Shown here: positions 1 through 64,000 of the stretch, piece after piece
Position numbering within the stretch: the stretch's first letter is position 1
Layout of the letters: the number at the start of each line of letters is the position of its first letter
DNA from: a virus
Direction: 5' to 3' (one strand)
IMG/VR virus record: IMGVR_UViG_3300008110_000072
Location: 1 to 64,000 of that record
Length of the DNA: 64,000 nt
Translations under genes and position numbers: made by a program
Notes under the pieces: generated by a model
Database searches by the model: none
The model's input: the letters and a program-made list of their open reading frames with translations, nothing else
What the model was told of the DNA's origin: nothing

Positions 1-74
1 AAAGATTTTAAACAACGCATGTGCGCTATCTTGTCGTCTTGGTCGTTAAGGTTAAACCGGATTGTTGCTGTCAT
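1..74 (-). CDS. Partial small hypothetical protein (runs off left edge)
   Basis: The first 24 residues of a leftward gene are visible, beginning MTATIRFNLNDQDDK, and the reading frame is open to the window edge. The start overlaps the 3' end of the upstream gene by 23 nt. Short phage proteins starting with a similar Thr-Phe-Asn-Leu strand followed by an acidic stretch are common next to replication genes, but their function is unknown to me. It shows that the leftward operon continues beyond position 1. Confidence 0.6.
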   Translation of the reverse strand, partial: MTATIRFNLNDQDDKIAHMRCLKS

Positions 75-384
75 TTTCTTCGGGGGATTTGTACTCAAAC
101 TTTTCCATGTGCGTAATGAATGCCTCGCGCTCATCCTCTTTCATTTCGTATATACTCCAGACAATTCCTATCAGTGTGCTGTTCACCTCGTCCTCCATCT
201 CTGTCTGTTCTTTCCCCACAAGCTCGTGAACAAACTTTTCAAACAACCTGCATGAATTATACACCTGATTGAAATGATACTTAGCCTCATGCGTAAGCTT
301 CACTTTGCTGTGCTTAATTACTTCAGCAGAAATAAGTGCGCCTTTTACAAAGCAGAATAGTTTTAGAAAATCGTTCCTACCCAT
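52..384 (-). CDS. Hypothetical protein, 110 aa
   Basis: The function is not recognised. The product is helical and charged, with a run of acidic residues near the middle and an Asn/Ser/Pro tail. The ATG at 384 overlaps the stop of the LytTR-like gene upstream by 8 nt, indicating translational coupling. A TTG nine bases earlier would only add three residues. It belongs to the leftward early operon with the SSB-like and LytTR-like genes. Confidence 0.7.
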   Translation of the reverse strand: MGRNDFLKLFCFVKGALISAEVIKHSKVKLTHEAKYHFNQVYNSCRLFEKFVHELVGKEQTEMEDEVNSTLIGIVWSIYEMKEDEREAFITHMEKFEYKSPEENDSNNPV

Positions 385-631
385 TTTTTTCAAGGAATTC
401 TATAAGAGATTGGTTAAGCTTTTTACTGCGCGAAAACTCAAGCTGTTTGCCATCTTTAAACACTATCTCCACCATGTTGTCTGGGGCCATGTTTATGCTA
501 AACACTTGGTCGGGGTTGATATAAAACCCGCGATGTGCGCGCACCAGATTTGGAAAACGCTCCGCCACCACCGCACTGCTTCCGTGGAATGATATAAAGA
601 ACGGGCGATTCTCAAGATATACATTGTACAT
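377..631 (-). CDS. Short LytTR-type DNA-binding protein
   Basis: This 84-residue protein resembles the second half of a LytTR DNA-binding domain: the stretch VRAHRGFYINPDQVFSI (about residues 28-44) matches the family's Arg-x-His-Arg-x-x-x-hydrophobic-Asn signature, followed by a strand-rich segment and the typical basic end SRSKKL. LytTR domains bind DNA in bacterial response regulators; here there is no receiver domain. The start lies inside the end of the preceding LytTR-like gene (20-nt overlap), so the two are probably coupled. A frameshifted fusion with the upstream tail was considered, but there is no direct evidence for one. Confidence 0.6.
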   Translation of the reverse strand: MYNVYLENRPFFISFHGSSAVVAERFPNLVRAHRGFYINPDQVFSINMAPDNMVEIVFKDGKQLEFSRSKKLNQSLIEFLEKNG

Positions 632-1118
632 ATCGCGCAGTGACTTTTTCTCCGGTTGCCCTTGCGATTTCGGCCACTATATCTTTTATGTTTTTAATAT
701 CAGACATGATAATAGCGTCTTTTTTGCTGCAATCTTCGGTCGCGCCTTTCTTTTTTCTATAAATCCCATTTATTATAAAATAGGCATACGAGTGACCCTT
801 GCGCAGATTAGCCGTTAGGTTGTTTACAAGATTCACTTTCAGCTCAGCATCGTATATATTAATAACAACTGACACAATGTAATTAGTATTAATAATGTGA
901 TGTTCGCTTGCGTGTATAAATTCTGGTTGGCGTTTGAAATAAAAATCAAAAAGAAGAGATACGCTATTCCCAAGCAATATTGTTTTGCCTGAAGTCAGAT
1001 GCACTATGGAGTTGGTGGTGTTGAATGTCTTGATTAAAACAATTTCATCGTACACCAGCCTGATGCGAAGCTCCTTGTTGCCCCCATCTGTTACATACAA
1101 TTCTTTTTGTTCTGCCAT
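612..1118 (-). CDS. LytTR-like DNA-binding protein, 168 aa
   Basis: Residues about 15-110 have the LytTR layout: an N-terminal strand pair (YDEIVLIKTFNTTNSIVHL), a helix, then FIHASEHHIINTNYIVSV, which corresponds to the family's His-x-x-hydrophobic-Val-Asn segment, and a terminal strand. No receiver or kinase domain is present. The C-terminal 30 residues (from MSDIKN) resemble the beginning of another small protein and overlap the next gene. The ATG at 1118 is chosen because a TAcaTTTG promoter element (1123-1130) sits 4 bp upstream, which would give a nearly leaderless mRNA. A role in regulating phage or host genes is inferred. Confidence 0.6.
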   Translation of the reverse strand: MAEQKELYVTDGGNKELRIRLVYDEIVLIKTFNTTNSIVHLTSGKTILLGNSVSLLFDFYFKRQPEFIHASEHHIINTNYIVSVVINIYDAELKVNLVNNLTANLRKGHSYAYFIINGIYRKKKGATEDCSKKDAIIMSDIKNIKDIVAEIARATGEKVTARYVQCIS

Positions 1119-1122
1119 ACGG

Positions 1123-1130
1123 CAAATGTA
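1123..1130 (-). promoter_or_regulatory. Bacteroidota -7 promoter element
   Basis: TACATTTG on the minus strand, 4 bp before the LytTR-like gene's ATG. It matches the Bacteroidota -7 consensus TAnnTTTG, but no clear TTTG is found at the -33 distance. Confidence 0.45.
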
Positions 1131-1254
1131 TTTTGAAATATTGGAATTATGTATGCATAAACACGACAAATTGAAAAAAAAATCCGATGAATCTTCACCG
1201 GACCTTTATCGTTTCATCACCAAAATAAAATGTTCAACAGGCCGCAAAGCTAAA

Positions 1255-2259
1255 CTATGTTCTGCACCTGCCCTTGCTTATCTCGTAATTTTTTACAAAA
1301 AAATCTCCGTTTTTGTACACGCTAATGTGTGCGAATCCGTTTTCACTATCGCTGATTATATTGTAGTCGGGACTAAGCTCGCAAAGGCATCCGGTTACAA
1401 ACGCTTCCTCTTCATAAGTTTTGGTTGCGTTGCGTTTTTTATAGTAGTCGCGTCTGTGTAGGTGGGACATAATAACGCTTTGCCCCGCTTTGGCTAACGC
1501 TCGTTTTGCGGGGTGCATTCCGCCCTTTATCAGATGATGCCCGTGGGTGATAAGCAATCTACCAGCCATCACCAAAACATTGTCTGCTATAATGGTTATA
1601 TTCTTTTCCTTTAGTTTTAGCCGGGATTCAAGAGAGAAGTAATTGTCCTCCCACACCTGCGTGGCGTATTGCTGCAACCATTTCTCCCATCGTATATCGT
1701 GGTTGCCCTTGAGCCAGTATATAGGAATTTCTGGGAACGCCAGTCTAAGTTTTGTAAGAAACAGGTCTGCCGCGTCAAACTCCTGCGGAACGCTGCGCTT
1801 TCGCATGTCTGTTTCGTGCTTGCTGATTCTATGAAAGTCTATAACATCTCCGTTAAGCAGAATGCAATTGATTTGATTATCCTGATTCTGCCCATATTCA
1901 ATAGCTGTCGTGAGGCTGTTTGTACAATGGTAGGGGATGTGTATATCGCTCATTAAAAGAATCTCTGTACAATTTTTCGGGAGAGCAAATGCCTTCCTTT
2001 CGGTTTGATAGGACTTTGGAAGTCCGTACGGATTATATGGTCGTGCGCTCTTCATATAGTATGGCGATTTCTCTACGCTTGAGTTTTGACTATTCCTTAT
2101 TCCGCTCTTGCCTTCTATGTATCTAAGACATGAACGGGCGTTTTCAACGGAAGAAAAAATTAAAGGATTTTTTTTATACAGGAGCCGCGCAAGGGCTGCT
2201 GTTGGCATTTCTGCGCCATATTTGTCTCTGTATTCTTTTGCTATATCGGCCTTATACAT
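1255..2259 (-). CDS. Calcineurin-like metallophosphoesterase
   Basis: The five signature blocks of the calcineurin-like phosphoesterase fold are present in order: SDIH (about residue 104), NGDVIDFH (136), GNHD (185), THGHH (about 253) and SHLHR (about 276). These supply the Asp, His and Asn ligands of a two-metal active site. The N-terminal 70 residues are helical and resemble a small helix-turn-helix region, so the enzyme may bind nucleic acid. ATG 2259 is preferred over an in-frame TTG at 2280. It lies between small early genes of the SSB operon. The substrate (DNA, RNA or nucleotide) cannot be deduced. Confidence 0.85.
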   Translation of the reverse strand: MYKADIAKEYRDKYGAEMPTAALARLLYKKNPLIFSSVENARSCLRYIEGKSGIRNSQNSSVEKSPYYMKSARPYNPYGLPKSYQTERKAFALPKNCTEILLMSDIHIPYHCTNSLTTAIEYGQNQDNQINCILLNGDVIDFHRISKHETDMRKRSVPQEFDAADLFLTKLRLAFPEIPIYWLKGNHDIRWEKWLQQYATQVWEDNYFSLESRLKLKEKNITIIADNVLVMAGRLLITHGHHLIKGGMHPAKRALAKAGQSVIMSHLHRRDYYKKRNATKTYEEEAFVTGCLCELSPDYNIISDSENGFAHISVYKNGDFFVKNYEISKGRCRT

Positions 2260-2292
2260 TTCAATTGTGCCGTCATGCAAGTGATGTTTTTG

Positions 2293-2487
2293 CTACAGAG
2301 ATGTCTTGTCCTCTTTTACAGATATTATATCTGCATTTTTAATAACATATGCGGAATCGTCCAGAAGGGCGGTTTTTATTATTTCTATTGCCTCCCCGCT
2401 ATTATATGAATCGCAATCCTGCAGGAGCTGTGATACATCCCAGTCATCTTCTGTAAGGATGTATGTGAGTGTCACCTTTAAATTCAT
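2293..2487 (-). CDS. Small hypothetical acidic protein, 64 aa
   Basis: An acidic 64-residue protein of unknown function with a strand-helix-strand pattern. It sits directly behind a terminator (2517-2545) and has its own -7 element (TATATTTG, 2492-2499) 4 bp before the ATG, so it probably starts a separate transcript that continues into the phosphoesterase gene. Confidence 0.65.
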   Translation of the reverse strand: MNLKVTLTYILTEDDWDVSQLLQDCDSYNSGEAIEIIKTALLDDSAYVIKNADIISVKEDKTSL

Positions 2488-2491
2488 AACT

Positions 2492-2499
2492 CAAATATA
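2492..2499 (-). promoter_or_regulatory. Bacteroidota -7 promoter element
   Basis: TATATTTG on the minus strand immediately before the small gene at 2487, just beyond the terminator at 2517-2545. The -33 region is only T-rich. Confidence 0.5.
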
Positions 2500-2516
2500 T
2501 ACACAATATTAAAAAT

Positions 2517-2545
2517 AAAAAACCGGAGCATAGCCCCGGTTCTTT
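2517..2545 (-). terminator. Intrinsic terminator after the Gp157-like gene
   Basis: On the minus strand a GC-rich hairpin (AACCGG paired with CCGGTT around a short inner GC/GC segment) is followed by a TTTTTTATTTTT tract. It separates the SSB/Gp157 pair from the downstream leftward genes. Confidence 0.75.
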
Positions 2546-2597
2546 ACTAAGTAACCTATTAGGATTCGTTTATACACACATTACCCGCAAAGATATG

Positions 2598-3098
2598 TCA
2601 TTTGATTTGCACGCTATACTTGGTTTTCATCGAAGCCCCGTTCACCTCAACTCCGTTTTTAATGGCTTCGCTGATAAGCGATTTGCTTATTTCGTGCTTT
2701 GTGATGAGGAAGCGGCTGTCAATAGCCTTCTCGTCATCAATAGACACGGATTCGCTCCTGCGTGTGCTTAGTGCAAGCGTGGCCGTGTTAAAGCGTCTTA
2801 CGCCTTTTGCATCCTCCTGCCCGAATAAAAGCATTGCTTGCGTGAGAGATTCCCGTAGGCGTGTGGAGCTATTGTCCTTTGACTTTTTTAACTCTTGCAG
2901 TCTTTTGATTTCGGCTGCAATAACATCCACCTCGCTATCGAGTTTCATAATCATATACGCGTAGCCCTCTGCTTTCTTAGCAAATGCATCGCGTGTGATT
3001 TGCAGGGCTTCCAACACCTCCGGTGTGGCTTCCCCTCCGCTCTCCTCCAATAACGCGATAATGGAGGCTTGGTCTTGAGTTATTTCGTATAAGTTCAT
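2598..3098 (-). CDS. Siphovirus Gp157-like protein
   Basis: This matches the phage Gp157 family in layout: an N-terminal NLYEITQDQASIIAL helix, a long central coiled coil (about residues 35-85), and the conserved C-terminal block with a serine/arginine strand (LALSTRRSESVSI), DDEKAIDSRFLITK and a final NGVEVNGASM. Family members have been linked to phage resistance and DNA metabolism, without a proven biochemical activity. It is co-transcribed with the SSB-like gene 12 bp upstream, which suggests a role in single-strand DNA handling. Confidence 0.8.
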   Translation of the reverse strand: MNLYEITQDQASIIALLEESGGEATPEVLEALQITRDAFAKKAEGYAYMIMKLDSEVDVIAAEIKRLQELKKSKDNSSTRLRESLTQAMLLFGQEDAKGVRRFNTATLALSTRRSESVSIDDEKAIDSRFLITKHEISKSLISEAIKNGVEVNGASMKTKYSVQIK

Positions 3099-3110
3099 AA
3101 GTGTGCTGTA

Positions 3111-3869
3111 TTAAAATGGAAGGTCGTCATAGCCGTTATCCTGCTGCTGCATCTCGCGCTTGTTGTCGTAGTGATACGCCTCTTCGTTCTTCATAGCGGG
3201 CGCAGCTTTTGCGGGAGATATATGTGCGGCTGTATCTTCAACCACCGCAGCGCGTGTATCTTCCTCCGCTTGCTTGCTAAAGTATCCGGCAAGGTAATCC
3301 TTGATTGTGTCGTATGCTTTGTCGGCCATTTCCCCATCGGATGCCGTAAGGCTGCTCTTCCATTCAAACTTAGGCGTGGTATATTTAACAGCGCCATTCT
3401 TCTCGTCATTATATCCGGTGATAGCCACCCACTCGTCAGGCAATCTGTTCTTGCACTTGTTTGTGAAGTCGCCCCAACGCGCCACAACAGCGCCCTTCAT
3501 GCTGATGTTTGCAATACTACCATCGCCGAGCATTACATATAAGGACTTGTGGTAGTTACCGCCCTGCAGCTTGTCTTTTATATCTCTATACAATCCTGCA
3601 GCAATGTGTCCGCCCTTAAAGCTTTTCACATTCAACACCTCGTTAAGGTTGTTCACCTCGTTGGAATAGATTCCGGATTCCGAAGCTCCGTGCCACCCTT
3701 TAATCGTGTGCAGTTCTTTCAGAACGACAAACTTGAATGGGCTTTTGATAAACTTGTTTTGTCCAGCCTCCTTGTCATAGTATTTGAACTGGCCGTTGTT
3801 GCTGTCCCACTCCAGAAACTTCTGTGCGGGGTTTGAGCTTACGCTCTTGAATTCGTCTTTGCGTGACAT
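3111..3869 (-). CDS. Single-stranded DNA-binding protein (putative)
   Basis: A 252-residue protein with a beta-rich, aromatic N-terminal region (residues 20-180), a low-complexity Ala/Glu linker, and an acidic hydrophobic tip ending DNGYDDLPF. That tip is the hallmark through which SSBs recruit partner proteins. Overall sequence similarity to bacterial SSB is not obvious, so the assignment rests on architecture, tail and position. It is the first gene of the leftward operon, behind a strong promoter (3898-3929), and divergent from the replication genes. The helicase-primase of this phage ends with a similar tip (DDDEVPF). Confidence 0.65.
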   Translation of the reverse strand: MSRKDEFKSVSSNPAQKFLEWDSNNGQFKYYDKEAGQNKFIKSPFKFVVLKELHTIKGWHGASESGIYSNEVNNLNEVLNVKSFKGGHIAAGLYRDIKDKLQGGNYHKSLYVMLGDGSIANISMKGAVVARWGDFTNKCKNRLPDEWVAITGYNDEKNGAVKYTTPKFEWKSSLTASDGEMADKAYDTIKDYLAGYFSKQAEEDTRAAVVEDTAAHISPAKAAPAMKNEEAYHYDNKREMQQQDNGYDDLPF

Positions 3870-3897
3870 AAATTATGTGATAGAATTAAACATGAAA

Positions 3898-3929
3898 CAA
3901 ATGTAGGCAGGGGGAATTTGTTTACCAAA
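3898..3929 (-). promoter_or_regulatory. Promoter for leftward early operon
   Basis: Reading the minus strand, TTTG (3929-3926) is separated by 20 bp from TACATTTG (3905-3898). Both boxes match the Bacteroidota sigma consensus with ideal spacing, 28 bp before the SSB-like gene. Confidence 0.8.
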
Positions 3930-4005
3930 CATCTTCGATAAATTTCTGAAATATTTTTGCCGAATGTATATTATTTGTAGAGCAGCAAAAAAATTTGCGT
4001 TGATG

Positions 4006-4039
4006 TTTGCACATGTAATCGGGCGTGTTCTTATATTTG
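4006..4039 (+). promoter_or_regulatory. Promoter for replication genes
   Basis: TTTG (4006-4009), 22 bp, then TATATTTG (4032-4039). It would start a leader of roughly 105 nt ahead of the initiator gene at 4152. Confidence 0.65.
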
Positions 4040-4044
4040 TTGTG

Positions 4045-4150
4045 CCGAAAGGTGGGAGAGTAGAGGCTCCGAAGTAAAAACATTATTTGTCCTTTGTCCG
4101 CTGAGTAGGGTCCTCTACCCCGAAAGGCGAACAAAGGACTTTTTTATTTT
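4045..4150 (+). promoter_or_regulatory. Structured leader with attenuator-like terminator
   Basis: The leader contains hairpin 1 (GGAG 4055-4058 with CTCC 4067-4070) and a strong terminator-like hairpin (GTCCTTTGT 4089-4097 with ACAAAGGAC 4131-4139, plus CGC/GCG inside) followed by a T tract ending 6 nt before the ATG. The loop of hairpin 1 (AGAGG, 4062-4066) is complementary to the apical loop of the second (CCTCT, 4112-4116), extendable to 7 bp (4060-4066 with 4112-4118), so a kissing interaction or alternative fold is possible. Placement before the start codon implies transcription attenuation of the replication operon. It matches no riboswitch class I recognise. Confidence 0.6.
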
Positions 4151-4151
4151 C

Positions 4152-5039
4152 ATGCAAATTGTTTCATTGAACAATCACATAGTTCGGAAAGCATTACATC
4201 TTTCCCTGAACGAAATGGCGGTGCTTTGCGATATAAAGCAAATGAGCCAGAATCCGGAGTACGGATATACCTGCATAAAGAGTAAAGACAAGATAGCAGA
4301 TTGGCTTGACCTGTCGAGGGCAACGGTTTTCAATGCTATTAAAGCATTAGAGATTCGCGGGTACATTGAACGCACAAACATTGGCGTGCGACCTACCAAA
4401 TTTATCTACGACCTTGACATGTGCCAAGAAGAGATAGGGCTTTACATCCAAAAAGGAGACCTCACTTTCATCACAAAAAAGGTTGAACAACTGTTAGACG
4501 GACAGTCTAAAAATTATACTACCACAGTACAAAATTTAGACGGTGACAGTCTAAATTTTAGACTACCACAGTCTAAAAATTATACTCAAGATATACATAT
4601 AGATACACATAAAGAAAAGAAAGAGATAAATAGTGAATTGCATGAAAAAATTCAGGCAATTGTCAGCCGCATCAACGAGCATGCGGGGACAAGTTTTAGA
4701 GCCGAAACAAGGGAGAGCAACAAGCTTATATCTGCGCGACTAAAAACATATTCGCTTGACGAGGCATTGCTTGTTGTAGATGCGATGGCCGACAAGTGGC
4801 TCGGCACAGACATGAAGCAATACTATACACCTGTAACCCTGTTCAGAGAAAGTAACTTTGAAAAGTATTTACAGCATGCCAACACCAACAGCACTAAGCG
4901 GGGCGCACATGTGGACAATCCAGATTATAAATTAGGCAAGATGCGCTACCGCCCACAATCAGAATTTGGAAGTTATACACAATATTTAAAAAACTGCAAT
5001 GAATACGGACACACACCAAAACAAGAAGGCCATGATTAA
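4152..5039 (+). CDS. Replication initiator, winged helix plus Phg_2220_C-like domain
   Basis: The N-terminal 95 residues form a helix-turn-helix region typical of phage replication initiators (SKDKIADWLDLSRATVFNAI recognition segment). A linker of about 50 residues follows. Residues about 165-240 (RINEHAGTSFRAET, then LFRESNFEKYLQH) match the conserved phage C-terminal domain family found in DnaD-like initiators, which deliver the helicase to the origin. Four 22-bp iterons lie inside the linker-coding part, as in lambdoid O genes where the origin sits in the initiator gene. The gene is followed, with an 8-nt overlap, by the helicase-primase. Confidence 0.8.
   Translation: MQIVSLNNHIVRKALHLSLNEMAVLCDIKQMSQNPEYGYTCIKSKDKIADWLDLSRATVFNAIKALEIRGYIERTNIGVRPTKFIYDLDMCQEEIGLYIQKGDLTFITKKVEQLLDGQSKNYTTTVQNLDGDSLNFRLPQSKNYTQDIHIDTHKEKKEINSELHEKIQAIVSRINEHAGTSFRAETRESNKLISARLKTYSLDEALLVVDAMADKWLGTDMKQYYTPVTLFRESNFEKYLQHANTNSTKRGAHVDNPDYKLGKMRYRPQSEFGSYTQYLKNCNEYGHTPKQEGHD
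4502..4589 (+). repeat. Four 22-bp iterons, probable replication origin
   Basis: Copies of the core acagtctaaaaattatact start at 4502, 4524, 4546 and 4568, exactly 22 bp apart (two helical turns). Copies 1 and 4 are identical over 19 bp; copies 2 and 3 diverge in the A/T part. Because 22 is not a multiple of three, the repeats are read in different frames and are not a protein repeat. An A/T-rich segment (4587-4640) follows and could be the unwinding element. Confidence 0.8.
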
Positions 5040-6945
5040 AGTAACCGCCTACAAGGACATTTACGAAAAACGCAATGGGCATCACATTCCAATCACCACA
5101 GCCCTTTCCCGTATACGGGATGGCAAGAGCCGGGAAAAGATTCTCGCTATACGAAGCACAGCAGACCCGTCTGCCGTAGACCAATTAAAGAAATCCCTCC
5201 CCTCGATTTGCTTTAGCGGCACATTCAGCGAGAGATTTGATAACAAGCTTATCGAACACAGCGGATATATATGCTGCGACCTTGACGACATTCCGCATGA
5301 TGAATTGCAGGACATGAAGCAGAAGGTGGCGCAGCTTAGCTATGTATATGCCGTGTGGATAAGCCCACGCGGGAACGGGCTAAAGTTCCTTGTGCGTATT
5401 GCTAAGCCCGAAAAGCACCGCGAACACTTTGCTGCGCTCACGCAATACTTTCAGGATATATCCGGCAAGTGGGATGGCAGCAGTGTAAACGAGAGCCGCG
5501 TTTGCTTTGAAAGCTGGGACGAGGACATTATCATCAAGGATGATGTGAAGCCGTTCACAGAGGTGTATATCACCACAAAGGAGGTGAGCAGGGAAATGGT
5601 GGATGGAGACGAAACATTCAAGCGGCTCCTGACATGGCTCACCAACAAAGGCAAATCCTTCGCATCCGGAGAGCGCAACAACTTTCTATTCCGCCTTGCG
5701 AGCGCATGCTGCAGGTTTGGTATATCAGAGGAGAACTGCTTCTATTATTGCGACAGCAACTTCATTAGCGGGCAGAGCGACTTCACTAAGCGCGAATGCA
5801 AGATAGTGATTGCCTCCGCGTATAGAGCCAATGCGAGTAAGTCTGGGAGCGCAACATTCGACAAGGACATTCTGGTTGAGAAGAAGAGCATGCAGGAGGT
5901 GGCTCTTGAAACTCCGCAGGAGATATACGATGAAACCATTCGTCCGGCGGATGTAATCTTCGCAGACGATGTGCAGGACGGCATCATGTCTCTATACAAC
6001 AACGGATACGAAAGACTGGAGGGAATAGGCGTGCGCGAGATAGACACGCATTACAAGATGAAGCGTGGGGAACTAACGCTGCTGTCGGGTATAGGAAACA
6101 TGGGTAAGAGCCAAATCAACAAGTGGATGCTCCTGATGCATGCAGTGCTATACAAGCGCAAGTTTGCCATATTCGCTCCGGAGGATAATCCCGCAGAGGA
6201 ATTCTACAACGACCTCATCGAGATAGTGCTTGGAGCGGACTGCGTATATAGTCCTGAGTTCCCGAATAAACCCAGACCAACACTGGGGCTATACATGATG
6301 GTGAGGGAGTGGGTGAACGAGCATTTTATATTCATCCACCCGGAGAAGAGCGCCCCCACCCCGGAGTATATACGGGAGCGCTTTCTTGAGTTAATTATTA
6401 AGAAGCGCGTTGATGGCTGCATCATTGACCCGTGGAATCAGCTCACCAACAACTACGAGTTATACGGCGGGCGTGATGACAAGTATCTGGAGGTGCAGCT
6501 TGCCGAGTTCTCCAGATTCGCGCAGCAGAACGAGGTGTATATGATAATCGTGGCTCACCCTAAGAGCCTGAAGAAAGTGGGCGAGGACTATCCATGTCCG
6601 GATGTGTTCGACCTTGCCGGAGGCGCAATGTGGAATAACAAGTGCCACAACATTCTGATATATCACCGCCCGCACAACTGCTCAGATGTAAACAGCCCTG
6701 CGTGTGAGTTTCACGCCAAGAAGATTAAGAAGCAGAAGGTGGTGGGGAAGAAAGGCTTTAGCGAGTTTCGGTTTGACTTTGCCACACGCAGGTATGTGTT
6801 TGAGAACAATCGCGACCCAATGTCCGAGGCGGTGGCCGCAAAGCTAAATTGGGCTATATGGGAAAAACCTAAATCTAATTATACAAAACATGAAGAGATT
6901 ATTCACACCCCTCTCCCGCCCGATGATGACGAAGTTCCCTTCTAA
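5032..6945 (+). CDS. VirE_N/BT4734-like primase-helicase
   Basis: Residues about 1-170 resemble the BT4734/VirE N-terminal domain common in Bacteroidota mobile elements, with an ICCDLDDI acidic motif (about 80-87) and SPRGNGLKFLVRI (about 112-124), consistent with a primase-polymerase-like module. A helical linker follows. The C-terminal half is a DnaB/RecA-type helicase with Walker A LLSGIGNMGKSQ (about 350-361) and Walker B-like GCIIDPWNQL (about 462-471). The protein ends in an acidic tip, DDDEVPF, like SSB tails. ATG 5032 overlaps the initiator stop; an in-frame ATG at 4999 is less likely because the family begins at the Lys-Val-Thr-Ala-Tyr strand. Confidence 0.8.
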   Translation: MIKVTAYKDIYEKRNGHHIPITTALSRIRDGKSREKILAIRSTADPSAVDQLKKSLPSICFSGTFSERFDNKLIEHSGYICCDLDDIPHDELQDMKQKVAQLSYVYAVWISPRGNGLKFLVRIAKPEKHREHFAALTQYFQDISGKWDGSSVNESRVCFESWDEDIIIKDDVKPFTEVYITTKEVSREMVDGDETFKRLLTWLTNKGKSFASGERNNFLFRLASACCRFGISEENCFYYCDSNFISGQSDFTKRECKIVIASAYRANASKSGSATFDKDILVEKKSMQEVALETPQEIYDETIRPADVIFADDVQDGIMSLYNNGYERLEGIGVREIDTHYKMKRGELTLLSGIGNMGKSQINKWMLLMHAVLYKRKFAIFAPEDNPAEEFYNDLIEIVLGADCVYSPEFPNKPRPTLGLYMMVREWVNEHFIFIHPEKSAPTPEYIRERFLELIIKKRVDGCIIDPWNQLTNNYELYGGRDDKYLEVQLAEFSRFAQQNEVYMIIVAHPKSLKKVGEDYPCPDVFDLAGGAMWNNKCHNILIYHRPHNCSDVNSPACEFHAKKIKKQKVVGKKGFSEFRFDFATRRYVFENNRDPMSEAVAAKLNWAIWEKPKSNYTKHEEIIHTPLPPDDDEVPF

Positions 6946-7002
6946 GAAAGGGAGAACCAAAGAGGTTTGTCTGATGATTGCAGAAATTCATCGTATGGAC
7001 GC

Positions 7003-7031
7003 TTTGATTTATCAAAATTATACTAAATTTG
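7003..7031 (+). promoter_or_regulatory. Internal promoter in replication block
   Basis: TTTG (7003-7006), 17 bp, TAAATTTG (7024-7031), 22 bp before the gene at 7054 in the only real gap of this block (6946-7053). Confidence 0.5.
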
Positions 7032-7053
7032 CCAAGCAACAATTTTTAAATAC

Positions 7054-7287
7054 ATGGAAAACACAAAAGCAATAACTGCCCTCACAGACGAGGGGAAAGT
7101 GGTGAACGAGGTTGCCGCCTATCTCACCAAGCATGGGAAGTTCAACGCAATTAAGATTGCGAACATGGTGTTTGAAGCACTGGAGAAAAACAACACCCGC
7201 GATATAGAAGACGCGGAAAAGGAAATCATCCGGCAGTGTATAGACAACATGCGCACCCTTGCTATATGGGAGAAATGGGGAGAATGA
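7054..7287 (+). CDS. Hypothetical helical protein, 77 aa
   Basis: An unrecognised, strongly charged helical protein. It follows a plausible promoter and is packed 1 bp before the next start. Position suggests an auxiliary replication or recombination role, but nothing in the sequence proves it. Confidence 0.7.
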   Translation: MENTKAITALTDEGKVVNEVAAYLTKHGKFNAIKIANMVFEALEKNNTRDIEDAEKEIIRQCIDNMRTLAIWEKWGE

Positions 7288-7288
7288 T

Positions 7289-7447
7289 ATGATGACGATG
7301 CTTGTTAAATATTTGCTCCTACTATTTGGAACGATAGCATTCTGGGGGATATTCACCAGCGAGACAGACGAGCGCAGGTGGAAGTTTGCGGCATATACAG
7401 CTATATGTCTGGTTGTAGCTTTATGCACATGGCCTTTCTTACAATAG
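7289..7447 (+). CDS. Small membrane protein, 52 aa
   Basis: Two hydrophobic segments (about residues 4-20, LVKYLLLLFGTIAFWGIF, and 30-48, AAYTAICLVVALCTWPF) flank a charged loop SETDERRW, so a two-pass inner-membrane protein is expected. Its 3' end overlaps the NinB-like gene by 19 nt. Function unknown. Confidence 0.6.
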   Translation: MMTMLVKYLLLLFGTIAFWGIFTSETDERRWKFAAYTAICLVVALCTWPFLQ

Positions 7448-7827
7448 ATTTCGATAACGAATCAGACAAGCGCAAGCTGTTTGAGTTTCTAAAACAACTG
7501 CGCGGGAGGCACACGCTCTCGTTTGAGCGCGTAAAGCAATCCCGTAGTCAGGCGCAAAACAAATACTATTGGGGTGTTATAGTTCCCACGCTTGCCAGCG
7601 AGTTCGGGTATTTCAAGGACGAGATGCACGAACTCCTGCGCAAGAAATTTTTGGGATATACAAAGGAGAATCCCCTTACGGGCGAGATGGAAATGTTTGC
7701 TATGTCCACCACCAAGCTCAGCACAGCCGAGATGGAAATATATCTGGAGAATATACGAACTTGGGCTTTGTCGGAATTTAGTGTATACTTGCCGCTTCCA
7801 AACGAGATTTTGGGCGAATGGCAGTAG
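7429..7827 (+). CDS. NinB-like recombination protein (putative)
   Basis: The protein has the pattern of phage NinB/Orf-like recombination mediators: an N-terminal strand region, the block SRSQAQNKYYWGVIVPTLA (about residues 35-53) where such proteins have RSxxQNxxYW, and the C-terminal STTKLSTAEMEIYLENIRTW helix. Lambda NinB (Orf) binds single-stranded DNA and assists the phage recombination system. The ATG at 7429 was preferred to one two codons upstream. The next gene starts inside its last codons. Confidence 0.6.
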   Translation: MAFLTIDFDNESDKRKLFEFLKQLRGRHTLSFERVKQSRSQAQNKYYWGVIVPTLASEFGYFKDEMHELLRKKFLGYTKENPLTGEMEMFAMSTTKLSTAEMEIYLENIRTWALSEFSVYLPLPNEILGEWQ

Positions 7828-8204
7828 CAAAGAAACGAATCCTAAAGGAGCGCACACGCAACGGAGGCACGGAGACGCAGGCCAAGCACATGGGCAATAT
7901 ACGCGGGGTGCTTAGGCGCATGACCCGATTCTGGAAACCGAAGAAGATGGCTCTTGATGCTGTATGCGTGCGGAGTATATCAAACGGGGTAAAGGTGAAT
8001 CGCTACCAGTGCAAGCATTGCCAGAATTATTACCCCCTGAAAAGCGTAGAGGTAAATCATATAATCCCGGCGGGCAGTTTGAAATCGTATAAAGACCTCC
8101 CAGATTTTTGCGAGCGACTATTCGTTGAGGATATAAACCTCTTGGAAGTGCTATGCAAGGAATGCCATGCACGGGTTACAAAACAACAACGAGAAGAAGA
8201 CTAA
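7818..8204 (+). CDS. HNH endonuclease-like protein
   Basis: A CKHC zinc knuckle (about residues 67-70) is followed by VEVNHIIPAGS (about 78-88), the HNH catalytic strand with the Asn-His pair, and by CKECHARVT (about 114-122), which supplies the second zinc pair and final His. The 128-residue length fits a stand-alone HNH nuclease. In phages these can act in packaging, recombination or homing. The arrangement beside the NinB-like gene favours recombination; a homing nuclease seems less likely because the gene is embedded in an overlapping operon. Confidence 0.75.
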   Translation: MAVAKKRILKERTRNGGTETQAKHMGNIRGVLRRMTRFWKPKKMALDAVCVRSISNGVKVNRYQCKHCQNYYPLKSVEVNHIIPAGSLKSYKDLPDFCERLFVEDINLLEVLCKECHARVTKQQREED

Positions 8205-8599
8205 TGGAAAAGCAAATCAAACAAGTGGCAGCGTTTCACCGCGCCTTCGGACATCCGGTGGCATCATCGCTCAAGCATCTCACTCCGGATAGGCTTGTGC
8301 TGCGGCACACGCTGCTCACAGAGGAGGCAATGGAGATGCTCCAAGCGGGCGTAAAGGGCGACCTTGTAGGCGTGGCAGACGCGATTACGGATTGCTTGTA
8401 TATCTTGTTTGGAACGGCTCACGAATACGGCTTGGGCGATAAGCTTTGCAGGCTTTTTGAAGAAGTGCATCGCAGCAACATGAGCAAGTTAGATTCTGTT
8501 GGCATGCCGATATACAGAGAGGACGGGAAGGTGATGAAGAGCGACCAGTATAGGCCACCGAATCTAAAGGATATTGTCTGGGATGATTCGGATGTATAA
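8204..8599 (+). CDS. MazG/PRA-PH-like nucleotide pyrophosphohydrolase
   Basis: An all-alpha NTP-pyrophosphatase fold is suggested by the LLTEEAMEML helix (about residues 36-45) with paired acidic residues, followed by VGVADAITDCLYIL (about 54-67), giving the ExxE and DxxxD-type metal-binding pairs of MazG and phosphoribosyl-ATP pyrophosphohydrolases. The tail GMPIYREDGKVMKSDQY is typical of the phage subgroup. It probably hydrolyses nucleoside triphosphates during infection. Its ATG overlaps the HNH stop (TAATG). Confidence 0.7.
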   Translation: MEKQIKQVAAFHRAFGHPVASSLKHLTPDRLVLRHTLLTEEAMEMLQAGVKGDLVGVADAITDCLYILFGTAHEYGLGDKLCRLFEEVHRSNMSKLDSVGMPIYREDGKVMKSDQYRPPNLKDIVWDDSDV

Positions 8600-8601
8600 T
8601 A

Positions 8602-8634
8602 AAAAAGGGCAGCCCGTTTGGGCCGCCCTTCACA
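8602..8634. terminator. Bidirectional terminator between convergent operons
   Basis: AAGGGC-GCCC paired with GGGC-GCCCTT around a GTTT loop lies between the rightward replication genes and the leftward accessory operon. The minus-strand copy has a TTTTTT tract, so it should stop leftward transcripts best; the plus-strand tail is weaker. Confidence 0.75.
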
Positions 8635-8655
8635 CATGCAGAGGCGTGTAGCCTC

Positions 8656-8895
8656 TCACCACCACTTCATTTGTTTCTCGTATAGATAGAGGCTGTGCGT
8701 AAGCGCACACGCAAGTATCCACACAAAGCTGCCCCCCATCAAGAAGATGTGGACATCCACACAGCAATCCTGCCATAGAGGCTCACGCAGGAGCGTGTTG
8801 TTTGTGCCGTGCAGGTAGAGCAATACACCATATCCGATGCCCCCAATAATGGCGCAAGCGATAGATGCGATTCTGTAAAATTTAATCATAATCAT
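8656..8895 (-). CDS. Small two-pass membrane protein
   Basis: Two hydrophobic helices (about residues 8-28, IASIACAIIGGIGYGVLLYL, and 48-68, FLMGGSFVWILACALTHSLYL) and a basic C-terminus (KQMKWW) indicate a small membrane protein of unknown function. It is the last gene of the leftward accessory operon, followed by the terminator at 8602-8634. Its start could be 8895 or 8889. Confidence 0.65.
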   Translation of the reverse strand: MIMIKFYRIASIACAIIGGIGYGVLLYLHGTNNTLLREPLWQDCCVDVHIFLMGGSFVWILACALTHSLYLYEKQMKWW

Positions 8896-8975
8896 AAACA
8901 CTTATGTAAATATAATAGAATAAAACATAGGTGATGCAAATCGCGTGATAATGGCATCACCTATGTATGTGTATG

Positions 8976-9116
8976 TCAGCTTAATCGTTTGTCAATAAAG
9001 TCCTTTGCATACTTGATTGGAATGAATAAGCTGATGCCGCCAACCCATAGCAGTGCTAATGTGTTTCCCCAGAAAATCAGCACCAGAAAAAGCAATAAGC
9101 ATATATACAATTTCAT
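8976..9116 (-). CDS. Very small membrane protein, 46 aa
   Basis: An open frame of 46 codons beginning MKLYICLLLFLVLIF is almost entirely hydrophobic up to a short basic tail (DKRLS). The ATG overlaps the stop of the upstream gene (ATGA), which strongly supports translation. It could be a one- or two-pass membrane peptide; the function is unknown. Confidence 0.65.
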   Translation of the reverse strand: MKLYICLLLFLVLIFWGNTLALLWVGGISLFIPIKYAKDFIDKRLS

Positions 9117-9313
9117 GGCTTCGGAGTTACGCGGGTGATTTCCTCCCACCGGAGGAGAAACGACTTACGGATGCCATTGCATGATATGTTTACGCCACGC
9201 CCGCTCTTGTCGTATCCGTACACAATGCTTTTGCTCCGGTGCGGACGATACGCAATTTGGATTTGGAAATGCACCACATCTCCTATCCGGACATTCTCTT
9301 GTGTATACATCAT
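9113..9313 (-). CDS. Hypothetical beta-rich protein, 66 aa
   Basis: Alternating strands (VVHFQIQIAYRP, SIVYGYDKSGRGVNI) suggest a small beta barrel. The ATG at 9313 overlaps the upstream stop, and the stop overlaps the next ATG, so the gene is tightly coupled on both sides. An upstream ATG at 9343 would create a longer overlap and is not preferred. No family recognised. Confidence 0.6.
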   Translation of the reverse strand: MMYTQENVRIGDVVHFQIQIAYRPHRSKSIVYGYDKSGRGVNISCNGIRKSFLLRWEEITRVTPKP

Positions 9314-9567
9314 TTCCGTGAGTTGTATATGGTGGCCTTGCATAGGTGTATGTCCACGAGTGCGTTGTATAGCATGTCTTCCTGCTGCGTCTCAAATCCA
9401 GTGATGCTTGGCACTTTGAATTCCCAATAGCGCCCACGCCTTTTGAGCGGGAGCGCCTTGCTTGGGTTGTCGGGCATTGTATACCACCACCGCCCACGGG
9501 TGTGCGCGCTTGCACGCTGAAGCTTGGTAATGCTGTCGCTTGGTTTGATGATTATATCTTCTTTCAT
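9310..9567 (-). CDS. Hypothetical protein, 85 aa
   Basis: A basic N-terminal half (RGRWWYTMPDNPSKALPLKRRGRYWEFKV) is followed by a helical C-terminus. It overlaps both neighbours by 4 nt. No family recognised; possibly nucleic-acid binding from the basic character, which is speculative. Confidence 0.65.
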   Translation of the reverse strand: MKEDIIIKPSDSITKLQRASAHTRGRWWYTMPDNPSKALPLKRRGRYWEFKVPSITGFETQQEDMLYNALVDIHLCKATIYNSRK

Positions 9568-9833
9568 TTTTTTCTTCTGTATTCGTTATACATCTCTGTC
9601 CACTTGGCAAGTTCCTCATGCCCGCGCTCGGCTGCAATCCATCCGGATAGGTCGCGCACATCGAAATAATACTTGTCAAGCACATTGTCTGCGATTCCGG
9701 TTTGCGATATTGCATGCGTGCATAGCATCTCCATGTCCTTTGTAGCCTCGCTCCCGTCAAGCGGGAGATTGCTCAGAAGCCTATACAACATCTGTCGGGC
9801 AAGGCTTGTATAATACTTTGGAGATTTGTTCAT
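9564..9833 (-). CDS. Hypothetical helical protein, 89 aa
   Basis: An all-helical protein with a charged C-terminal helix (EELAKWTEMYNEYRRKK). It overlaps the genes on both sides by 4 nt. Function unknown. Confidence 0.7.
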   Translation of the reverse strand: MNKSPKYYTSLARQMLYRLLSNLPLDGSEATKDMEMLCTHAISQTGIADNVLDKYYFDVRDLSGWIAAERGHEELAKWTEMYNEYRRKK

Positions 9834-10015
9834 GGACGGCTGATTTTAAATGAAACATTAACAATCTTGTTCGCTCCGTGCCGCATCACCTTGTTGTGAT
9901 ACATGTCAAGAACGCACACGCTCTTGTCTGTCTTCTTGAATACAATCTGCGGCCTATGCTTGCGGTTGTAGACAATAGACCCGATTGGGATTTCTCCCCA
10001 TTTTAGTTGGTTCAT
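9830..10015 (-). CDS. Hypothetical protein, 61 aa, behind minihelix TLS-1
   Basis: A short beta-rich protein (IPIGSIVYNRKHRPQIVFKK) of unknown function. The ATG at 10015 follows the conserved A-rich leader of TLS-1. The frame stays open upstream through the minihelix, but that extension just translates the T-arm sequence and is rejected. Confidence 0.65.
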   Translation of the reverse strand: MNQLKWGEIPIGSIVYNRKHRPQIVFKKTDKSVCVLDMYHNKVMRHGANKIVNVSFKISRP

Positions 10016-10051
10016 ATATATTTTGGTTTGGTAATCTGCCAATATCGGCAT

Positions 10052-10124
10052 TGCTCCGGAGGCGGGAATCGAACCCGCCCTCACATACGCATTTAGCGTA
10101 TCTGACATGCCACATGTCTCCGGA
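10052..10124 (-). ncRNA. tRNA-like minihelix TLS-1 (longest, near-cloverleaf)
   Basis: On the minus strand: acceptor TCCGGAG/CTCCGGA (7 bp), T arm GCGGG-TTCGATT-CCCGC, discriminator G, then CA. Two further hairpins fill the interior: ACATG/CATGT with a 3-nt loop where a D arm would be, and ATACG/CGTAT with 7-nt loop CTAAATG where an anticodon arm would be. The D-arm position lacks the conserved GG loop, so it is not a normal tRNA. It begins 8 nt after the upstream stop codon, and the downstream ATG is 38 nt after the discriminator. Hairpin TGCC/GGCA follows. Confidence 0.8.
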
Positions 10125-10127
10125 TGC

Positions 10128-10144
10128 GGGGATTATATATCCCC
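10128..10144 (-). other. Stop-codon hairpin before TLS-1
   Basis: GGGGAT paired with ATCCCC around a 5-nt loop; the TAA stop of the upstream gene lies in the loop region. It immediately precedes the minihelix. Confidence 0.6.
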
Positions 10145-10528
10145 AATAAATTTGCGAGCGCCAGAAGCCTCCAGATATAACGACCTTGCGCCCTCGGTCA
10201 TGTTATCGTAGTCCGCCTTGAGGATGTGTGCCACGCAATGCTCCCACCACTCCAACTGCGGCTTGTCGCCCACATATACCACCTGCTCAAATATCCGTGC
10301 GCTGTATCCCTTTTCCGATGTCTTGGTTATAGTGCCAACTATATACTTATGGTTGCCACCTATAAACCCACTATCCAAACCACGCAAGAATTGCAGCTTA
10401 TTGTGCATGTCTTCGTGGTTGGTTATTTCCACGCCTGTGTAGTTGAACTTGATGCTGCTATCGGTGGTTGGATAATACACCATGCCGTAGCTGAATTTGT
10501 CCTGCGATTGCTCTTTTAAGTTTTCCAT
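10133..10528 (-). CDS. Hypothetical protein, 131 aa
   Basis: A soluble mixed alpha/beta protein with no recognised family; it includes the stretch FIGGNHKYIVGTITK and an acidic helix (WWEHCVAHILKADYDN). The gene follows a 195-bp gap holding a terminator and a 24-bp tandem repeat rather than a minihelix, so it probably begins a new transcript. TLS-1 follows its stop codon. Confidence 0.7.
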   Translation of the reverse strand: MENLKEQSQDKFSYGMVYYPTTDSSIKFNYTGVEITNHEDMHNKLQFLRGLDSGFIGGNHKYIVGTITKTSEKGYSARIFEQVVYVGDKPQLEWWEHCVAHILKADYDNMTEGARSLYLEASGARKFIGDI

Positions 10529-10570
10529 TTGTATAAAGTGTTAAAGTGTGAATTGTAAATGTCTGAATAA

Positions 10571-10618
10571 AATTTGATTTGTCCAAAAAAAATAAATTTG
10601 ATTTGTCCAAAAAAAATA
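10571..10618. repeat. Perfect 24-bp tandem repeat (two copies)
   Basis: aatttgatttgtccaaaaaa and four more bases are repeated exactly at 10571-10594 and 10595-10618, 43 bp before the gene at 10528. It could be an operator or a slippage product; no consensus promoter was found in this gap. Confidence 0.8.
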
Positions 10619-10664
10619 TTTGTTCAGCCCGAAAAAGAAATCGTTTGCCGAAAAATACCTTTGG

Positions 10665-10714
10665 TAAAAAACAAGGCGGGGGCAAAAATTTTCGCAAGGA
10701 AAAAATCTGCCCCC
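10665..10714 (-). terminator. Intrinsic terminator inside accessory operon
   Basis: On the minus strand GGGGGCA (10714-10708) pairs with TGCCCCC (10684-10678), with an inner TTTTC/GAAAA stem, followed by a T6 tract (10671-10666). It ends the transcript of the gene at 11014 before the next gene group. Confidence 0.7.
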
Positions 10715-10723
10715 TACCTGCAT

Positions 10724-11014
10724 CTATATGCGTGTCCAAGTTAGCTGCGCATCACGCCACGCATCATCCTCATCGGTTTTCCACGAGAAGTATAAAGTTT
10801 CGGTGAGAGGCTCGAAGCGTATATCGGTTTCCGGCTTAATGTGCAAGAATTCCGTGCCGTAGTGGTCGCACAGCAATTGCTGTATTTGAAATGCGGCATT
10901 GCGTTCATCGTTGTCCGCTTTCATGTTGAGAACGCCTATCAGGTCGCCCTCATCGCTCCATAGCGCAGGGATGCTTCCGGAAATGCGCCTAATCATAATG
11001 CTTGGTTTGTTCAT
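10724..11014 (-). CDS. Hypothetical protein, 96 aa
   Basis: A compact alpha/beta protein of unknown function (IMIRRISGSIPALW near the N-terminus, YFSWKTDEDDAWRDAQ near the C-terminus). It is coupled to the upstream gene (TAATATG junction) and followed by a terminator. Confidence 0.7.
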   Translation of the reverse strand: MNKPSIMIRRISGSIPALWSDEGDLIGVLNMKADNDERNAAFQIQQLLCDHYGTEFLHIKPETDIRFEPLTETLYFSWKTDEDDAWRDAQLTWTRI

Positions 11015-11015
11015 A

Positions 11016-11207
11016 TTAGATATACGGATTTGGTTGTAAAACATTTATTGCGTTATCGAGTGCCTGTATAGCATCCCATAGGTATGCCTCTGTGGCCTCC
11101 TCCTTCACCACGCCTTTTTCGGGGTGGAGGTTTTGCTGCAAAACGGCAAGGTTGTTTTTGAGCATATACAATTCCTGAATTGTATCGTGTAATTGCTGTG
11201 GTGTCAT
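11016..11207 (-). CDS. Small helical protein, 63 aa
   Basis: An all-helical, probably coiled-coil protein (TIQELYMLKNNLAVLQQNL) of unknown function. Start ATG 11207 is chosen over a longer frame whose extension has no leader. It ends 2 nt before the next ATG. Confidence 0.65.
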   Translation of the reverse strand: MTPQQLHDTIQELYMLKNNLAVLQQNLHPEKGVVKEEATEAYLWDAIQALDNAINVLQPNPYI

Positions 11208-11218
11208 GTGTATACGAA

Positions 11219-11476
11219 TTAAATTACTGGTAAAACATATTCTTCTCCGGATGCAGATGCCCCGCACATCGCACCCCCATCATTGCCCTCGTCATCACGC
11301 ATCGGGAGTATATAGCTGCCATCCGTGAATATAATCACCGGTGGGTTGCAATACCACGCCATGCCCCTCATCTCCTCGTCTGTGAGATAGCGCACCTCTG
11401 CAATGGTTTTGCCTACGAGCGTTTTGTTTGCAAGGTCAATCCAACGCTTGCGTACATCAAACTTTTGTGTGTTCAT
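11219..11476 (-). CDS. Conserved hypothetical protein, 85 aa, behind TLS-2
   Basis: The segment VRYLTDEEMRGMAWYCNPPV, then ILPMRDDEGNDGGAM, resembles a widespread uncharacterised family of small proteins with a conserved Trp-Tyr turn and an Asp-Asp-Glu-Gly-Asn motif; I know of no function. The ATG at 11476 follows TLS-2. An in-frame extension (MADYLYKVY) is the conserved leader read as protein; it is identical in the gene behind TLS-3, so it is regarded as leader. Confidence 0.7.
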   Translation of the reverse strand: MNTQKFDVRKRWIDLANKTLVGKTIAEVRYLTDEEMRGMAWYCNPPVIIFTDGSYILPMRDDEGNDGGAMCGASASGEEYVLPVI

Positions 11477-11510
11477 ATAAACTTTGTATAAGTAATCTGC
11501 CATATGGCAT

Positions 11511-11569
11511 TGCCCCGGATGAGGGAATCGAACCCTGCGTATGTATACGCCCGCCTCTCGGCATCCGGC
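11511..11569 (-). ncRNA. tRNA-like minihelix TLS-2
   Basis: Acceptor CCGGAT/ATCCGG (6 bp, terminal G-G mismatch), T arm CAGGG-TTCGATT-CCCTC (one mismatch), discriminator G. Interior hairpins: GCC-GAGA-GGC (GNRA tetraloop) and GCGTA-TACA-TACGC. The most diverged copy; compared with the majority, the second T-stem pair changes C-G to A-T and the seventh acceptor pair changes G-C to T-A, both preserving pairing. It lies 8 nt after the upstream stop and 36 nt before the next ATG. Confidence 0.75.
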
Positions 11570-11577
11570 TGTGTATA

Positions 11578-12072
11578 TTAGCTATGCATGTCTACAAACA
11601 CCACCCAACGCTCGCCCCCCTCGTGTATGTAATCATCCACTTGTGTAACACCAGTGTGGTCAAAGTGGCAATAGTAGAAGTTATCGCGTAATACATCAAA
11701 CCCGATTGCGCTCCCGCCTCGCCCATGTGTTTGGCACAGATATTCGGCTAAGTGTTTTAAACTCCATAATTCATAGTTATCCCATTCATATATGTTGGTT
11801 TCGCCCGCTCTAAATTTGTCTGCCGCCACATTCCCATATCCCTCGTCTGCAAACCATGTTTTATAAATATTGTTGCAGTCGTCTATGGTCATGTTTTCTT
11901 TTGGCTGATAGCGACCCTCTCCCGTGCTGTATACGGAATTGCTTTGGCTTACAGCCCCACACATCTCTCTCCAATTGTTTTCGTTGCCCCAATCAGATAT
12001 AAAGGTTGTGGCTCTTTCGCACGCTTCTGCTCCTGAGTTAGCGTGCAACACGATGAAATGTAAATTGTGCAT
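11578..12072 (-). CDS. Hypothetical protein, 164 aa, behind TLS-3
   Basis: An aromatic, acidic alpha/beta protein with no recognised family. The N-terminus (HFIVLHANSGAEACERAT) resembles a strand-helix of a small ferredoxin-like fold, and the C-terminus includes FDHTGVTQVDDYIHEG. The ATG at 12072 follows the TLS-3 leader, which is identical to the TLS-2 leader. Confidence 0.7.
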   Translation of the reverse strand: MHNLHFIVLHANSGAEACERATTFISDWGNENNWREMCGAVSQSNSVYSTGEGRYQPKENMTIDDCNNIYKTWFADEGYGNVAADKFRAGETNIYEWDNYELWSLKHLAEYLCQTHGRGGSAIGFDVLRDNFYYCHFDHTGVTQVDDYIHEGGERWVVFVDMHS

Positions 12073-12106
12073 ATAAACTTTGTATAAGTAATCTGCCATA
12101 TGGCAT

Positions 12107-12155
12107 TGCTCCGGAGGCGGGAATCGAACCCGCCTTTACGCCCTTGCGCTCCGGA
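12107..12155 (-). ncRNA. tRNA-like minihelix TLS-3 (minimal, 49 nt)
   Basis: TCCGGAG/CTCCGGA acceptor (7 bp) stacked on GCGGG-TTCGATT-CCCGC, discriminator G. Only 14-15 nt replace the D and anticodon arms, and they form a mini-hairpin CGC-AAGG-GCG. No anticodon is possible. It begins 6 nt after the upstream stop; the ATG is 36 nt after the discriminator; hairpin TGCC-ATAT-GGCA follows. Confidence 0.85.
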
Positions 12156-12161
12156 TGTGTC

Positions 12162-12545
12162 TTACGCCCCTCCCAACATGCGCCTTTCATGCGCCTCGTA
12201 TCTTGCATCTATATACGCTTGGCGCTCGTATTCCCGCACCTGCTGCGCCTCGTCTGGATACTCCGCACGGAAGTAGTCCCAATTTATTTCGTCCACTACG
12301 CTCCTGCCATTGCATCGGTTGCACATTACATGGAAGTTGCCCGCATCGTAATCCTGCAAGCCCTCCCAATCGCCCTCCTCACGCATGGTGTCGAGCATCT
12401 TCTGCTCGTCCAATCCGTATTCAAAGACGATTCCCTCGCCATTGCACTCAGGGCATAGTATACGCTTAGCGGGCAGGTAGATGGTGCGTGGCGTGTCTGT
12501 AATCTCGCAGTACAGCGCAGGGTGTGTAAATGCTACTTTTTTCAT
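12162..12545 (-). CDS. Zinc-ribbon protein, DnaJ-type CxxCxGxG motif, behind TLS-4
   Basis: Two cysteine pairs, CPECNGEG (about residues 31-38) and CNRCNGRS (about 75-82), form half of a DnaJ-like zinc-binding module, so the protein should bind one zinc and may be a small chaperone-like or nucleic-acid-binding factor. The C-terminus is a long charged helix (EAQQVREYERQAYIDARYEA). Start ATG 12545 directly follows the TLS-4 leader; a long upstream extension translates the minihelix and is rejected. Confidence 0.75.
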   Translation of the reverse strand: MKKVAFTHPALYCEITDTPRTIYLPAKRILCPECNGEGIVFEYGLDEQKMLDTMREEGDWEGLQDYDAGNFHVMCNRCNGRSVVDEINWDYFRAEYPDEAQQVREYERQAYIDARYEAHERRMLGGA

Positions 12546-12581
12546 ATATGTTTTGCTTGTATAATCTGCCGATATTGGCAT

Positions 12582-12630
12582 TGCTCCGGAGGCGGGAATC
12601 GAACCCGCCTTTACGCCCTTGCGCTCCGGA
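12582..12630 (-). ncRNA. tRNA-like minihelix TLS-4 (minimal, 49 nt)
   Basis: Same 49-nt core as TLS-3, but with a different downstream hairpin (TGCC-AATATC-GGCA) and a different upstream stop-codon hairpin. It lies 7 nt after the stop of the DUF3846-like gene and 38 nt before the next ATG. Confidence 0.85.
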
Positions 12631-12631
12631 T

Positions 12632-12646
12632 AGCATTTTACATGCT
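12632..12646 (-). other. Stop-codon hairpin before TLS-4
   Basis: AGCAT paired with ATGCT around GTAAA; the loop contains the TAA stop of the upstream gene. Its A/T-richer stem differs completely from the other stop hairpins. Confidence 0.55.
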
Positions 12647-13027
12647 GTATACGCGGAATCCACCGCCAGTGCCGAGTACATGGTCGCGCCATGCCTCGCA
12701 ATTCTCCTTGCCCACCCAATTCACCATCTTGCGCACCTCGTCCACAGACATACGCACCGGAGCGTTCTCGCCCTCGTCATTGCTGCCTATAATCACTCCG
12801 TTGCCGCATATCGGGTAAGCCCAATCGGACATTATATATCCGCCCTCAAACTCGTTATACAAGCCCTCGTCATCAACAAACAGCGTGTCGCTCTCGTTGA
12901 ATTGCACGGGGCAAGCGAATGTGCTTACGCCCTCTCCGAGCAGGGGATATATGTCCCGATGATTTGTGCCGCTGATTTCGGCCTCGTACACTTCGCGCTT
13001 TGCGCTGTCAATCACAATCACTTTCAT
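12638..13027 (-). CDS. DUF3846-like protein, 129 aa
   Basis: Strands MKVIVIDSAKREVYEAEI, then FVDDEGLYNEFEGG and ICGNGVIIGSNDEGEN match the layout of DUF3846 proteins (antirestriction-adjacent phage and plasmid proteins of unknown role): a predicted small alpha/beta fold with a conserved Asp-Glu-Gly and a Gly-Asn turn. No minihelix precedes it; it follows the gene at 13295 after 13 nt. Confidence 0.6.
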   Translation of the reverse strand: MKVIVIDSAKREVYEAEISGTNHRDIYPLLGEGVSTFACPVQFNESDTLFVDDEGLYNEFEGGYIMSDWAYPICGNGVIIGSNDEGENAPVRMSVDEVRKMVNWVGKENCEAWRDHVLGTGGGFRVYSM

Positions 13028-13040
13028 AAATATATATTGG

Positions 13041-13295
13041 TTAAAATTTGCCTGAGTTGTTATATGCCCAATCGTGAACAAACTCGTGAATTGCATCTTG
13101 CACCTCGTCGAGGTCGAGCACTTCGTCATCGTCCGTATAGTTGCTCTCCCAATCAATGCGCTCGTCATAGTTATCTATCCGGTGTGTAATGGTGAGGGAT
13201 AATTCCACCTCTTTGCTGCCGTATACAAGAACGGCCTCTAAGCTTATGCGCTTGGTTGTCCCAACCAACTCCGCATCGTTTACGATTATTTCCAT
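13041..13295 (-). CDS. Hypothetical acidic protein, 84 aa
   Basis: A beta-rich N-terminus (EAVLVYGSKEVELSLTITH) and a very acidic middle (YTDDDEVLDLDEVQDAI). The net negative charge would fit a DNA-mimic or anti-defence protein, but that is only a suggestion. It follows the gene at 13509 by 7 nt. Confidence 0.65.
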   Translation of the reverse strand: MEIIVNDAELVGTTKRISLEAVLVYGSKEVELSLTITHRIDNYDERIDWESNYTDDDEVLDLDEVQDAIHEFVHDWAYNNSGKF

Positions 13296-13302
13296 GTGTG
13301 TG

Positions 13303-13509
13303 TTAGTAAGTTATTTCTTGAATTTTCTTTACGGCCTCTTGTATAATCTGCTCGTCAGTGCGCTTGTCCATTGCCTTGTATAGCGTGTCTGCACACTGGT
13401 CATAAACCCCCCAAATCAGGGGGGCTTTGGCGTTATACATTTTTATCATCGCTCTGTCAGCGCAGAAATTGCGCAAGCCTCGCAGGTCGTGGATTAGGTG
13501 TGGGTACAT
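13303..13509 (-). CDS. Hypothetical helical protein, 68 aa
   Basis: A short helical protein of unknown function. Its ATG at 13509 follows the upstream stop by one nucleotide. The coding sequence contains a strong GC hairpin (CCCCCC 13407-13412 with GGGGGG 13419-13424), unusual inside a small gene. Confidence 0.65.
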   Translation of the reverse strand: MYPHLIHDLRGLRNFCADRAMIKMYNAKAPLIWGVYDQCADTLYKAMDKRTDEQIIQEAVKKIQEITY

Positions 13510-13510
13510 A

Positions 13511-13723
13511 TTATTTTGCGTGAGTTTTGATTGTGCCTTCGATACTTTCCCATGCACGAGATACGGCATACGATTCATCAACATCGCTGAACATGACATC
13601 GCTATATGCGTGTCCGTAGTAGCGGTCGAGCCATTGGTGTTGGTCTTGCGGAAGGATTGACTTTGCCCGCTGCACTTCGTAATTGAGCGCTCTGAGTGTG
13701 GTGGGGGGATTTGTAGGTAACAT
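13511..13723 (-). CDS. Hypothetical protein, 70 aa, behind TLS-5
   Basis: A helical protein with central QHQWLDRYYGHAYSDVMF; not recognised. The ATG at 13723 lies 43 nt beyond the TLS-5 discriminator. It is coupled to the next gene. Confidence 0.65.
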   Translation of the reverse strand: MLPTNPPTTLRALNYEVQRAKSILPQDQHQWLDRYYGHAYSDVMFSDVDESYAVSRAWESIEGTIKTHAK

Positions 13724-13764
13724 AAGCGTAAATTGTTTTGTGTGTATAATCTGCAAAATTGCAT

Positions 13765-13815
13765 TGCTCCGGAAGCGGGAATCGAACCCGCCATATACGC
13801 CCTTGCGTTTCCGGA
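13765..13815 (-). ncRNA. tRNA-like minihelix TLS-5
   Basis: Acceptor TCCGGAA/TTCCGGA, so the seventh pair is A-T instead of the G-C of TLS-3/4: a compensatory change. T arm GCGGG-TTCGATT-CCCGC, discriminator G, interior mini-hairpin ACGC-AAGG-GCGT. The downstream hairpin is TGCAA/TTGCA rather than TGCC/GGCA, again compensatory. It begins 15 nt after the upstream stop. Confidence 0.85.
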
Positions 13816-13818
13816 GGT

Positions 13819-13831
13819 GGGCATCACGCCC
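13819..13831 (-). other. Stop-adjacent hairpin before TLS-5
   Basis: GGGC-GTGAT-GCCC begins at the last base of the upstream TAG stop codon. Confidence 0.5.
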
Positions 13832-14049
13832 TATAACCCATTGAACTCTTTGTTTTCGCCCACCATTCTGCGGAGGTAGTGATTCATGGTGTTGCATAGC
13901 ACCTCAGCCATATGCACCCATTCAAGTTCAGGCTCAGATTCATGCACGGAGGCAAAGTCGTTATACATGAGGCGGCACACAATATCGCCCGAAGGATTTT
14001 TTACAAGGATTTCTCCTTTAAGGAACGGATTTTTTTCGTATGTATACAT
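13831..14049 (-). CDS. Hypothetical protein, 72 aa, behind TLS-6
   Basis: A mixed alpha/beta protein (GEILVKNPSGDIVCRLMYNDF, first strands) of unknown function. Start ATG 14049 is preferred over 14055 because it aligns with the A-rich leader of the other minihelix genes. The stop overlaps the stop-adjacent hairpin before TLS-5. Confidence 0.65.
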   Translation of the reverse strand: MYTYEKNPFLKGEILVKNPSGDIVCRLMYNDFASVHESEPELEWVHMAEVLCNTMNHYLRRMVGENKEFNGL

Positions 14050-14082
14050 AAACATTTGGTTTGGTAATCTGCCATATGGCAT

Positions 14083-14133
14083 TGCTCCGGAAGCGGGAAT
14101 CGAACCCGCCATATACGCCCTTGCGTTTCCGGA
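14083..14133 (-). ncRNA. tRNA-like minihelix TLS-6
   Basis: Identical to TLS-5 in acceptor (TCCGGAA/TTCCGGA), T arm and mini-hairpin, but followed by the TGCC-ATAT-GGCA hairpin of TLS-2/3/9. Core and downstream hairpin therefore assort independently. It lies 7 nt after the upstream stop and 35 nt before the next ATG. Confidence 0.85.
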
Positions 14134-14136
14134 TGC

Positions 14137-14151
14137 GCCCTCAGCTAGGGC
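14137..14151 (-). other. Stop-codon hairpin before TLS-6
   Basis: GCCCT-AGCTG-AGGGC; the TGA stop of the gene at 14371 spans the loop and the second strand. Confidence 0.55.
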
Positions 14152-14371
14152 TTGTATAGAAGTGTGCAAGTGCAATCGCTGCCACCTTGCTGATGTTGCG
14201 CCTTATGCCCACCACTTGTATGAGTGCGGGGAGCGACAGGTCTTTACACACCTCGGCAAAGGCCATGCCCTCTGCAAGCTTGTGTATAGGATTGGCGTTG
14301 GCAGGAAGCGAGTTCTTGCGTAGGTGTGCCACCACTGCGGGGGTGAGCATGCCGTGTTCTGTGTAGGTCAT
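14141..14371 (-). CDS. Hypothetical helical protein, 76 aa
   Basis: A helix-rich protein (TPAVVAHLRKNSLPANANPI, then a second helical pair) whose arrangement could be a small helix-turn-helix DNA-binding domain; this is uncertain. It has its own strong promoter (14404-14436) rather than a minihelix, and its leader is 32 nt. Confidence 0.65.
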   Translation of the reverse strand: MTYTEHGMLTPAVVAHLRKNSLPANANPIHKLAEGMAFAEVCKDLSLPALIQVVGIRRNISKVAAIALAHFYTSPS

Positions 14372-14403
14372 GTGTATAAACGACAAAGTGTGAAACGAAA
14401 GGA

Positions 14404-14436
14404 CAAATGTAATGTGGCGGGAAAACGAAATGCAAA
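14404..14436 (-). promoter_or_regulatory. Internal promoter of accessory operon
   Basis: Minus strand TTTG (14436-14433), 21 bp, TACATTTG (14411-14404). Both boxes match the Bacteroidota consensus. The transcript would cross TLS-6 to TLS-2. Confidence 0.8.
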
Positions 14437-14537
14437 TTTTTTTTCGACAAAAGCCGGAAAAAGTTTCGATTTGCTGCTTATTATCTAAGATAAAGGATGC
14501 GAAAAAATTTTTTACAATTTTCATTTTGCTCCTTACC

Positions 14538-14708
14538 TCAGTCTGCATCCCTCTCGTGATACAGCAGGAGCGCAGCCATTGCGCTGTATACGCAAAGGAA
14601 GAAGCACTCAGCCACGATATATTCCGGGCTGATATACATCAGGACAAGGGTGAAAAATACGGCTACAACGCACAGAAACGCGAGGCCATTGCGGAGAAAG
14701 TTAGGCAT
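14538..14708 (-). CDS. Small two-pass membrane protein, 56 aa, behind TLS-7
   Basis: Two hydrophobic segments (NGLAFLCVVAVFFTLVLMYI and FFLCVYSAMAALLLY) separated by a short acidic turn indicate a two-pass membrane protein. The ATG at 14708 is 42 nt after the TLS-7 discriminator. Function unknown. Confidence 0.65.
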   Translation of the reverse strand: MPNFLRNGLAFLCVVAVFFTLVLMYISPEYIVAECFFLCVYSAMAALLLYHERDAD

Positions 14709-14748
14709 GTGTATATAATTTGTGTATAATCTGCGCACCATTACGCAT

Positions 14749-14800
14749 TGCTCCGGAGGCGGGAATCGAACCCGCCTTGTATACGCCCTTGCGCTCCGGA
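14749..14800 (-). ncRNA. tRNA-like minihelix TLS-7
   Basis: Acceptor TCCGGAG/CTCCGGA, T arm GCGGG-TTCGATT-CCCGC, discriminator G, mini-hairpin CGC-AAGG-GCG followed by TATACAA. The downstream hairpin is TGCG-(8 nt)-CGCA, a third compensatory version of that stem. It lies 9 nt after the upstream stop. Confidence 0.85.
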
Positions 14801-14803
14801 TGT

Positions 14804-14816
14804 GGGGTGTTACCCC
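14804..14816 (-). other. Stop-codon hairpin before TLS-7
   Basis: GGGG-TAACA-CCCC; the TAA stop of the upstream gene is the beginning of the loop. Confidence 0.6.
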
Positions 14817-15100
14817 ATATAGCTGGTATCAAACCCGTTATTGCGTAAGCAATCTAAAATGCATTCGGGAAGAGAAAACACGCCATCGTAATCAACCAAC
14901 ATCTTGTTTTCATCAAACCATAGGCCGCCCTCCGCATACCACTCGCCACCGCCCGTGGCTATGTCATACATTTCAAACCACCCGTAGGAGTTATCCTCCC
15001 GCACACCCACCTCCACACGGAGTGTAACCTCCTCATGTTTAAGCGTGCCAAATGAGTTTTCTAATGACAAATGCTCCACCGCTTCGAATATAAATTCCAT
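14810..15100 (-). CDS. Hypothetical protein, 96 aa, behind TLS-8
   Basis: An acidic beta-rich protein (EEVTLRVEVGVREDNSYGWF, then EWYAEGGLWFDENKM) of unknown function. The ATG at 15100 is 40 nt beyond the TLS-8 discriminator. Confidence 0.65.
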   Translation of the reverse strand: MEFIFEAVEHLSLENSFGTLKHEEVTLRVEVGVREDNSYGWFEMYDIATGGGEWYAEGGLWFDENKMLVDYDGVFSLPECILDCLRNNGFDTSYMG

Positions 15101-15138
15101 AACTTTTTTTGGTTTGTGTATAATCTGCAAAATTGCAT

Positions 15139-15209
15139 TGCTCCGGAGGCGGGAATCGAACCCGCTATACAGCACACACACACAAGGCTGTATACGCCAA
15201 CGCTCCGGA
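15139..15209 (-). ncRNA. tRNA-like minihelix TLS-8 (with extra hairpin)
   Basis: Acceptor TCCGGAG/CTCCGGA and T arm GCGGG-TTCGATT-CCCGC with discriminator G. The interior has CG-TTGG-CG and an 8-bp hairpin TATACAGC/GCTGTATA with a 13-nt GU-rich loop. The downstream hairpin is TGCAA/TTGCA. It lies 10 nt after the upstream stop. The same 8-bp stem with a 3-nt loop occurs in TLS-9, so these two may keep an arm deleted from TLS-3 to TLS-7. Confidence 0.85.
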
Positions 15210-15214
15210 TGTGT

Positions 15215-15229
15215 GGGGCTTAGCGCCCC
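15215..15229 (-). other. Stop-codon hairpin before TLS-8
   Basis: GGGGC-GCTAA-GCCCC; the loop ends with the TAA stop of the upstream gene. Confidence 0.6.
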
Positions 15230-15543
15230 TCTTCGGTTTCCGTTATCCGGATGATTTCAAGCGGGTGCATGGTGTTTGTATATCCACTGATACTTTGGCC
15301 GTTGTATACATCGTTTTTAACTATGCTAATAGTTAAGTGTCTGTTGTTATACCAAAGTTTGTAGTAATATTTTGTGCCAATTAACAGGCCGTGCAATTCA
15401 CTTGCAAGGGCAAGGCCACGCGACATTCCATGACACGCTGATTCGTGTAGGTGTTGGTATTCAAACAGCAGGGAAATAATTCCTTTGATTGGCTGCTCTT
15501 TAAGAGCGCTTGTTGTAAGGCCGACTAATTTAGCTTGTAACAT
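15220..15543 (-). CDS. Hypothetical protein, 107 aa
   Basis: A mixed protein with an N-terminal helical region rich in His (EYQHLHESACHGMSRGLALA) and a C-terminal strand region; no family recognised. It follows the lipoprotein gene after 33 nt without a minihelix. Confidence 0.65.
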   Translation of the reverse strand: MLQAKLVGLTTSALKEQPIKGIISLLFEYQHLHESACHGMSRGLALASELHGLLIGTKYYYKLWYNNRHLTISIVKNDVYNGQSISGYTNTMHPLEIIRITETEEGR

Positions 15544-15576
15544 AATTGTATACGAAGTATAAGAGTGAAACAAAAA

Positions 15577-15807
15577 TTAACGGATAACTACGGCTGTGTT
15601 GGTTTCATCATGTGTATACAACACGGGGATGGTGTCGCCTACATGATAGGCCGTGTCAATGTGCAGGGCGTATACAACACCCCCTCCCAGAGGGCGCACA
15701 ATACGCTTGCAATTGTGTGGACGCTTGATTGTGGCAAGCGGGGTGTGTGATTGCTCACATGATGCGAGAGATGCGAGGGCGAGGACGAAAACGATAGCTT
15801 TGAACAT
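15577..15807 (-). CDS. Small lipoprotein, 76 aa, behind TLS-9
   Basis: The first 17 residues (MFKAIVFVLALASLASC) are a lipoprotein signal peptide with lipobox LASC, so the mature protein should be anchored by a lipidated Cys17. The remainder is a short beta-rich domain (VVYALHIDTAYHVGDTIPVL). A phage lipoprotein exposed in the envelope could act in superinfection exclusion; this is inferred from type and size only. The ATG is 37 nt after the TLS-9 discriminator. Confidence 0.75.
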   Translation of the reverse strand: MFKAIVFVLALASLASCEQSHTPLATIKRPHNCKRIVRPLGGGVVYALHIDTAYHVGDTIPVLYTHDETNTAVVIR

Positions 15808-15842
15808 ATATATTTTGGTTTGTATAATCTGCCATATGGCAT

Positions 15843-15901
15843 TGCTCCGGAGAGGGGATTCGAACCCCTATACAGCTATGCTGTATACGCCTTGCTCCGG
15901 A
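15843..15901 (-). ncRNA. tRNA-like minihelix TLS-9
   Basis: Acceptor TCCGGAG/CTCCGGA, T arm AGGGG-TTCGAAT-CCCCT, discriminator G. Two T-stem pairs differ from the majority GCGGG/CCCGC and both remain paired, and the loop is TTCGAAT. The interior hairpin is TATACAGC-ATA-GCTGTATA. It lies 12 nt after the upstream stop; hairpin TGCC-ATAT-GGCA follows. Confidence 0.85.
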
Positions 15902-15908
15902 GGGCGGA

Positions 15909-15924
15909 ACGGGCTATTGCCCGT
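15909..15924 (-). other. Stop-codon hairpin before TLS-9
   Basis: ACGGGC-AATA-GCCCGT, 6 bp with the TAG stop of the upstream gene starting in the loop. Confidence 0.6.
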
Positions 15925-16774
15925 CTTCGATAAGTCCCGCTGCTTTGAGCATGTCGGGCAAGTTCCATGTGTTGCGATTTGTCATCGTGATGGGCGAGAT
16001 GATGATTTCGTCATTCTTGCGCTCCACAGAGGGCGTGTTTGTGTTCAGGAAGTGCTTGTGTGTGTCGTGCCACGCACAGAACCCGCACTCCTCACCGAGG
16101 GCTGTGCCAGTCATGCCCATAAGCATGGCGCGGTTCATGGGTGTGCTGAGTGCGCTGACGAGTGTATACGGGTCGAGAGGCTGCCCATAATCGCATACAT
16201 TGATTTTCCACAAATAATGCCACCGCTTGCCGTTGCCATGAGCATCACCGCCCCACTCAAATATAATGCGAACATTATATTTCGCGAGGGCTGCCGTATA
16301 CAAGTCGGCAATCATCATATATTTTTCGGTTGCCTCACGAGCATCCACACCTGCTGACATGCCGTGTATAACGCGGATGGTGAGGTTGGACTTTATACAT
16401 TCTTCGGGCTGAATTGTATAGAAGCACTCAGGCTGACCTTGCATGTATGCATCCACATCGAGAATTTCTCCGCATGTGTCCCGCACAAAATTCATTTCGT
16501 GCGAGGGGCTTGCCGGAATATTAAGTTCCGAAGGCTTGTATAATTTCTGCACATCGGGCAATGCCCCACCATAGGTGTTAAGGTGCATCAGCATTGTTTC
16601 GGCTGTCTTGTATATGCCTGCACCCACCCAATCGCCCTGCCATGCACGGCGTATGTGTTCGGAAATATTGGGTAGAACATTGCTAATCAGGTCTTTATAC
16701 GACATTTCTGCGTTTTGCGGCAAGCCCGTAGCGGTGGGCTTGCTTGCGTTGCGGGTGTTAGTGCGCTTTGCCAT
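15914..16774 (-). CDS. MoxR-associated partner protein (DUF7192-like)
   Basis: A 286-residue protein next to an AAA ATPase. The central region (EILDVDAYMQGQPECFY, then IRVIHGMSAGVDAREATEKY) and a strand-helix pattern with WGGDAHG resemble the Rossmann-like proteins, distantly related to von Willebrand A/CobT partners, that accompany MoxR-type ATPases in phages. Such pairs are thought to remodel a target complex; the target here is unknown. The N-terminal 25 residues are basic and unstructured. It is separated from the ATPase gene by 24 nt. Confidence 0.6.
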   Translation of the reverse strand: MAKRTNTRNASKPTATGLPQNAEMSYKDLISNVLPNISEHIRRAWQGDWVGAGIYKTAETMLMHLNTYGGALPDVQKLYKPSELNIPASPSHEMNFVRDTCGEILDVDAYMQGQPECFYTIQPEECIKSNLTIRVIHGMSAGVDAREATEKYMMIADLYTAALAKYNVRIIFEWGGDAHGNGKRWHYLWKINVCDYGQPLDPYTLVSALSTPMNRAMLMGMTGTALGEECGFCAWHDTHKHFLNTNTPSVERKNDEIIISPITMTNRNTWNLPDMLKAAGLIEDGQ

Positions 16775-16798
16775 GTGTGTGTTATATGTGTGAGGAAA

Positions 16799-17995
16799 TT
16801 ATTTGCGAAGGTTCTGTGGAAGGTTTGCCTCAATCGCACGCTTGTATACAACGCTTGCGTCATATCCGAGGCTGAAAAGCTTCTCAACACGCTGAATATC
16901 ACGCATCGACATTATCCAACCTGACTTGCCGGCAAGCCTATCGCGCTCAGCCCACACCATTTCACACGCTTGCTTGCTGAAGCGTGCAGCCTCCAGTGTG
17001 CGGTCGTATCCTGCGAATATACACACGAGGCGATTTTTGGCCGATGCATCGAGCGGGTTACGGCCTACATACGCCTCCGTAGCGCCATTGCCGAAGGTGT
17101 TGGCTGTGGCTATACAGATGAAATCAGGATGCTTTTTCACCATGCCACACGGGAATGCAGCCGTGTCATTTGCGAGACACATGTTTAAGGAACACAGCAA
17201 GTTAGGGTTTGCATTGTCGGCTTCATCGAGCATGAAAATCCCGCCCTCGCTATACATGCGGTAGAACTCCGTGGGTATGTATTCACCCGTGATTGGCGAC
17301 ATCATGCCAAATAGCTCACTTTTAAGCGATTGCGAAGAAAACGACATGGCTGCAAACGGCCTGCCAAGCGCCTCCGCCACTTGCTTGCCTATGTGTGATT
17401 TGCCTGTGCCTGCGGGGCCGTGTATATACACATGCTCGTTGAGATTCACCCACTCCAACACCTCGGCAAAAGCCTCGTGTGTAGCGCCTACGCTGTGTGA
17501 GGTTTCGTCAAGCCTCCGGACGACGATTTCTAAAGCCGAAGGCTTCGGCGCGTGGATGTGTATAAGCTTGCACACCTGCTCGATTTGCTCGTCTGACAAG
17601 GTGTTGGAGGGCTGACTTGACACGCCTAACAAGCTTATAGCTTGCTGCATCAAAGTGGCTGCCGTTACGGCTGAATCGGTTGCGGGGACAGCACCTTGTG
17701 CCGTGGCCGCTACATGTGTGTTTGACATATGTGTGTGTGTTGGAGATACATTTTCAACGGCCTCTGAAACAGCTACGCTGTTCGCAGGCGCTTTCTTGCG
17801 GGCTGCTACGATTGCCTGTGTAAGGGCAACTTTGCCGGATTGCGTTTTGTGGCATGTAATGCCAAGCGCGCTACAAACCTGCCGGAAATCGGCAAATTCG
17901 CCGGATAATTTATTATCCGTTGCCCACATTTGGGCTGTTTGAGATTGTGAAGGGACACGGAGCATCCCGATGCGAGTGTTGTGTGTGTTGGACAT
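16799..17995 (-). CDS. MoxR-type AAA+ ATPase
   Basis: Residues about 160-398 form an AAA+ module: Walker A GPAGTGKS (193-200), Walker B GGIFMLDEAD (251-260), sensor-type CIATANTFGNG, and a downstream arginine segment (NRLVCIFAGYD). The N-terminal 60 residues include a helical motif (FRQVCSALGITCHKTQSGK) resembling a SAP or HeH DNA-binding element, followed by a flexible Ala/Thr-rich linker. It should couple ATP hydrolysis to remodelling of a partner, most likely the adjacent gene's product. It is the first gene of the leftward accessory operon. Confidence 0.85.
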   Translation of the reverse strand: MSNTHNTRIGMLRVPSQSQTAQMWATDNKLSGEFADFRQVCSALGITCHKTQSGKVALTQAIVAARKKAPANSVAVSEAVENVSPTHTHMSNTHVAATAQGAVPATDSAVTAATLMQQAISLLGVSSQPSNTLSDEQIEQVCKLIHIHAPKPSALEIVVRRLDETSHSVGATHEAFAEVLEWVNLNEHVYIHGPAGTGKSHIGKQVAEALGRPFAAMSFSSQSLKSELFGMMSPITGEYIPTEFYRMYSEGGIFMLDEADNANPNLLCSLNMCLANDTAAFPCGMVKKHPDFICIATANTFGNGATEAYVGRNPLDASAKNRLVCIFAGYDRTLEAARFSKQACEMVWAERDRLAGKSGWIMSMRDIQRVEKLFSLGYDASVVYKRAIEANLPQNLRK

Positions 17996-18042
17996 GTGTT
18001 AGTGTGTGTGTTTCGAGGGCTGCCGACTGCCGGAAGCCGCTG

Positions 18043-18075
18043 CAAATATACGGCGAATCCGGTGCTGAAAGTCAA
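18043..18075 (-). promoter_or_regulatory. Promoter of leftward accessory operon
   Basis: Minus strand TTG (18075-18073), 22 bp, TATATTTG (18050-18043), 48 bp before the MoxR-type gene. The -7 box is perfect, the -33 box partial. Confidence 0.6.
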
Positions 18076-18231
18076 TAGCCATGTAAGAAAATCCGATAAA
18101 GTGCAGCATTTTTTGGACGAGGGAAAAAGGTATACATAGTATAAAGGGCGAAAAATCGGCTGGTGGAAATTGAAAAAAAGTGAATGGCATGTAAGGTTAT
18201 TTCCTCTGATTTTGGCTGTCAGCGGCCTTCG

Positions 18232-18271
18232 CGCGTGATGTATACGCGACATATACGCGTGATGTATACGC
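18232..18271. repeat. 16-bp direct repeat in noncoding region
   Basis: CGCGTGATGTATACGC occurs at 18232-18247 and 18256-18271, 24 bp apart. Confidence 0.75.
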
Positions 18272-18552
18272 TATACGCACGCGTTGCACGGCCTGTGCAG
18301 CGTGTTTCGTGTGGCGTGTGCTGTGCAAACGGGCTGTGTACGGATGCTCAGCGGGTGTTATACGCCACCCAGTATACGGCTAAAGTGTTGATGCTCAGCG
18401 GTTTCGGTTTCGGGTTTCCGCTTGCGTATACGCAGGACAGCGTAGCTGTTTCGTGTGCTGTGCTGCGTGGCGGGATTGTATACGGGTACACGGGTGTGGG
18501 ATTCGCGTTCCGGGCGGCGCGCGCACGCGGGGGCGCTGGGGGGGGAACCCTC

Positions 18553-18604
18553 ATTCCATATATCCATACGCATTTCTGATTCCATACATCCATACGCATT
18601 CTTG
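18553..18604. repeat. 26-bp imperfect tandem repeat
   Basis: Two adjacent 26-bp units beginning attccata (18553-18578 and 18579-18604) differ at about three positions. Located in the noncoding region before the late operon. Confidence 0.75.
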
Positions 18605-18811
18605 ATAGCACATCCGCCCACATCGCTTCGCCGGTGTTCCGTAGGGGGTACACGGCTTAGGGCATTCACTTTGCGTGTGTAAGACATGCGCGGGGGCGTG
18701 TAAGAATCATGTAAGAACCTGCACACTTTTTAGGTATAATTTCATATAGATAGAATAGATAGAGAGGGGTGGTGTAAATAGGTGTTTTATAACAAGTTAC
18801 GAAGATAGAAC

Positions 18812-18890
18812 TACTCGTGTACGAGTATTTAACGCTCGTGTACGAGTAGGGGGGTATGGTAGACGAGTAGCGAATACTCTTTTGAGTAGT
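18812..18890. promoter_or_regulatory. Phased operator array
   Basis: ACGAGTA occurs at 18821-18827, 18842-18848 and 18863-18869, exactly 21 bp apart. The first two are the right arms of inverted repeats (CTCG-TGTA-CGAG). A fourth related inverted repeat, TACTC-TTTT-GAGTA (18875-18888), overlaps the -33 region of the following promoter. The helical phasing suggests cooperative binding of one regulator. Confidence 0.75.
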
Positions 18891-18916
18891 AGTTTTTGGA
18901 AAAAGCTGTATATTTG
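18881..18916 (+). promoter_or_regulatory. Promoter for RepL-like gene
   Basis: TATATTTG at 18909-18916, 20 bp before the ATG, with a TTTG at 18881-18884 (24-bp spacer, somewhat long) inside the last operator half-site. Confidence 0.6.
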
Positions 18917-18935
18917 TAGTAAATTTTTAATACAA

Positions 18936-19439
18936 ATGGCTACAAAGAAAAACTTACGGATTTTGTCCTACGAAGGGGACAACGGGGAAAAGAGGTTTCA
19001 AACCGAGACGCAGTATTACAGCATTCCTTTTAAGGGGGACGAGTTTTACATGGTGTATTATAAGTATATGGCCCCGTTGTTTCGCATAAAGAGCCTGCAC
19101 GATGTGAAAGTGTTGTGGCAGCTCACGCAGTATGCGGAGTTTGGGACAGGCATTGTGGTGCTGTCTCCAGAGAGGCGCAAACACATTGCTCATGTTACAG
19201 GCATTGGATTGAATAATCTCCCCAAGCATCTCAAGAGTTTGAGCAATCTGGGGCTGATATACGGCAGCAGGAACGATTATGTGCTTAGCCCGGTGGTGTT
19301 TTGGCGTGGAAGTAATAAGGACCGCGCAGATTTCTTTGAAACGGACGAGGGGCGCAGGGTGGTGCTGGAGTTTAGGAAGGTGACCGAGGACGGAGAGGAG
19401 ATGCCGGAGGACAGGAGGACGACATTTTCAGAGGAATAA
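18936..19439 (+). CDS. RepL-like winged-helix regulator or initiator
   Basis: A 167-residue protein. Residues about 70-130 (KHIAHVTGIGLNNLPKHLKS, then LGLIYGSRNDYVLSPVVFWRG) match the winged-helix region of RepL-type plasmid replication proteins, including the wing that ends in an Asn/Ser-Pro strand and Lys/Arg-Gly. In this position, first gene after a phased operator array, it is more likely a transcription regulator of the late genes or of itself, but an initiator role cannot be excluded. The C-terminus is acidic. Confidence 0.65.
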   Translation: MATKKNLRILSYEGDNGEKRFQTETQYYSIPFKGDEFYMVYYKYMAPLFRIKSLHDVKVLWQLTQYAEFGTGIVVLSPERRKHIAHVTGIGLNNLPKHLKSLSNLGLIYGSRNDYVLSPVVFWRGSNKDRADFFETDEGRRVVLEFRKVTEDGEEMPEDRRTTFSEE

Positions 19440-19441
19440 TG

Positions 19442-19449
19442 TATATTTG
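19442..19449 (+). promoter_or_regulatory. Bacteroidota -7 promoter element
   Basis: TATATTTG 3 bp before the ATG at 19453; would give an almost leaderless mRNA. No -33 box. Confidence 0.4.
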
Positions 19450-19452
19450 TGT

Positions 19453-19764
19453 ATGATGCAGAATTTAAGGCCATATTCCTACGACATGGATGCCATAATG
19501 GGCATGAGCAGGGAGCAGCTTGAAAGCGTTATGCGGGCAAATGAACACGAAGTGCTGGAGCTGTATAACGAAAACACACAATTGCGTGAAAAAATCAAGA
19601 AGCTGGAGGCAGATGTCCGTGGATTGGTTCTCCAGATGTCGTCCTTGGAACAGGTAAAAATTGAGCATAAAGCCTCTAAAGGGGTGTGGCAGACAATTTC
19701 TGTTGCAATGGCTGCAATTGGTGCTATATTTGGGGCAATATTCTTTAATCGGGACAACAAGTAA
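19453..19764 (+). CDS. Coiled-coil membrane-anchored protein, 103 aa
   Basis: A heptad-rich helix (about residues 20-70, LELYNENTQLREKIKKLEAD) is followed by one C-terminal hydrophobic segment (TISVAMAAIGAIFGAIFF) and a short charged tail, giving a tail-anchored coiled-coil protein. The function is unknown; the late position suggests a lysis or membrane role. Followed by a terminator. Confidence 0.7.
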   Translation: MMQNLRPYSYDMDAIMGMSREQLESVMRANEHEVLELYNENTQLREKIKKLEADVRGLVLQMSSLEQVKIEHKASKGVWQTISVAMAAIGAIFGAIFFNRDNK

Positions 19765-19822
19765 AAAGTGTTTTTCATGATTATTTTAATAGTGTTTTAG
19801 TGTGTAAAACGAATGTCAAACT

Positions 19823-19847
19823 GGGGGCTTTTTAAGCCCCTATTTTG
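19823..19847 (+). terminator. Intrinsic terminator before late operon
   Basis: GGGGCTTTTTAAGCCCC hairpin followed by TATTTTG. Its T tract also supplies the -33 box of the next promoter. Confidence 0.75.
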
Positions 19848-19875
19848 TTTACATAAAGTAAAAAATATACATTTG
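19844..19875 (+). promoter_or_regulatory. Late operon promoter
   Basis: TTTG (19844-19847), 20 bp, TACATTTG (19868-19875), 16 bp before the ATG at 19892. Probably drives terminase and downstream late genes. Confidence 0.8.
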
Positions 19876-19891
19876 CCCAATAAATGTATAT

Positions 19892-20521
19892 ATGACAGAA
19901 ATCGAATGGAGCAAAGACATTGTAATGCCGAAGTATTACATTGTCAAAGTGGCCGGAATGCGGGAAGATGAAGTGGAGATTAAGGGCGAAAACGGAGAGC
20001 GTATAACGCTTAAAGTGCCAATCACACGCAATGACCCTGTTAGCGGCCTGACAGAAGAGGGAGTGGTGAGAAACATCCCAAGAGACGGCAATCCAGAGCT
20101 GCTTGACAAAAAAATAAAGTTCTGGTTTACAAATACGGAATTCACAATGAAGAGCGGCATCTCCATAAAGGGCCATGTTCTTGTGCCGGAATACGACATT
20201 GTGCAGGTGGAGGACGAAATGTACGGCGAATACATCTATTGCAAGCCGATAGAAAAGAGGTATGGCTCGCTATATCTGCCCACAATACAGGAAATAAGCT
20301 ATGATAGCATGCAGGCTCCCAAGCAGGAGTGGAGCGATGTGTACATTGACAAGGGGATTATTGCCCGAAAGAATAAACACTTCCCCGAAGGAACGGCTGT
20401 ATTCTGGGGCAATCCAAACAGAGCGCGTCAAAACTGGGAGAACGGATTTCTTTTAAAGGCGAAGTATATTGAGGCGACAGGAGAAGGCGTGCATTATATA
20501 GAATATGTAAAAGGAACCTGA
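19892..20521 (+). CDS. Hypothetical beta-rich protein, 209 aa
   Basis: First gene of the late operon. It is rich in beta strands, with two similar strand groups (YYIVKVAGMREDEVEI and YDIVQVEDEMYGEYIYCK), compatible with a duplicated small barrel such as a GroES-like fold, though there is no diagnostic motif. The function is unknown. Confidence 0.65.
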   Translation: MTEIEWSKDIVMPKYYIVKVAGMREDEVEIKGENGERITLKVPITRNDPVSGLTEEGVVRNIPRDGNPELLDKKIKFWFTNTEFTMKSGISIKGHVLVPEYDIVQVEDEMYGEYIYCKPIEKRYGSLYLPTIQEISYDSMQAPKQEWSDVYIDKGIIARKNKHFPEGTAVFWGNPNRARQNWENGFLLKAKYIEATGEGVHYIEYVKGT

Positions 20522-20522
20522 T

Positions 20523-20783
20523 ATGCCACCGCTCAAGAACATCCCGTTGTATACAAAACCGAAGGGAAGGCCGTGCAGGTATGACTTTTCGCCATTCAAG
20601 AACGCAAGCCATATGGCAATTGTTATTGAATGCGCCCCAACGGAGAACATATACAACAGCATCAAAAGCAGTTTTTCCCGATGGAGGAAGCGAAACAATA
20701 TATCTTCCGGCTTTGTGTTTGACATATACGAGGACAACATAACAATATGGAGGAGGCTCCCAAGAGAAAGCATCACACCCTGA
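20523..20783 (+). CDS. Hypothetical basic protein, 86 aa
   Basis: A basic protein with a helix SIKSSFSRWRKRNNI and a C-terminal strand (FVFDIYEDNITIWRRL), a pattern typical of small phage proteins with DNA-binding potential. Not recognised further. It starts 1 nt after the previous stop. Confidence 0.7.
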   Translation: MPPLKNIPLYTKPKGRPCRYDFSPFKNASHMAIVIECAPTENIYNSIKSSFSRWRKRNNISSGFVFDIYEDNITIWRRLPRESITP

Positions 20784-20786
20784 CGA

Positions 20787-20906
20787 ATGAATATTTTTTA
20801 CGAGTGGGGGAAAGCAAATCAGGAAGGCTGCCGTTCTACGGAATCGAGCATTATCTCCTACACGGCTGGCAGTTCTATCCAAACGCACACACAAATGTTG
20901 TTGTAA
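20787..20906 (+). CDS. Possible 39-aa peptide
   Basis: A 39-codon frame (MNIFYEWGKANQEG start) exactly fills the gap between flanking genes: it starts 3 nt after the preceding stop and ends 4 nt before the next ATG. A competing frame (20747-21088) overlaps both neighbours heavily. The tiling favours the short peptide, but its sequence gives no functional hint. Confidence 0.3.
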   Translation: MNIFYEWGKANQEGCRSTESSIISYTAGSSIQTHTQMLL

Positions 20907-20910
20907 GGTC

Positions 20911-21390
20911 ATGGAAAATCCTAAGAAAGTTCAAGCGAATCCGGGCAAAGGTGAGCGTGCGAACAGCGGAGATGTATGGGAAGAAGGGGGTGATGATATA
21001 CAGGCGTTCAAAAAGATTTGGAGACGCGTCTTTAATAAACGCATTGGCTGTTACGAAATTTATGTCGCAAACAGTAATTACCTTGTAGCTACGGGCCTGA
21101 CAGACAAGAGCGATAGCTTCCTTGTTGGCACGATTCCGCTCATGGTAAAACTTTTGCACAGCTTTTGCAAGGGATGTACAAATGGAAAAATAGATGTAGA
21201 AACATATGAAGAAGCAAAAAAGCTCATCAAGGAATGGCGAAAACAGCAGCCCGTTAGCACAAGAACCAACCAACGCAAAAAGCAAAGCGGAAAAATGGGT
21301 AGAGTTGATTTACAGCAACTCCCTTTCTCCGACAATGAGCTGGAGCAAACGGGTGGAGGAAGTTACGCGGATGCTGAACTATTGCCCTGA
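20911..21390 (+). CDS. Hypothetical protein, 159 aa
   Basis: Residues 20-115 look like a folded alpha/beta domain (YEIYVANSNYLVATGL, then a helix ending KKLIKEWRKQQ). The last 50 residues overlap the next gene in another frame and have low complexity, so translation may in reality shift or the next gene may start later. No family recognised. Confidence 0.6.
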   Translation: MENPKKVQANPGKGERANSGDVWEEGGDDIQAFKKIWRRVFNKRIGCYEIYVANSNYLVATGLTDKSDSFLVGTIPLMVKLLHSFCKGCTNGKIDVETYEEAKKLIKEWRKQQPVSTRTNQRKKQSGKMGRVDLQQLPFSDNELEQTGGGSYADAELLP

Positions 21391-21736
21391 CGAAATGGAG
21401 GTGAGGGATTTAAGCATTGCTTATTTCCGCACAAACAGAAAGTATGAAACATATTGGAGCTTGGTGGTGATGAAGCACAATGTATGCAACAGCCTGCGTG
21501 AGGTGGAAGCCTCAGAGGAGGGAGCATCCAATGAAAACACCAGCTATAAAGCCAAGCTTGAAAATGCCATGAAGCTTTCTGCCATTGAGCTTGAAATAGA
21601 AAAAAGAGAGGTTGAGTTGTTTAAGGGCAACAATGAAATAAAAGAGGAGCTTCTTCGTGTTGCCGGAAAGGGCAAGTCTAAGTATGACGGCGCGAGCCTT
21701 CACGACCAGTTGATAAATGGGAAGGGATATGAATAG
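21206..21736 (+). CDS. Possible terminase small subunit, 176 aa
   Basis: A helical protein that begins with a basic unstructured stretch, continues with a helix-turn-helix-like region (SKRVEEVTRMLNYCPDEMEV), and contains a long charged coiled coil (AIELEIEKREVELFKGNNEI). Position three genes before the large terminase, with small oligomerising coiled coil and DNA-binding potential, fits a small terminase. The start is uncertain: 21206 overlaps the previous gene by 185 nt, whereas ATG 21335 would reduce this to 56 nt. Confidence 0.45.
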   Translation: MKKQKSSSRNGENSSPLAQEPTNAKSKAEKWVELIYSNSLSPTMSWSKRVEEVTRMLNYCPDEMEVRDLSIAYFRTNRKYETYWSLVVMKHNVCNSLREVEASEEGASNENTSYKAKLENAMKLSAIELEIEKREVELFKGNNEIKEELLRVAGKGKSKYDGASLHDQLINGKGYE

Positions 21737-22007
21737 CGATAAATGTATTCCCATAGTTGTAGAAGGCAAGCGCAAAAAGCCCAGAAGAAGGCCATCGCCT
21801 ATGTATAGAAACCGATGGTATCAATTGCAAAGGGGGCAGATTTCAAGGGTGAGTATATATAATTGGAATGCCCGATGTAATACGCCCCCCAAGCAATACA
21901 TTCACAGGGTGTACAGAGATTTGTACAGAGTGATTGAAACAGACAAAACAGGATTTACGGTGATATGCCTGCAAGAAAGAGAAAGGTGGCCCTCGCGGAC
22001 GGCATAG
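21729..22007 (+). CDS. Hypothetical very basic protein, 92 aa
   Basis: A strongly basic protein (GKRKKPRRRPSPMYRNRWY near the N-terminus), probably nucleic-acid binding. It overlaps both neighbours (8 and 43 nt). Not recognised. Confidence 0.6.
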   Translation: MNSDKCIPIVVEGKRKKPRRRPSPMYRNRWYQLQRGQISRVSIYNWNARCNTPPKQYIHRVYRDLYRVIETDKTGFTVICLQERERWPSRTA

Positions 22008-22393
22008 TGCTGTATGGCGTTGGCCTGAAATCCGTGGTGAAATACTTTGTCACGCACATCCCTGAGAAGGATGCGTACAAGCTGCAGGTGATAGGAGAGC
22101 GCGGCAGGAAAAGCTATTTTACGACAAAGCAAAAGCTATTCCTTGAAGGAGATACGCTGTATAAGCATGGCTATCGAATATATATGCACTCCGCTGCAAT
22201 AGAAAAAAAATATGTTTCATATCTTGTCAAGCACAATCTGCACAGCAAGCTAAAAAAAATATACAATATAATGGAAAGGATAAACGATTTGAGTGACAGC
22301 AAGATGCTTGCCCTTTCCTTGGTTTGCGATGAGATGATACGCGAGGCCGCAAAAATTGACAGACGAATAAAGAAAAGCTATGACGATATCTGA
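21965..22393 (+). CDS. Hypothetical protein, 142 aa
   Basis: A basic mixed protein: an N-terminal strand region (VLYGVGLKSVVKYFVTHI), a middle Tyr-rich region and a helical C-terminus. It overlaps the large terminase start by 14 nt, so it is part of the packaging gene set; it could be an alternative small-terminase candidate. Confidence 0.65.
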   Translation: MPARKRKVALADGIVLYGVGLKSVVKYFVTHIPEKDAYKLQVIGERGRKSYFTTKQKLFLEGDTLYKHGYRIYMHSAAIEKKYVSYLVKHNLHSKLKKIYNIMERINDLSDSKMLALSLVCDEMIREAAKIDRRIKKSYDDI

Positions 22394-24620
22394 AAACAAA
22401 TTCATCCGGGACGGGCGGATTGTAGAAACCATATACAACTTAGAGTGTATAAGCCCGCCCATTCCAAAAAATCTTGAAGAGATAGACGGATATGGCAATC
22501 CCAAAGCAAAGTTTGAGCGCACCAAGCTCCCGGCATTTATGTTGGAGCGCAGGTATAAGAAAGACGAAAAAGGGAATGACCTGCCTATTGTAGACTGGAC
22601 TGAGCTGCAAAAGCAATACGCCCTGCGTGAGTTTCAGAAGATATATCAGGACGGGCATTGGTGTTACATTCGTGGCGAGCTGACATGGATTACGCCGTGG
22701 ATGTATTTCGGCCTCAATTATTGGTTTCCTGCATCAGAAACCTCCACAGGGCATCTGGAGTATCGCGATAGACAGCGGCGCATATTGATGTATATGTGGA
22801 ATATATTCCAGCATCACAAAGAACTTGGCGTTGTATATCTGAAGGGAAGGCGTGATGGAGCTACGATGTGGATGCACCTGATGGCATTCTGGTTTGTCAG
22901 CCGTAGCAACGACCAGTTTGTTGGACTTTCGGCTTCCGACCTCCGTTTGTCAGAGGAGAACTTTGACGAGTTTCTTGCAGACCCACTAAAGAGGTTGCCA
23001 GATTGGCTTTTGCCTTTGTATACGCTGAACAAAACCGACCTTACGCTCCGCAAAAAGGAGGCGATGGTGGGGGCAGTAAGTACATTGGAGGCTGGGAAGG
23101 GAGGCCGCGTCAGGCTACGCGCTCTTACGCGCAGGGGCTTTGACGGAAAGCGCGTAAACTTCCTGTTCCCCGATGAATCTGGTAAGTGGACAAGTGTTAA
23201 TGTGTGGAACTGGTGGTTAAAGCAGCAGCGCACGCTAATGTCAAAGGGAAAGCGTATAGGCTTCTCTGTATTCCCCACAACAACAGAAGAGATTGAAGAG
23301 GGAGGAAAAGAGTTTAAAAAGCTTTGGGACAACAGCGATAACGCAACAAAAAAGGAGGGAAAGTATCCTACGACATTTTCTAAACTCCGGCAGTTGTTCA
23401 TCCCGGCATACGATGGATTGCCGGGCTGGGTGGGTCCGTACGGAGAATCCATTATAGACTATCCGGATGACGAGCAGTGGGAGTGGATGAAGCTGGAGAA
23501 TCCACGAGATGCGGAACGCATAGGAGCGCGGGAGTATCTGGAGCGCGAAGCTAATCAGTGTCTTGAAACGGGAGACGAGCAGGCGTATTGGGAAATCAAA
23601 CGCCAAAACCCGTTTACGCCAAGCGAGGCATTCAGCAGTTTGAACCAGAACTGCCCGTTTGATACAACAATCCTGCAGAACCTGAAGATGATGGCCGACA
23701 CACCAGAGGTGCAGGGGCTTATACGAAAGGGGTATTTCTATTGGCTGGACATCAAAACAAAAACCCAAGTGGCGTGGCGTGATGACAAAAACGGTCCAAT
23801 AGAGCGAACATGGGAGCCGCAGCCTGAAACCATAAACAAAGTAAAGTTTATACGCGGCATAAAGCACCCAGTGAACAACAAAGTGGGCGTAATAGGCGTA
23901 GACCCGTACAATAAAGCAAACATCAAGAGCAAGGGGTCAAAGATGGCGGTGCATGGCAAGCTATTCTTCAACTACGACTACGAGCAGCTTAACCAGACGC
24001 ACCGGGACAAGTATAAAGTGGATATGGCGGGCTATTGGCCTACACCAAGCATCTTTTTTCGGTATGTATACAGAAGCACGGACATGACATATGACCTCGA
24101 CCAGCTTCTTATGGCTGCCCATTATTATTCAATGCCAATAGCAATTGAAAATAACACAGCAGAAAACCTTAAAAACCATTTTATACAAAGGGGCATGAGC
24201 GGGTATCTGCTTACGGAGGCAGAGATAATGAATATAGAGAACCCCAACAATAGCGAGCTGGAGACGATTGGTATATTCACGGGCGTTGATAGCGGAGGGA
24301 ATGATGTGCCAAGACTGGGAAGCAGCTATCACAATGACTTTTTGCGAGGCACTGGTATATATCTAAAGGAGTTCTCGTATAATATATGGGAACAGCCAAG
24401 AAGGTATCCATTTTTGGAAAGTATACAAGATAACATGAACTTCAATATAGCTGACAGAACGCAGTACGATAGCACTATGAGCCAGCTAATTATGAGTATA
24501 GCTGAGTTCAATATGAACGACTACGGCAACCCGTTAAAATATGTTGAATCTCAAAAGAGCAGGGTGAGAAGATTCTTCCCGCGAGGATTTATTGTTCGGA
24601 AATTTGCGCATCCATATTAA
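22380..24620 (+). CDS. terL: Terminase large subunit
   Basis: A 746-residue packaging motor. The adapted Walker A KGRRDGATM (about residues 153-161) and Walker B VNFLFPDES (about 258-266) mark the ATPase half; the nuclease half begins with VGVIGVDPYNKAN (about 501-513), where the Asp is the expected metal ligand, and continues to DRTQYDS near the C-terminus. Length and motif order are typical of large terminases of headful-type phages. It pumps DNA into the procapsid through the portal and cuts the concatemer. Confidence 0.9.
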   Translation: MTISENKFIRDGRIVETIYNLECISPPIPKNLEEIDGYGNPKAKFERTKLPAFMLERRYKKDEKGNDLPIVDWTELQKQYALREFQKIYQDGHWCYIRGELTWITPWMYFGLNYWFPASETSTGHLEYRDRQRRILMYMWNIFQHHKELGVVYLKGRRDGATMWMHLMAFWFVSRSNDQFVGLSASDLRLSEENFDEFLADPLKRLPDWLLPLYTLNKTDLTLRKKEAMVGAVSTLEAGKGGRVRLRALTRRGFDGKRVNFLFPDESGKWTSVNVWNWWLKQQRTLMSKGKRIGFSVFPTTTEEIEEGGKEFKKLWDNSDNATKKEGKYPTTFSKLRQLFIPAYDGLPGWVGPYGESIIDYPDDEQWEWMKLENPRDAERIGAREYLEREANQCLETGDEQAYWEIKRQNPFTPSEAFSSLNQNCPFDTTILQNLKMMADTPEVQGLIRKGYFYWLDIKTKTQVAWRDDKNGPIERTWEPQPETINKVKFIRGIKHPVNNKVGVIGVDPYNKANIKSKGSKMAVHGKLFFNYDYEQLNQTHRDKYKVDMAGYWPTPSIFFRYVYRSTDMTYDLDQLLMAAHYYSMPIAIENNTAENLKNHFIQRGMSGYLLTEAEIMNIENPNNSELETIGIFTGVDSGGNDVPRLGSSYHNDFLRGTGIYLKEFSYNIWEQPRRYPFLESIQDNMNFNIADRTQYDSTMSQLIMSIAEFNMNDYGNPLKYVESQKSRVRRFFPRGFIVRKFAHPY

Positions 24621-24792
24621 AAATATCAGGTCGAGCCTTTCTAAGAACGGTTTCAATACCGTCCAGAAGGCGTTCTACATCGCTCTTTTTGGGAGCTGGT
24701 GATGGCCTTTTGTTTTGTTGTGATGGTTTATAGTGGTATACAAAATGTATAGCCATATCGGACTGCAGCGAAGTGTTGTAATAGTGTACCAT
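24589..24792 (-). CDS. Possible antisense small gene, 67 aa
   Basis: A leftward frame lies in the 252-bp gap behind the terminase and overlaps its end by 32 nt. The product has a basic Pro/Gln linker and a helix (KKSDVERLLDGIETVLRKAR) that looks protein-like, so the gap is probably not empty. It would be the only leftward gene inside the late operon. No clear promoter was found; a weak TACTTTCG lies upstream. Confidence 0.45.
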   Translation of the reverse strand: MVHYYNTSLQSDMAIHFVYHYKPSQQNKRPSPAPKKSDVERLLDGIETVLRKARPDIFNMDAQISEQ

Positions 24793-24872
24793 AGGCGGCG
24801 AAAGTAAACAAAAAACATCTCTTTTTATAATGGGAAAAGTTGTGTTAATTTGTAATTGATTCTGCAGGCGTT

Positions 24873-25577
24873 ATGTTGCCAAGATTAATATCCACAATTT
24901 TCACATATTTGAACGCTGGCGGTTATTACAAAACGGCCACAGAGATTCAAAACGCCATTAATACAGCGCAGACACAGCTATACAAAAAGCTTCGTGGCAA
25001 CTTGTCTGAATACGGGCCATCCAGACCAAAGGCTCAAATAAATTTTCAGGAAACTAATACAACGGCTGATGCTTTAAGCGAACTGTATAGGGTGTATTAT
25101 CTTCCTTATAATGGCAGTGGAGTTGTTTCGGTGTCTTCTACAGACAATCGCATGGTGGATGTTGTTCAGATTATTGAAATTTGTTATGATTCAAAAAAGG
25201 TGTTCTATCCGGTGAACATAGTGCCTGATAATCAATATCTTTTAATGAAGGGCAACGAGGTGTTATATCCGCAGAATGGCGCAGAAATAAAAAGACCTCT
25301 TGGAAGAATGGCTGGATTCCTTGAGTTTGAAATATTCCCAAGTGTATATTTTGCTGCTCAGGCACGCGTTCTTACGCTTCCAACAAATGTTGAGTTTCAG
25401 CTTATAGATAATGATGTAGACCCTATCCCAGAGCTTGCACCGGGATATATAGATACAGATTTTACGGAAGAGAAGTTTAACAACCTTTTGTTTTTGACGC
25501 TTAATAGCTTAGGCTTTAATATAAGCAACGGGCTTTTGGTACAAGGAACAGCTCAAAAAGAGTTTAAAGAACTATGA
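24873..25577 (+). CDS. Structural protein (putative head-tail connector), 234 aa
   Basis: An N-terminal helical pair (residues 1-40, ATEIQNAINTAQTQLYKKL) and a beta-rich remainder fit an adaptor-type virion protein. The three genes 24873-26931 have 4-nt or 1-nt overlaps and sit between terminase and ejection proteins. No homologue is recognised by eye. Confidence 0.5.
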   Translation: MLPRLISTIFTYLNAGGYYKTATEIQNAINTAQTQLYKKLRGNLSEYGPSRPKAQINFQETNTTADALSELYRVYYLPYNGSGVVSVSSTDNRMVDVVQIIEICYDSKKVFYPVNIVPDNQYLLMKGNEVLYPQNGAEIKRPLGRMAGFLEFEIFPSVYFAAQARVLTLPTNVEFQLIDNDVDPIPELAPGYIDTDFTEEKFNNLLFLTLNSLGFNISNGLLVQGTAQKEFKEL

Positions 25578-26179
25578 CCGCCGGATATTTAGCAGACCAA
25601 CTGATATTAATGTTCACTGGTGGGCGACCCACCGTAGAGGGCATTTACAAAGAAGAGGTGGAAGCCCTTGTGCGCGAGGCGTTGGCCGCTGTTGCGGTGG
25701 AGGACTATTATGCACATTACAAGCAGGAGAATCAAAGCACCACAATCAATGGCGCTTGGCAAACCACTCTTCCATTAACGCTAACATTTAGTCCGGTGTA
25801 CGGATATTATACGGCAGATTTGCCAAAAGATTTTATCGTGCTGCCTAAAAATAAAGGCGTGGTGTCTATTATGGCAGAGGGCAAAAGACTGGACCAGATT
25901 GAGTGGGAGCGGTATCCAGCTTTAAAAAGCGGGACTTTGCTGTATTTTGCAGGAAAATATTTTTATGCTGTAGTAGCTGGCAAGATTGTCATCCTGCCTG
26001 CATGCAACGAGAAGGTGAAGTTTACGCAAATTCTTGCTACGCTTGCGCTGTCAAATGATGCAACGATTACAGACGCACAAGCCTTCTTAGTGTTTGCCAA
26101 AGTGATGCCAATCATGCAGATGCGCTATCGGATTAAGCCGGATATGGTGACAAACGAAAACCCAGACTTTAATACATAA
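25574..26179 (+). CDS. Structural protein (putative), 201 aa
   Basis: A helical N-terminus (VEALVREALAAVAVEDYYAH) is followed by beta strands (GYYTADLPKDFIVLPKNKGV). It shares the helix-then-strand plan of its neighbours and is translationally coupled on both sides. Probably a minor virion or connector protein. Confidence 0.5.
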   Translation: MTAGYLADQLILMFTGGRPTVEGIYKEEVEALVREALAAVAVEDYYAHYKQENQSTTINGAWQTTLPLTLTFSPVYGYYTADLPKDFIVLPKNKGVVSIMAEGKRLDQIEWERYPALKSGTLLYFAGKYFYAVVAGKIVILPACNEKVKFTQILATLALSNDATITDAQAFLVFAKVMPIMQMRYRIKPDMVTNENPDFNT

Positions 26180-26931
26180 TGGCAAACATATTACAAAATG
26201 CTGATGAGCTTGCCGATGTAGCAATGCTTGAGTTGGGGGTTCCAACATATGAAAGCACAAAGTTTAAATCATTTGCTTTAGACTTTATACGGATGCTTCG
26301 TATAGATGGAAAAACAGGAATAGCCAACGAGCAAAAAACTGTTTATTACGATTTCTCCCAGACGGGGTACAAAACCGTTGCGCTTCCAAATGACTTTGTT
26401 GAGTTCATCACCGTAGGGACGCAGCTTGGCCGTTATATAAAAGCTCTTGCAATAAACGCCCACCTTACAGACCATAAAATAAAACCCCAAACCGGATTGC
26501 TTACAAGAAGCGATAACATGATTTGGTATTGGGGTAATCTCTGGGGGCTGGGTACAAGCTTGTGGGGTCCGATGGGGCAGGTGCAAGCATATGGTAATGG
26601 GGGCGACTATGGCGACTTTAATATAGACTGGGAGAATAGAAAGCTTATTCTTAGTCCTACATTTGGCTATACAAACATTGTTCTCAAGTATATGAGCAAT
26701 TGTCTGGAGCCGGGCAGCGAATCCTGCATTCACCCATATTTCATTGCCGCGTTTAAAGAATATATCAAAATGAAATATTTTGAGAACAGGGGCGACCAGA
26801 GATTTCTTATACATAAGGCAAATTATGTCGAAGAATATCGGTATGCGTGGCGGAAGAAAAACCGCAAAAAGACGCAGGATATTGTTAAGATTATTGACAG
26901 AACCAGAGGATATAGGAACGCGTATTTCTAA
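26179..26931 (+). CDS. Head-tail connector-like protein, 250 aa
   Basis: The phrase VALPNDFVEFITVG and the C-terminal block HPYFIAAFKEYIKMKYFENR, with a basic helix toward the C-terminus (YRYAWRKKNRKKTQD), are typical of connector or tail-tube proteins of podovirus-like Bacteroidota phages. It probably joins portal and tail. No catalytic motif. Confidence 0.5.
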   Translation: MANILQNADELADVAMLELGVPTYESTKFKSFALDFIRMLRIDGKTGIANEQKTVYYDFSQTGYKTVALPNDFVEFITVGTQLGRYIKALAINAHLTDHKIKPQTGLLTRSDNMIWYWGNLWGLGTSLWGPMGQVQAYGNGGDYGDFNIDWENRKLILSPTFGYTNIVLKYMSNCLEPGSESCIHPYFIAAFKEYIKMKYFENRGDQRFLIHKANYVEEYRYAWRKKNRKKTQDIVKIIDRTRGYRNAYF

Positions 26932-26936
26932 TATAT

Positions 26937-28673
26937 ATGGCAGAAGATTTATCAGCATTAGAACTTGTCCCAAGGGGTGTAGAAGGAACCGGAAAAGCTG
27001 TAGTTCTTGGGAATGAGCCTGTAGTACAGAGCTTAGCCAGATTATCCAGCAGAATGGATAATCTACAAAGGCTCAAGCTATATGCGGACGCAAAAAGGGC
27101 GCAGGCAAAACAAAAGGAAGTAAAACAAGAATACGACAAAACTCCGTTCCCAGTTGGAGCAATTGAGGGCGGCGTGCTTGGCGGGTGGAATACAGCCGAA
27201 ACAGAAAAAACGCTAAATAATTTATTGCAGCAGTTTCAATCAAAAAACCCAACAGAAAAACAACCAATTATAACAAAGTTTGGACTTGAGCAGGCAAAGC
27301 AGAATTCGTATGTAAAAAATGTAAATGCTGCACTTCCAAAAGTTCAGGACGATATATACAAACTTGGATATAACACCGGGACAACCGAGTTGGCTAATGC
27401 GGAAAAAGCATATCTGCAAAGCATGGATGTTGCGGCTAATCAATATGCACGAGAAAATAATATTACTGACCCTGATGAGATACGGAAACTAAGAAACAAT
27501 TTAGTTGTTCAAAACAACTTTGTTGATTTCTATGCTAACAGGGTAAAAACAAATCCAGAAAACATCGACCTAAATCGTTTTGGCAAACGCATATACGATG
27601 TGCTTGGAGAAACAAGCAGGCAGGTGATTATGCCGGATGGAACAGGGATGTCGATTAACAGAAATAATCTGCTCACGGAAAAAGGCAATTTAGATACAGA
27701 AAAATTAAAGCTTGCAATCAATGCAGATAGCGAGGATAGCCGCATGTTCAATTTGGCTACTACGCAGTATTTAAAATCAGCAGCTAATACAACAGGAGAT
27801 AAAAAAGCTGCTGATGCTGTAAAGGCATTGTTTGACAACAATTTTGATTTAAATAAACTAAGCACAGACGAGCAAAACCTTATATCAAATAAGGTGATGC
27901 CAGCAGCGCAAAACGCTGTATTGCAAAGGATGTTTGCAGGAAAGGGCAAATTTGAAACAAAGAGCGACCTGCTGTCTACAAAACAAAGGGAGTTTGACAT
28001 TGAATTAGGCAAGGCAAAGGCTGGAGAAACTTCCTCATATGGACCTATGACTGTTACGGTGACAACAAAAGCCGTTACGCAAGGACCAAGTGGGCCTGTT
28101 GTTCAAAAAGATGCAAGCGGTAGAGATGTCGTGCTTGAGCTTCCAAACATTAATCTTGGAAATGTTCAAACAAAAACGCTCACCGGGTCAAACAAGTTTA
28201 GGTTTAACACAGGAAGTCGAATGTATTTCACAGGAGCAGTGTCCGATAAAAACAAAGCATTGCTTGGTAAGCCATCGCCAACGGGAAGCTATTTGTCGTT
28301 CCAGCCGTTTGAAACCTCAAATGCATCTGTAATAGAAAACGATGTATACGCAACGCAGGCCAATCCGGAATTTAAAGCAACATCAGGGAAAGTGTTTAAT
28401 CTTCCAAAGGGAACAATTGTAAATGCGGGTACATATGGTGCTAAGCCCATAGGAAGAAGATTAGCCCTTATTGACGCAGATGATTATATAAAAACCCTTA
28501 ACGAAAGAGACCAAGAAAAAATCCGTAAAAGCGGCGAAGATTTCAAGGGTGTAAAAATTATTATTAGCACAGATGACAATCCGCAATTCCTTTCTAAGTT
28601 TGACGGACAGTATTCCACTCCAAAAAAAACCCAAGCAAATAGAAGTATTACGCGTTTAAAAAATATAAAGTGA
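26937..28673 (+). CDS. Internal virion protein (putative), 578 aa
   Basis: A long, mostly helical, Gln/Lys/Asn-rich protein with a beta-rich C-terminal third (TVTVTTKAVTQGPSGPVVQK onward). It precedes the two giant ejection-type proteins, so it is probably an internal virion or ejection protein. No domain recognised. Confidence 0.5.
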   Translation: MAEDLSALELVPRGVEGTGKAVVLGNEPVVQSLARLSSRMDNLQRLKLYADAKRAQAKQKEVKQEYDKTPFPVGAIEGGVLGGWNTAETEKTLNNLLQQFQSKNPTEKQPIITKFGLEQAKQNSYVKNVNAALPKVQDDIYKLGYNTGTTELANAEKAYLQSMDVAANQYARENNITDPDEIRKLRNNLVVQNNFVDFYANRVKTNPENIDLNRFGKRIYDVLGETSRQVIMPDGTGMSINRNNLLTEKGNLDTEKLKLAINADSEDSRMFNLATTQYLKSAANTTGDKKAADAVKALFDNNFDLNKLSTDEQNLISNKVMPAAQNAVLQRMFAGKGKFETKSDLLSTKQREFDIELGKAKAGETSSYGPMTVTVTTKAVTQGPSGPVVQKDASGRDVVLELPNINLGNVQTKTLTGSNKFRFNTGSRMYFTGAVSDKNKALLGKPSPTGSYLSFQPFETSNASVIENDVYATQANPEFKATSGKVFNLPKGTIVNAGTYGAKPIGRRLALIDADDYIKTLNERDQEKIRKSGEDFKGVKIIISTDDNPQFLSKFDGQYSTPKKTQANRSITRLKNIK

Positions 28674-28674
28674 T

Positions 28675-31600
28675 ATGGCCGAAAAAGTCGAAGAACAGGT
28701 GGTAGCACAAAGCGAGGGGGATGGCAAAAAAGTCGCCCCTAAGTCCAATGAGCAAATTGGGGAGGAGAATCGTATAGGGTTGTATAATGAAATCCTTAAA
28801 TTAAAAGAACCCGGCTTTAGTGATGAGTATAAAAAGATAGGCTATAAGAAGTTTAATAGCTTGCTACAAAACGACAGGCAGTTCCAATCCGATTTGCTTG
28901 CCGACCTTAACGACCGTGGATTTAATATCAATCCGGAAAACTTTACAGCAGCATATACAAAACAAGCTCCTGTAGCTGTATACGATTTTAGCAAAACCCA
29001 AGAAGCAACGCCCGCGCCGGAAGTAACCAAAGAAGACGAAGGCTTTTTTGGCACTGTTAAAAACATGGCAAAATGGGCATACAATTACGGAAAGGACTTT
29101 TATAAAACAGTAAAAAGAGACATATACACAGGACAGGCGCAAAGCGGGGCGCAGGTTGAGGATTTTCTCGCGGGCAAGGTTGATACCGACAATCTTGCCC
29201 ATTATCTTAAAAAGGCACACGAAGTCGGTAATATTCAAATTGAAGCAGAATACGCAAAAGACGAAGGCGCATTAAAAGATGCCGGAGACTTTATTGCAAT
29301 GCTTGGCCCCGCAATAGTTGGGTCGTTTTCAAGCATGGCTGCAGCAGGATGGAAAAAAATGGCTGGAATTACAGCGGCTGGAGCTGGAGCCGGAGCAGCA
29401 TATGGAGCCACAGCTGGAGCGGCAGCGGGTGGTGTTGGCGCTGCCCCCGGTGCATTAGCCGGGGCAATAACGGGAGCGGGTCGTGGCGCTCAAACAGCAA
29501 TGGTGCAACAAGGATATAACCTTGAATTTGTTGGAAGCGTTATAGATGAGCTAACCGAAAAAGGAGCAATCAATCCAGATGCGGATGAAAAAACGCTGAA
29601 AAAACAATTAGATGCTGCGTTTGCAAATAAGGAATTGATGAAGCCCATATACGAGAAGGCCAACACAAGGGCTGGAATAATTATGGGCGTTGATGTTCTT
29701 GCGTCAGGTATTGGCGGCAAGGTGGTGGGAACCCTTCGCAGAGCAGCCATGTCAAAACCAGTTGCCAGAACAACTATTGGGCGTGTTCTACAGCAGTCTG
29801 CACAAGCGGCAGCTCAATCAGCTCCTGCACGGGTGGCTGTTAAAATGGCTGAACGCGCAGCGGATGTGGGCGCAAAGTTTGCTAAAACAAAAGTGGGCAA
29901 GTCTGTTGATGCGTTAGATGTTTTGGATATAGCATCTGGTGCTGGAGGGGAAGCATTAGCTCAGCTTAAAACTGAAGGCAAAATAGATTGGAAAGAGGTG
30001 GCTCTGGAAGGGGGCGCAGAGGGTAGCTATATAAAAGCATTGCGTGCGCTTGGAGACATTGGAAATAGGAAACAAGAGTTATTAGGATTGCCACAAGCAC
30101 GCACGCCAGAGGCGCTTCCAAGCGGTCCAGACAAGGAGTTTGGCCCAGTAACGCAAGAAGAGTTTGATGCGTATAGAAAAGGCAATATAACTCCTGAGCG
30201 AGCTGCTGGTATAACAACAGATGTTGATATAGCCATTGAAGACCCTTCGCACTTAGAAAAGCTTAAAACAGAAAATCCGTTATATGCAGAGATGGTGACA
30301 GATGCTTTTAACAAGCATATTGTCGCTGTAGAAAATCAAAAGCTATATAATGTAGCCCTTGACGATGTAGCAGAGCTTCATGGCAAAACTGCAGAAGATG
30401 TAAAGGCTGCAATCACACCAAATACGCCTACATTCAATCAAAAGATTGCAGACGATTTTAGAAATAGTTTTAGTGTCCTACAAAAACAATACAGAGAGAA
30501 AGCGCAAAATGATAGTGAAAACGCAGCAGGGGTATCAGGTGAAGGCGGAATCGGGACGAAACCTGAGCAAGCCCAATCTCAGCAAGGAGCAGGCCAAGAA
30601 GCGGCTGGCGATGGTGGAATATTTCAAGAGGCGGAAGGGGAAGCAAGGTTAGCTGAAATAGACGAGCTGCTTGCCGATGATGACGCATTTTTTGCAGAAA
30701 ACAACGATAGGCTTCTTAGCCCGGAAGAGCGAGCAGACCTTGTAAAAGAAAGGGAAAGCATAGCCGGACCACAAGCGGCTGCACCTACGGGCCTTTCTAC
30801 GGGAGCAACGCCAGCGGCAGCTCCGGCAGAAGTTGTGACAGGTGCTACCCCAGCAAAGGGGGGCGCAGTAGCTTCGGCAACTCCCGTGCAACAAGCTGCT
30901 TCGTCCGCTGCTCCAGTAACTTCTGTTCCAACAGCAGGGGTAAAAAAAGAGGTAAAGGTTGATGAAAACGAAAGAAACGAATATGGGCAGCTTATTAATT
31001 TGCCAAAAATTGAAAAATCAGGACAAGTCGAAACCGCTTCTCTTAATATTGAAAAAGGAGTTTTTACATCAAACAAATCATATGTTCCTTCATCATACGA
31101 TGTTATAAAACTTGAAATTTCAAAGGATGGGAAAACGGCTTTGTTTACGGTAGACACCTCAATGAAGCGTGGCATAGGTGACCTTCAAACAAATTTAGGA
31201 GGACTTAATCCTTTTGTATCGTATAGAAAAGTTGGTGGTGATGTATTTGGAATAGAAAATGTAGAACCCGGAGTAGCCGAAAAACAACAAGATGGTTCTT
31301 GGAAGGTGATTCGTAAGGGTGCTGTAAATATCACTGGAAGAAAAAATGTTACAGAAAAAAACAGAGAAGGAGAGGCGGAATCTCCTTGGACCCCTGAACT
31401 ATTAGCAAAAAGGTATAAACCGCAAGCCGTTGCTGCTCCTACAGAGGAAACAAAAGAAACTGAGGCCGTATCAGAAACCGCAGCTCCAACCCCAGAGCAA
31501 AGAGCTGAATATGGACTTGAGCCATTGCGTCCAACTTATAGAGGTGCTTCTATGGCAGAATGGCAAGAAGTGCAGGGGGGTAAGAAGTTTAGCAGCAAAG

Positions 31601-33492
31601 AGGGGTTTGGCGATAACGAGGCGAATGTAACATGGGTTACAGACAATAAGGAATATAGCCAACAGCAATTGGAGAAAAACGATGATGGCGTATTAATCGA
31701 GTTCAAGCCAGAAGCTATTGATAAAAGTAGTGTTGAAAGCGGTCAGCAAGGGGATGAAACCGGAGTGAGGCTTGGAAGAGACTTGGATATAAACGATGTT
31801 TTGCGTGTCACCGATAAAAACGGAAATGTTATATACGAAGCTACGGCAGCAGTAGAAACCGCAGCTCCAACCGAAACGGGGACAAAGCCATCAAAAAAGG
31901 CAAAGCCAACTCCAGCAAAACCTGCCGCAGGGCCATCTACAGAAGCCGCAGCAAAGCCCGCTGCAAAAGAAATTAAAGCAGCCGATGTAGAAGTGCGGAA
32001 GGGTAAGACACATGCCACAGATGGCGTATACGAAGCCGTATACAAAAACAAAGTGATTGGCAAGCTGCGCTTCAATAAAGAAAAGAAAGTGTGGGAGGAT
32101 TTGTCCGGAGACGAGTTTGCTGCTAAGAAAGATGCGGTGGGCAAGTTTGTGCTTCAGTATAACATGAAGCAGGAAGGGAAAGAAACGCCTACAACAAAAA
32201 AGCCTGCAGTGAAAAAAGAAAAAGCAGGCGCAGTTAAAGAAGAGGAAATCCCAGTGGTGGAGGCTGAGGTGGTGGAGGAAGAAACTACACCAGAAGGGGA
32301 AACGAAAGAAGGGCTTGGTGTAATTCCTACATTGGTTAAAAGTGATTACGACAGAAGTGGGGACCTCACCGATGCTGGGTTTGAAAAAGCTACACGAATC
32401 CTAAAAGGCATAATTGATAAAGTAGCTGCAAAAGCTGGATTGCCACCTAAGAGAATTTACGAGGCATTTGATATGACCTCAGATGGCAAGAAATACATCA
32501 GCATGGAAAAAGGAATCAGAGAGGTTCAGGTAACAAATTTCAAGGATGTAGTAACAGCCGTTAAACGGATAGCATTTGATGCATTCCCCGGCAAGGAGGA
32601 TGAACTTAACGAGCAAATCAATAAACATGTAGACGAGTTTTATGATGCGCATTTAGAGGGCAGAGACTTTGAAAGAAATCCCGCGCTGAATAAAGTGTTA
32701 AGGGTTATAAATGATATAAATGATATATGGGCCGGAACGGTAGCAAAAGCAGAAGCGCTGGTTGCAAAAGGGAAGCCAGAAACAAAACCAGAAGCCAAAG
32801 GCGAAGCAAAACCCACTGGTAAAGTAGAATCAAAACCTGAACCAACCCGAATTACAACTACCGAAAAGAAAACAAATCCGTCATTTGAATCAATGATAGA
32901 TTTTGAAACGGATGGGGGTGTACTTGAAATAGGCAAAAGGCCAAATGCCATCAGGTATTCTATTTTAAATCTTAAAGTAGACGAGGATAAAAGAAGGCAA
33001 GGCATAGCAACAAGATTGTTAAAAGAAGCATTAGACAGAACAAATGGTCAATTATCCGGCATGGCTGGTAATGACGGGTCTGTTGAAATGAATTATAAAC
33101 TTGGAATGCGAGCTGTTGATGCTAACGGCAACTATCTTACATTACAAGAAACAAAAATTGCAAGAGCAAACAGTGCTGGTGAATCAATTTTGATGATGTT
33201 ACCGGAGGACAAAAGGGGAATTGATTACAAGCCTTTTGCAAAACAAAAAACCAAAACGGCCGCAAAAACAGCAGAAACAAAGCCAGCAGAAACTGCCGCT
33301 CCTGCAAAAGTTCCATCGTTCTCCGAGTTTGATGCCATATCCGCAGACCGTAGTAAAATGAAAGAGGCTAAGGCGGCATTTATTGAAAAGCACGGGCAAC
33401 TTGCATATGATGCTATGAAAGAAATATCTGCTAACTTTACGAAAATTACCAAAGCCCTTCAGGCAAAAGAAATTCTTACTAAAAAGTGTTAA
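28675..33492 (+). CDS. Giant polyvalent ejection protein with ART-like and GNAT-like domains
   Basis: 1605 residues of helical and Ala/Pro/Thr-rich linkers holding several modules. A glycine/alanine hydrophobic region (about 205-265) could cross a membrane. Residues about 945-1055 (RPTYRGASMAEW, SSKEGFGDNEANVTWVTDN, then VLIEFKPEAI) resemble an ADP-ribosyltransferase-like fold. Residues about 1415-1480 contain DEDKRRQGIATRLLKEAL, the acetyl-CoA loop of GNAT acetyltransferases. Such multi-enzyme polyvalent proteins are known to be injected with phage DNA to disarm host defences. The role of each module here is inferred from motifs only. Confidence 0.65.
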   Translation: MAEKVEEQVVAQSEGDGKKVAPKSNEQIGEENRIGLYNEILKLKEPGFSDEYKKIGYKKFNSLLQNDRQFQSDLLADLNDRGFNINPENFTAAYTKQAPVAVYDFSKTQEATPAPEVTKEDEGFFGTVKNMAKWAYNYGKDFYKTVKRDIYTGQAQSGAQVEDFLAGKVDTDNLAHYLKKAHEVGNIQIEAEYAKDEGALKDAGDFIAMLGPAIVGSFSSMAAAGWKKMAGITAAGAGAGAAYGATAGAAAGGVGAAPGALAGAITGAGRGAQTAMVQQGYNLEFVGSVIDELTEKGAINPDADEKTLKKQLDAAFANKELMKPIYEKANTRAGIIMGVDVLASGIGGKVVGTLRRAAMSKPVARTTIGRVLQQSAQAAAQSAPARVAVKMAERAADVGAKFAKTKVGKSVDALDVLDIASGAGGEALAQLKTEGKIDWKEVALEGGAEGSYIKALRALGDIGNRKQELLGLPQARTPEALPSGPDKEFGPVTQEEFDAYRKGNITPERAAGITTDVDIAIEDPSHLEKLKTENPLYAEMVTDAFNKHIVAVENQKLYNVALDDVAELHGKTAEDVKAAITPNTPTFNQKIADDFRNSFSVLQKQYREKAQNDSENAAGVSGEGGIGTKPEQAQSQQGAGQEAAGDGGIFQEAEGEARLAEIDELLADDDAFFAENNDRLLSPEERADLVKERESIAGPQAAAPTGLSTGATPAAAPAEVVTGATPAKGGAVASATPVQQAASSAAPVTSVPTAGVKKEVKVDENERNEYGQLINLPKIEKSGQVETASLNIEKGVFTSNKSYVPSSYDVIKLEISKDGKTALFTVDTSMKRGIGDLQTNLGGLNPFVSYRKVGGDVFGIENVEPGVAEKQQDGSWKVIRKGAVNITGRKNVTEKNREGEAESPWTPELLAKRYKPQAVAAPTEETKETEAVSETAAPTPEQRAEYGLEPLRPTYRGASMAEWQEVQGGKKFSSKEGFGDNEANVTWVTDNKEYSQQQLEKNDDGVLIEFKPEAIDKSSVESGQQGDETGVRLGRDLDINDVLRVTDKNGNVIYEATAAVETAAPTETGTKPSKKAKPTPAKPAAGPSTEAAAKPAAKEIKAADVEVRKGKTHATDGVYEAVYKNKVIGKLRFNKEKKVWEDLSGDEFAAKKDAVGKFVLQYNMKQEGKETPTTKKPAVKKEKAGAVKEEEIPVVEAEVVEEETTPEGETKEGLGVIPTLVKSDYDRSGDLTDAGFEKATRILKGIIDKVAAKAGLPPKRIYEAFDMTSDGKKYISMEKGIREVQVTNFKDVVTAVKRIAFDAFPGKEDELNEQINKHVDEFYDAHLEGRDFERNPALNKVLRVINDINDIWAGTVAKAEALVAKGKPETKPEAKGEAKPTGKVESKPEPTRITTTEKKTNPSFESMIDFETDGGVLEIGKRPNAIRYSILNLKVDEDKRRQGIATRLLKEALDRTNGQLSGMAGNDGSVEMNYKLGMRAVDANGNYLTLQETKIARANSAGESILMMLPEDKRGIDYKPFAKQKTKTAAKTAETKPAETAAPAKVPSFSEFDAISADRSKMKEAKAAFIEKHGQLAYDAMKEISANFTKITKALQAKEILTKKC

Positions 33493-33494
33493 GC

Positions 33495-33986
33495 ATGAAT
33501 CTTAAATCTCTTCTTTCCTCACATGATATGGAGCTGTTAAACGAGGCGGCTCAACACGAATTATATGCAAGCAACTATTATAAATATGTTGCCGCTTGCA
33601 TGCAGAGGGCGGGTTTATTCGGCGCACAGAAGTTTTTTGAAAAAGAATCTGGAGACGAGATTGAACACTATTATCTCCTGCGGGATTTTGTCAATGATAT
33701 GGGGGCTGAGATAGAAACTCCAGCCATTGACGAGCCAAAGCCTCTTAAAGAAGATGATTGCCTGAAGTGCGTTCTGGAGGCGGCATACCAACTGGAGTTG
33801 GAGCTATACGAATTCTATTCAAAATTTTATACCACAGCAAAAGCCCCGGCAATACAGGTGGCGCTTATTGAGTTTGTCAATATACAGCGCAAGTCTGTTG
33901 GGGAATATGGCGACCTTCTTGCAAGGTTTGCTAAGGCTTCGGATATATTGATTTTTGATAAAGAACTCGGAAAGCTTGCGAAATGA
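33495..33986 (+). CDS. Ferritin-like protein
   Basis: A 163-residue four-helix protein with ferritin ferroxidase-site residues: QHELYASNYY (Glu22), ESGDEIEHYYLL (Glu55 and His58), LELELYEFYS (Glu around 99-102) and FVNIQRKSVGEYGDL (Gln/Glu in the last helix). Spacing fits prokaryotic ferritins. It should oxidise and possibly store iron. The gene is coupled to both giant virion proteins (3 bp from the upstream stop, 4-nt overlap downstream), so it is not a random insertion. ATG 33495 is preferred to 33486, which lies inside the previous gene. Confidence 0.85.
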   Translation: MNLKSLLSSHDMELLNEAAQHELYASNYYKYVAACMQRAGLFGAQKFFEKESGDEIEHYYLLRDFVNDMGAEIETPAIDEPKPLKEDDCLKCVLEAAYQLELELYEFYSKFYTTAKAPAIQVALIEFVNIQRKSVGEYGDLLARFAKASDILIFDKELGKLAK

Positions 33987-36900
33987 AAGATTGTTTATAC
34001 ACCCCCAAAAACTCAAAGAAGGACTACAGCTACGATGAGTTCCGCGCATATTTATTAAGGAATCATTCGTGGTGGAGCGATGTGGCAAAAGACCTTGCGC
34101 CATCTGTATTGTCGTATAAACAAGCGACAGCAGCTTCTGTATCTGCCGCCCCTACAACAGAGGGTAAACCAACGGCCACGCCCACATCAACTCAAACAGC
34201 TAAAAATAAGGTGGTGCTTTCTAAGACCACCCAAAGGATTAAGGCTGGGTTTGATGCGATTACAAAGGCAATGGGATTAAAGCCAAAGGTGGAGTTCTTA
34301 TCTGCTGAGCAAGCAAAACAAATGCTTGCAACAAGGAACGACCTGAACAAACTAATTGCCGGATATAAAATGACACGGCAGGATTTGCAGGCCGCTATAA
34401 AGTTTGGTATTGCAAATGAATTAGAGCAGAAGGGATATTCCGCTTCAGATATTAAGTTGCAAACCGGGTGGGAGCGTGGAGCGGACGGAGACTGGAGGTT
34501 TGAAATTGGCGATGCAAAAATTAAAAAATCAGCATTTCAAAATATTATTGAGAACAACGAATGGATGTTCGACAATTTAGAAATGGCCGAGCAAAATCCC
34601 GAAATGTTTGAAACAACTTTTAGGCTTGGGGATTTAATAGGGGCAAATAGCGAGATTTTTAAAAAATATCCCGAAGCAAAACAACTAACGGTAGTTGTTC
34701 ATCCGCTTTCTGGAGATGATGGCGGAACAGAATATGGCGATTATATACATTCAAAAAAACTCATTAACATTTATTTAAGAGGAATGGATATAGGGGATAT
34801 TACTGTAGATGATATAGAATCATCCCTAAACCACGAACTTCAACATTTTATACAAAGGCAGGAGGGATTTTCCGCGGGCAGTACGCCATCAGCATTTGAA
34901 TTTGATACGCCAGTTGGTGAATCAACAAAAGATTGGGCGTGGAAGCTATATCAACATTTAGCAGGAGAAACGGAGGCAAGAAATGTTCAAAAAAGAAGGG
35001 GGATGTCTGCTGCTCAAAAGCTTGCATCATTGCTTGAGGAAACGGAAGATGTGCCACGAATCAATCAAATAAAAGGTATTAAACCAGTTGGATTATTATG
35101 GACAGAAGGTGTTGATTTTACAATTGGTCCGAATGGTGAAATTATTTCTGGTGCAAGCGAAGAGTGGGAGAGTTTTAAACAGGGCTTTAACTGGAAAGAA
35201 TTTGATAGTGATTATACGGACTACGAATATTTAAAATCTCCAGATGGCAGAGTTCTTGGTTTTGTTGCAAAAACACCTGAAGGCGGCTATCAAATATATA
35301 TAGACCCAACAGCAGTGGGGTCCGAAACTCCTATACATGAAATCGCTGGACATATATTCCTGCCTCTTATAAAAGAGGTGGCTCCGGAAGTATACAATCG
35401 AGGAGTGGAGCTTGTAAAAGGAAGTGAATACGAAAAGCGTTTGAAGGGGCTTGGGTATGCGTTTAAAACCAAAGAAGAAACATATGCCGAGGCATTGGCG
35501 CAAGCAGTGGGTGATAGGGGCGCAAAGCTTACAGCGTCCTTAAAAGATAAGTTTTTGGAATGGCTTAAAACCATGTGGCAAAAGGTGGGTGATATTTTAA
35601 AGATTAATATCACTCCAGAAAAGCTACAAAGCATGAAGCTTGGGGAGTTTGCTGATTTCATTGCTGGCAGTATTGTATACGGGCAAGAGTTGTCTGAGAT
35701 GGAGGCATCGCCTATGGTGGCTCCTCCCGGAAACACCTTGTTTACGCCAGAGCAGGCAGATGCGTTAATCGAGCAAAACATTAACACGGCCTACGAAACA
35801 GTAATCACTACAAATCCAAAGATGGCAACACTGGGCCGGGATGCATATAGAATGCAAGCAGCCAAGAAAATTGCCGACAACTACAACAACATTATCGCTG
35901 CTATCAAGCAGGATGTTAAAGCCTACCTGACCAAAGGAGGAAGTGGTATACAGAAGTATACTGGAGCTGCTGCCGAGTTCATTAAGACAATTGCCACTGA
36001 AGTGAAAAAAGCTGCAATTATTGCAGCAATTGCTATAAGCGGAATTGTTGGAACAATGAAGGCAATGGACACCAATGCGTTTGTTGCTGCAGCTAATTCT
36101 ATAAAAACGGAACTTGTAAACAGTGGAATTCTATCTCCGGCTGTTGCAAAGGAAAGTGCTACGCAAATCAAAAATGAAATAGCAAAAGCGTTTGAGGGAG
36201 CAACAGATGGCAAATCGAACAAGCCCTCTGCTCCTCCAATCGAAGCAATTGTATTTGCTGCAGCAATTCCTATTGCTACCAGAAAACGCGTATATGCAGC
36301 TATAAAGGGCATGAACTTAGCAGATGCTAAGGAGGCCGCAACAAATGTGATGCAGCAGGATGGCGTATCTCAGGAAGATATTAATGCTGTAAACGCACAA
36401 ATTGATGAGCGGTATGGCGCTGTAAGCGATGCACAATTACTTGCTAATCACATAGAGAAGCTGCGTGCTGCGCAAAAACTTACGGCTGCTCAGGCAAAAT
36501 CTTTAATGCATCATTTCAGAAACTTTCTGAATAGCGAAGAGGATTTGCAAGAAGCAATGGAGTTTGTTGATAGGCTTTCCGAGCAAAAGAACTTAATGGA
36601 AAAGCTTGCAAAAGCTAAGGTTGCCTTCCGCAAACTAAAGAGTATACGCAATAGTAAAAAGCTCACCATATACGACAAGCAACTTGCTGGGAAGCTGGCA
36701 ACACCAAAATACTATCTTCTGTCTGAAGAGGAAATGGATAAGGTGATTGCAATGGCAAATGACTTCTATGATAGTCGCCTATCCAGCAAAGCGGGCAGGT
36801 ATACAGCAGAGGAGATGATAAACTTCTTTGACGAGGTTGGAGCAAAAAGACCAAAAAGAACCCGCCGCACCACTGGAAGCAGGAGGGCCACCACTGTGGC

Positions 36901-39610
36901 TATGCTCCAGTTTTCTGTTGAACAAGCATTGGCGGATTTTGCACGCAGGTTGCCGCTTGCCGCCGAGTTGTCCCGCATGGACCTGTCTGTACTTGGCAAA
37001 GACAAAGACACCTTGCAGCGCATATTAAACTCGCTCAAAGCGTTTGATGAAACAGGAATCGTATACGACCTCGGCAACATTGTAGAAACAGTGAGGGCAT
37101 TAAACGATGCTAAGAAGCTGCGGCAATCCCCTATAATTGCAAAACTTCAAAGACTTGCTGCCGGAGGAATATCTACAAAGCTGCAGTTTCAAGGAATGAA
37201 TGCGGCAGATGTTCGCCGTATATTGTTTGGCGGATGGGATAGAAAGGCCGCCGCAACAACCGCAGACAACAATCGTCAAAGGCTTGAAATAGATGTTAAG
37301 TTTGACAAGCTTGATATAAATCTGGAGGACAGGTTTGTGCTTGGCGCATACGCATTCTTTAAAGAGCTAAGCGGCAACCAGTCTGCCAGTTTAAAAGCAG
37401 ATGTGCTTGCAGACCAGATGAATGATTTGCAGTCGCGCATAGAAAATGCGGCCCTTTACGGCAGCGATAGCGAATCCGTAAACATGTATCGCCACTACTA
37501 TACAGGAGCAACACAAGCTCTTGTAAAACTCGGCGTAATTAGCAGAGTGGGGGACAAGTGGAAAGGTAATGAGGATTTTAATATAGAGGCAAATGTCAGC
37601 GATAAAGTGAAGCAGGCATGGGAGTATAGCAGAGAGATTCTTCAAAGCAAATTCCCAGAATATGCTGCTGCTATGCAATCGTATCATGGCCGGAGCTTTG
37701 ACGAAATTGAATCCTACTGGCCCAGAACATTTATCCGTACAGCGGAGCGTTCATCAGAATTGGAAGATGTATCTACCCAGCTACCGGAAATGGGCAATCT
37801 TGGAGGAGAGGGAGTTGGGCAAAGCAAAGAGATTGCAAATAGAAACCGTGGCCGCAGCCTGATGCCAAGAATGGGAGGTTTCTATGTGCTGGATGGATAC
37901 GAGACGCTTGTAAATGGTTTGTGGGACATAAACGCTACGGCTAACATGTCTGCCGAATACGCATATACAAATGCGTTGGTAAACAAAACCACGCTGGTAG
38001 AAAATCAAGAAACAAACACTGCGCTCAAAAAGTATATGGTGAGCAGTATACGCGGTATACTGAAAGACCCGCTGCTGTTTGTTGATACCCGGAATGATTG
38101 GCAGAAGGCTACAAGCATTTTAATGAATGCAGCCACCACAACAATCCTGAATAACTTTACGCAATTGGCTAAGCAGCCAATGGCAATCACACAGGGGTTT
38201 GTAACCAATCCTAAATCCTCTTGGCAGGCCATAAAGCTGTTAGCAATGGCTATAAAAAATCCTGAGCTTCAAACGGCGTTAAATAAATTCTTTAACAACA
38301 CAAGCGAGCCGTATACAAGCCAGCTTGCGCACATTGAGCTTGAGACGGCATATCAGGTGCAGCCTAATAAGTATGTGCGCACGGTGAATAACGCATTGGA
38401 TTTTCTTCGCCCGCAAACGCTTATAGCGGCCAACCGTTTTACGCAGCGTGTGCTATTGCTTAGTGAATACTTAGCAGAGCGTGGGTATTCAAATGATGGC
38501 ATGAAAATACTGCAGGATGCCGCAAATGGATTTGATGCCACGGCTCTTGCTGCGGCAGAAAACAATGCAGAAGCAGCTAACAGCACAGCCAACAGACACT
38601 TCCTTCCAATGGAGTTAAAGGAGGCCAAGCAAATGAAGAAGTTCCTTTACTTTTTAGGGACATACACATTCGTTGCCGTGAACGAGTTTTTCAATAATGT
38701 AAACATTATTGTAAGCCCCGGATATACGGCATATCAAAAACGCGTAGCATGGACGCAGGCGGGAGGATTTGTCCTGCAACAAATCATGTTCCAGATTGTT
38801 TCAAAATCTATATACGAAGGCATCCGCGAAATGGGTAGGGACTTGGATTGGCTGGAAGAGGAAGACCCAGAAGCAAAGAAAGAACGGCGTGAAAAGTATT
38901 GGTATCAAACTCCAGCGCAAGTGTTTATGGATATAGCTACCGGATGGCTTCCATCTGTGTATAGCGACAGTATAAAGCTAAGCACAAACTGGTTTGTAGA
39001 ATACATGCAGGATAAGTTTGCTGAGACGGAAGAGGATGCCAAAAAGAAAGTGGAACTTATATTTAAGCGGGCAGACCAACTACCGGGACCAATAGGTGTG
39101 GTAGTGCCTATGCTTGAAAATGTTTGGAAAGCTGCAGAATCAAAAGATGCAGAATACTTGGCGTATACAATGGGTATGGCGGCCTCTATGGCTCTGCAGT
39201 TGGGTGATGCGTATTACATCCTAAAACTGAAGTCGCAGGCTGTAAAGGGGCTGCTATCCGCAGAGGGTAATGAGGATGTGTTTAAAGCTATGCGTCACAC
39301 GAATCCATCACAATACAAATCGTATGTAGACGAGGTGAGGCGTGCTGGAGTTCCGGATGAAGTGTTGCACTATATGGCATGGAAGGAAGGCGAGAGTGGA
39401 TATTATGTTCCTGCCAAAAACGCGGCAAGATTTTACAAGCTATTCCAGCAAAACTATAACGAAGAGTATAGCTATTTAAAAGGCAATAGCGAGGGCATGT
39501 CTGACACAAAAATTAAACAGAGTGCCAGAAACGCTGCTGCCGCATCTACGCAATACGAATTCGACCCAGTTGAAATTGATTTAACAGAAATCCTCAAAAG
39601 CAAAAAATGA
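33983..39610 (+). CDS. Giant polyvalent ejection protein with two metallopeptidase-like domains
   Basis: 1875 residues. The segment SSLNHELQHFIQRQEGFSAG (about 276-295) contains HELQH, an HExxH zinc site, followed by AGETEARN with a plausible third ligand. A second site, HEIAGH (about 452-457), precedes an ETYAEALAQAVG motif. Both resemble phage polyvalent-protein peptidase modules. A hydrophobic helix (about 672-690, KKAAIIAAIAISGIVGTM) could enter the membrane, and the C-terminal 900 residues are long helices. Probably injected with DNA; the zinc peptidases may cleave host proteins or a virion partner. Confidence 0.65.
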   Translation: MKDCLYTPKNSKKDYSYDEFRAYLLRNHSWWSDVAKDLAPSVLSYKQATAASVSAAPTTEGKPTATPTSTQTAKNKVVLSKTTQRIKAGFDAITKAMGLKPKVEFLSAEQAKQMLATRNDLNKLIAGYKMTRQDLQAAIKFGIANELEQKGYSASDIKLQTGWERGADGDWRFEIGDAKIKKSAFQNIIENNEWMFDNLEMAEQNPEMFETTFRLGDLIGANSEIFKKYPEAKQLTVVVHPLSGDDGGTEYGDYIHSKKLINIYLRGMDIGDITVDDIESSLNHELQHFIQRQEGFSAGSTPSAFEFDTPVGESTKDWAWKLYQHLAGETEARNVQKRRGMSAAQKLASLLEETEDVPRINQIKGIKPVGLLWTEGVDFTIGPNGEIISGASEEWESFKQGFNWKEFDSDYTDYEYLKSPDGRVLGFVAKTPEGGYQIYIDPTAVGSETPIHEIAGHIFLPLIKEVAPEVYNRGVELVKGSEYEKRLKGLGYAFKTKEETYAEALAQAVGDRGAKLTASLKDKFLEWLKTMWQKVGDILKINITPEKLQSMKLGEFADFIAGSIVYGQELSEMEASPMVAPPGNTLFTPEQADALIEQNINTAYETVITTNPKMATLGRDAYRMQAAKKIADNYNNIIAAIKQDVKAYLTKGGSGIQKYTGAAAEFIKTIATEVKKAAIIAAIAISGIVGTMKAMDTNAFVAAANSIKTELVNSGILSPAVAKESATQIKNEIAKAFEGATDGKSNKPSAPPIEAIVFAAAIPIATRKRVYAAIKGMNLADAKEAATNVMQQDGVSQEDINAVNAQIDERYGAVSDAQLLANHIEKLRAAQKLTAAQAKSLMHHFRNFLNSEEDLQEAMEFVDRLSEQKNLMEKLAKAKVAFRKLKSIRNSKKLTIYDKQLAGKLATPKYYLLSEEEMDKVIAMANDFYDSRLSSKAGRYTAEEMINFFDEVGAKRPKRTRRTTGSRRATTVAMLQFSVEQALADFARRLPLAAELSRMDLSVLGKDKDTLQRILNSLKAFDETGIVYDLGNIVETVRALNDAKKLRQSPIIAKLQRLAAGGISTKLQFQGMNAADVRRILFGGWDRKAAATTADNNRQRLEIDVKFDKLDINLEDRFVLGAYAFFKELSGNQSASLKADVLADQMNDLQSRIENAALYGSDSESVNMYRHYYTGATQALVKLGVISRVGDKWKGNEDFNIEANVSDKVKQAWEYSREILQSKFPEYAAAMQSYHGRSFDEIESYWPRTFIRTAERSSELEDVSTQLPEMGNLGGEGVGQSKEIANRNRGRSLMPRMGGFYVLDGYETLVNGLWDINATANMSAEYAYTNALVNKTTLVENQETNTALKKYMVSSIRGILKDPLLFVDTRNDWQKATSILMNAATTTILNNFTQLAKQPMAITQGFVTNPKSSWQAIKLLAMAIKNPELQTALNKFFNNTSEPYTSQLAHIELETAYQVQPNKYVRTVNNALDFLRPQTLIAANRFTQRVLLLSEYLAERGYSNDGMKILQDAANGFDATALAAAENNAEAANSTANRHFLPMELKEAKQMKKFLYFLGTYTFVAVNEFFNNVNIIVSPGYTAYQKRVAWTQAGGFVLQQIMFQIVSKSIYEGIREMGRDLDWLEEEDPEAKKERREKYWYQTPAQVFMDIATGWLPSVYSDSIKLSTNWFVEYMQDKFAETEEDAKKKVELIFKRADQLPGPIGVVVPMLENVWKAAESKDAEYLAYTMGMAASMALQLGDAYYILKLKSQAVKGLLSAEGNEDVFKAMRHTNPSQYKSYVDEVRRAGVPDEVLHYMAWKEGESGYYVPAKNAARFYKLFQQNYNEEYSYLKGNSEGMSDTKIKQSARNAAAASTQYEFDPVEIDLTEILKSKK

Positions 39611-42600
39611 TACACAGAATCAATAGTGTAGCCCCGGATGTGGACGACCGGGTGATTAAGCCTAATCAAGCACGCAGTGTTAAAAACCTGCGTTTTGGGT
39701 CGTCTGATGATGATAGCAATTTAAGTGGTGGCATACTGGTAAACGGGATAGAAGAAAAGACTGTAGCAAATCAGGCAATTAATCCATATGCCGCAGAGGG
39801 GTTTTCTGGAGCCGATAGTAAACCAAAAGCACTTGGCTATTTTATTGATTATGAGGGAGGCAAAATATATGTAGCAATATATCGCGAAAGCCCCGTTGCT
39901 GGTCAATATGATAATCGCCACCAGATTGTGCAGATAGATATTAAAACAGACGCTGCTACGCCAGTGGTTGTAGGACAGTGGCTGAACTTCCAAAAAGATT
40001 CATCTGTATCAATTGCGTATATAGACGGTAAAATCTACTGGACGGATAATATTAACGAGCCGCGAATGGTGAATGTAAATAAAGCCATAGCGACATACAC
40101 TAATACAACCAGTAATCCACTGGATATGGGCCAAAAGTTCTATCCGTTAATAATTCCGGGTGAGCAGTTTCCGGCTTTGTGGGCCTATAGTCAAATAAAA
40201 AGAACGCCACAGGGAGTTATGGAGATTGTATATAATAATACAACCTTTCCGCCAAATGGTACTTTTAACTATTATTGGATTACGCTTGATAGTAGCATTC
40301 CAAAATATTTAAACCGCAACTGGATTGTAGATACGCCATATCAGTTTTCATATTATTATGTATATGACAACAACGAGGAAAGCAGGCTTGCTCCGTGGAC
40401 TAAAGCCGTGTACCAAACATCAAATCTTACAATAAGCATTCCATCGAGCGAGTTTTATTATCTTAATTTGTATACAAACACAATTGTAAAAGAGGTGGTG
40501 TTTGTAATGAGACAGGGGTACGAAGGGTTAATATACAACATATACAAATTTAAACTTAGTGATGTTGCATGGCCGCCTACTTCTGGGAATATAGACTGGT
40601 TCCCAATTAAATATAAAATAAATAGAATTGATGGCGTGGATAAAACCCCAACGCCTGCGGATGTGTATTTGCAAAGATATGATAGCGTACCATTACTATC
40701 GCGTAATAACACAATTGCTAATAATATTCTCAATCACGCAAATGTAAAGCTGGATTACGAAACATATGGAACTATAAAATTTACAGCAGCCGCTTCTCAG
40801 GATAAAACACAAAAACAAAAAATTACGGTTGGATATACGCCGGAATCGCAATTTGACTTAGATGTATACAAAACATTTCGTCCGGGTTCCACATATACAA
40901 TCGGAATGCAGCTAATTGATGAGTATGGAAGATGTTCACCGGTTATAAATACCCAATCCGTAAGCATTCCAAATCCCAAATATGGGTGTTCACTACTTGC
41001 AATTGTTCAAGACAGAATTACTGGTGTAAAATATTATAGACCAAATTCATCAGATGTAATTACAGATGATATTGGCGGTAAGGTTAATACTTGGCCGAAT
41101 GTTTATAATGTATACAATATAGATATAACAGTAAGCGGAAGCTTGCCATCGTATGCAAAATATGTACGGTTTTGTATGACAAAAAATCAAAGTGTACAAT
41201 TTTTTCATAAAACATTTGCGCGGCTGTATTATTGGTATCAACACAATCAAGAAGAATCTATTTTTATTGAATCCTATTTGGCAATAAAAAACTATATAAA
41301 CTTTAATAGTCAGGGAGATATTCTTAAAAACACTCAAAGAATAAATACGGACGCTAAATATGTTTTTAGAGGTTATGGATTAGAACTATGTGATAATGTT
41401 CCATTTATTTATAATAGCGCGGAAGAACAGTATGTAAGGATAGCAAGAACCATTCAGGCTGCCCAAGATATAAATGTAACTGCAACCTCCCTTAATGAAA
41501 CAGTAGAATTTCTTGAATACAAAATAGCGGGAGTTGAGGGCGGTAGTGTTCTATTATTGGAAGAGGGGTTTAGCGATATAAAATTTTACGCAGGGTATCA
41601 ATTCGGTACTATAAATAAAATTCAACCATGTTACCATATAATTGAAATATATACAAAAAAGAAAGAGCAAGAGGTTGTTTTTTACGAAGTCCCAGCCAAA
41701 AATATTACCGACAACACATATAAAATATATGGCGATTGCTATTTATCATATGTCCAAAAAGACATATTGCCCCAAAGCATTCCAAGATATACATTAAAAA
41801 ATTATGATACAACAAAACAAATATGGATTTGCGAGGAGAATCAGGCGTACTCCGATAGCGGATATACATACACTGGGTATTTTTATTCAATGAATCCAAC
41901 AAACATATATAATGAAAAATGGAATTCGGATTTAGGATTAGAAAATATTGCAGACACTGGGACAACCGTTCCTACAAAATATCCATATAGCATCGTATTT
42001 AGCGATAGTTATAATGTAGGTAGTAAAATAAATAATTTAAATAGGTTTAACCCTCTTAACATACGGCAAACCCCTGCAGAAAACGGTGAGCTAACAAGTT
42101 TGGTTTTGACCAATGCCCAACAAGACCAGCCCGGTGTGCTGCTTGCTATTGGGACGCTTGGAGTGAGCAGCTTTTATTACAATGCCGTACAACTTACAAA
42201 TGTAGACGGAACAACCAATCTCGCTACAACAGACCAGCACTTAGCCTCGCAACGCCCACTTATCGGGCAGTTTGGCACAAGCAACCAGCTTAGCATAAGC
42301 AAAACAACTTTTGGTAATGTATATTGGTGGAGCGATGTAGTGAATGATTTTATTCGTTATAGCCGCGCTGGGTTGGAAAGGCTTGGGCTTACATATATGT
42401 TTGCCAACAAGGCTCGTATAGATGCGCAAGACAAAAAGGTAATTACTGGCTATGACTTCCTTATGGATGAGGCCGTAATGATTCCAGATGGCGGCAACGC
42501 ATTTGTGTTCAGCGAAAGGTTTAAAACTTTTCAAGGGTACAGGGAATATTTTGATGGATTGCAGGCAACGCCAGAAATGATGATTGGAACGCCTACAAAA

Positions 42601-43014
42601 ACCTATTTCTTCCTAAACGGATTACTGCATGCCTCATCTGTAGATGCAGAAGAGAACAAATTCTTTGGCGTGAAGTATAATCCTGTGATTGAAATTATTA
42701 CAAACGAATACCCCACCGTAATTAAACAATGGAATTCTGTGCGCGTGTTTGGGCCTAAGCCAGTGTATACGCAGCTTAAAGTTGGTACAGCAGAAGGCTT
42801 CTATCACCAGACAGAAATAAAAAATAGCTGGTGGATTAAGCGTAAGGGCGAGTACGATGCAGCAGTGCGCAGAAGCACAGTGGGTGGGGGTGATGGAATG
42901 GATGGGAAAGTTATGGAAAGTAGGATTTTATATTCTACCTTTGTATTCGATGCAAATGATTTTGATAAATTAAATTTTATTGAAATTAAATCTAACACAG
43001 CAGTTACTCAATAG
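39607..43014 (+). CDS. Large tail/stabilisation protein, 1135 aa
   Basis: A very beta-rich, Tyr/Asn-rich protein with many short strands, beginning MIHRINSVAPDVDDRVIKPN and continuing with propeller-like repeats (YIDGKIYWTDNINEPRMVNV). Similar ~1100-residue proteins with this start are part of the tail of podovirus-like Bacteroidota phages and may correspond to tail-stabilisation proteins. Its coding sequence is more A/T-rich than its neighbours. Coupled with a 4-nt overlap to the giant ejection protein. Confidence 0.55.
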   Translation: MIHRINSVAPDVDDRVIKPNQARSVKNLRFGSSDDDSNLSGGILVNGIEEKTVANQAINPYAAEGFSGADSKPKALGYFIDYEGGKIYVAIYRESPVAGQYDNRHQIVQIDIKTDAATPVVVGQWLNFQKDSSVSIAYIDGKIYWTDNINEPRMVNVNKAIATYTNTTSNPLDMGQKFYPLIIPGEQFPALWAYSQIKRTPQGVMEIVYNNTTFPPNGTFNYYWITLDSSIPKYLNRNWIVDTPYQFSYYYVYDNNEESRLAPWTKAVYQTSNLTISIPSSEFYYLNLYTNTIVKEVVFVMRQGYEGLIYNIYKFKLSDVAWPPTSGNIDWFPIKYKINRIDGVDKTPTPADVYLQRYDSVPLLSRNNTIANNILNHANVKLDYETYGTIKFTAAASQDKTQKQKITVGYTPESQFDLDVYKTFRPGSTYTIGMQLIDEYGRCSPVINTQSVSIPNPKYGCSLLAIVQDRITGVKYYRPNSSDVITDDIGGKVNTWPNVYNVYNIDITVSGSLPSYAKYVRFCMTKNQSVQFFHKTFARLYYWYQHNQEESIFIESYLAIKNYINFNSQGDILKNTQRINTDAKYVFRGYGLELCDNVPFIYNSAEEQYVRIARTIQAAQDINVTATSLNETVEFLEYKIAGVEGGSVLLLEEGFSDIKFYAGYQFGTINKIQPCYHIIEIYTKKKEQEVVFYEVPAKNITDNTYKIYGDCYLSYVQKDILPQSIPRYTLKNYDTTKQIWICEENQAYSDSGYTYTGYFYSMNPTNIYNEKWNSDLGLENIADTGTTVPTKYPYSIVFSDSYNVGSKINNLNRFNPLNIRQTPAENGELTSLVLTNAQQDQPGVLLAIGTLGVSSFYYNAVQLTNVDGTTNLATTDQHLASQRPLIGQFGTSNQLSISKTTFGNVYWWSDVVNDFIRYSRAGLERLGLTYMFANKARIDAQDKKVITGYDFLMDEAVMIPDGGNAFVFSERFKTFQGYREYFDGLQATPEMMIGTPTKTYFFLNGLLHASSVDAEENKFFGVKYNPVIEIITNEYPTVIKQWNSVRVFGPKPVYTQLKVGTAEGFYHQTEIKNSWWIKRKGEYDAAVRRSTVGGGDGMDGKVMESRILYSTFVFDANDFDKLNFIEIKSNTAVTQ

Positions 43015-43016
43015 AT

Positions 43017-43805
43017 ATGCCTCCTGAATATTCACCTTCTGATTATGCGCTACTTGGTCGTAGCGGATTGTCTAACGCAGATATTGCTGGATTAACAGGT
43101 CAATCGTTACGGCTCAACTGGCCTATGGCTGGAGCTGCATTGTTATCTGTAATCCCAAGCATATATCAATCATATGAGCAAGGAAAAGAATTAAAGCGTC
43201 TTAAAAAAGAGGGGCCACAGGATGTAACTCCAGAAGCCTTTAAAACATATCAATCTCAGGTAGCCAGAGAGGCGCTTAGTAGCAGATTACCGGGAGAAGG
43301 AATTGCAAGAGACGAAATCACTCGTCAGCAGGCAATGACGCAAGCCAATATACAGCGTATGTCGCAAAACCCCGCACAGGCATTGCGTGCAGCAATGGCT
43401 CTAAATCAGCAAGGCGTGGCGGCTCGCAACCAGCTTACAATGGCTGGAGCGCGTGACCAAGCTCGCAGAAGAGCGATTGCTAACGAGGCTATGATGAAAC
43501 GGGCAATGTTTCAGGAACAGGGAAGAAAGGAATATGCTGCCACAATTGGTGCTTTGGAAGCTGCAAAAATGCAAAACATAAATAAAGCTGTGCAGGGCGG
43601 ACTTTCTGGATTGCTTAATTCGTTTGTCTTGGGCGGAGCGCGACAAGCTGCACCTCTGCCCCCACCTCCACCGGGCGCGACTGGCGGATTTACTACAACT
43701 GAAACCGGAAATGCAATTTACCAGCAGCCTTCGTATATAGGCATGGTGGGCAATACATTTGGAGGCAAGGATATACCATACGAAGACACCGTACTATTTA
43801 GATAA
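43017..43805 (+). CDS. Internal virion protein (putative), 262 aa
   Basis: An Ala/Gln/Arg-rich helical protein with one hydrophobic helix near residues 35-50 (MAGAALLSVIPSIY) and a proline stretch (APLPPPPPG). Composition resembles small ejection proteins. It ends just before the portal gene. Confidence 0.5.
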   Translation: MPPEYSPSDYALLGRSGLSNADIAGLTGQSLRLNWPMAGAALLSVIPSIYQSYEQGKELKRLKKEGPQDVTPEAFKTYQSQVAREALSSRLPGEGIARDEITRQQAMTQANIQRMSQNPAQALRAAMALNQQGVAARNQLTMAGARDQARRRAIANEAMMKRAMFQEQGRKEYAATIGALEAAKMQNINKAVQGGLSGLLNSFVLGGARQAAPLPPPPPGATGGFTTTETGNAIYQQPSYIGMVGNTFGGKDIPYEDTVLFR

Positions 43806-43807
43806 TA

Positions 43808-46150
43808 ATGTACAGCCCAGATTTAACCGTTCCGTTTGAGGAAAAGAAAGACAAAGAGTACGGGCTACGCTTTGCTCGCGGGTTGGAGATGATGCATCTT
43901 CAGCAAGTTGCTTTGTTTAACAGTCCTCGGAGGAGGTGGGCGGAAAATTATCAATATGCTCTTGCAAACCAGTCGGTGTTGCGCACTATACGCCCGATAG
44001 AAAATATATCGGGCAATGATGCGTTTACGCTTCCCGGAGCCGACCTTCGGAATGTGCATATAGCTCCGGCAATTGTGGATGCCATAAATGGAAAAATGAA
44101 TCGCATGCAGTTCAAGCCAAAGGTCACCATGATTGATGCGGTGAGCATGAACAAGCGCGATGAAATCCGGAGCAAAGCCGAAATCGTAATGATGCTCAAG
44201 AAAATGGGCTTTGAAACGGAAGAGGCAATGAAGGTGTATAATCTTACGCCAGAAGATGTTCCAATCGACCAAACAGAACTGGAGCTGAAAATGCAGATGG
44301 CTCCTCAGTTGCAGGCCGAATCTGCGCTGGAGCTTGGTATAGAATATGTAAGCCACGACAGCAAGCAAGAGGTGCTTGCTAAAATGGTGGATAACGACCT
44401 TATCATCACATCGAATGGCGGATATTGGATTGACCGCACCGGAGGTAAACGCGTTATAAAAAGGCTTGACCCGCTAAATTCTGGATGGAGTTTTAGCATG
44501 GTGGAAGATGCGCGAGATGTTGTGTTCGCATATACAATCGAGGCAGTTCCTATTACAAAGGTGATGTATGATGCCGCAGGATATTTGTCTCCAGAGGAGA
44601 TGAAGCTTGTTCGCGGAGGTCGCTTTGACCTTATGTACAACTGGCTGTACACATGGAGCGCATTTTCAGAGGGCAGCACTCCGATATACAGCAGCACATA
44701 TGTAGACTATGCACTGGTGATGTACTTCGAGTTTATCAGCGTAGATGATTTCTATGGCATGATAGACAAAAAGGGCCGGGCAAAAACTGGATATACTGAA
44801 GACCCAAAAGCTAAGACGGTATTAAAAACCAAAACGCAAAATGTGTTTGGCGGAAAGTATATATGCGGCACAGGTCTGATATACGACTATGGCGTAAAAG
44901 AATCAATCCGCCAGCCAATCACCAGCAATCCTGAAAATGTATACAGAACCAATCCTGCAAAAAGCTATGGAAGCTTTATTATATATCAGGCCAACATGGT
45001 GCAGGGCCAGAACAAATCTGTAATCGACCGGGCCAAAAAACACATTGACATCATCCAGCAAACCGTAGAAAAGATTGATGTATACACTAAGGAGTTCATC
45101 CCTTGGATGACGGTGATAGACAAGGCGGCTCTCGCGGATTTTGCCACAGAAGAGAATGATGAGGAGATTACGCAAGACGACCTTATTACAACAGCCCTGA
45201 CAAAGGGGATTATCACTGTTGATTCGGGCAACCTGCGCGGAATAGCTACATCCTCCGGCAAGTCAATTGTACAGATTATTGCAAATCAGGGAGGGCCAAA
45301 TTTGCAATTGTTATTTAGCTTGCTTCAACAGCATATAGCAATGCTGCGTGATATAATTGGTATACCAAATGTTGAGCTTGGCGCTGCTCCAGTTTCTGAG
45401 CAGGGCAAATATGTTACGCAGGCTCAGCTTACCGGAAGTGATAATGTATTGCGTGGATTGATGTTTGCCAAGCTGCAATTGCACCAAAACCTCTGGGAGA
45501 ATATTATGTACGACCTGATTGCTAACGGAGCGCAGGGCGTAATGAATAACAAAGTGTTCTCTATACAGCAGGGCAATCCGGATGAAATCATTCCAAACCT
45601 GAAGGTGGAGATTGCCCCAAGCGAACAACAATGGGGTGAGCTATACGCATTGGCAAATCAGGCTCTTGCTGCTGGAACAATTACGCTGGACCAAGTTGCC
45701 TATCTTAAAATGATAGACAATTACAATCAAGCGTATGCGTATCTGGCATTGCAGGAGAAGAAGGGCAAAATGCAGCAAATGCAAAATGTCACAGCTAATG
45801 CAGAGGCGAATGCTAAAATACAGTCTGATGTTGCCGCCGTAGCTCAGCAGGGCAAGGAGAACTTAGAAAAGATAAAAATACAAGGCGACATTATAAAAGA
45901 GGTGGCAAAGTCGCTTATACAGAATCCAGCAAACGCATCCGCCGTGCAAGCAATTATGCCTTTAATGCTTATGTTTGCAACCAGCGAACAGCAACAGGCA
46001 ATGGCCGCACAGATGCAACAACAGATGGCTCCGCAAGCACAGGGCGCTCCACAAGAGCAGCAACAAATGTCTCCAGAAGAGCAGGCTATGATAGAACAGC
46101 AGATGGCTCAGGAGCAGCAGATGCCACCACAGGAACAGCAAACATTATAA
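43808..46150 (+). CDS. Portal protein
   Basis: 780 residues, placed directly before the scaffold-like and capsid genes. The N-terminal third has the mixed helices and basic segment expected of a portal wing (FNSPRRRWAENYQYALANQS). The central part (about 480-560) contains the long helices AQLTGSDNVLRGLMFAKLQL, and the last 140 residues are Gln-rich, fitting a barrel or core extension. Identification rests on size and order, since portals are poorly conserved. Confidence 0.7.
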   Translation: MYSPDLTVPFEEKKDKEYGLRFARGLEMMHLQQVALFNSPRRRWAENYQYALANQSVLRTIRPIENISGNDAFTLPGADLRNVHIAPAIVDAINGKMNRMQFKPKVTMIDAVSMNKRDEIRSKAEIVMMLKKMGFETEEAMKVYNLTPEDVPIDQTELELKMQMAPQLQAESALELGIEYVSHDSKQEVLAKMVDNDLIITSNGGYWIDRTGGKRVIKRLDPLNSGWSFSMVEDARDVVFAYTIEAVPITKVMYDAAGYLSPEEMKLVRGGRFDLMYNWLYTWSAFSEGSTPIYSSTYVDYALVMYFEFISVDDFYGMIDKKGRAKTGYTEDPKAKTVLKTKTQNVFGGKYICGTGLIYDYGVKESIRQPITSNPENVYRTNPAKSYGSFIIYQANMVQGQNKSVIDRAKKHIDIIQQTVEKIDVYTKEFIPWMTVIDKAALADFATEENDEEITQDDLITTALTKGIITVDSGNLRGIATSSGKSIVQIIANQGGPNLQLLFSLLQQHIAMLRDIIGIPNVELGAAPVSEQGKYVTQAQLTGSDNVLRGLMFAKLQLHQNLWENIMYDLIANGAQGVMNNKVFSIQQGNPDEIIPNLKVEIAPSEQQWGELYALANQALAAGTITLDQVAYLKMIDNYNQAYAYLALQEKKGKMQQMQNVTANAEANAKIQSDVAAVAQQGKENLEKIKIQGDIIKEVAKSLIQNPANASAVQAIMPLMLMFATSEQQQAMAAQMQQQMAPQAQGAPQEQQQMSPEEQAMIEQQMAQEQQMPPQEQQTL

Positions 46151-46157
46151 TATATAT

Positions 46158-47201
46158 ATGAACGAGGATAATTTCCTGTTTGATTTTAGAGAAAATCCTG
46201 CTCCGGAAGAGCAGCAAACAGAAGCTGTTGAACAACAGCAAACAGAAACGATTGAAGGCTCCGAAGCCATTGCACCGGAAGGCGGGCAAGAATTGGAGCA
46301 ACAAACGCAATCAATGGAAGAGCTTTTGGCGAGAATCGCCGAGCTGGAATCTTCACAACAAGTAGTTGAAAGAATCCCGCAAGAAGCCCTTGCTATTTTA
46401 CAAGACAAGAACGCACTGAAAGAATTGGCAAAGGACTACGAAACTATGCCAATGATGGATTTGCTTAAAGAGGAGTTTCTTGACAAGAACCAAAAAGTGC
46501 TTGCATCTAATCCAGATTTGGATGTGGATATGGCCTTCAGGAGATTCCTGCAAAAGACTTACAATGCGGACATCGAACCCGCTATTGATGAAAACTTTGG
46601 ATTGGATGAGTATGATTATGCTCTGCTAAAGTCACAGGTGGACGAATTAAGGGATGCTAAGATTCAGAAGCAAGCGAGTTTGCAGTCAGCATTACGCACT
46701 GCCCCTTCAGGTGAGACAGATTCGGCTGCAACACAAGAGCAGCAAAGCGTAAATGGCGAGGATGAGTTCCAGCAAGCCATGCGCGAGTATGAACAGAGGC
46801 TCAATTCCTATGTAGAGACTGGGTTGAAAAATATCAGCCCGTCTGCGCCAGTTAGTATGCCCGATGGTATACAGCTTCCGGCTATAGGGGAGGATGTATT
46901 GCGTAATATGATTAACACGCTTTCGGCTGAACAGCTACCGTTAATTGTTGCCGATGACAATAATGTATATCCCAACCTTTCTTTATTGCGAGAACTTGCA
47001 GAATATCGGGAGTTGCAAAAAAATCTTCCGCAAATGTTAGCATCGTATAAAGAAAAAATCGTAGCGGAAGCATACGAAAATATTAAGAAAGGGATTGCAA
47101 ATAAGGCAGATACATCAACAGCTCCTTCAAATCCATACACCGGAGATATTATAAGCCCACCCAACATGGGACAAAATATTATCACGGGATTCAAATTTTA
47201 A
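46158..47201 (+). CDS. Scaffold-like protein, 347 aa
   Basis: An acidic Glu/Gln-rich coiled-coil protein (EEQQTEAVEQQQTETIEG) with mostly helical structure and a short C-terminal tail (NMGQNIITGFKF) that could bind capsid subunits. It lies between portal and major capsid, the usual place of a scaffold. The A/T-rich leader TATATATATG sits directly before the start. Confidence 0.65.
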   Translation: MNEDNFLFDFRENPAPEEQQTEAVEQQQTETIEGSEAIAPEGGQELEQQTQSMEELLARIAELESSQQVVERIPQEALAILQDKNALKELAKDYETMPMMDLLKEEFLDKNQKVLASNPDLDVDMAFRRFLQKTYNADIEPAIDENFGLDEYDYALLKSQVDELRDAKIQKQASLQSALRTAPSGETDSAATQEQQSVNGEDEFQQAMREYEQRLNSYVETGLKNISPSAPVSMPDGIQLPAIGEDVLRNMINTLSAEQLPLIVADDNNVYPNLSLLRELAEYRELQKNLPQMLASYKEKIVAEAYENIKKGIANKADTSTAPSNPYTGDIISPPNMGQNIITGFKF

Positions 47202-47202
47202 T

Positions 47203-47210
47203 TAATTTTG
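47203..47210 (+). promoter_or_regulatory. Possible capsid-gene promoter element
   Basis: TAATTTTG, 28 bp before the capsid ATG. The -7 box fits the consensus; no -33 box was found. Confidence 0.35.
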
Positions 47211-47238
47211 TCGTACAACTTAATCTACTTAACAGAAA

Positions 47239-48672
47239 ATGGCTTTAGAATTCAATGGTGGAAATGCGGTAAGTCCGTTTAGTGCCGCCGATATGACCTA
47301 CTCCGCCTTTGCGGACACCGTGGCCCTCACCCGTAAGTTTCACCGTCAAATCATGGAGCGTATCCCTGATGCAAACTATCTGAAAGATGGCTTGCTGGAG
47401 GATGTGATTGCCGGAGGTGGACTTCTTGGTGTGGCATCTGACACCGTAAATGTATATCACGCAGAACAGGAATCTGTAGTGAGCAACATCAAGGTGATTG
47501 CAAAAGCTGCAGTTGCTGGTTTTACAAACAAACTCAAACTGACAATTGATGGCGAGCTTATTAAAACCGACTATTTTATTTATGCGCTTGTTGGACAAAT
47601 CTTTTCTACAAACAGCAATAATGTTCAGATTGTTGTTGAAAGCGTAGACCCATCAATAGTTGCCGGAAATGATTATGAAATCGTTGTTGCCGCTGCCACA
47701 GGCGTAGCTTTGACAAACTTTATTGCTGCAAATGATGTTCTTCGCCCTCTTGGTAGTGTGACTGGAGCTAACAGCGAATTTGGTACTGGTAGTGTTCGCG
47801 GATGGAGCCGTTTTGGCGTGGAGTTTCAAACTCAGGAAACTGTTGCCGGTCCTCTTCCAACCAACGCATATAATCAGACATTTGAATTTACAATGGCTAA
47901 TGGACAGAATGTCCTTGCGCCTCGCGTTCTTTTGGATGCCTATGTGCGTGACGATTTGAAGAAGATGGCGCAAATCATTGCCGGAACCGGAGAAAACCTT
48001 GGTGGCAACCAAACCACTATGGGTATTTTTAAAACCATTCAAACATATGGTCAAACCGCTGATTATACAAAAGCTGCCCTGACTTGGGATGCATTTTTGA
48101 CAATCAACGACTACCTTCGTAATCGCGGTGCTGGCACAGAGCGTGACCTTTGGTTGGGCGCTAAAGTTTTTGATACAATCACTGTAAACTTTAAAACTGA
48201 TTTTGACCTTGCGCTTCGCTATGTAAATGCCGATGGTAATCTTGGAGATGCACACACCAGTCTTGGTGTAGGTTTCGCTCAGTTTGCGTCCTCTGAAGTG
48301 ACATATACCATGAAGAGAATGAATGAGCTTAGCCATCCGCGCATTTTCTCCAACGCTACTGCGGTTCCGGCTAATGCTGCAGCTCTTGCAAATCAGTATT
48401 ATGCAAACTGTTTTATGATTCTTCCAACTACTAAGGTAAAGATTCAGAACGGTTTGACCTCTCGCACGCAGGCTGTTGAAGCCCCAATGATGCGTATCCT
48501 TCAGCTTGAGGCTCCAGTAACCGTTGGAGGTCCAAAAGTTATGAAGCGTGTATACAATCAGGCGGGTGCTGAACTCGGAAAGGAAAACTACCGCGTAACA
48601 ATGCGTCAGGATTTTGCTCTGCAAATGATGCTCGCATATAAGTGTTACTTTGGTGGATTTACCGCTGCCTAA
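47239..48672 (+). CDS. Major capsid protein
   Basis: 477 residues with the mixed alpha/beta composition of HK97-fold capsid proteins: an N-terminal helical arm (AFADTVALTRKFHRQIMERI), a central beta-rich domain (GSVRGWSRFGVEFQTQETVA), and a conserved-looking end (MRQDFALQMMLAYKCYFGGF). It follows the scaffold-like gene and has a terminator immediately behind it, as expected for a highly expressed gene. Its codons are noticeably uniform compared with the accessory genes. Confidence 0.75.
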   Translation: MALEFNGGNAVSPFSAADMTYSAFADTVALTRKFHRQIMERIPDANYLKDGLLEDVIAGGGLLGVASDTVNVYHAEQESVVSNIKVIAKAAVAGFTNKLKLTIDGELIKTDYFIYALVGQIFSTNSNNVQIVVESVDPSIVAGNDYEIVVAAATGVALTNFIAANDVLRPLGSVTGANSEFGTGSVRGWSRFGVEFQTQETVAGPLPTNAYNQTFEFTMANGQNVLAPRVLLDAYVRDDLKKMAQIIAGTGENLGGNQTTMGIFKTIQTYGQTADYTKAALTWDAFLTINDYLRNRGAGTERDLWLGAKVFDTITVNFKTDFDLALRYVNADGNLGDAHTSLGVGFAQFASSEVTYTMKRMNELSHPRIFSNATAVPANAAALANQYYANCFMILPTTKVKIQNGLTSRTQAVEAPMMRILQLEAPVTVGGPKVMKRVYNQAGAELGKENYRVTMRQDFALQMMLAYKCYFGGFTAA

Positions 48673-48693
48673 TTAGCAGATTGTAAAAAAATA

Positions 48694-48727
48694 AAGAGGG
48701 GGCGGCATTTGCTTGCCCTCTTTTTTT
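48694..48727 (+). terminator. Terminator after major capsid gene
   Basis: AGAGGG pairs with CCCTCT around a loop rich in GGC/GC, followed by a T7 run. Its end overlaps the -33 box of the next promoter. Confidence 0.8.
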
Positions 48728-48740
48728 ATTTATATATTTG
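48708..48740 (+). promoter_or_regulatory. Promoter after capsid gene
   Basis: TTTG (48708-48711), 21 bp, TATATTTG (48733-48740), 24 bp before the next ATG. Compact terminator-promoter arrangement. Confidence 0.75.
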
Positions 48741-48764
48741 CAGTAAAACAACAAGTATATATAT

Positions 48765-49739
48765 ATGATAGGCCAACAAATTATAACAAGAGAGTATAAC
48801 AACTACTCAGATGCACTTAGAAGCAAGCTGCGTGTACTGCAGCCCGGAGAGGTGGTTAAAGTAAAACTACATGATAGCCACTGGTCTAATGTGACAGAAA
48901 CGCGTTTTGCGAGCATGGATTCAAACAATCCGATTCCCGGCATGGCAAATATTGTAAGGAAAAAAATTGGAACATATTATTTGGGAACCGGGCCTTGGAC
49001 AGTGATGGATGGGAACAAAATGATTCAGGTAGGATTTCTTGAATCTATTGACTTAAATGGAAAACCACAGTGGAGGCAGAGAGCCTTTGTTGATGGGGAG
49101 CATTTTTTTTACGGAGATAGCATGGCAGATGTGCAGGATTTTTTAGCATTTCAGCTTCATCCTGAAGTAAAAAAAGAAAACCAAACGGGTTCGTATAAGT
49201 TTTATATAGACAATCCAGAGGAAACCAGCGACAATAGCTTGCAGAAAATTAAATGGAGAACGGCTATACAAAACGCTGTGCTTGGCGTAACCGATGAGCA
49301 GCTTAAACGCTTGGCCTCTCCACAGGTGTATGGAAAGTCTATGTTCAACAAACCAACACACACCACGCCAAAGTCTATACGCGGATATATTGCGGGATTG
49401 CTTACAAATGATAGCGGATATAAAGTCGTAGAAGGCGTGCTTCGCAACCTTAAAGAAGTGGAAGATATTGACCTTTTAATTAAGGCTTTAAATGCGGGCA
49501 AGATTATTATCAGCGAAACCAACATTAAACGAAATGATAACTTTTTGCTTGGTACTCTTGCTTCGCCAATTATGGGTAACACAGAAGAAAAGGCAATTGA
49601 GCTATACGAAATGTTCAAAGCAAATCCGGAGTGGGATAAGGACATTTTTGAGTGGCTGCGTGAAGACGCGGGCAAAACTCCATCCGGAGCAAAACGCGGA
49701 AGGACGGCTGGAATAACAACAGATAAAGAGGAAATCTAA
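48765..49739 (+). CDS. Hypothetical late protein, 324 aa
   Basis: Not recognised. The N-terminal 150 residues are beta-rich (VVKVKLHDSHWSNVTETRFA), the middle is helical and the C-terminus ends with a basic, unstructured tail. It has its own promoter and a following terminator, so it is expressed as a single-gene unit. Confidence 0.65.
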   Translation: MIGQQIITREYNNYSDALRSKLRVLQPGEVVKVKLHDSHWSNVTETRFASMDSNNPIPGMANIVRKKIGTYYLGTGPWTVMDGNKMIQVGFLESIDLNGKPQWRQRAFVDGEHFFYGDSMADVQDFLAFQLHPEVKKENQTGSYKFYIDNPEETSDNSLQKIKWRTAIQNAVLGVTDEQLKRLASPQVYGKSMFNKPTHTTPKSIRGYIAGLLTNDSGYKVVEGVLRNLKEVEDIDLLIKALNAGKIIISETNIKRNDNFLLGTLASPIMGNTEEKAIELYEMFKANPEWDKDIFEWLREDAGKTPSGAKRGRTAGITTDKEEI

Positions 49740-49767
49740 GTTAGCTATGGTTTAAAAATTGAGTAAC

Positions 49768-49798
49768 AAGCCCCGTGTTTTGCATGGGGCTTTGTTTT
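49768..49798 (+). terminator. Terminator
   Basis: AAGCCCC pairs with GGGGCTT around an 11-nt loop, followed by TGTTTTAT. Confidence 0.75.
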
Positions 49799-49804
49799 AT
49801 AAAT

Positions 49805-50212
49805 ATGGAAGAACAAATTCTCGCCCCCAACCGATGTGCGTTTCAGTTTTTCTTAGGAGACGAAATCCCATCAATTCATTTGCATGAGATGATGAGTTTG
49901 GCGCACATGTATAGCGAAATAATCGGCCCCGTGATAATGGTGTGTACAGAGCGCGGGTATGATTTTTTGGTTAGAAACAAGCTTGATGAATTGTATATAG
50001 ACTTTGGCGTGTGCGATACGGAAGAAAGTGTTTGGGGGTTGATAAGCCATTTGAAAGAAAACAATCAACTTGTTGAGGACGATATTATAAACAATTTAGA
50101 AAATTGTTCTCAAAATATCCGTAATTTGTATAGTCTTTATACGGTTCCTGATGAGCTAAAGCAATTGATTAATCAGGCAATTGAAAAAGAAACAGCTAAG
50201 AATTCGATATAA
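49805..50212 (+). CDS. Hypothetical acidic protein, 135 aa
   Basis: An acidic helical protein (HLHEMMSLAHMYSEIIGPVI) of unknown function. Start ATG 49805 lies beyond the terminator; an earlier in-frame start would lie inside the terminator hairpin and is rejected. Confidence 0.6.
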   Translation: MEEQILAPNRCAFQFFLGDEIPSIHLHEMMSLAHMYSEIIGPVIMVCTERGYDFLVRNKLDELYIDFGVCDTEESVWGLISHLKENNQLVEDDIINNLENCSQNIRNLYSLYTVPDELKQLINQAIEKETAKNSI

Positions 50213-50412
50213 TGGATACGATAGAAAGTCTCTACCAGAAATATGTAAACAGCCTGCAGCACGATATAGAAAGGGGCTGCGCTGGATTAACGGACAAAAC
50301 GCAGCAATTGCTTGCTTTTTATCAGGAGGTGCAATACCGTCAAAGCGCACAGGTAAATGACACTGTAACCGCAGACCAACTGCTTGAGTATACATATCAA
50401 AACTATGAATAG
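50212..50412 (+). CDS. Small helical protein, 66 aa
   Basis: An acidic helical protein whose ATG overlaps the preceding stop (TAATG). Function unknown; coupled to its neighbour, so the two may form a complex. Confidence 0.65.
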   Translation: MDTIESLYQKYVNSLQHDIERGCAGLTDKTQQLLAFYQEVQYRQSAQVNDTVTADQLLEYTYQNYE

Positions 50413-50429
50413 TATATAAATTTTATTTG

Positions 50430-50437
50430 TAAATTTG
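50430..50437 (+). promoter_or_regulatory. Bacteroidota -7 promoter element
   Basis: TAAATTTG 25 bp before the virion protein gene at 50463, without a convincing -33 box. Confidence 0.45.
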
Positions 50438-50462
50438 CCATTGCAGTTAAAACTCGTCACAC

Positions 50463-51296
50463 ATGCCAACTCCAGCTAAAGTAAATCTTCCGGGCATCAC
50501 ATATGCGAAGGCGACACCGGAAAACATATTAGTTGCCAGCAATCCTACTGGAGGGGCTGCAACAGACCTTCAAGATATTATCAACCCAATTACACTGGCT
50601 ACAGGAAAGATTACTACGGTGGCGGGTAATACGGCTGTTGTCGGAATTGGCACTGAGTTCGATATAGATTTTTCCGTAAACGATTATTTGTTTGCGTTTG
50701 ATACATTTGATACAACCCCCACCCTTATTGGTAAAATTGTAGCTATTGGCGGGGCTGGCTCAATGACACTTAGTGCAGGAGCGCCAGACACTATTTCTGC
50801 TCCGGGTGTATATGCGGGCAAGACAAATATTCTTCTTAGCACTCAGGACAATGTAATTATGCGCGTCCCTACTGTTGTAACAAACGGCGTGCTTTATATT
50901 CCCAACTGGAAAGAATGGTTGAAAGGAAGTAAAATTTTTGGTAGCTGGAATCAGGAGATTACAAATCGACTTGAAAGATTAAGCTTGGTTGGGGTTCCAA
51001 CAGAGGAAGCCCCGTCTCCAGCAAATGTTCAGTATACAATTACGCCATACACCCCGTGGCAAAATCGAACAGTGATTTCTTCAGGTGGGGCGCGTAATGT
51101 TCTATATTTCCCAAGTACATCTGCTTTCCCAAGTTTTGTATATGCGCTTCTAAATCCGTATGGAGCAACATCAGAGGCTCTTGCAAGCAACACCTTATAC
51201 AGATTTGGTGTAAATCCAGAGTTTAATCAAAACTGCATTGTGTCTGGTGTTGATTATCCAGCAACAGAACTGCAAGCTGCGGGTTATTTTCCATAA
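50463..51296 (+). CDS. Virion surface protein, paralogue A, 277 aa
   Basis: A beta-sandwich-like protein with Ala/Gly/Thr-rich strands (VVGIGTEFDIDFSVNDYLFA, LIGKIVAIGGAGSMTLSAG). The next gene product has the same layout, including the final block with a Leu-Xaa-Xaa-Ser-Xaa-Gly-Tyr-Phe-type end, so the pair arose by duplication. Probably minor capsid decoration or tail proteins. Confidence 0.55.
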   Translation: MPTPAKVNLPGITYAKATPENILVASNPTGGAATDLQDIINPITLATGKITTVAGNTAVVGIGTEFDIDFSVNDYLFAFDTFDTTPTLIGKIVAIGGAGSMTLSAGAPDTISAPGVYAGKTNILLSTQDNVIMRVPTVVTNGVLYIPNWKEWLKGSKIFGSWNQEITNRLERLSLVGVPTEEAPSPANVQYTITPYTPWQNRTVISSGGARNVLYFPSTSAFPSFVYALLNPYGATSEALASNTLYRFGVNPEFNQNCIVSGVDYPATELQAAGYFP

Positions 51297-51311
51297 ACAA
51301 TTAATTGAGCT

Positions 51312-52169
51312 ATGCCTAATAATACTTATAATACCGAGGTAAACTATTACAGAATCAACGCCAACAACACCAATATTGCGGTGAGTGCGAGCGGCGCTGA
51401 TGGAAGCCCAAATGAAGAAATTGCACCACCAACAAGTAGTGGTGGAAGTGGGTTTTTGAATAAAGCAGGAGATGTGATTAATGGACTTGGCACAAGCTTT
51501 AATGTTTTTTCGCCCGGTCAATATGTATATTTTATTAACAACTCTGGCGCAAATGTTTTGCTTGGTCAGATTTCGTCAATAGGCGGACCCACAGCTCTTA
51601 CACTTGTTGCAGGCAGCTACACAGGCCAATTGCCCGCCACCGGAAATATAATTACGGCAAGCTATAGCTTAATCACAACAACCGAATCATTTTATATTCG
51701 TGTAGCCACGGAAAAAACAAGCAACACGCTAAGTTCTTCCGAGGCTAATATTCCATTATTGACATCTTGGAGGCTTGCAAATAATGCCACCTCTGCCAAT
51801 CAGCCAAGCGTTACGCAGATACAGCAGTATAGCACAGTTGGAACACCAACAAGCATTGCGCCAACGCCAATACAAGTGCAGTTTACGCTGGAGGTAATGA
51901 ATCAGTTCCCAGCATTCACTGGTCAAACAACAAGTTCAAGAAGCTGGAATAGCGTAGATGAGATACCAGATTATATATGGTTAAAAGCTGTTGTAAAAGG
52001 CGGAACATCAAGCCTAAGCGGACAAACAATGTATCGCATTACAACGGAAGAAACGATTGACGCGCTCGTAGTTACTCCCGGATTTTCAAACCAAACGCTT
52101 ATAAACAGCGGGTATTTTAATGTAACAAATACAACAACCGCTGGCCCCGGTGATGTGGGAGGTAATTAA
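51312..52169 (+). CDS. Virion surface protein, paralogue B, 285 aa
   Basis: Related to the upstream protein: shared core GLGTSFNVFSPGQYVYFINN then ISSIGGPTALTLVAGSYTG, a middle EESFYIRV-type strand and VGTPTSIAPTPIQVQFTL (compare VGVPTEEAPSPANVQYTI in paralogue A). The N-terminus is low complexity (SSGGSG). Function by analogy: virion surface protein. Confidence 0.55.
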   Translation: MPNNTYNTEVNYYRINANNTNIAVSASGADGSPNEEIAPPTSSGGSGFLNKAGDVINGLGTSFNVFSPGQYVYFINNSGANVLLGQISSIGGPTALTLVAGSYTGQLPATGNIITASYSLITTTESFYIRVATEKTSNTLSSSEANIPLLTSWRLANNATSANQPSVTQIQQYSTVGTPTSIAPTPIQVQFTLEVMNQFPAFTGQTTSSRSWNSVDEIPDYIWLKAVVKGGTSSLSGQTMYRITTEETIDALVVTPGFSNQTLINSGYFNVTNTTTAGPGDVGGN

Positions 52170-52192
52170 TTTGACGCATAACATATACAAAT

Positions 52193-53116
52193 GTGGCTAA
52201 GATTTCATTTTTTAGAACACAAGGTAGGAAAGCGTCATATATAAATACGCTTCAGAACACTCCTCTTTTCCTTACGGGGAGGGTGTCTGATAGCTTCTAC
52301 ATTACACTTGCCGAAACCAGTGTATTTCTTACTGGCAACAAAAAACAATCATTTTTTAATACCGTAGGAGACTATCCTGTTTTTTTGACAGCAAACAAGA
52401 ATATCGCGTTTGTAGTTACACCAGACCCAAATATCCCAAGGCTTTTAAAGCCAAAATCATCGCTTGAAATAAATGCGGCACAAACGCAAATTACATTGCA
52501 TGATGAAACCGGATATTATGACCCTGATGACCCAAATCTAAACCCCGGAGGTTTTAATCCGGATAGTGCCGACTACAGCCCATATAGGCCCAAGAGAGAT
52601 GCTGTCTATTTGTGGACGGTGTATAAAATAAGAAGCCGCCCAGATAGCGAAGGTTACGGGAACAACACCAAAACACCCGTATCGCAGGCACAGCAAGAGG
52701 ACGACCCATACGCATACCCTCTCACCCTACCCACCGAAACGGTAAACAACACCACCTCGGTTATAAAAGGATTGTATGAGGTGATAATGATTGTAGCTCC
52801 GTTTGGCGCTACCTACCCGTATGGAGATGTAAACCTTGCCCAGCAAGCAGCAACATATCCTAATTATTATGTTGTTAGCAACTACGCTATTATAGACGGT
52901 CCAGTTATTAATTGCCTAAACCAAATGCGGTATAAATACTTGCAGAGTGTAATATGCGGAAGGTGTGATGAAAAGTATTTAGAAGTGTACGCTATATATG
53001 TCGGCTTGCTCAATGCTATGCAGGCGGGCGAGTGGGATACAGCAAATGAATACTACGCCAGCTTGCAAAACATTTGTAAAGAAGAGGGATGTGATACCTG
53101 TTCATGTGATTGTTAA
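52193..53116 (+). CDS. Virion protein with N-terminal repeats and Cys-rich tail, 307 aa
   Basis: The start codon is GTG at 52193; an ATG two bases earlier is out of frame. The first 75 residues contain three related repeats ending in FLTG or FLTA (PLFLTGRVSDSF, SVFLTGNKKQSF, PVFLTANKNIAF). The C-terminus has cysteine pairs (CGRCDEKY and CDTCSCDC), suggesting metal binding or disulfides. Probably a structural protein linked to the fibre. Confidence 0.55.
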   Translation: MAKISFFRTQGRKASYINTLQNTPLFLTGRVSDSFYITLAETSVFLTGNKKQSFFNTVGDYPVFLTANKNIAFVVTPDPNIPRLLKPKSSLEINAAQTQITLHDETGYYDPDDPNLNPGGFNPDSADYSPYRPKRDAVYLWTVYKIRSRPDSEGYGNNTKTPVSQAQQEDDPYAYPLTLPTETVNNTTSVIKGLYEVIMIVAPFGATYPYGDVNLAQQAATYPNYYVVSNYAIIDGPVINCLNQMRYKYLQSVICGRCDEKYLEVYAIYVGLLNAMQAGEWDTANEYYASLQNICKEEGCDTCSCDC

Positions 53117-53128
53117 TTAGTATATATT

Positions 53129-56100
53129 ATGCCAACTTTTCTTGACGATTTAGCAAATTATAACGCAAAAGCATCGCTCGCCATATCTAATGCTGTGGCA
53201 GATGGGAGTGTAGAAAAGGCAAATATGATGAGCAGCCTAAAGACGGTTGCTAATGATACAACACTTGACGAGGATGTAAGGCTTAAAGCCCTTACAACAC
53301 TTATAAATGTAGGAAATCTGCTTGATGCGCCAATCCCTCCATATTTCCCGCTGACGCAGACATATGCAAACGCGCTTACTTATGCGGGCATACATAATGA
53401 ACTTGAGGGACTAAATGAGGGAGACTATCAGCATTTAACTGAATCAGAAAAGTCGTCTCTACTGAACAAAGCAAGCCTGTCTGATATTACATGGGCCAAC
53501 TTGCAGGGCAGTTATACAAACAATATACCATTTGCTGCAATCCTTGATGGAAAGCAAGCGGCGTTGTCTGGAACTGGCTATGTAAAAGCGAATGGGCTAA
53601 ACATCACATACGATAACAGCACCTTCCTTACTGATGTAACGGGAATACTGGTAGGAGCTGCTGCTGGTGGTGAGTTACAGGGCAACTATCCCAACCCCAC
53701 TTTAAATGGACTATCTGTAATTGGCAAAGTCCTCACTGGATTCACTGGGGCGGCAATGCCGATTACGCCTATATTAGCGTCAGATTCAATTTTGTCTGCT
53801 ATACAGAAGCTAAATAACAATATAGCCAATCTATCAAGCAATCCGTCTGGCGTATCCACTGTTGCTCTTACGAACAATGCGTCTTCGGTTTTTTCAACCA
53901 CTACTGCAGCACAGGGAGGGCCAGCCGCAACATTAAATATTTCTCTGCAGACGCAAAACAAAAATTTGTTTTTAGCATCCAGCAGCACGACCAATGGACA
54001 GGTTCCTGCATTTAGGGCTATACAAGTGGATGACCTTCCTGCAACTGGGAATCCAGCCACTACTATAGGCGGTTCTACAACAATCCCTGTCATAGCAATT
54101 GATGCGAAAGGTAGGGTGACCAGCTTGACATCTGCTGCAGCCGCTACGGGTGGAATTGTAAACACGGTTAATATGACCGTGCCATCCAATAGCCCTACAA
54201 TATTTACAGCAACAGGAGGGGGTAGCAGCTCCACGGTGAATGTTGGATTTGGATTGGCAACGCAGGTGAAGAACACCTTTTTTGCCGGGCCTGCTACAGG
54301 TTCTAATGCAACTCCTCAATTTAGGGCTTTACAACTATCTGATATAAGCTTTGATATACCGTATACGCAAGTGGGCGGTCTTAAAGACCAGTTGGACTTA
54401 AAGCTCGGCGTAGGTTTGGGGACAAGTCAAATTTTAATTGGTAACGGCTCATTACAAGCAGCTCAGGCAAAAGTAGGTGGTGATTTAGAAGTGTATTACG
54501 ATACAATACAAGACACCAATACGGCTGTTTTCACTATAAAATCCTCTTCGGTTACTTATTCAAAATTTCAAAATATTCCCAGTTCTGCCGGAAATGCAAT
54601 ACGACCTATTTTGCTTGGTCGATTTTATGCTGGACAGGGAGAGATGCAAGAGCTTACATTAAGTAGCGATTTTACTTTAAATCCAATTAGCGGCCAAATA
54701 GGCTTACTTACGCCAAACCCTCCGGCATTAAACGATGTAGGCGACCTTTTAACATCCACCGGAGCAAATGTCTTAACGAGACTGTCATTACCGCAGCCAA
54801 ACAATGACGGGTATTTGCTAATGCCTTATGCAGCAGCCGCAAACCCTGCGTGTGGATTAATATGGGGAGAGGTGATGGGAGATATATCGTATACAGTGGA
54901 TAACACCACAACACCCGGAACTCCATTTGGTGCGTTTAGTATAGGCGCTAACAAAGTAACGCTTAGCAAAATTCAAACGATTGATGACCAAAGAATATTA
55001 GGCAACATTTCCGGTGGGGCAGCAATTCCTGCTGAGCTTACCCCGCAACAAGTGGTGGATATGCTCCCATTGCAAGATGCATTATCCGGAACAACCAAAG
55101 GTGTTGTGCCTCCATCAAACTTTACACCAGCCTCCGGATATACAAAAGACGACTATTTCCTTACAGCAAATAATGGATGGTCGTTAGGCGGTGGCGGTGG
55201 TGGTGGTACGCCCGGCGGAGCTGCATGGCAGTTTCAATATAATGATAATGGAACCGCTTTTGCTGGGTCTGCAAATTTGGCGGCAACCAATGCTGGAGAT
55301 GTTCTTGCCACTTCTGGCTATTTTGGTATAGTGGATGATGCAACAACTCCCACTGTTGGTGTATATATATCTGCACCAGATGTCACCGTTGCTGGGTTGG
55401 ACTGGTCTATACCAGCAACAAATGCAAATGATATATTTGTTGGAGAGGCGTTTCAACAAACCCTTACAAACAAAACGCTTAATAGTCCTATAATAGGAAC
55501 TGGAGCTGGACAGGGACATTTACACCTGCACACCATAAACAACAACCCTCCTATAAGTCCAACTGCCGATTACATTACATTATTCGCAGATGATAGTCCT
55601 AAAAGAGTTGGATTTCAATTTGGGCTGGACGGCTTTGCAAGCTATTTCCAGTTCGATGCAACAGCAACAAGCAAGACATATACATTCCCGGATGCCACAG
55701 GAACTGTTGCCCTGATTGACGCAAGCAATGTTTTAAATATCCCTAAATTAGGAAGCACATCAGGAGCAATTGCTCTTGGAGGAGGTACATCAGGAACAAT
55801 AACGCTTCAGGCTCCCGCTACGGTTACTGCTGGGCAGGATGTATATACGCTCCCAAGCACCTATCCGGGAGCGGCTTCGGGATGGTTTTTAACATCTAAT
55901 TTATCGGGAGGTCTTTCTTGGGTGTCCGTAACAGGAGGAGGAGATGTGACGAGTACAGCAACAGGAACGCCACAAGGCAACTTTGCCGTGTTTGATAGTA
56001 ACACAGGAAAGGTGATAACCACTTCCTCTGTAGCCTCATTAGGGGCATCTCCTTCAGGCCGTGCTACATTTAACAATGGGGTGGATGTAGGCGTAAGCGG

Positions 56101-57421
56101 CCCAGCAGGAACAACAGGAACGCTTGTGTTTCGTAGTTCTGCTAATGTTGGACGCACAATTATTCAAGCGGCAAGCACACCAGCAGCTACAGATATTTTT
56201 TACTATCTACCTTCAGGACAAGCAACCGGAGCGGGTCAAATCCTTGCCAATGACGGCAGCGGGAATCTCTCATGGACGGCAGCAGGAGCGGGGAATATGA
56301 TATTGGCTTCTACGCAAACAAACACAGGGGCTAAAACATTCAATTCAGGAACATTAGTTCTTGCTGGAGCCAGTTCAGGAACTACAATCTTGAACGCCTC
56401 TGCTACAGCATCAGGAACTGTTACACTGCCCGCCTTAACAGGAACTGTAGCCCTTCTTGAAAACACCCAAACATTTACAGGAGCGAAGATATTTGATGGA
56501 ACAGGCGGAACAATAACATTTAGTCGTGCCGCTTCTTCTGGCTCTGCCATAACTATTTCAGGACAAGGAACCCAAATAACGCCCCAAGTGGTCTTTTCGG
56601 GAGCTACAATGAACTGGATAAATTTTGGGAGTAATGGCCTCGATGCGCCTACTCACACGGGAGCAGCGGGGGCATCAAGGAGTGCAGGAACTAAGATAGC
56701 GATACGTCCGGTTAACGGAGCGTCCTCTCTTGATAACGCAATTGGAATGGAGAACGCAGGAATGTGGCTTTCGGGGTTCAGCGGAATCAGGTTTTATCCA
56801 GACAGCTCAACAACGGCTGCTGGACAATGGAAATATGTCGCTAGCAGTGTTAGGGGGATAGAGCTGAATGCTCCATCCGAAACAAGCAATATAACAACGC
56901 CTCAACTGCTTATTTCGGGCTCAAACGCTCAATGGATGAATTTAAGTGGAGCAAATGGTGCACCAGCAGTCTCACAATCAAGGTCTGTTGGGACTAAAAT
57001 TGTGCTTAGATTGAATACGGGAACTTTAATTGATGGAGCAATAGGATTTGACAACGCATCCGGCCCTTGGATTTGCTCAAACTCAAACATAGACTTTTAT
57101 GCAGGAAGTGTTGCATCTGTAACGGGCAGATTTAGCTCTGCTGGATTAACGCTCCCCACAGTAGGCACCGGTATTTTAATTAAGGAAGGCACTAATGCTA
57201 CAATGGGGGTAACAGCGGCTATGACCGCAGGGACCATTACTGTTAGCACAACAAAGGTGACAACAAATTCACGAATATTTTTGACAGCACAAACAACAGG
57301 AGGAACACCGGGAGCGTTAAGAGTTAGCGCAAGAACCGCTGGAACAAGTTTTACAATAACATCTTCTTCTACAGCAGACACATCAACCGTAGCTTGGATA
57401 ATTATAGAACCAGCCCCTTAA
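53129..57421 (+). CDS. Tail fibre protein, 1430 aa
   Basis: A long Gly/Ser/Thr/Ala-rich fibre with many beta-helix-like segments, a poly-Gly stretch (GGGGGGTPGGAAWQFQYNDN, about residues 690-709), phrases typical of phage fibres (QTLTNKTLNSPIIGTG), and a C-terminal part with an internal duplication: two related blocks containing a Gly-Thr-Lys-Ile strand (about 1185-1245 and 1270-1330). The N-terminus is helical, as expected for virion attachment. It is the likely receptor-binding protein. Confidence 0.8.
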   Translation: MPTFLDDLANYNAKASLAISNAVADGSVEKANMMSSLKTVANDTTLDEDVRLKALTTLINVGNLLDAPIPPYFPLTQTYANALTYAGIHNELEGLNEGDYQHLTESEKSSLLNKASLSDITWANLQGSYTNNIPFAAILDGKQAALSGTGYVKANGLNITYDNSTFLTDVTGILVGAAAGGELQGNYPNPTLNGLSVIGKVLTGFTGAAMPITPILASDSILSAIQKLNNNIANLSSNPSGVSTVALTNNASSVFSTTTAAQGGPAATLNISLQTQNKNLFLASSSTTNGQVPAFRAIQVDDLPATGNPATTIGGSTTIPVIAIDAKGRVTSLTSAAAATGGIVNTVNMTVPSNSPTIFTATGGGSSSTVNVGFGLATQVKNTFFAGPATGSNATPQFRALQLSDISFDIPYTQVGGLKDQLDLKLGVGLGTSQILIGNGSLQAAQAKVGGDLEVYYDTIQDTNTAVFTIKSSSVTYSKFQNIPSSAGNAIRPILLGRFYAGQGEMQELTLSSDFTLNPISGQIGLLTPNPPALNDVGDLLTSTGANVLTRLSLPQPNNDGYLLMPYAAAANPACGLIWGEVMGDISYTVDNTTTPGTPFGAFSIGANKVTLSKIQTIDDQRILGNISGGAAIPAELTPQQVVDMLPLQDALSGTTKGVVPPSNFTPASGYTKDDYFLTANNGWSLGGGGGGGTPGGAAWQFQYNDNGTAFAGSANLAATNAGDVLATSGYFGIVDDATTPTVGVYISAPDVTVAGLDWSIPATNANDIFVGEAFQQTLTNKTLNSPIIGTGAGQGHLHLHTINNNPPISPTADYITLFADDSPKRVGFQFGLDGFASYFQFDATATSKTYTFPDATGTVALIDASNVLNIPKLGSTSGAIALGGGTSGTITLQAPATVTAGQDVYTLPSTYPGAASGWFLTSNLSGGLSWVSVTGGGDVTSTATGTPQGNFAVFDSNTGKVITTSSVASLGASPSGRATFNNGVDVGVSGPAGTTGTLVFRSSANVGRTIIQAASTPAATDIFYYLPSGQATGAGQILANDGSGNLSWTAAGAGNMILASTQTNTGAKTFNSGTLVLAGASSGTTILNASATASGTVTLPALTGTVALLENTQTFTGAKIFDGTGGTITFSRAASSGSAITISGQGTQITPQVVFSGATMNWINFGSNGLDAPTHTGAAGASRSAGTKIAIRPVNGASSLDNAIGMENAGMWLSGFSGIRFYPDSSTTAAGQWKYVASSVRGIELNAPSETSNITTPQLLISGSNAQWMNLSGANGAPAVSQSRSVGTKIVLRLNTGTLIDGAIGFDNASGPWICSNSNIDFYAGSVASVTGRFSSAGLTLPTVGTGILIKEGTNATMGVTAAMTAGTITVSTTKVTTNSRIFLTAQTTGGTPGALRVSARTAGTSFTITSSSTADTSTVAWIIIEPAP

Positions 57422-57425
57422 CAAT

Positions 57426-57797
57426 ATGAGCAACTACAACATCATCGTCCCCATCAGCAACGAGCCTGTGTATGGCTTCAAGCGGACAGCAACAATGGCA
57501 TCATTGCAAATCAATGCCATGCCTTGGACAGGCCGAAACATCAATTTGGTGACACAGGTAGATTATTTCGACCAGAATGACCTCCCCATTGACATCATTC
57601 CTCCAAAGATAGTTAGCCTCATTGCCGACAACAGCACCTGCGTGGACGACAAGGGTAATCCCGTTCCATGCGACAGCCCCGATGCCGTGATGACAGAGTT
57701 TGAATACTACATGAGCCTCCTCAGTACGCCTGTCGTCATTGAAACGCTCGTAGTAGCCAAAATACAGCAAGCAGACGCAGCCGGACGATTTAACTAA
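57426..57797 (+). CDS. Hypothetical late protein, 123 aa
   Basis: A beta-rich protein following the fibre gene after 4 nt (NIIVPISNEPVYGFKRTATM, INLVTQVDYFDQNDLPIDI). The position suggests a fibre-associated or chaperone role; not recognised. Confidence 0.6.
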   Translation: MSNYNIIVPISNEPVYGFKRTATMASLQINAMPWTGRNINLVTQVDYFDQNDLPIDIIPPKIVSLIADNSTCVDDKGNPVPCDSPDAVMTEFEYYMSLLSTPVVIETLVVAKIQQADAAGRFN

Positions 57798-57803
57798 TAA
57801 GCC

Positions 57804-58037
57804 ATGAAAGGAGATAAGAAATACACCGCAACCATTGGAGGGAAAACCCGTTCCTTCGGAGCGAAGGGCTACAGCATTTCTCCAGGAACACCAAAGGGCG
57901 ACAATTATTGTGCCCGTTCCTCCGGCATTAAGAAATGCGCCAATCCTCCTTGTGCCAATGACCTTTCGCGCAAAGCGTGGGGGTGTCGTGGAAAGAAAAG
58001 TATAAAAAGCTTAGCTGTAAGCTTCAGAAGAGTATAA
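57804..58037 (+). CDS. Basic Cys-containing protein, 77 aa
   Basis: A basic protein with four cysteines (YCARSSGIKKCANPPCAND, then WGC), possibly binding zinc. Similar small proteins occur in late regions of Bacteroidota phages. The role is unknown. Confidence 0.6.
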   Translation: MKGDKKYTATIGGKTRSFGAKGYSISPGTPKGDNYCARSSGIKKCANPPCANDLSRKAWGCRGKKSIKSLAVSFRRV

Positions 58038-58054
58038 ATATTTCTGTGGTGAAT

Positions 58055-58062
58055 TATATTTG
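58055..58062 (+). promoter_or_regulatory. Bacteroidota -7 promoter element
   Basis: TATATTTG 23 bp before the ATG at 58086; no -33 box. Confidence 0.45.
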
Positions 58063-58085
58063 CAAACAAATCAATATATATAGAT

Positions 58086-58496
58086 ATGAAGGTTAAGTAT
58101 AAAAACATCCTTGTCTTGCAAAATTTTAATGAGGCAGTGGGTAAGCTAAATTTCTCTACGGAGGATTTTGCTGTAATTGGAAGGCTTTCAAAGCTTTCTA
58201 AAAAGATGAATTCAAAGGTGGAAGAATTGCAGGAGCTAATCGAAGACCTGCGTCTTGACCATTGCATGAAGGATGGGCAAAAGATTGTACGCGAAAACGG
58301 ACAGCTCCAGTGGACCGTAGACGGAGAGCGTGCTTTTAGAAAAGCGTATAAGGCACTGCTTGAAAAAGAAGTGGAGCTTGATGATTTTACGCAAATCAAC
58401 TACGCTGACATCATGTCTTTGCTTCCAAAAGGACAAGTGGCCGAGTGGGAAGAGGTGAAGGAAAATCTCGGAGAATTTTTCGTATACATTCCTTAA
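58086..58496 (+). CDS. Hypothetical helical protein, 136 aa
   Basis: A charged helical protein (SKLSKKMNSKVEELQELIED coiled coil, then an acidic helical end). Not recognised; it begins the lysis/late-end cluster. Confidence 0.65.
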   Translation: MKVKYKNILVLQNFNEAVGKLNFSTEDFAVIGRLSKLSKKMNSKVEELQELIEDLRLDHCMKDGQKIVRENGQLQWTVDGERAFRKAYKALLEKEVELDDFTQINYADIMSLLPKGQVAEWEEVKENLGEFFVYIP

Positions 58497-58503
58497 ATTA
58501 GCG

Positions 58504-58692
58504 ATGGGCAAACGGGGCGTTGAATTTCAAGAGTGCATGACGGTGTTTTTAAGCATCCTCAGCGGACTGGCTGGTGTATATGGATTATATACAGGCTACA
58601 CCAGTAAACAGATTCCTACTGTGCTTTGGGTGAGCGCCCTGTTCACCATTAACTACTGGCTTTGTTTTTATCGTTTTTATAATAAGAAATGA
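58504..58692 (+). CDS. Two-pass membrane protein, 62 aa (holin candidate)
   Basis: Two hydrophobic helices (MTVFLSILSGLAGVYGLY and VLWVSALFTINYWLCFY) and a short basic tail. Small size and position among lysis genes make it a holin or anti-holin candidate. Confidence 0.6.
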   Translation: MGKRGVEFQECMTVFLSILSGLAGVYGLYTGYTSKQIPTVLWVSALFTINYWLCFYRFYNKK

Positions 58693-58937
58693 AACTGGAC
58701 GAAATTCTCAAAGCTAAGTTGCAGGTGTACGATACAGTTAAGGATAGCCCTTTAATTTTATACATCACCTTTTACGAGCCTATACACGAATGGCTTTCTA
58801 CGATTGCGCACGACTGGAACCCAATCCTGCAGTTTGTGCTAAATATTATAGCAATCATCTGGGGCGTAACGCGCCTTATCCCTATCTTTAAAAAGTGGAT
58901 AAAAGGGGAACCTGTAACCAATGAAGATATGCGATGA
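58689..58937 (+). CDS. Membrane protein, 82 aa (holin candidate)
   Basis: One clear hydrophobic segment (LQFVLNIIAIIWGVTRLIPI, about residues 48-67) after an amphipathic N-terminus. It overlaps its neighbours by 4 nt. Could act with the preceding protein in lysis. Confidence 0.6.
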   Translation: MKLDEILKAKLQVYDTVKDSPLILYITFYEPIHEWLSTIAHDWNPILQFVLNIIAIIWGVTRLIPIFKKWIKGEPVTNEDMR

Positions 58938-59521
58938 ATACCAACGCAATAATTATAGGAATGATTGCCGTAGTTATGTTCGGCATGGTTTATAGTTATT
59001 GCGCTATACGGGAGGAGAATCGCGTTCTAAAGCAAGATGTTGGCGGCCTTCACACCGCGCTCAGCGCATCAATAGACACAAGCAGGAATCAATACGCACA
59101 AATGCGTGCAAAGGTGGAGACGATTGTATTGTCTGACGATGCCACCTCAAAAGTGCTTGAGAAAGAAATCAAGCAAATCAAAAACAATTTCGGCGTAAAG
59201 CTTAACGGGATAGAATCCTATACAAAGGCTGGCGTAAAGTATGCCGTGCCTGTTGTGTTGAAGTCCCGCGACACAGTGATTATAAACAATCTTGAAAAAG
59301 TGTACACCATATCCGGACCGTCAGGCAGTGGGGTGTTGTATACAAAAGGAGATAGTTTGCTTGGAGGGATTACACTTGCTGATACAATAAGAATTTCTGT
59401 AAGCAAGGGCAAGAGAGACAAATGGTGGAAGTTTTGGACTAAAAGGCCGCTTGTTACAAATGCATTTATGAGCAATCCATCAGGAGCTATTGTTTCACTT
59501 AACTCTATTCTCGTCAAATGA
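58934..59521 (+). CDS. Spanin-like inner-membrane protein (DUF6549-like), 195 aa
   Basis: An N-terminal membrane anchor (AIIIGMIAVVMFGMVYSY) is followed by a periplasmic coiled coil (about residues 28-90) and a beta-rich segment (VLKSRDTVIINNLEKVYTI). This layout resembles i-spanins and the DUF6549 proteins of Bacteroidota phages. It may link the inner to the outer membrane for final lysis. Confidence 0.55.
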   Translation: MNTNAIIIGMIAVVMFGMVYSYCAIREENRVLKQDVGGLHTALSASIDTSRNQYAQMRAKVETIVLSDDATSKVLEKEIKQIKNNFGVKLNGIESYTKAGVKYAVPVVLKSRDTVIINNLEKVYTISGPSGSGVLYTKGDSLLGGITLADTIRISVSKGKRDKWWKFWTKRPLVTNAFMSNPSGAIVSLNSILVK

Positions 59522-60522
59522 ACGCGCCACTGGTTGATAAGATGAGGCACATTCGCGGCATGCAAGCAGCTATGCGCGGAAAGGTGATATACAAAGACGA
59601 GGGCGACAAGTTTGTTGGCGGAGGAGATTGGGAAATCGTCACCACTTTTAAGGGTAAGAGCCACGAACAAGGTGGCATAGACTTGGAGGTGAGCGATGGA
59701 TATGTACGGAGAATTTCCGGCGTAGACGATGCAGATGATATTGCAGACTGGGGGCGTTTCTGGAAGGATGTAGGAGCTACAGCATATGGTATAGGTGAAG
59801 GGGTGCTTGATACAGTGACATTTGGCGCTACAGACCCATTAACAGATTGGGGGTATAAACAACTACAAGACCTTGGCGGAAGCACGGAAGACGAGAAGCG
59901 TGAGCAAGACAGCTTGCGCGGATATGGCACTACGGCTGGAGCTATCACCGGAGGTATTATTACTGGAGGTGCTACCACTGGTAGTGCTATACAACAAGGC
60001 TCAAAAGGGTTGGGCGAGGGTGTAGCAAAAGGAAGCCCTGATAGCAAGTTTGCTCAACAGGTTGGTATATGGCTCCCCGCTGCTGGGGCTGTTGCCGGAA
60101 TGATTGTCGGGAATCAAGGATACGGCGGGAATACACCGGGCATGAGTAAGGCTGGGTTATCTATGACCGGGAAGAGTGGTACAAACTATAGTACACTGCA
60201 AACGCTTGCTAAATACGGAGCTTATGCAGGAAGGGCATATAGTATGCTTAGTCCAGTATTAAACGCCCGTCAGCAGCAAATGCCTTCTTATGTTCCGACA
60301 AGAGGTGTGGGAGGGGGATTCCCTTCCGGAATGTTTAATACAAGGTCTGCTACAGAGGCGGTACAGGGTGGTGGTGGTATGAGCGCACCAATTACATTTG
60401 GTGGAGCGACAGGAAGAGGAGATGGCGTAGCAGACACTCCGCAGGAAGATTTGTTCTACGCGCAAGTGCCTATGCGGGAGGAAACCTTAGCTCGGCTGGC
60501 TCGATATAATGTTAATGTATAA
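59518..60522 (+). CDS. Virion-associated protein with HEQGGI motif, 334 aa
   Basis: Residues 30-60 contain the conserved segment VTTFKGKSHEQGGIDLEVSD, a motif shared by a family of Bacteroidota phage virion proteins. A Gly/Thr/Ala-rich hydrophobic region (about 140-165) and a second one (about 185-200) could be membrane-active. The C-terminal third is Gly-rich and unstructured. Probably an internal virion protein; overlap of 4 nt with the spanin-like gene. Confidence 0.55.
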   Translation: MNAPLVDKMRHIRGMQAAMRGKVIYKDEGDKFVGGGDWEIVTTFKGKSHEQGGIDLEVSDGYVRRISGVDDADDIADWGRFWKDVGATAYGIGEGVLDTVTFGATDPLTDWGYKQLQDLGGSTEDEKREQDSLRGYGTTAGAITGGIITGGATTGSAIQQGSKGLGEGVAKGSPDSKFAQQVGIWLPAAGAVAGMIVGNQGYGGNTPGMSKAGLSMTGKSGTNYSTLQTLAKYGAYAGRAYSMLSPVLNARQQQMPSYVPTRGVGGGFPSGMFNTRSATEAVQGGGGMSAPITFGGATGRGDGVADTPQEDLFYAQVPMREETLARLARYNVNV

Positions 60523-60526
60523 AAAC

Positions 60527-61453
60527 ATGGCACAGAAGACAAAGTTAGAAGTGGAAGGTGGCGAGCTGCTGATAAAAAGCAGCAAGGGTATAATGGCTGT
60601 TATACCAAAGTCTCACACGCCGCATGTCAGGAAGCTTATAGAGGAGAAGAACTTTGCGGCTGTTGATAAATTTGTACAGAGTTTGCAGCCGTTGAAGCGT
60701 AACCCAAATGCAGGGAAAGCGCAGGACGGAGTTGTAATTCCACCGTCAAAAATTGTATCTAAGCCTGATGCAACAGATGTGGCTACTCCCGGTATTGTCC
60801 GAATGAACTATATTATATCTAAAAGAATTGCTGATAATGAAAAATTAAATAAACAGCAGAAAGAATTAAATATAGCGCCCGTGAAGGATGTAGTTGTTGA
60901 TGCTACTTATAACAAAACAATTCCAATTCCCCCAGAAGAAGACGCAAGAAAGCCCATTGAACAAACGCCACCGCTTAAAACATATATGGTAAGGGGTATA
61001 AAAGAAGTTGGAGATTTTATTGGTGTTAAAAAATTAAAAAAAGGAGGACACCCTAACGAAACATATAGCGATGTTGTTTATAGGCTCTCACACACGCCCG
61101 GCACGATTGCAAATAAAATTGAACAAGAAAACCCCAAAGGTTTGTCATTAATGGCTGGGATTGGAGAAGCCGTCTTAGACCCAGTGAACGCATTGCCATT
61201 AGGAGCTGCTGCTCAGCAGGGATTTAAATACTTAGCAGCAAATGCAGCAAGGTTACCAAAGCTTGCGGCTGCTCTTACACGAATGAGCAAATTGGGGAAA
61301 CCTGCTGATATGGTAAATACTGGGAATGATGCATGGGAATCTAATAAAGAATATGAAAGTAGACCAGAACCCGCAAAAGAAGCTATGACTAATAAAGAAA
61401 AAGAATTGGTTGATGAGGTTATAAAAAATATTAAGAAACGAAATGAAAAGTAG
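60527..61453 (+). CDS. Virion-associated protein, 308 aa
   Basis: The N-terminal 60 residues (KLEVEGGELLIKSSKGIMAV, then PHVRKLIEEKNFAAVDKFV) have the same GGELLI-type strand as the previous gene's family. The middle is charged and disordered, and the C-terminus has a helical Ala-rich region (about 220-255). Function probably related to the upstream protein. ATG 60527 is chosen over 60509, which overlaps the upstream gene. Confidence 0.55.
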   Translation: MAQKTKLEVEGGELLIKSSKGIMAVIPKSHTPHVRKLIEEKNFAAVDKFVQSLQPLKRNPNAGKAQDGVVIPPSKIVSKPDATDVATPGIVRMNYIISKRIADNEKLNKQQKELNIAPVKDVVVDATYNKTIPIPPEEDARKPIEQTPPLKTYMVRGIKEVGDFIGVKKLKKGGHPNETYSDVVYRLSHTPGTIANKIEQENPKGLSLMAGIGEAVLDPVNALPLGAAAQQGFKYLAANAARLPKLAAALTRMSKLGKPADMVNTGNDAWESNKEYESRPEPAKEAMTNKEKELVDEVIKNIKKRNEK

Positions 61454-61646
61454 TTGCGGGAAAGATAAACTTGCCGAAGTGTATGCTGGCAGAAAGATGA
61501 AGGCTAAGAATGGCCTCTATTATAACATCCATGCTAAGCGCGAGCGTATAGCTGCGGGAAGCGGGGAGCGTATGCGCAAGCCCGGAGAGAAGGGAGCGCC
61601 AACAGCACAGCAGTTTAAGGAGGCCGCTAAGACAGCTAAAAAATGA
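61443..61646 (+). CDS. DUF5872-like basic protein, 67 aa
   Basis: A strongly basic protein whose core NIHAKRERIAAGSGERMRKP, then GEKGAPTAQQFKEAA, matches the DUF5872 family known from phages and large eukaryotic viruses. The function is unknown; the composition suggests DNA or polyanion binding in the virion. Overlaps the upstream gene by 11 nt. Confidence 0.7.
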   Translation: MKSSCGKDKLAEVYAGRKMKAKNGLYYNIHAKRERIAAGSGERMRKPGEKGAPTAQQFKEAAKTAKK

Positions 61647-61777
61647 AAAAGACTGGAGGAAAATCATCAAATGCCGGAGTGAAGCTTTCGTTTGGAAGGC
61701 GTAGAGAAGGCAAGCATCAGAAATCGCATGGCCCAAAGCATAAGGGCGTAAAAAAGTATAGAGGTCAGGGACGATGA
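61643..61777 (+). CDS. Protamine-like peptide, 44 aa
   Basis: A 44-codon frame coupled to both neighbours by 4-nt ATGA overlaps. The product is extremely basic (MKKTGGKSSNAGVKL, then SFGRRREGKHQKSHGPKHKG) and His-rich, with almost no acidic residue. It should bind nucleic acid; a DNA-condensing virion peptide is plausible. Confidence 0.65.
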   Translation: MKKTGGKSSNAGVKLSFGRRREGKHQKSHGPKHKGVKKYRGQGR

Positions 61778-62142
61778 ATAAGCTAAAAGATTTATGGGTG
61801 GAGTGGCACGAGGCGATATTAGCGCCCGTATACTTCTTTGCCTTTCTATTATTGTATAACACCATCGGGCAGTGGTTGCACGATGAAGCTGCAGCCCTAT
61901 ATCCTATCGGGAGGTATGTTGATATGCTTTCAATCCCCAGTAGGTATTATATTGTTGTGGTGATTGCAACGCTTGGCTTTCGTATAAACACTCCAGCTTT
62001 ATTTAAAGCCGTGTTTGGAGACAGAGCCAACGGCAAGCTGCGTGAAAACATTACAAAAGACAACCACTTCCAAACGCTATGGCTCGCATTGTTTTCGTAT
62101 GGCTTGCATTTGCTTATAGCTGCTATTGTAGCGGTCAAATAG
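61774..62142 (+). CDS. Multi-pass membrane protein, 122 aa (holin-like)
   Basis: Three hydrophobic segments (AILAPVYFFAFLLLYNTIG, YYIVVVIATLGF, LWLALFSYGLHLLIAAIVAV) suggest a three-pass membrane protein. It overlaps the endolysin gene by 64 nt, which is typical for a holin-endolysin pair. Confidence 0.6.
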   Translation: MNKLKDLWVEWHEAILAPVYFFAFLLLYNTIGQWLHDEAAALYPIGRYVDMLSIPSRYYIVVVIATLGFRINTPALFKAVFGDRANGKLRENITKDNHFQTLWLALFSYGLHLLIAAIVAVK

Positions 62143-62588
62143 GCTGCGTAAAAGAGCAGGCCAAGCGGCTAATCGGAACACGAGAAGGGCCGATAAACAA
62201 TCGTGGGCCACGCGTAGATAGTATCATACGATTTGCTGGAGGGGTTCCGGGACAAGCATGGTGTAGCTATACAATGATATACCTATGGCGGAGGTGCGGC
62301 CTACCGCACAGCGGGACAAATGGAATGGCAATGTCATGGGCAAAGCAATCAAAAGCGTTGGGCATGCGCCCAGTAAGGCACACAGATATATTTACTGTAT
62401 ATAACAGGAAGCTTAGGCGCATAGGCCATGTGGGGATGGTGTACACCGTATACCCAGAGGAATCCTTCTTCCAGAGCTTTGAGGGCAACATCAACTCGCG
62501 AGGAGACCGCGAATCTCACCGCAGTATTGCTGGCTGCCTAATACGGGAATTCAACATCTGCTCCGGAATCTACAGGTGGATTCCATGA
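62079..62588 (+). CDS. CHAP-like endolysin with signal peptide
   Basis: A hydrophobic N-terminus (MARIVFVWLAFAYSCYCS) is followed by a cysteine-histidine peptidase pattern: GQAWCSYTMIYLWRRCGLP (catalytic Cys about 62), then RRIGHVGMVYTV (His about 117) and a downstream acidic/Asn segment (FEGNINSRGD). This fits CHAP/NlpC-type peptidoglycan hydrolases about 150 residues long. The signal would export the enzyme through Sec. A lipidated or uncleaved variant is possible because of the two cysteines near the signal end. Confidence 0.7.
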   Translation: MARIVFVWLAFAYSCYCSGQIGCVKEQAKRLIGTREGPINNRGPRVDSIIRFAGGVPGQAWCSYTMIYLWRRCGLPHSGTNGMAMSWAKQSKALGMRPVRHTDIFTVYNRKLRRIGHVGMVYTVYPEESFFQSFEGNINSRGDRESHRSIAGCLIREFNICSGIYRWIP

Positions 62589-62849
62589 CTGCAGATTGTA
62601 TTCCGGCAGGTCTATAAAGTCTATTAGTTCCTGCACCGCCCGCTCGCCCTCCAGCACAATGTAAAAATTCTTTTGCCCGTCAGGCGGGAAGAGCATAATC
62701 TTATTTGACTTAGCCATCTTCACAATATACGAAGAAGCCTCTTCTCCAGATGTAATCCCAAACTTTGGGAGGTGTGCTTTAAATCTTATTGCAAATGGAG
62801 GGGAGTATGGACGGGTGTTCCCGCCTGTGGTGTATGGAATGTTGCTCAT
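62538..62849 (-). CDS. Hypothetical leftward protein, 103 aa
   Basis: Convergent with, and overlapping, the endolysin by 51 nt. It has a mixed fold (FAIRFKAHLPKFGITSG, then FYIVLEGERAVQELIDFI). Its start follows the next gene's stop by 4 nt. Function unknown; the last gene of the short right-end leftward cluster. Confidence 0.65.
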   Translation of the reverse strand: MSNIPYTTGGNTRPYSPPFAIRFKAHLPKFGITSGEEASSYIVKMAKSNKIMLFPPDGQKNFYIVLEGERAVQELIDFIDLPEYNLQSWNPPVDSGADVEFPY

Positions 62850-62853
62850 ATAT

Positions 62854-63168
62854 TTATCTAAGTGTTTCTTCGGTAAGTTTTATTGTGTCGATGTTTGTAT
62901 ACACCTTTATTAGCTTGCGTATTTCGTTAGCTGCGGCAACGCCCATTGCCAGCCTATCATCATCAGACATTTGTTCTGATTCCTGCAGGTTCCAGACGCG
63001 TTCTATTACGGATGCTCCGAATAGCTTTATAATTGCACGAAACGCCTCATCATCAAATCCCGGCGGGTCTGTGTGCTTCACTTCGTATTCCCAAAGCGCG
63101 TTCTCAATAATCATTAAAAGCGGCTTTAGCCTGTGTCCTATTGGTGCGGCTTCTTCTGTTGTTTCCAT
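62854..63168 (-). CDS. Hypothetical helical protein, 104 aa
   Basis: A helical, acidic protein (LKPLLMIIENALWEYEVKH, then AAANEIRKLIKVYTNIDTI). ATG 63168 overlaps the upstream stop region, so the gene is coupled; a longer frame from 63231 is not needed. Not recognised. Confidence 0.65.
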   Translation of the reverse strand: METTEEAAPIGHRLKPLLMIIENALWEYEVKHTDPPGFDDEAFRAIIKLFGASVIERVWNLQESEQMSDDDRLAMGVAAANEIRKLIKVYTNIDTIKLTEETLR

Positions 63169-63169
63169 A

Positions 63170-63571
63170 TTATATACTGGATGCTTTGTATGGATAAAGG
63201 TCAGACAATTTAACAAATAATTGCCGTTCAAAACCCTCTGTTTTAAAATGAAGGTAGTCCCCCTTTTCCAGAACTAAGTCTTTTGGAAACAGGTATTCAT
63301 CTCCTCCCTTTTCAATCAGGTGTATTGTATCAAACTTTTTAGCTGTCCGTATAACATACTCATTAAACCCATACGAGTTGTTCTTGCGAAACAAATGTTT
63401 GTCGGGGTCTCTGTTGATACGGAATGTTTTCTTAGCTTCAATAACAACGCCAAGCTCACGCTTTTTATTCTCGCTTGCAAGGTGTAGATAAAGAGTGAGC
63501 GTTTTGTTCGGAGCTGTAACAACAATAAAATAGTTGCCGTCTTTGTCCGCGTGTGTAATCGACTTGCCCAT
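63170..63571 (-). CDS. Hypothetical beta-rich protein, 133 aa
   Basis: A beta-rich protein with strands GNYFIVVTAPNKTLTLYLHL and a basic middle. Coupled to the DUF3310 gene by one nucleotide. Not recognised. Confidence 0.65.
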   Translation of the reverse strand: MGKSITHADKDGNYFIVVTAPNKTLTLYLHLASENKKRELGVVIEAKKTFRINRDPDKHLFRKNNSYGFNEYVIRTAKKFDTIHLIEKGGDEYLFPKDLVLEKGDYLHFKTEGFERQLFVKLSDLYPYKASSI

Positions 63572-63891
63572 TATTTTATAGATTTAATTGCATGTTGTAT
63601 ATACCATATAGCTTTTTGTAAATCCTCGCGGGCATCCGGGGTTTTCTTCCCGGCACGCATGATATATTTTAAAGCGTTGCCCAAGCTAAACTCCATCCCC
63701 CATCCCTGCGCGTCAATAATTTTAATCACCTCATATGGATTGTTCTCCCCGCCGTAGTGCGGTGGGTGGTCAATCATCTTGGACAAAATATCCTCCTCAT
63801 TATCTGTGTTTATGGTTCTTAATAAGCCGTTTTTTGGAATGCCCATCTCATTCCACTCCTCCTCTGTCATGCTTTGTCTTAAATTTCCCAT
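63571..63891 (-). CDS. DUF3310 protein
   Basis: The block DHPPHYGGENNPYEVIKIID (about residues 42-61), then FSLGNALKYIMRAGKK and LQKAIWYIQHAI, is the complete DUF3310 signature shared with many phages. Related T7 gp1.7 is a nucleotide kinase; the role of most DUF3310 proteins in nucleotide metabolism is inferred from that. It starts the leftward right-end cluster, with an inverted repeat 40-70 bp upstream. Confidence 0.85.
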   Translation of the reverse strand: MGNLRQSMTEEEWNEMGIPKNGLLRTINTDNEEDILSKMIDHPPHYGGENNPYEVIKIIDAQGWGMEFSLGNALKYIMRAGKKTPDAREDLQKAIWYIQHAIKSIK

Positions 63892-63899
63892 GTTTTTAT

Positions 63900-63961
63900 A
63901 CTGTTTGGTATTATACTATTTGGTATCATCTTGTCGCAAAAGTTGCCGATATTTGCGACAA
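63900..63961. promoter_or_regulatory. Control region with direct and inverted repeats
   Basis: Two direct repeats ACT-TTTGGTAT (63900-63926) are followed by a perfect 10-bp inverted repeat TTGTCGCAAA (63931-63940) and TTTGCGACAA (63952-63961), 11 bp apart. This looks like an operator upstream of the leftward DUF3310 cluster. No standard promoter boxes were found on the minus strand here. Confidence 0.6.
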
Positions 63962-64000
63962 TAAGACCCCTCACGCCTCTTCATAATGCGCACCCGGAGG

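Follow-up and report, generated by a model that had tools for sequence, protein, structure and literature searches.

Between the genes of a phage operon lie repeated stubs built like the acceptor and T-arm half of a tRNA, and these anticodon-less structures probably, judging from their sequence, act in cis as punctuation marks in a polycistronic transcript. A sequence-only reading of the window (the whole 64,000-nucleotide stretch of phage DNA analysed here) had placed nine such elements on the minus strand; all nine were found at those sites, within 10051–15901, with 3′ ends that differ by 1–4 nt according to how the discriminator and CAA are counted. Each has an acceptor stem and a 5-bp T stem closed by a TTCGAWT loop; the discriminator and CAA come next, and a second hairpin follows. 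Nine matches to the T-arm motif GGTTCGAWTCC lie in the window, all on the minus strand and inside elements, compared with 0.03 in shuffled sequence. The elements are, in order of transcription:

15842–15901, minus strand: minihelix E9; acceptor TCCGGAG/CTCCGGA, insert of 25 nt, T arm AGGGG-TTCGAAT-CCCCT, then G-CAA
15138–15209, minus strand: minihelix E8; acceptor TCCGGAG/CTCCGGA, 37-nt insert with a long hairpin, T arm GCGGG-TTCGATT-CCCGC, then G-CAA
14748–14800, minus strand: minihelix E7; insert of 18 nt (hairpin GCGC-AAGG-GCGT), then G-CAA
14082–14133, minus strand: minihelix E6; acceptor TCCGGAA/TTCCGGA (seventh pair compensated), insert of 17 nt, then G-CAA
13764–13815, minus strand: minihelix E5; core identical to that of E6, 3′ hairpin different (TGCAATTTTGCA)
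12581–12630, minus strand: minihelix E4; insert of 15 nt, then G-CAA
12106–12155, minus strand: minihelix E3; core identical to that of E4, 3′ hairpin different
11510–11569, minus strand: minihelix E2; the most degenerate (10 of 12 pairs), two small hairpins replacing the D and anticodon arms
10051–10124, minus strand: minihelix E1; 39-nt insert containing a mini D hairpin (loop TGG) plus an anticodon-like arm

Eight of the nine copies form the complete 7 + 5 = 12 bp of acceptor and T-stem pairing described in the sequence-only reading, but E2 (the copy at 11569) pairs at 10 of 12 positions, with G·G at pair 1–72 and C·C in the T stem; a 6-bp acceptor had been noted for this copy, and its T stem is likewise reduced, to 4 bp. 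Five copies (at 14800, 14133, 13815, 12630 and 12155) have, as had been read, inserts of 15–18 nt that each hold a single hairpin of 10–12 nt. Eight copies have no anticodon arm with a 7-nt loop, but E1 (at 10124) keeps an anticodon-like arm with the 7-nt loop CTAAATG. E1 is the only window element called by ARAGORN, as tRNA-Phe(AAA), and its orthologue in the relative G004 also keeps the CTAAATG loop. A GG dinucleotide, previously overlooked, is present in the insert of all nine copies, and all tails in the window and in G004 read G-CAA or A-CAA.

At least 13 IMG/VR phage records share this architecture, in very different sequences, with 51 copies in all and up to 12 per genome. Covariation was counted on 42 distinct cores with the insert removed, because MAFFT, when given full-length copies, aligned the acceptor 5′ strand wrongly; 95.4% of cells were paired, double (compensatory) changes were seen at 11 of the 12 pairs, and the covariation score was 0.962, against 0.184 when shuffled and 0.14–0.19 when slid. 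The 12-bp helix is perfect in 40 of the 51 copies, divided 7 + 5 in 27 and 6 + 6 in 13, and a further ten copies have 11 of 12 pairs. When pairing was not used as a selection criterion, a perfect 12-bp helix was present at 38 of 54 GGTTCRANTCC sites in 12 phages, compared with 7.3% with shuffled upstream sequence. Orthologous copies in the window phage and G004 differ by compensatory changes; homologues keep acceptor/T-arm pairing, the loss of which the sequence-only reading had named as evidence against itself. The T loop is TTCGANT or TTCAATT in 51 of 51 copies, TTC[GA]A having itself been a search criterion; one element in G012 has another T loop. An N-CCA tail is found in 12 of the 51 copies (ten in G001 and two in G008), with N-CAA in most others. 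Pairing of −1 with 73 is possible in 26 of 51 (16.8 expected), and through this pair the helix may reach 13 bp in some copies. In some relatives, similar gaps contain full-length but degenerate tRNA-like genes.

In several G001 copies, the insert offers the acceptor 5′ strand a second full partner (for example, CCCTGCA-TGG-TGCAGGG), as would be expected of bistable switches that turn the next gene on or off by pairing this strand with either the insert hairpin or the distal strand. We regard such switching as very improbable, as most other phages pair locally by 2–4 bp only and the conserved pairing is the distal 12-bp one.

The position of the elements agreed with the sequence-only reading: window acceptors begin 6–15 nt after a stop codon, and the next ATG follows about 35–43 nt past the element in the copies read. 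All nine lie on the coding strand, between genes that gene order suggests are co-transcribed; several junctions of the same operon have no element. Across phages, 45 of the 51 copies follow a stop codon on their own strand at a distance of −1 to 25 nt. Two flanking features were missing from the sequence-only reading. The first is a constant 3′ module of CAA and a hairpin, the stem of which varies by compensation:

15830–15841, minus strand: hairpin after E9, TGCC-ATAT-GGCA; would form the 5′ end of the downstream mRNA
15126–15137, minus strand: hairpin after E8, TGCA-ATTT-TGCA
14732–14747, minus strand: hairpin after E7, TGCGTA-ATGG-TGCGCA
14070–14081, minus strand: hairpin after E6, TGCC-ATAT-GGCA
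13752–13763, minus strand: hairpin after E5, TGCA-ATTT-TGCA
12567–12580, minus strand: hairpin after E4, TGCC-AATATC-GGCA
12094–12105, minus strand: hairpin after E3, TGCC-ATAT-GGCA
11498–11509, minus strand: hairpin after E2, TGCC-ATAT-GGCA
10037–10050, minus strand: hairpin after E1, TGCCG-ATAT-TGGCA

The second is a stop-codon hairpin upstream of seven of the nine window copies, clear only in this phage (G000) and two close relatives (G001 and G004):

15908–15925, minus strand: hairpin before E9, spanning the upstream gene's stop codon
15215–15229, minus strand: hairpin before E8, stop codon in the loop
14803–14817, minus strand: hairpin before E7, containing the stop codon
14137–14151, minus strand: hairpin before E6, stop codon in the loop
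13819–13831, minus strand: hairpin before E5, just past the stop codon
12632–12646, minus strand: hairpin before E4, stop codon in the loop
10127–10145, minus strand: hairpin before E1, stop codon in the loop

The 3′ hairpin begins exactly 4 nt past the acceptor in 35 of the 51 copies, among which the 5′ stem strand takes 16 different sequences, and its mean fold energy is −4.4 kcal/mol, compared with −2.0 kcal/mol in shuffled sequence; about a third of copies are missing the anchored hairpin. An intrinsic terminator was considered and rejected, as CAATGC or CCATGC and the second hairpin come after the helix, and there is no T run.

That this hairpin is rebuilt from a fixed start with so many different stems speaks against the elements being leftovers of tRNA genes, or recombination seams from gene gain and loss, that mark module exchange and have lost any RNA function. 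Decay of this kind would break pairs, yet here compensation restores them, and the coding orientation is kept. The identical cores of E3/E4 and E5/E6, the different element types at some orthologous junctions and the degenerate tRNA-like genes of relatives are what such a history could leave behind; even so, we consider it improbable.

In the relative G025, a slot of the kind that minihelices occupy is taken by a canonical tRNA-Arg(UCU) (L270, 6532–6606). It is followed by A-CAA-TGCAATATTGCA-GATTATTAAAACTATATAATATG, which is the module found 3′ of a minihelix in G024 and G026, so that tRNA gene and minihelix appear to be interchangeable. The elements could instead be structural barriers that stay uncut, stable hairpins that block exonucleases or ribosomes and thereby tune how neighbouring genes compare in stability and translation. 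Stable folding in most copies and a location between stop and start codons would suit such barriers, but a plain hairpin would suffice for them: they would need neither an invariant 7-nt T loop and N-CAA/CCA tail, nor 12 bp held across two partitions, nor replacement by a true tRNA, and we think this explanation unlikely.

No Rfam family was found for the elements at the gathering threshold or at E 10. Window elements gave no match to RF00005 even at E 10 and none of them reached the Rfam tRNA threshold; their best match in the tRNA clan was tRNA-Sec, at 20.2 bits against a threshold of 47. No relatives of the terminase were found in bacterial genomes, and an insert-specific pattern gave one match in 84,980 bacterial and archaeal genomes (MAG sequence L277), which we took as chance, as it drew no tRNA call and an acceptor structure could not be made out by eye. 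Model R1 found no convincing minihelix in nine cultured-phage records (Elemovirus, Panino, phi19:3, phi38:1, Calle_1, Gundel_1, MW202828, phi14:2 and crAss001); in phi38:1 and Calle_1, an RtcB gene is preceded by a single long tRNA-like element. BLAST matches of element DNA in cultured phages were, among the matches opened, ordinary tRNAs, and single matches in tRNA-rich phages were ordinary tRNA genes. A literature search with limited coverage of subscription journals and preprints found no precedent for such arrays. The general arrangement, tRNA punctuation, is already known; for arrays of such minihelices, our searches turned up no Rfam family, publication or cultured phage.

Of the two possibilities raised by the sequence-only reading, tRNA mimicry is strongly supported, because of the covariation, the 12-bp helix, the invariant T loop, the N-C-A/C-A tail and the replacement by a true tRNA. 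The other, that they are processing sites in a polycistronic mRNA, is the best explanation for these predicted cuts and agrees with what is published on RNase P substrates. The bacterial enzyme measures 12 bp, with a consensus made up of a 12-nt stem, a T loop and a 3′ RCCA (PMC10731613); its substrates include a model built of acceptor, T-stem and T-loop, phage C4 RNA, M3 RNA and certain mRNAs (PMC11143913). Counting against its use here, CAA rather than CCA in the window and most relatives weakens the RCCA contact. The possible −1/73 pair also counts against it, leader/3′-end pairing being a reported anti-determinant (PMC10731613). The alternative insert pairing in G001, the copies that have no anchored 3′ hairpin, the restriction of a clear upstream hairpin to three phages and the junctions with no element are further points against the punctuation reading.

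We infer the enzymes, the cuts and their effects on stability and expression as follows. The 12-bp helix, the T loop and the GG-bearing mini D hairpin imitate the top half of a tRNA, and host RNase P would cut at the acceptor 5′ side, just past the upstream stop codon. RNase Z or another 3′ tRNA-maturation nuclease would cut past the discriminator or past C-A/C-A. The downstream mRNA would start with the 3′ module hairpin, from which an A-rich leader would run to the ATG; for this phage and its two close relatives, the stop-codon hairpin would close the upstream mRNA at its 3′ end. The operon would in this way be split into short mRNAs with structured ends, translated and decaying independently.

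Once freed, a complete tRNA top half might instead work in trans as a mimic, occupying the CCA-adding enzyme, EF-Tu, an aminoacyl-tRNA synthetase or a tRNA-targeting defence toxin. There are several copies per genome, and 15 of the 51 have G−1:C73, a histidine-type feature. Acceptors and discriminators vary widely within G001, however, so that no aminoacylation identity is shared; aminoacylation as a general function was rejected on this variation. No free-standing copy was seen either, nearly all lying between stop and start codons in coding orientation, and we judge action in trans to be decidedly improbable.

If cis-acting punctuation is the correct reading, tRNA punctuation is no speciality of organelles, and phages keep only the half of the tRNA that maturation enzymes recognise, in an operon design that gives genes independent mRNAs without separate promoters. 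The phages would also provide dozens of natural minimal RNase P and RNase Z substrates with varied acceptors, tails and 12-bp partitions, a variant set with which substrate rules, long in question, could be put to direct test. From true tRNA through degenerate tRNA to a 45-nt stub, the series would offer a view of a tRNA gene becoming a processing signal.

The elements have counterparts in several known systems. The RNase P model substrate AT1 (acceptor, T-stem and T-loop) has the same 12-bp helix and T loop, and natural non-tRNA substrates of the enzyme include phage C4 RNA, M3 RNA, the his operon mRNA and the T4 gene 32 mRNA (PMC11143913, PMC10731613). Those natural substrates are single sites, whereas the phage elements are intergenic, number up to 12 per genome and have flanking hairpins. 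With phage-encoded tRNA genes and arrays they share the acceptor and T arms, and one relative has the true tRNA-Arg in the slot; unlike such genes, nearly all are minihelices without a usable anticodon arm, are dispersed between genes rather than clustered and, in the window, are not recognised by the Rfam tRNA model. The TMERs of murine gammaherpesvirus 68 are Pol III non-coding RNAs of an animal virus in which tRNA-like structures are joined to pre-miRNA hairpins, with RNase Z-type cutting between them. They too are several viral tRNA-like structures with a hairpin after each, but the phage elements are marks inside a protein-coding operon. Accounts of mitochondrial transcripts describe punctuation by tRNAs, with mRNA boundaries at tRNA ends (PMC3471875, PMC5474008). 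The phage operon resembles these in having tRNA-shaped structures between the genes of a long transcript, at which mRNA ends are predicted; the mitochondrial marks are functional tRNAs, whereas the phage marks mostly lack an anticodon arm and have an extra 3′ hairpin at a fixed position. On balance, we lean slightly towards the view that a Bacteroidota-type phage group evolved dedicated anticodon-less punctuation tRNAs, with hairpins capping the mRNA ends, that divide an operon into many short mRNAs as a counterpart of mitochondrial punctuation.

All nine tRNA-like elements that the sequence-only reading had claimed in the window are real and could be seen in the sequence. Each is a minihelix, the top half of a tRNA, in which an insert stands where the D and anticodon arms would be. 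The claimed 7-bp (once 6-bp) acceptor stem on a 5-bp T stem held as a perfect 7 + 5 bp in eight copies but not in E2 (the copy at 11569), which pairs at 10 of 12 positions. The T-arm core GGTTCGAWTCC occurs at nine sites in the 64-kb window, all on the minus strand and all inside the elements, against 0.03 by chance. Every element is followed by G-C-A-A, a second small hairpin without spacer, a leader and the next ATG, while a 4–7 bp hairpin at or beside the upstream stop codon precedes seven of the nine. The minimum free energy structure of most copies folded alone consisted of stop hairpin, minihelix and downstream hairpin, a three-unit fold that was less clear for E3 and E2.

The window takes up most of an IMG/VR virus record of 65,085 bp, in which the large terminase and the portal have PHROG family matches and are ~21–26% identical to those of phages of Flavobacterium, Cellulophaga, Tenacibaculum and Maribacter, making a Bacteroidota host likely, if unproven. 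The punctuated operon is headed by an AAA_5/MoxR-like ATPase gene (window 16799–17995), then a DUF7192-like gene (15914–16774); E9 comes after the latter, and an element of the related phage G003 lies at the matching place, after both genes. The palindrome GTATAC is locally enriched in window 5000–20000 (15 copies in 15–20 kb, 0 in 0–5 kb) but not window-wide, where its total count equals the Markov expectation.

Scanning IMG/VR for the terminase turned up 17 related records, weak ones aside. The same architecture, in other sequences, was found in the early regions of relatives (12 copies in G001, 8 in G004, 3 in G002/G003 and 2 in G008), and pattern scans added G011, G012, G023, G024, G025, G026, G028 and G031, as well as two element-bearing contigs, L292 and L293. 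Where a terminase was found, carriers ranged from 96% down to ~24% terminase identity to the window. The tabulated set comprises 51 copies from 13 records. One G012 element (L112 about 10500–10560) has the usual layout (acceptor GAGCTGC/GCAGCTC, CAA, 3′ hairpin) with the loop AGCGATA, not TTCGATT.

Across 42 distinct cores, with the insert removed, standard pairs made up 95.4% of pair cells, both sides had changed at 11 of 12 pairs, and the covariation score was 0.962 (0.184 shuffled, at most 0.19 with slid partners). As the copies had been gathered partly by pairing, we took, as a fairer test, every GGTTCRANTCC in 12 phages with pairing not required: 38 of 54 sites carried a perfect 12-bp helix, compared with 7.3% when the upstream sequence was shuffled. 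As the copies share descent, neither set of pairing counts represents independent events. Clear compensation was seen at orthologous junctions of the window phage and G004; two pairs differ between E1 and its G004 partner, the seventh of the acceptor (G-C to A-U) and the second of the T stem (C-G to A-U).

Counted freely over the 51 copies, helices were perfect as 7 + 5 in 27 and as 6 + 6 in 13, with one mismatch in 10 and two in 1; the acceptor/T-stem break shifts between copies while the total stays at 12 bp. Bacterial RNase P measures 12 bp, its best consensus being a 12-nt stem, T loop and 3′ RCCA (PMC10731613); a model hairpin of only acceptor stem, T stem and T loop is cleaved efficiently and correctly, and natural substrates include phage and mRNA sites (PMC11143913). 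As a caution for this 12-bp ruler, nucleotide −1 could pair with nucleotide 73 and so lengthen the helix in 26 of 51 copies (16.8 expected). G(−1):C73, a hallmark of bacterial histidine tRNA, is present in 15 of 51, with G001 and G028 as notable carriers.

In 35 of 51 copies, a stem of 4 bp or more starts exactly 4 nt past the acceptor strand, and its 5′ side takes 16 different sequences; any other offset gives 20 copies or fewer. The position of the hairpin is therefore fixed with respect to the 3′ end of the tRNA. Scanning for the 3′ module alone, we found a minihelix or tRNA upstream of every match located before a gene start; the other three matches (L291, L294 and L295), which look like coding sequence, had neither upstream. 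In G025 the module follows a true tRNA:

G025 6532–6606, canonical tRNA-Arg(UCU), between a 160-aa gene that stops at 6511 and the gene that follows it.

Its 3′ flank reads ACAA, then TGCAATATTGCA (the hairpin) and GATTATTAAAACTATATAATATG (the leader), a module also found 3′ of minihelices in G024 and G026. Such interchange of tRNA and minihelix is the strongest single clue that tRNA-processing machinery reads the elements.

The best reading is that the operon transcript would be cut at the elements into separate mRNAs by RNase P and a 3′ nuclease. Host RNase P would cut at the 5′ end of the acceptor, with RNase Z or some other 3′ nuclease cutting past the discriminator or past C-A/C-A, such that the upstream mRNA would end after its own stop codon (with a hairpin in the window phage, G001 and G004) and the downstream mRNA would start with a hairpin. 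Most phages have CAA tails, and G001 and G008 have CCA tails, which may reflect hosts without and with CCA encoded in tRNA genes, respectively. Rivals to processing are that the elements act as uncut barriers, as mimics in trans, as recombination seams or as bistable switches. In several G001 copies (L041 8145–12125), the acceptor 5′ strand can pair in full either with the neighbouring insert (CCCTGCA-TGG-TGCAGGG) or with the distal strand; such copies may be bistable.

All 51 inserts contain GG (41 expected by shuffling), and among short inserts it falls within the first six bases in 29 of 31 (12.8 expected; maximum 21 in 2,000 shuffles). The dinucleotide usually occupies a tiny hairpin loop (xTGGx′, AAGG). 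We infer that the insert may be a minimal D arm that would preserve the tRNA elbow by presenting G18-G19 to the T loop.

Long tRNA-like elements also occupy stop-to-start gaps of more distant relatives, with ~52% terminase identity; examples score 33.5 bits to RF00005 in G006 and 48.5 bits in G010, the latter with a shortened anticodon loop. These elements suggest a possible path from tRNA gene through degenerate tRNA to stub. Full-length but abnormal tRNA-like genes lie in such gaps of relatives, in L041 (5701, minus strand), L115 (9509), L046 (2212), L047 (13165), L049 (3802) and L123 (19274), and several of them follow a mini hairpin with a GAAAGA loop (CCGGAAAGACGGG-like). A conserved tRNA-like element of ~150 nt also lies directly 5′ of the RtcB tRNA-ligase gene in two Cellulophaga phages:

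L287 1170–1330 (phi38:1 20669–20829), RtcB-preceding tRNA-like element.
L289 785–945 (Calle_1), RtcB-preceding tRNA-like element.

It has acceptor TCCTTAG/CTAAGGA, T arm GGAGG-TTCGAAT and A-CAA, with a compensatory change (CTGCC/GGCAG to CTGCT/AGTAG). Since both phages are cultured, they could offer an experimental entry point.

No Rfam family matches the elements, and in our literature search tRNA punctuation came up only for mitochondria, and RNase P sites only as single cases. Because that search omits preprints and most subscription journals, minihelix punctuation in phages is likely, but not certain, to be new. Set beside the tRNA punctuation of mitochondria, the phage arrays would be a variant of the same kind.
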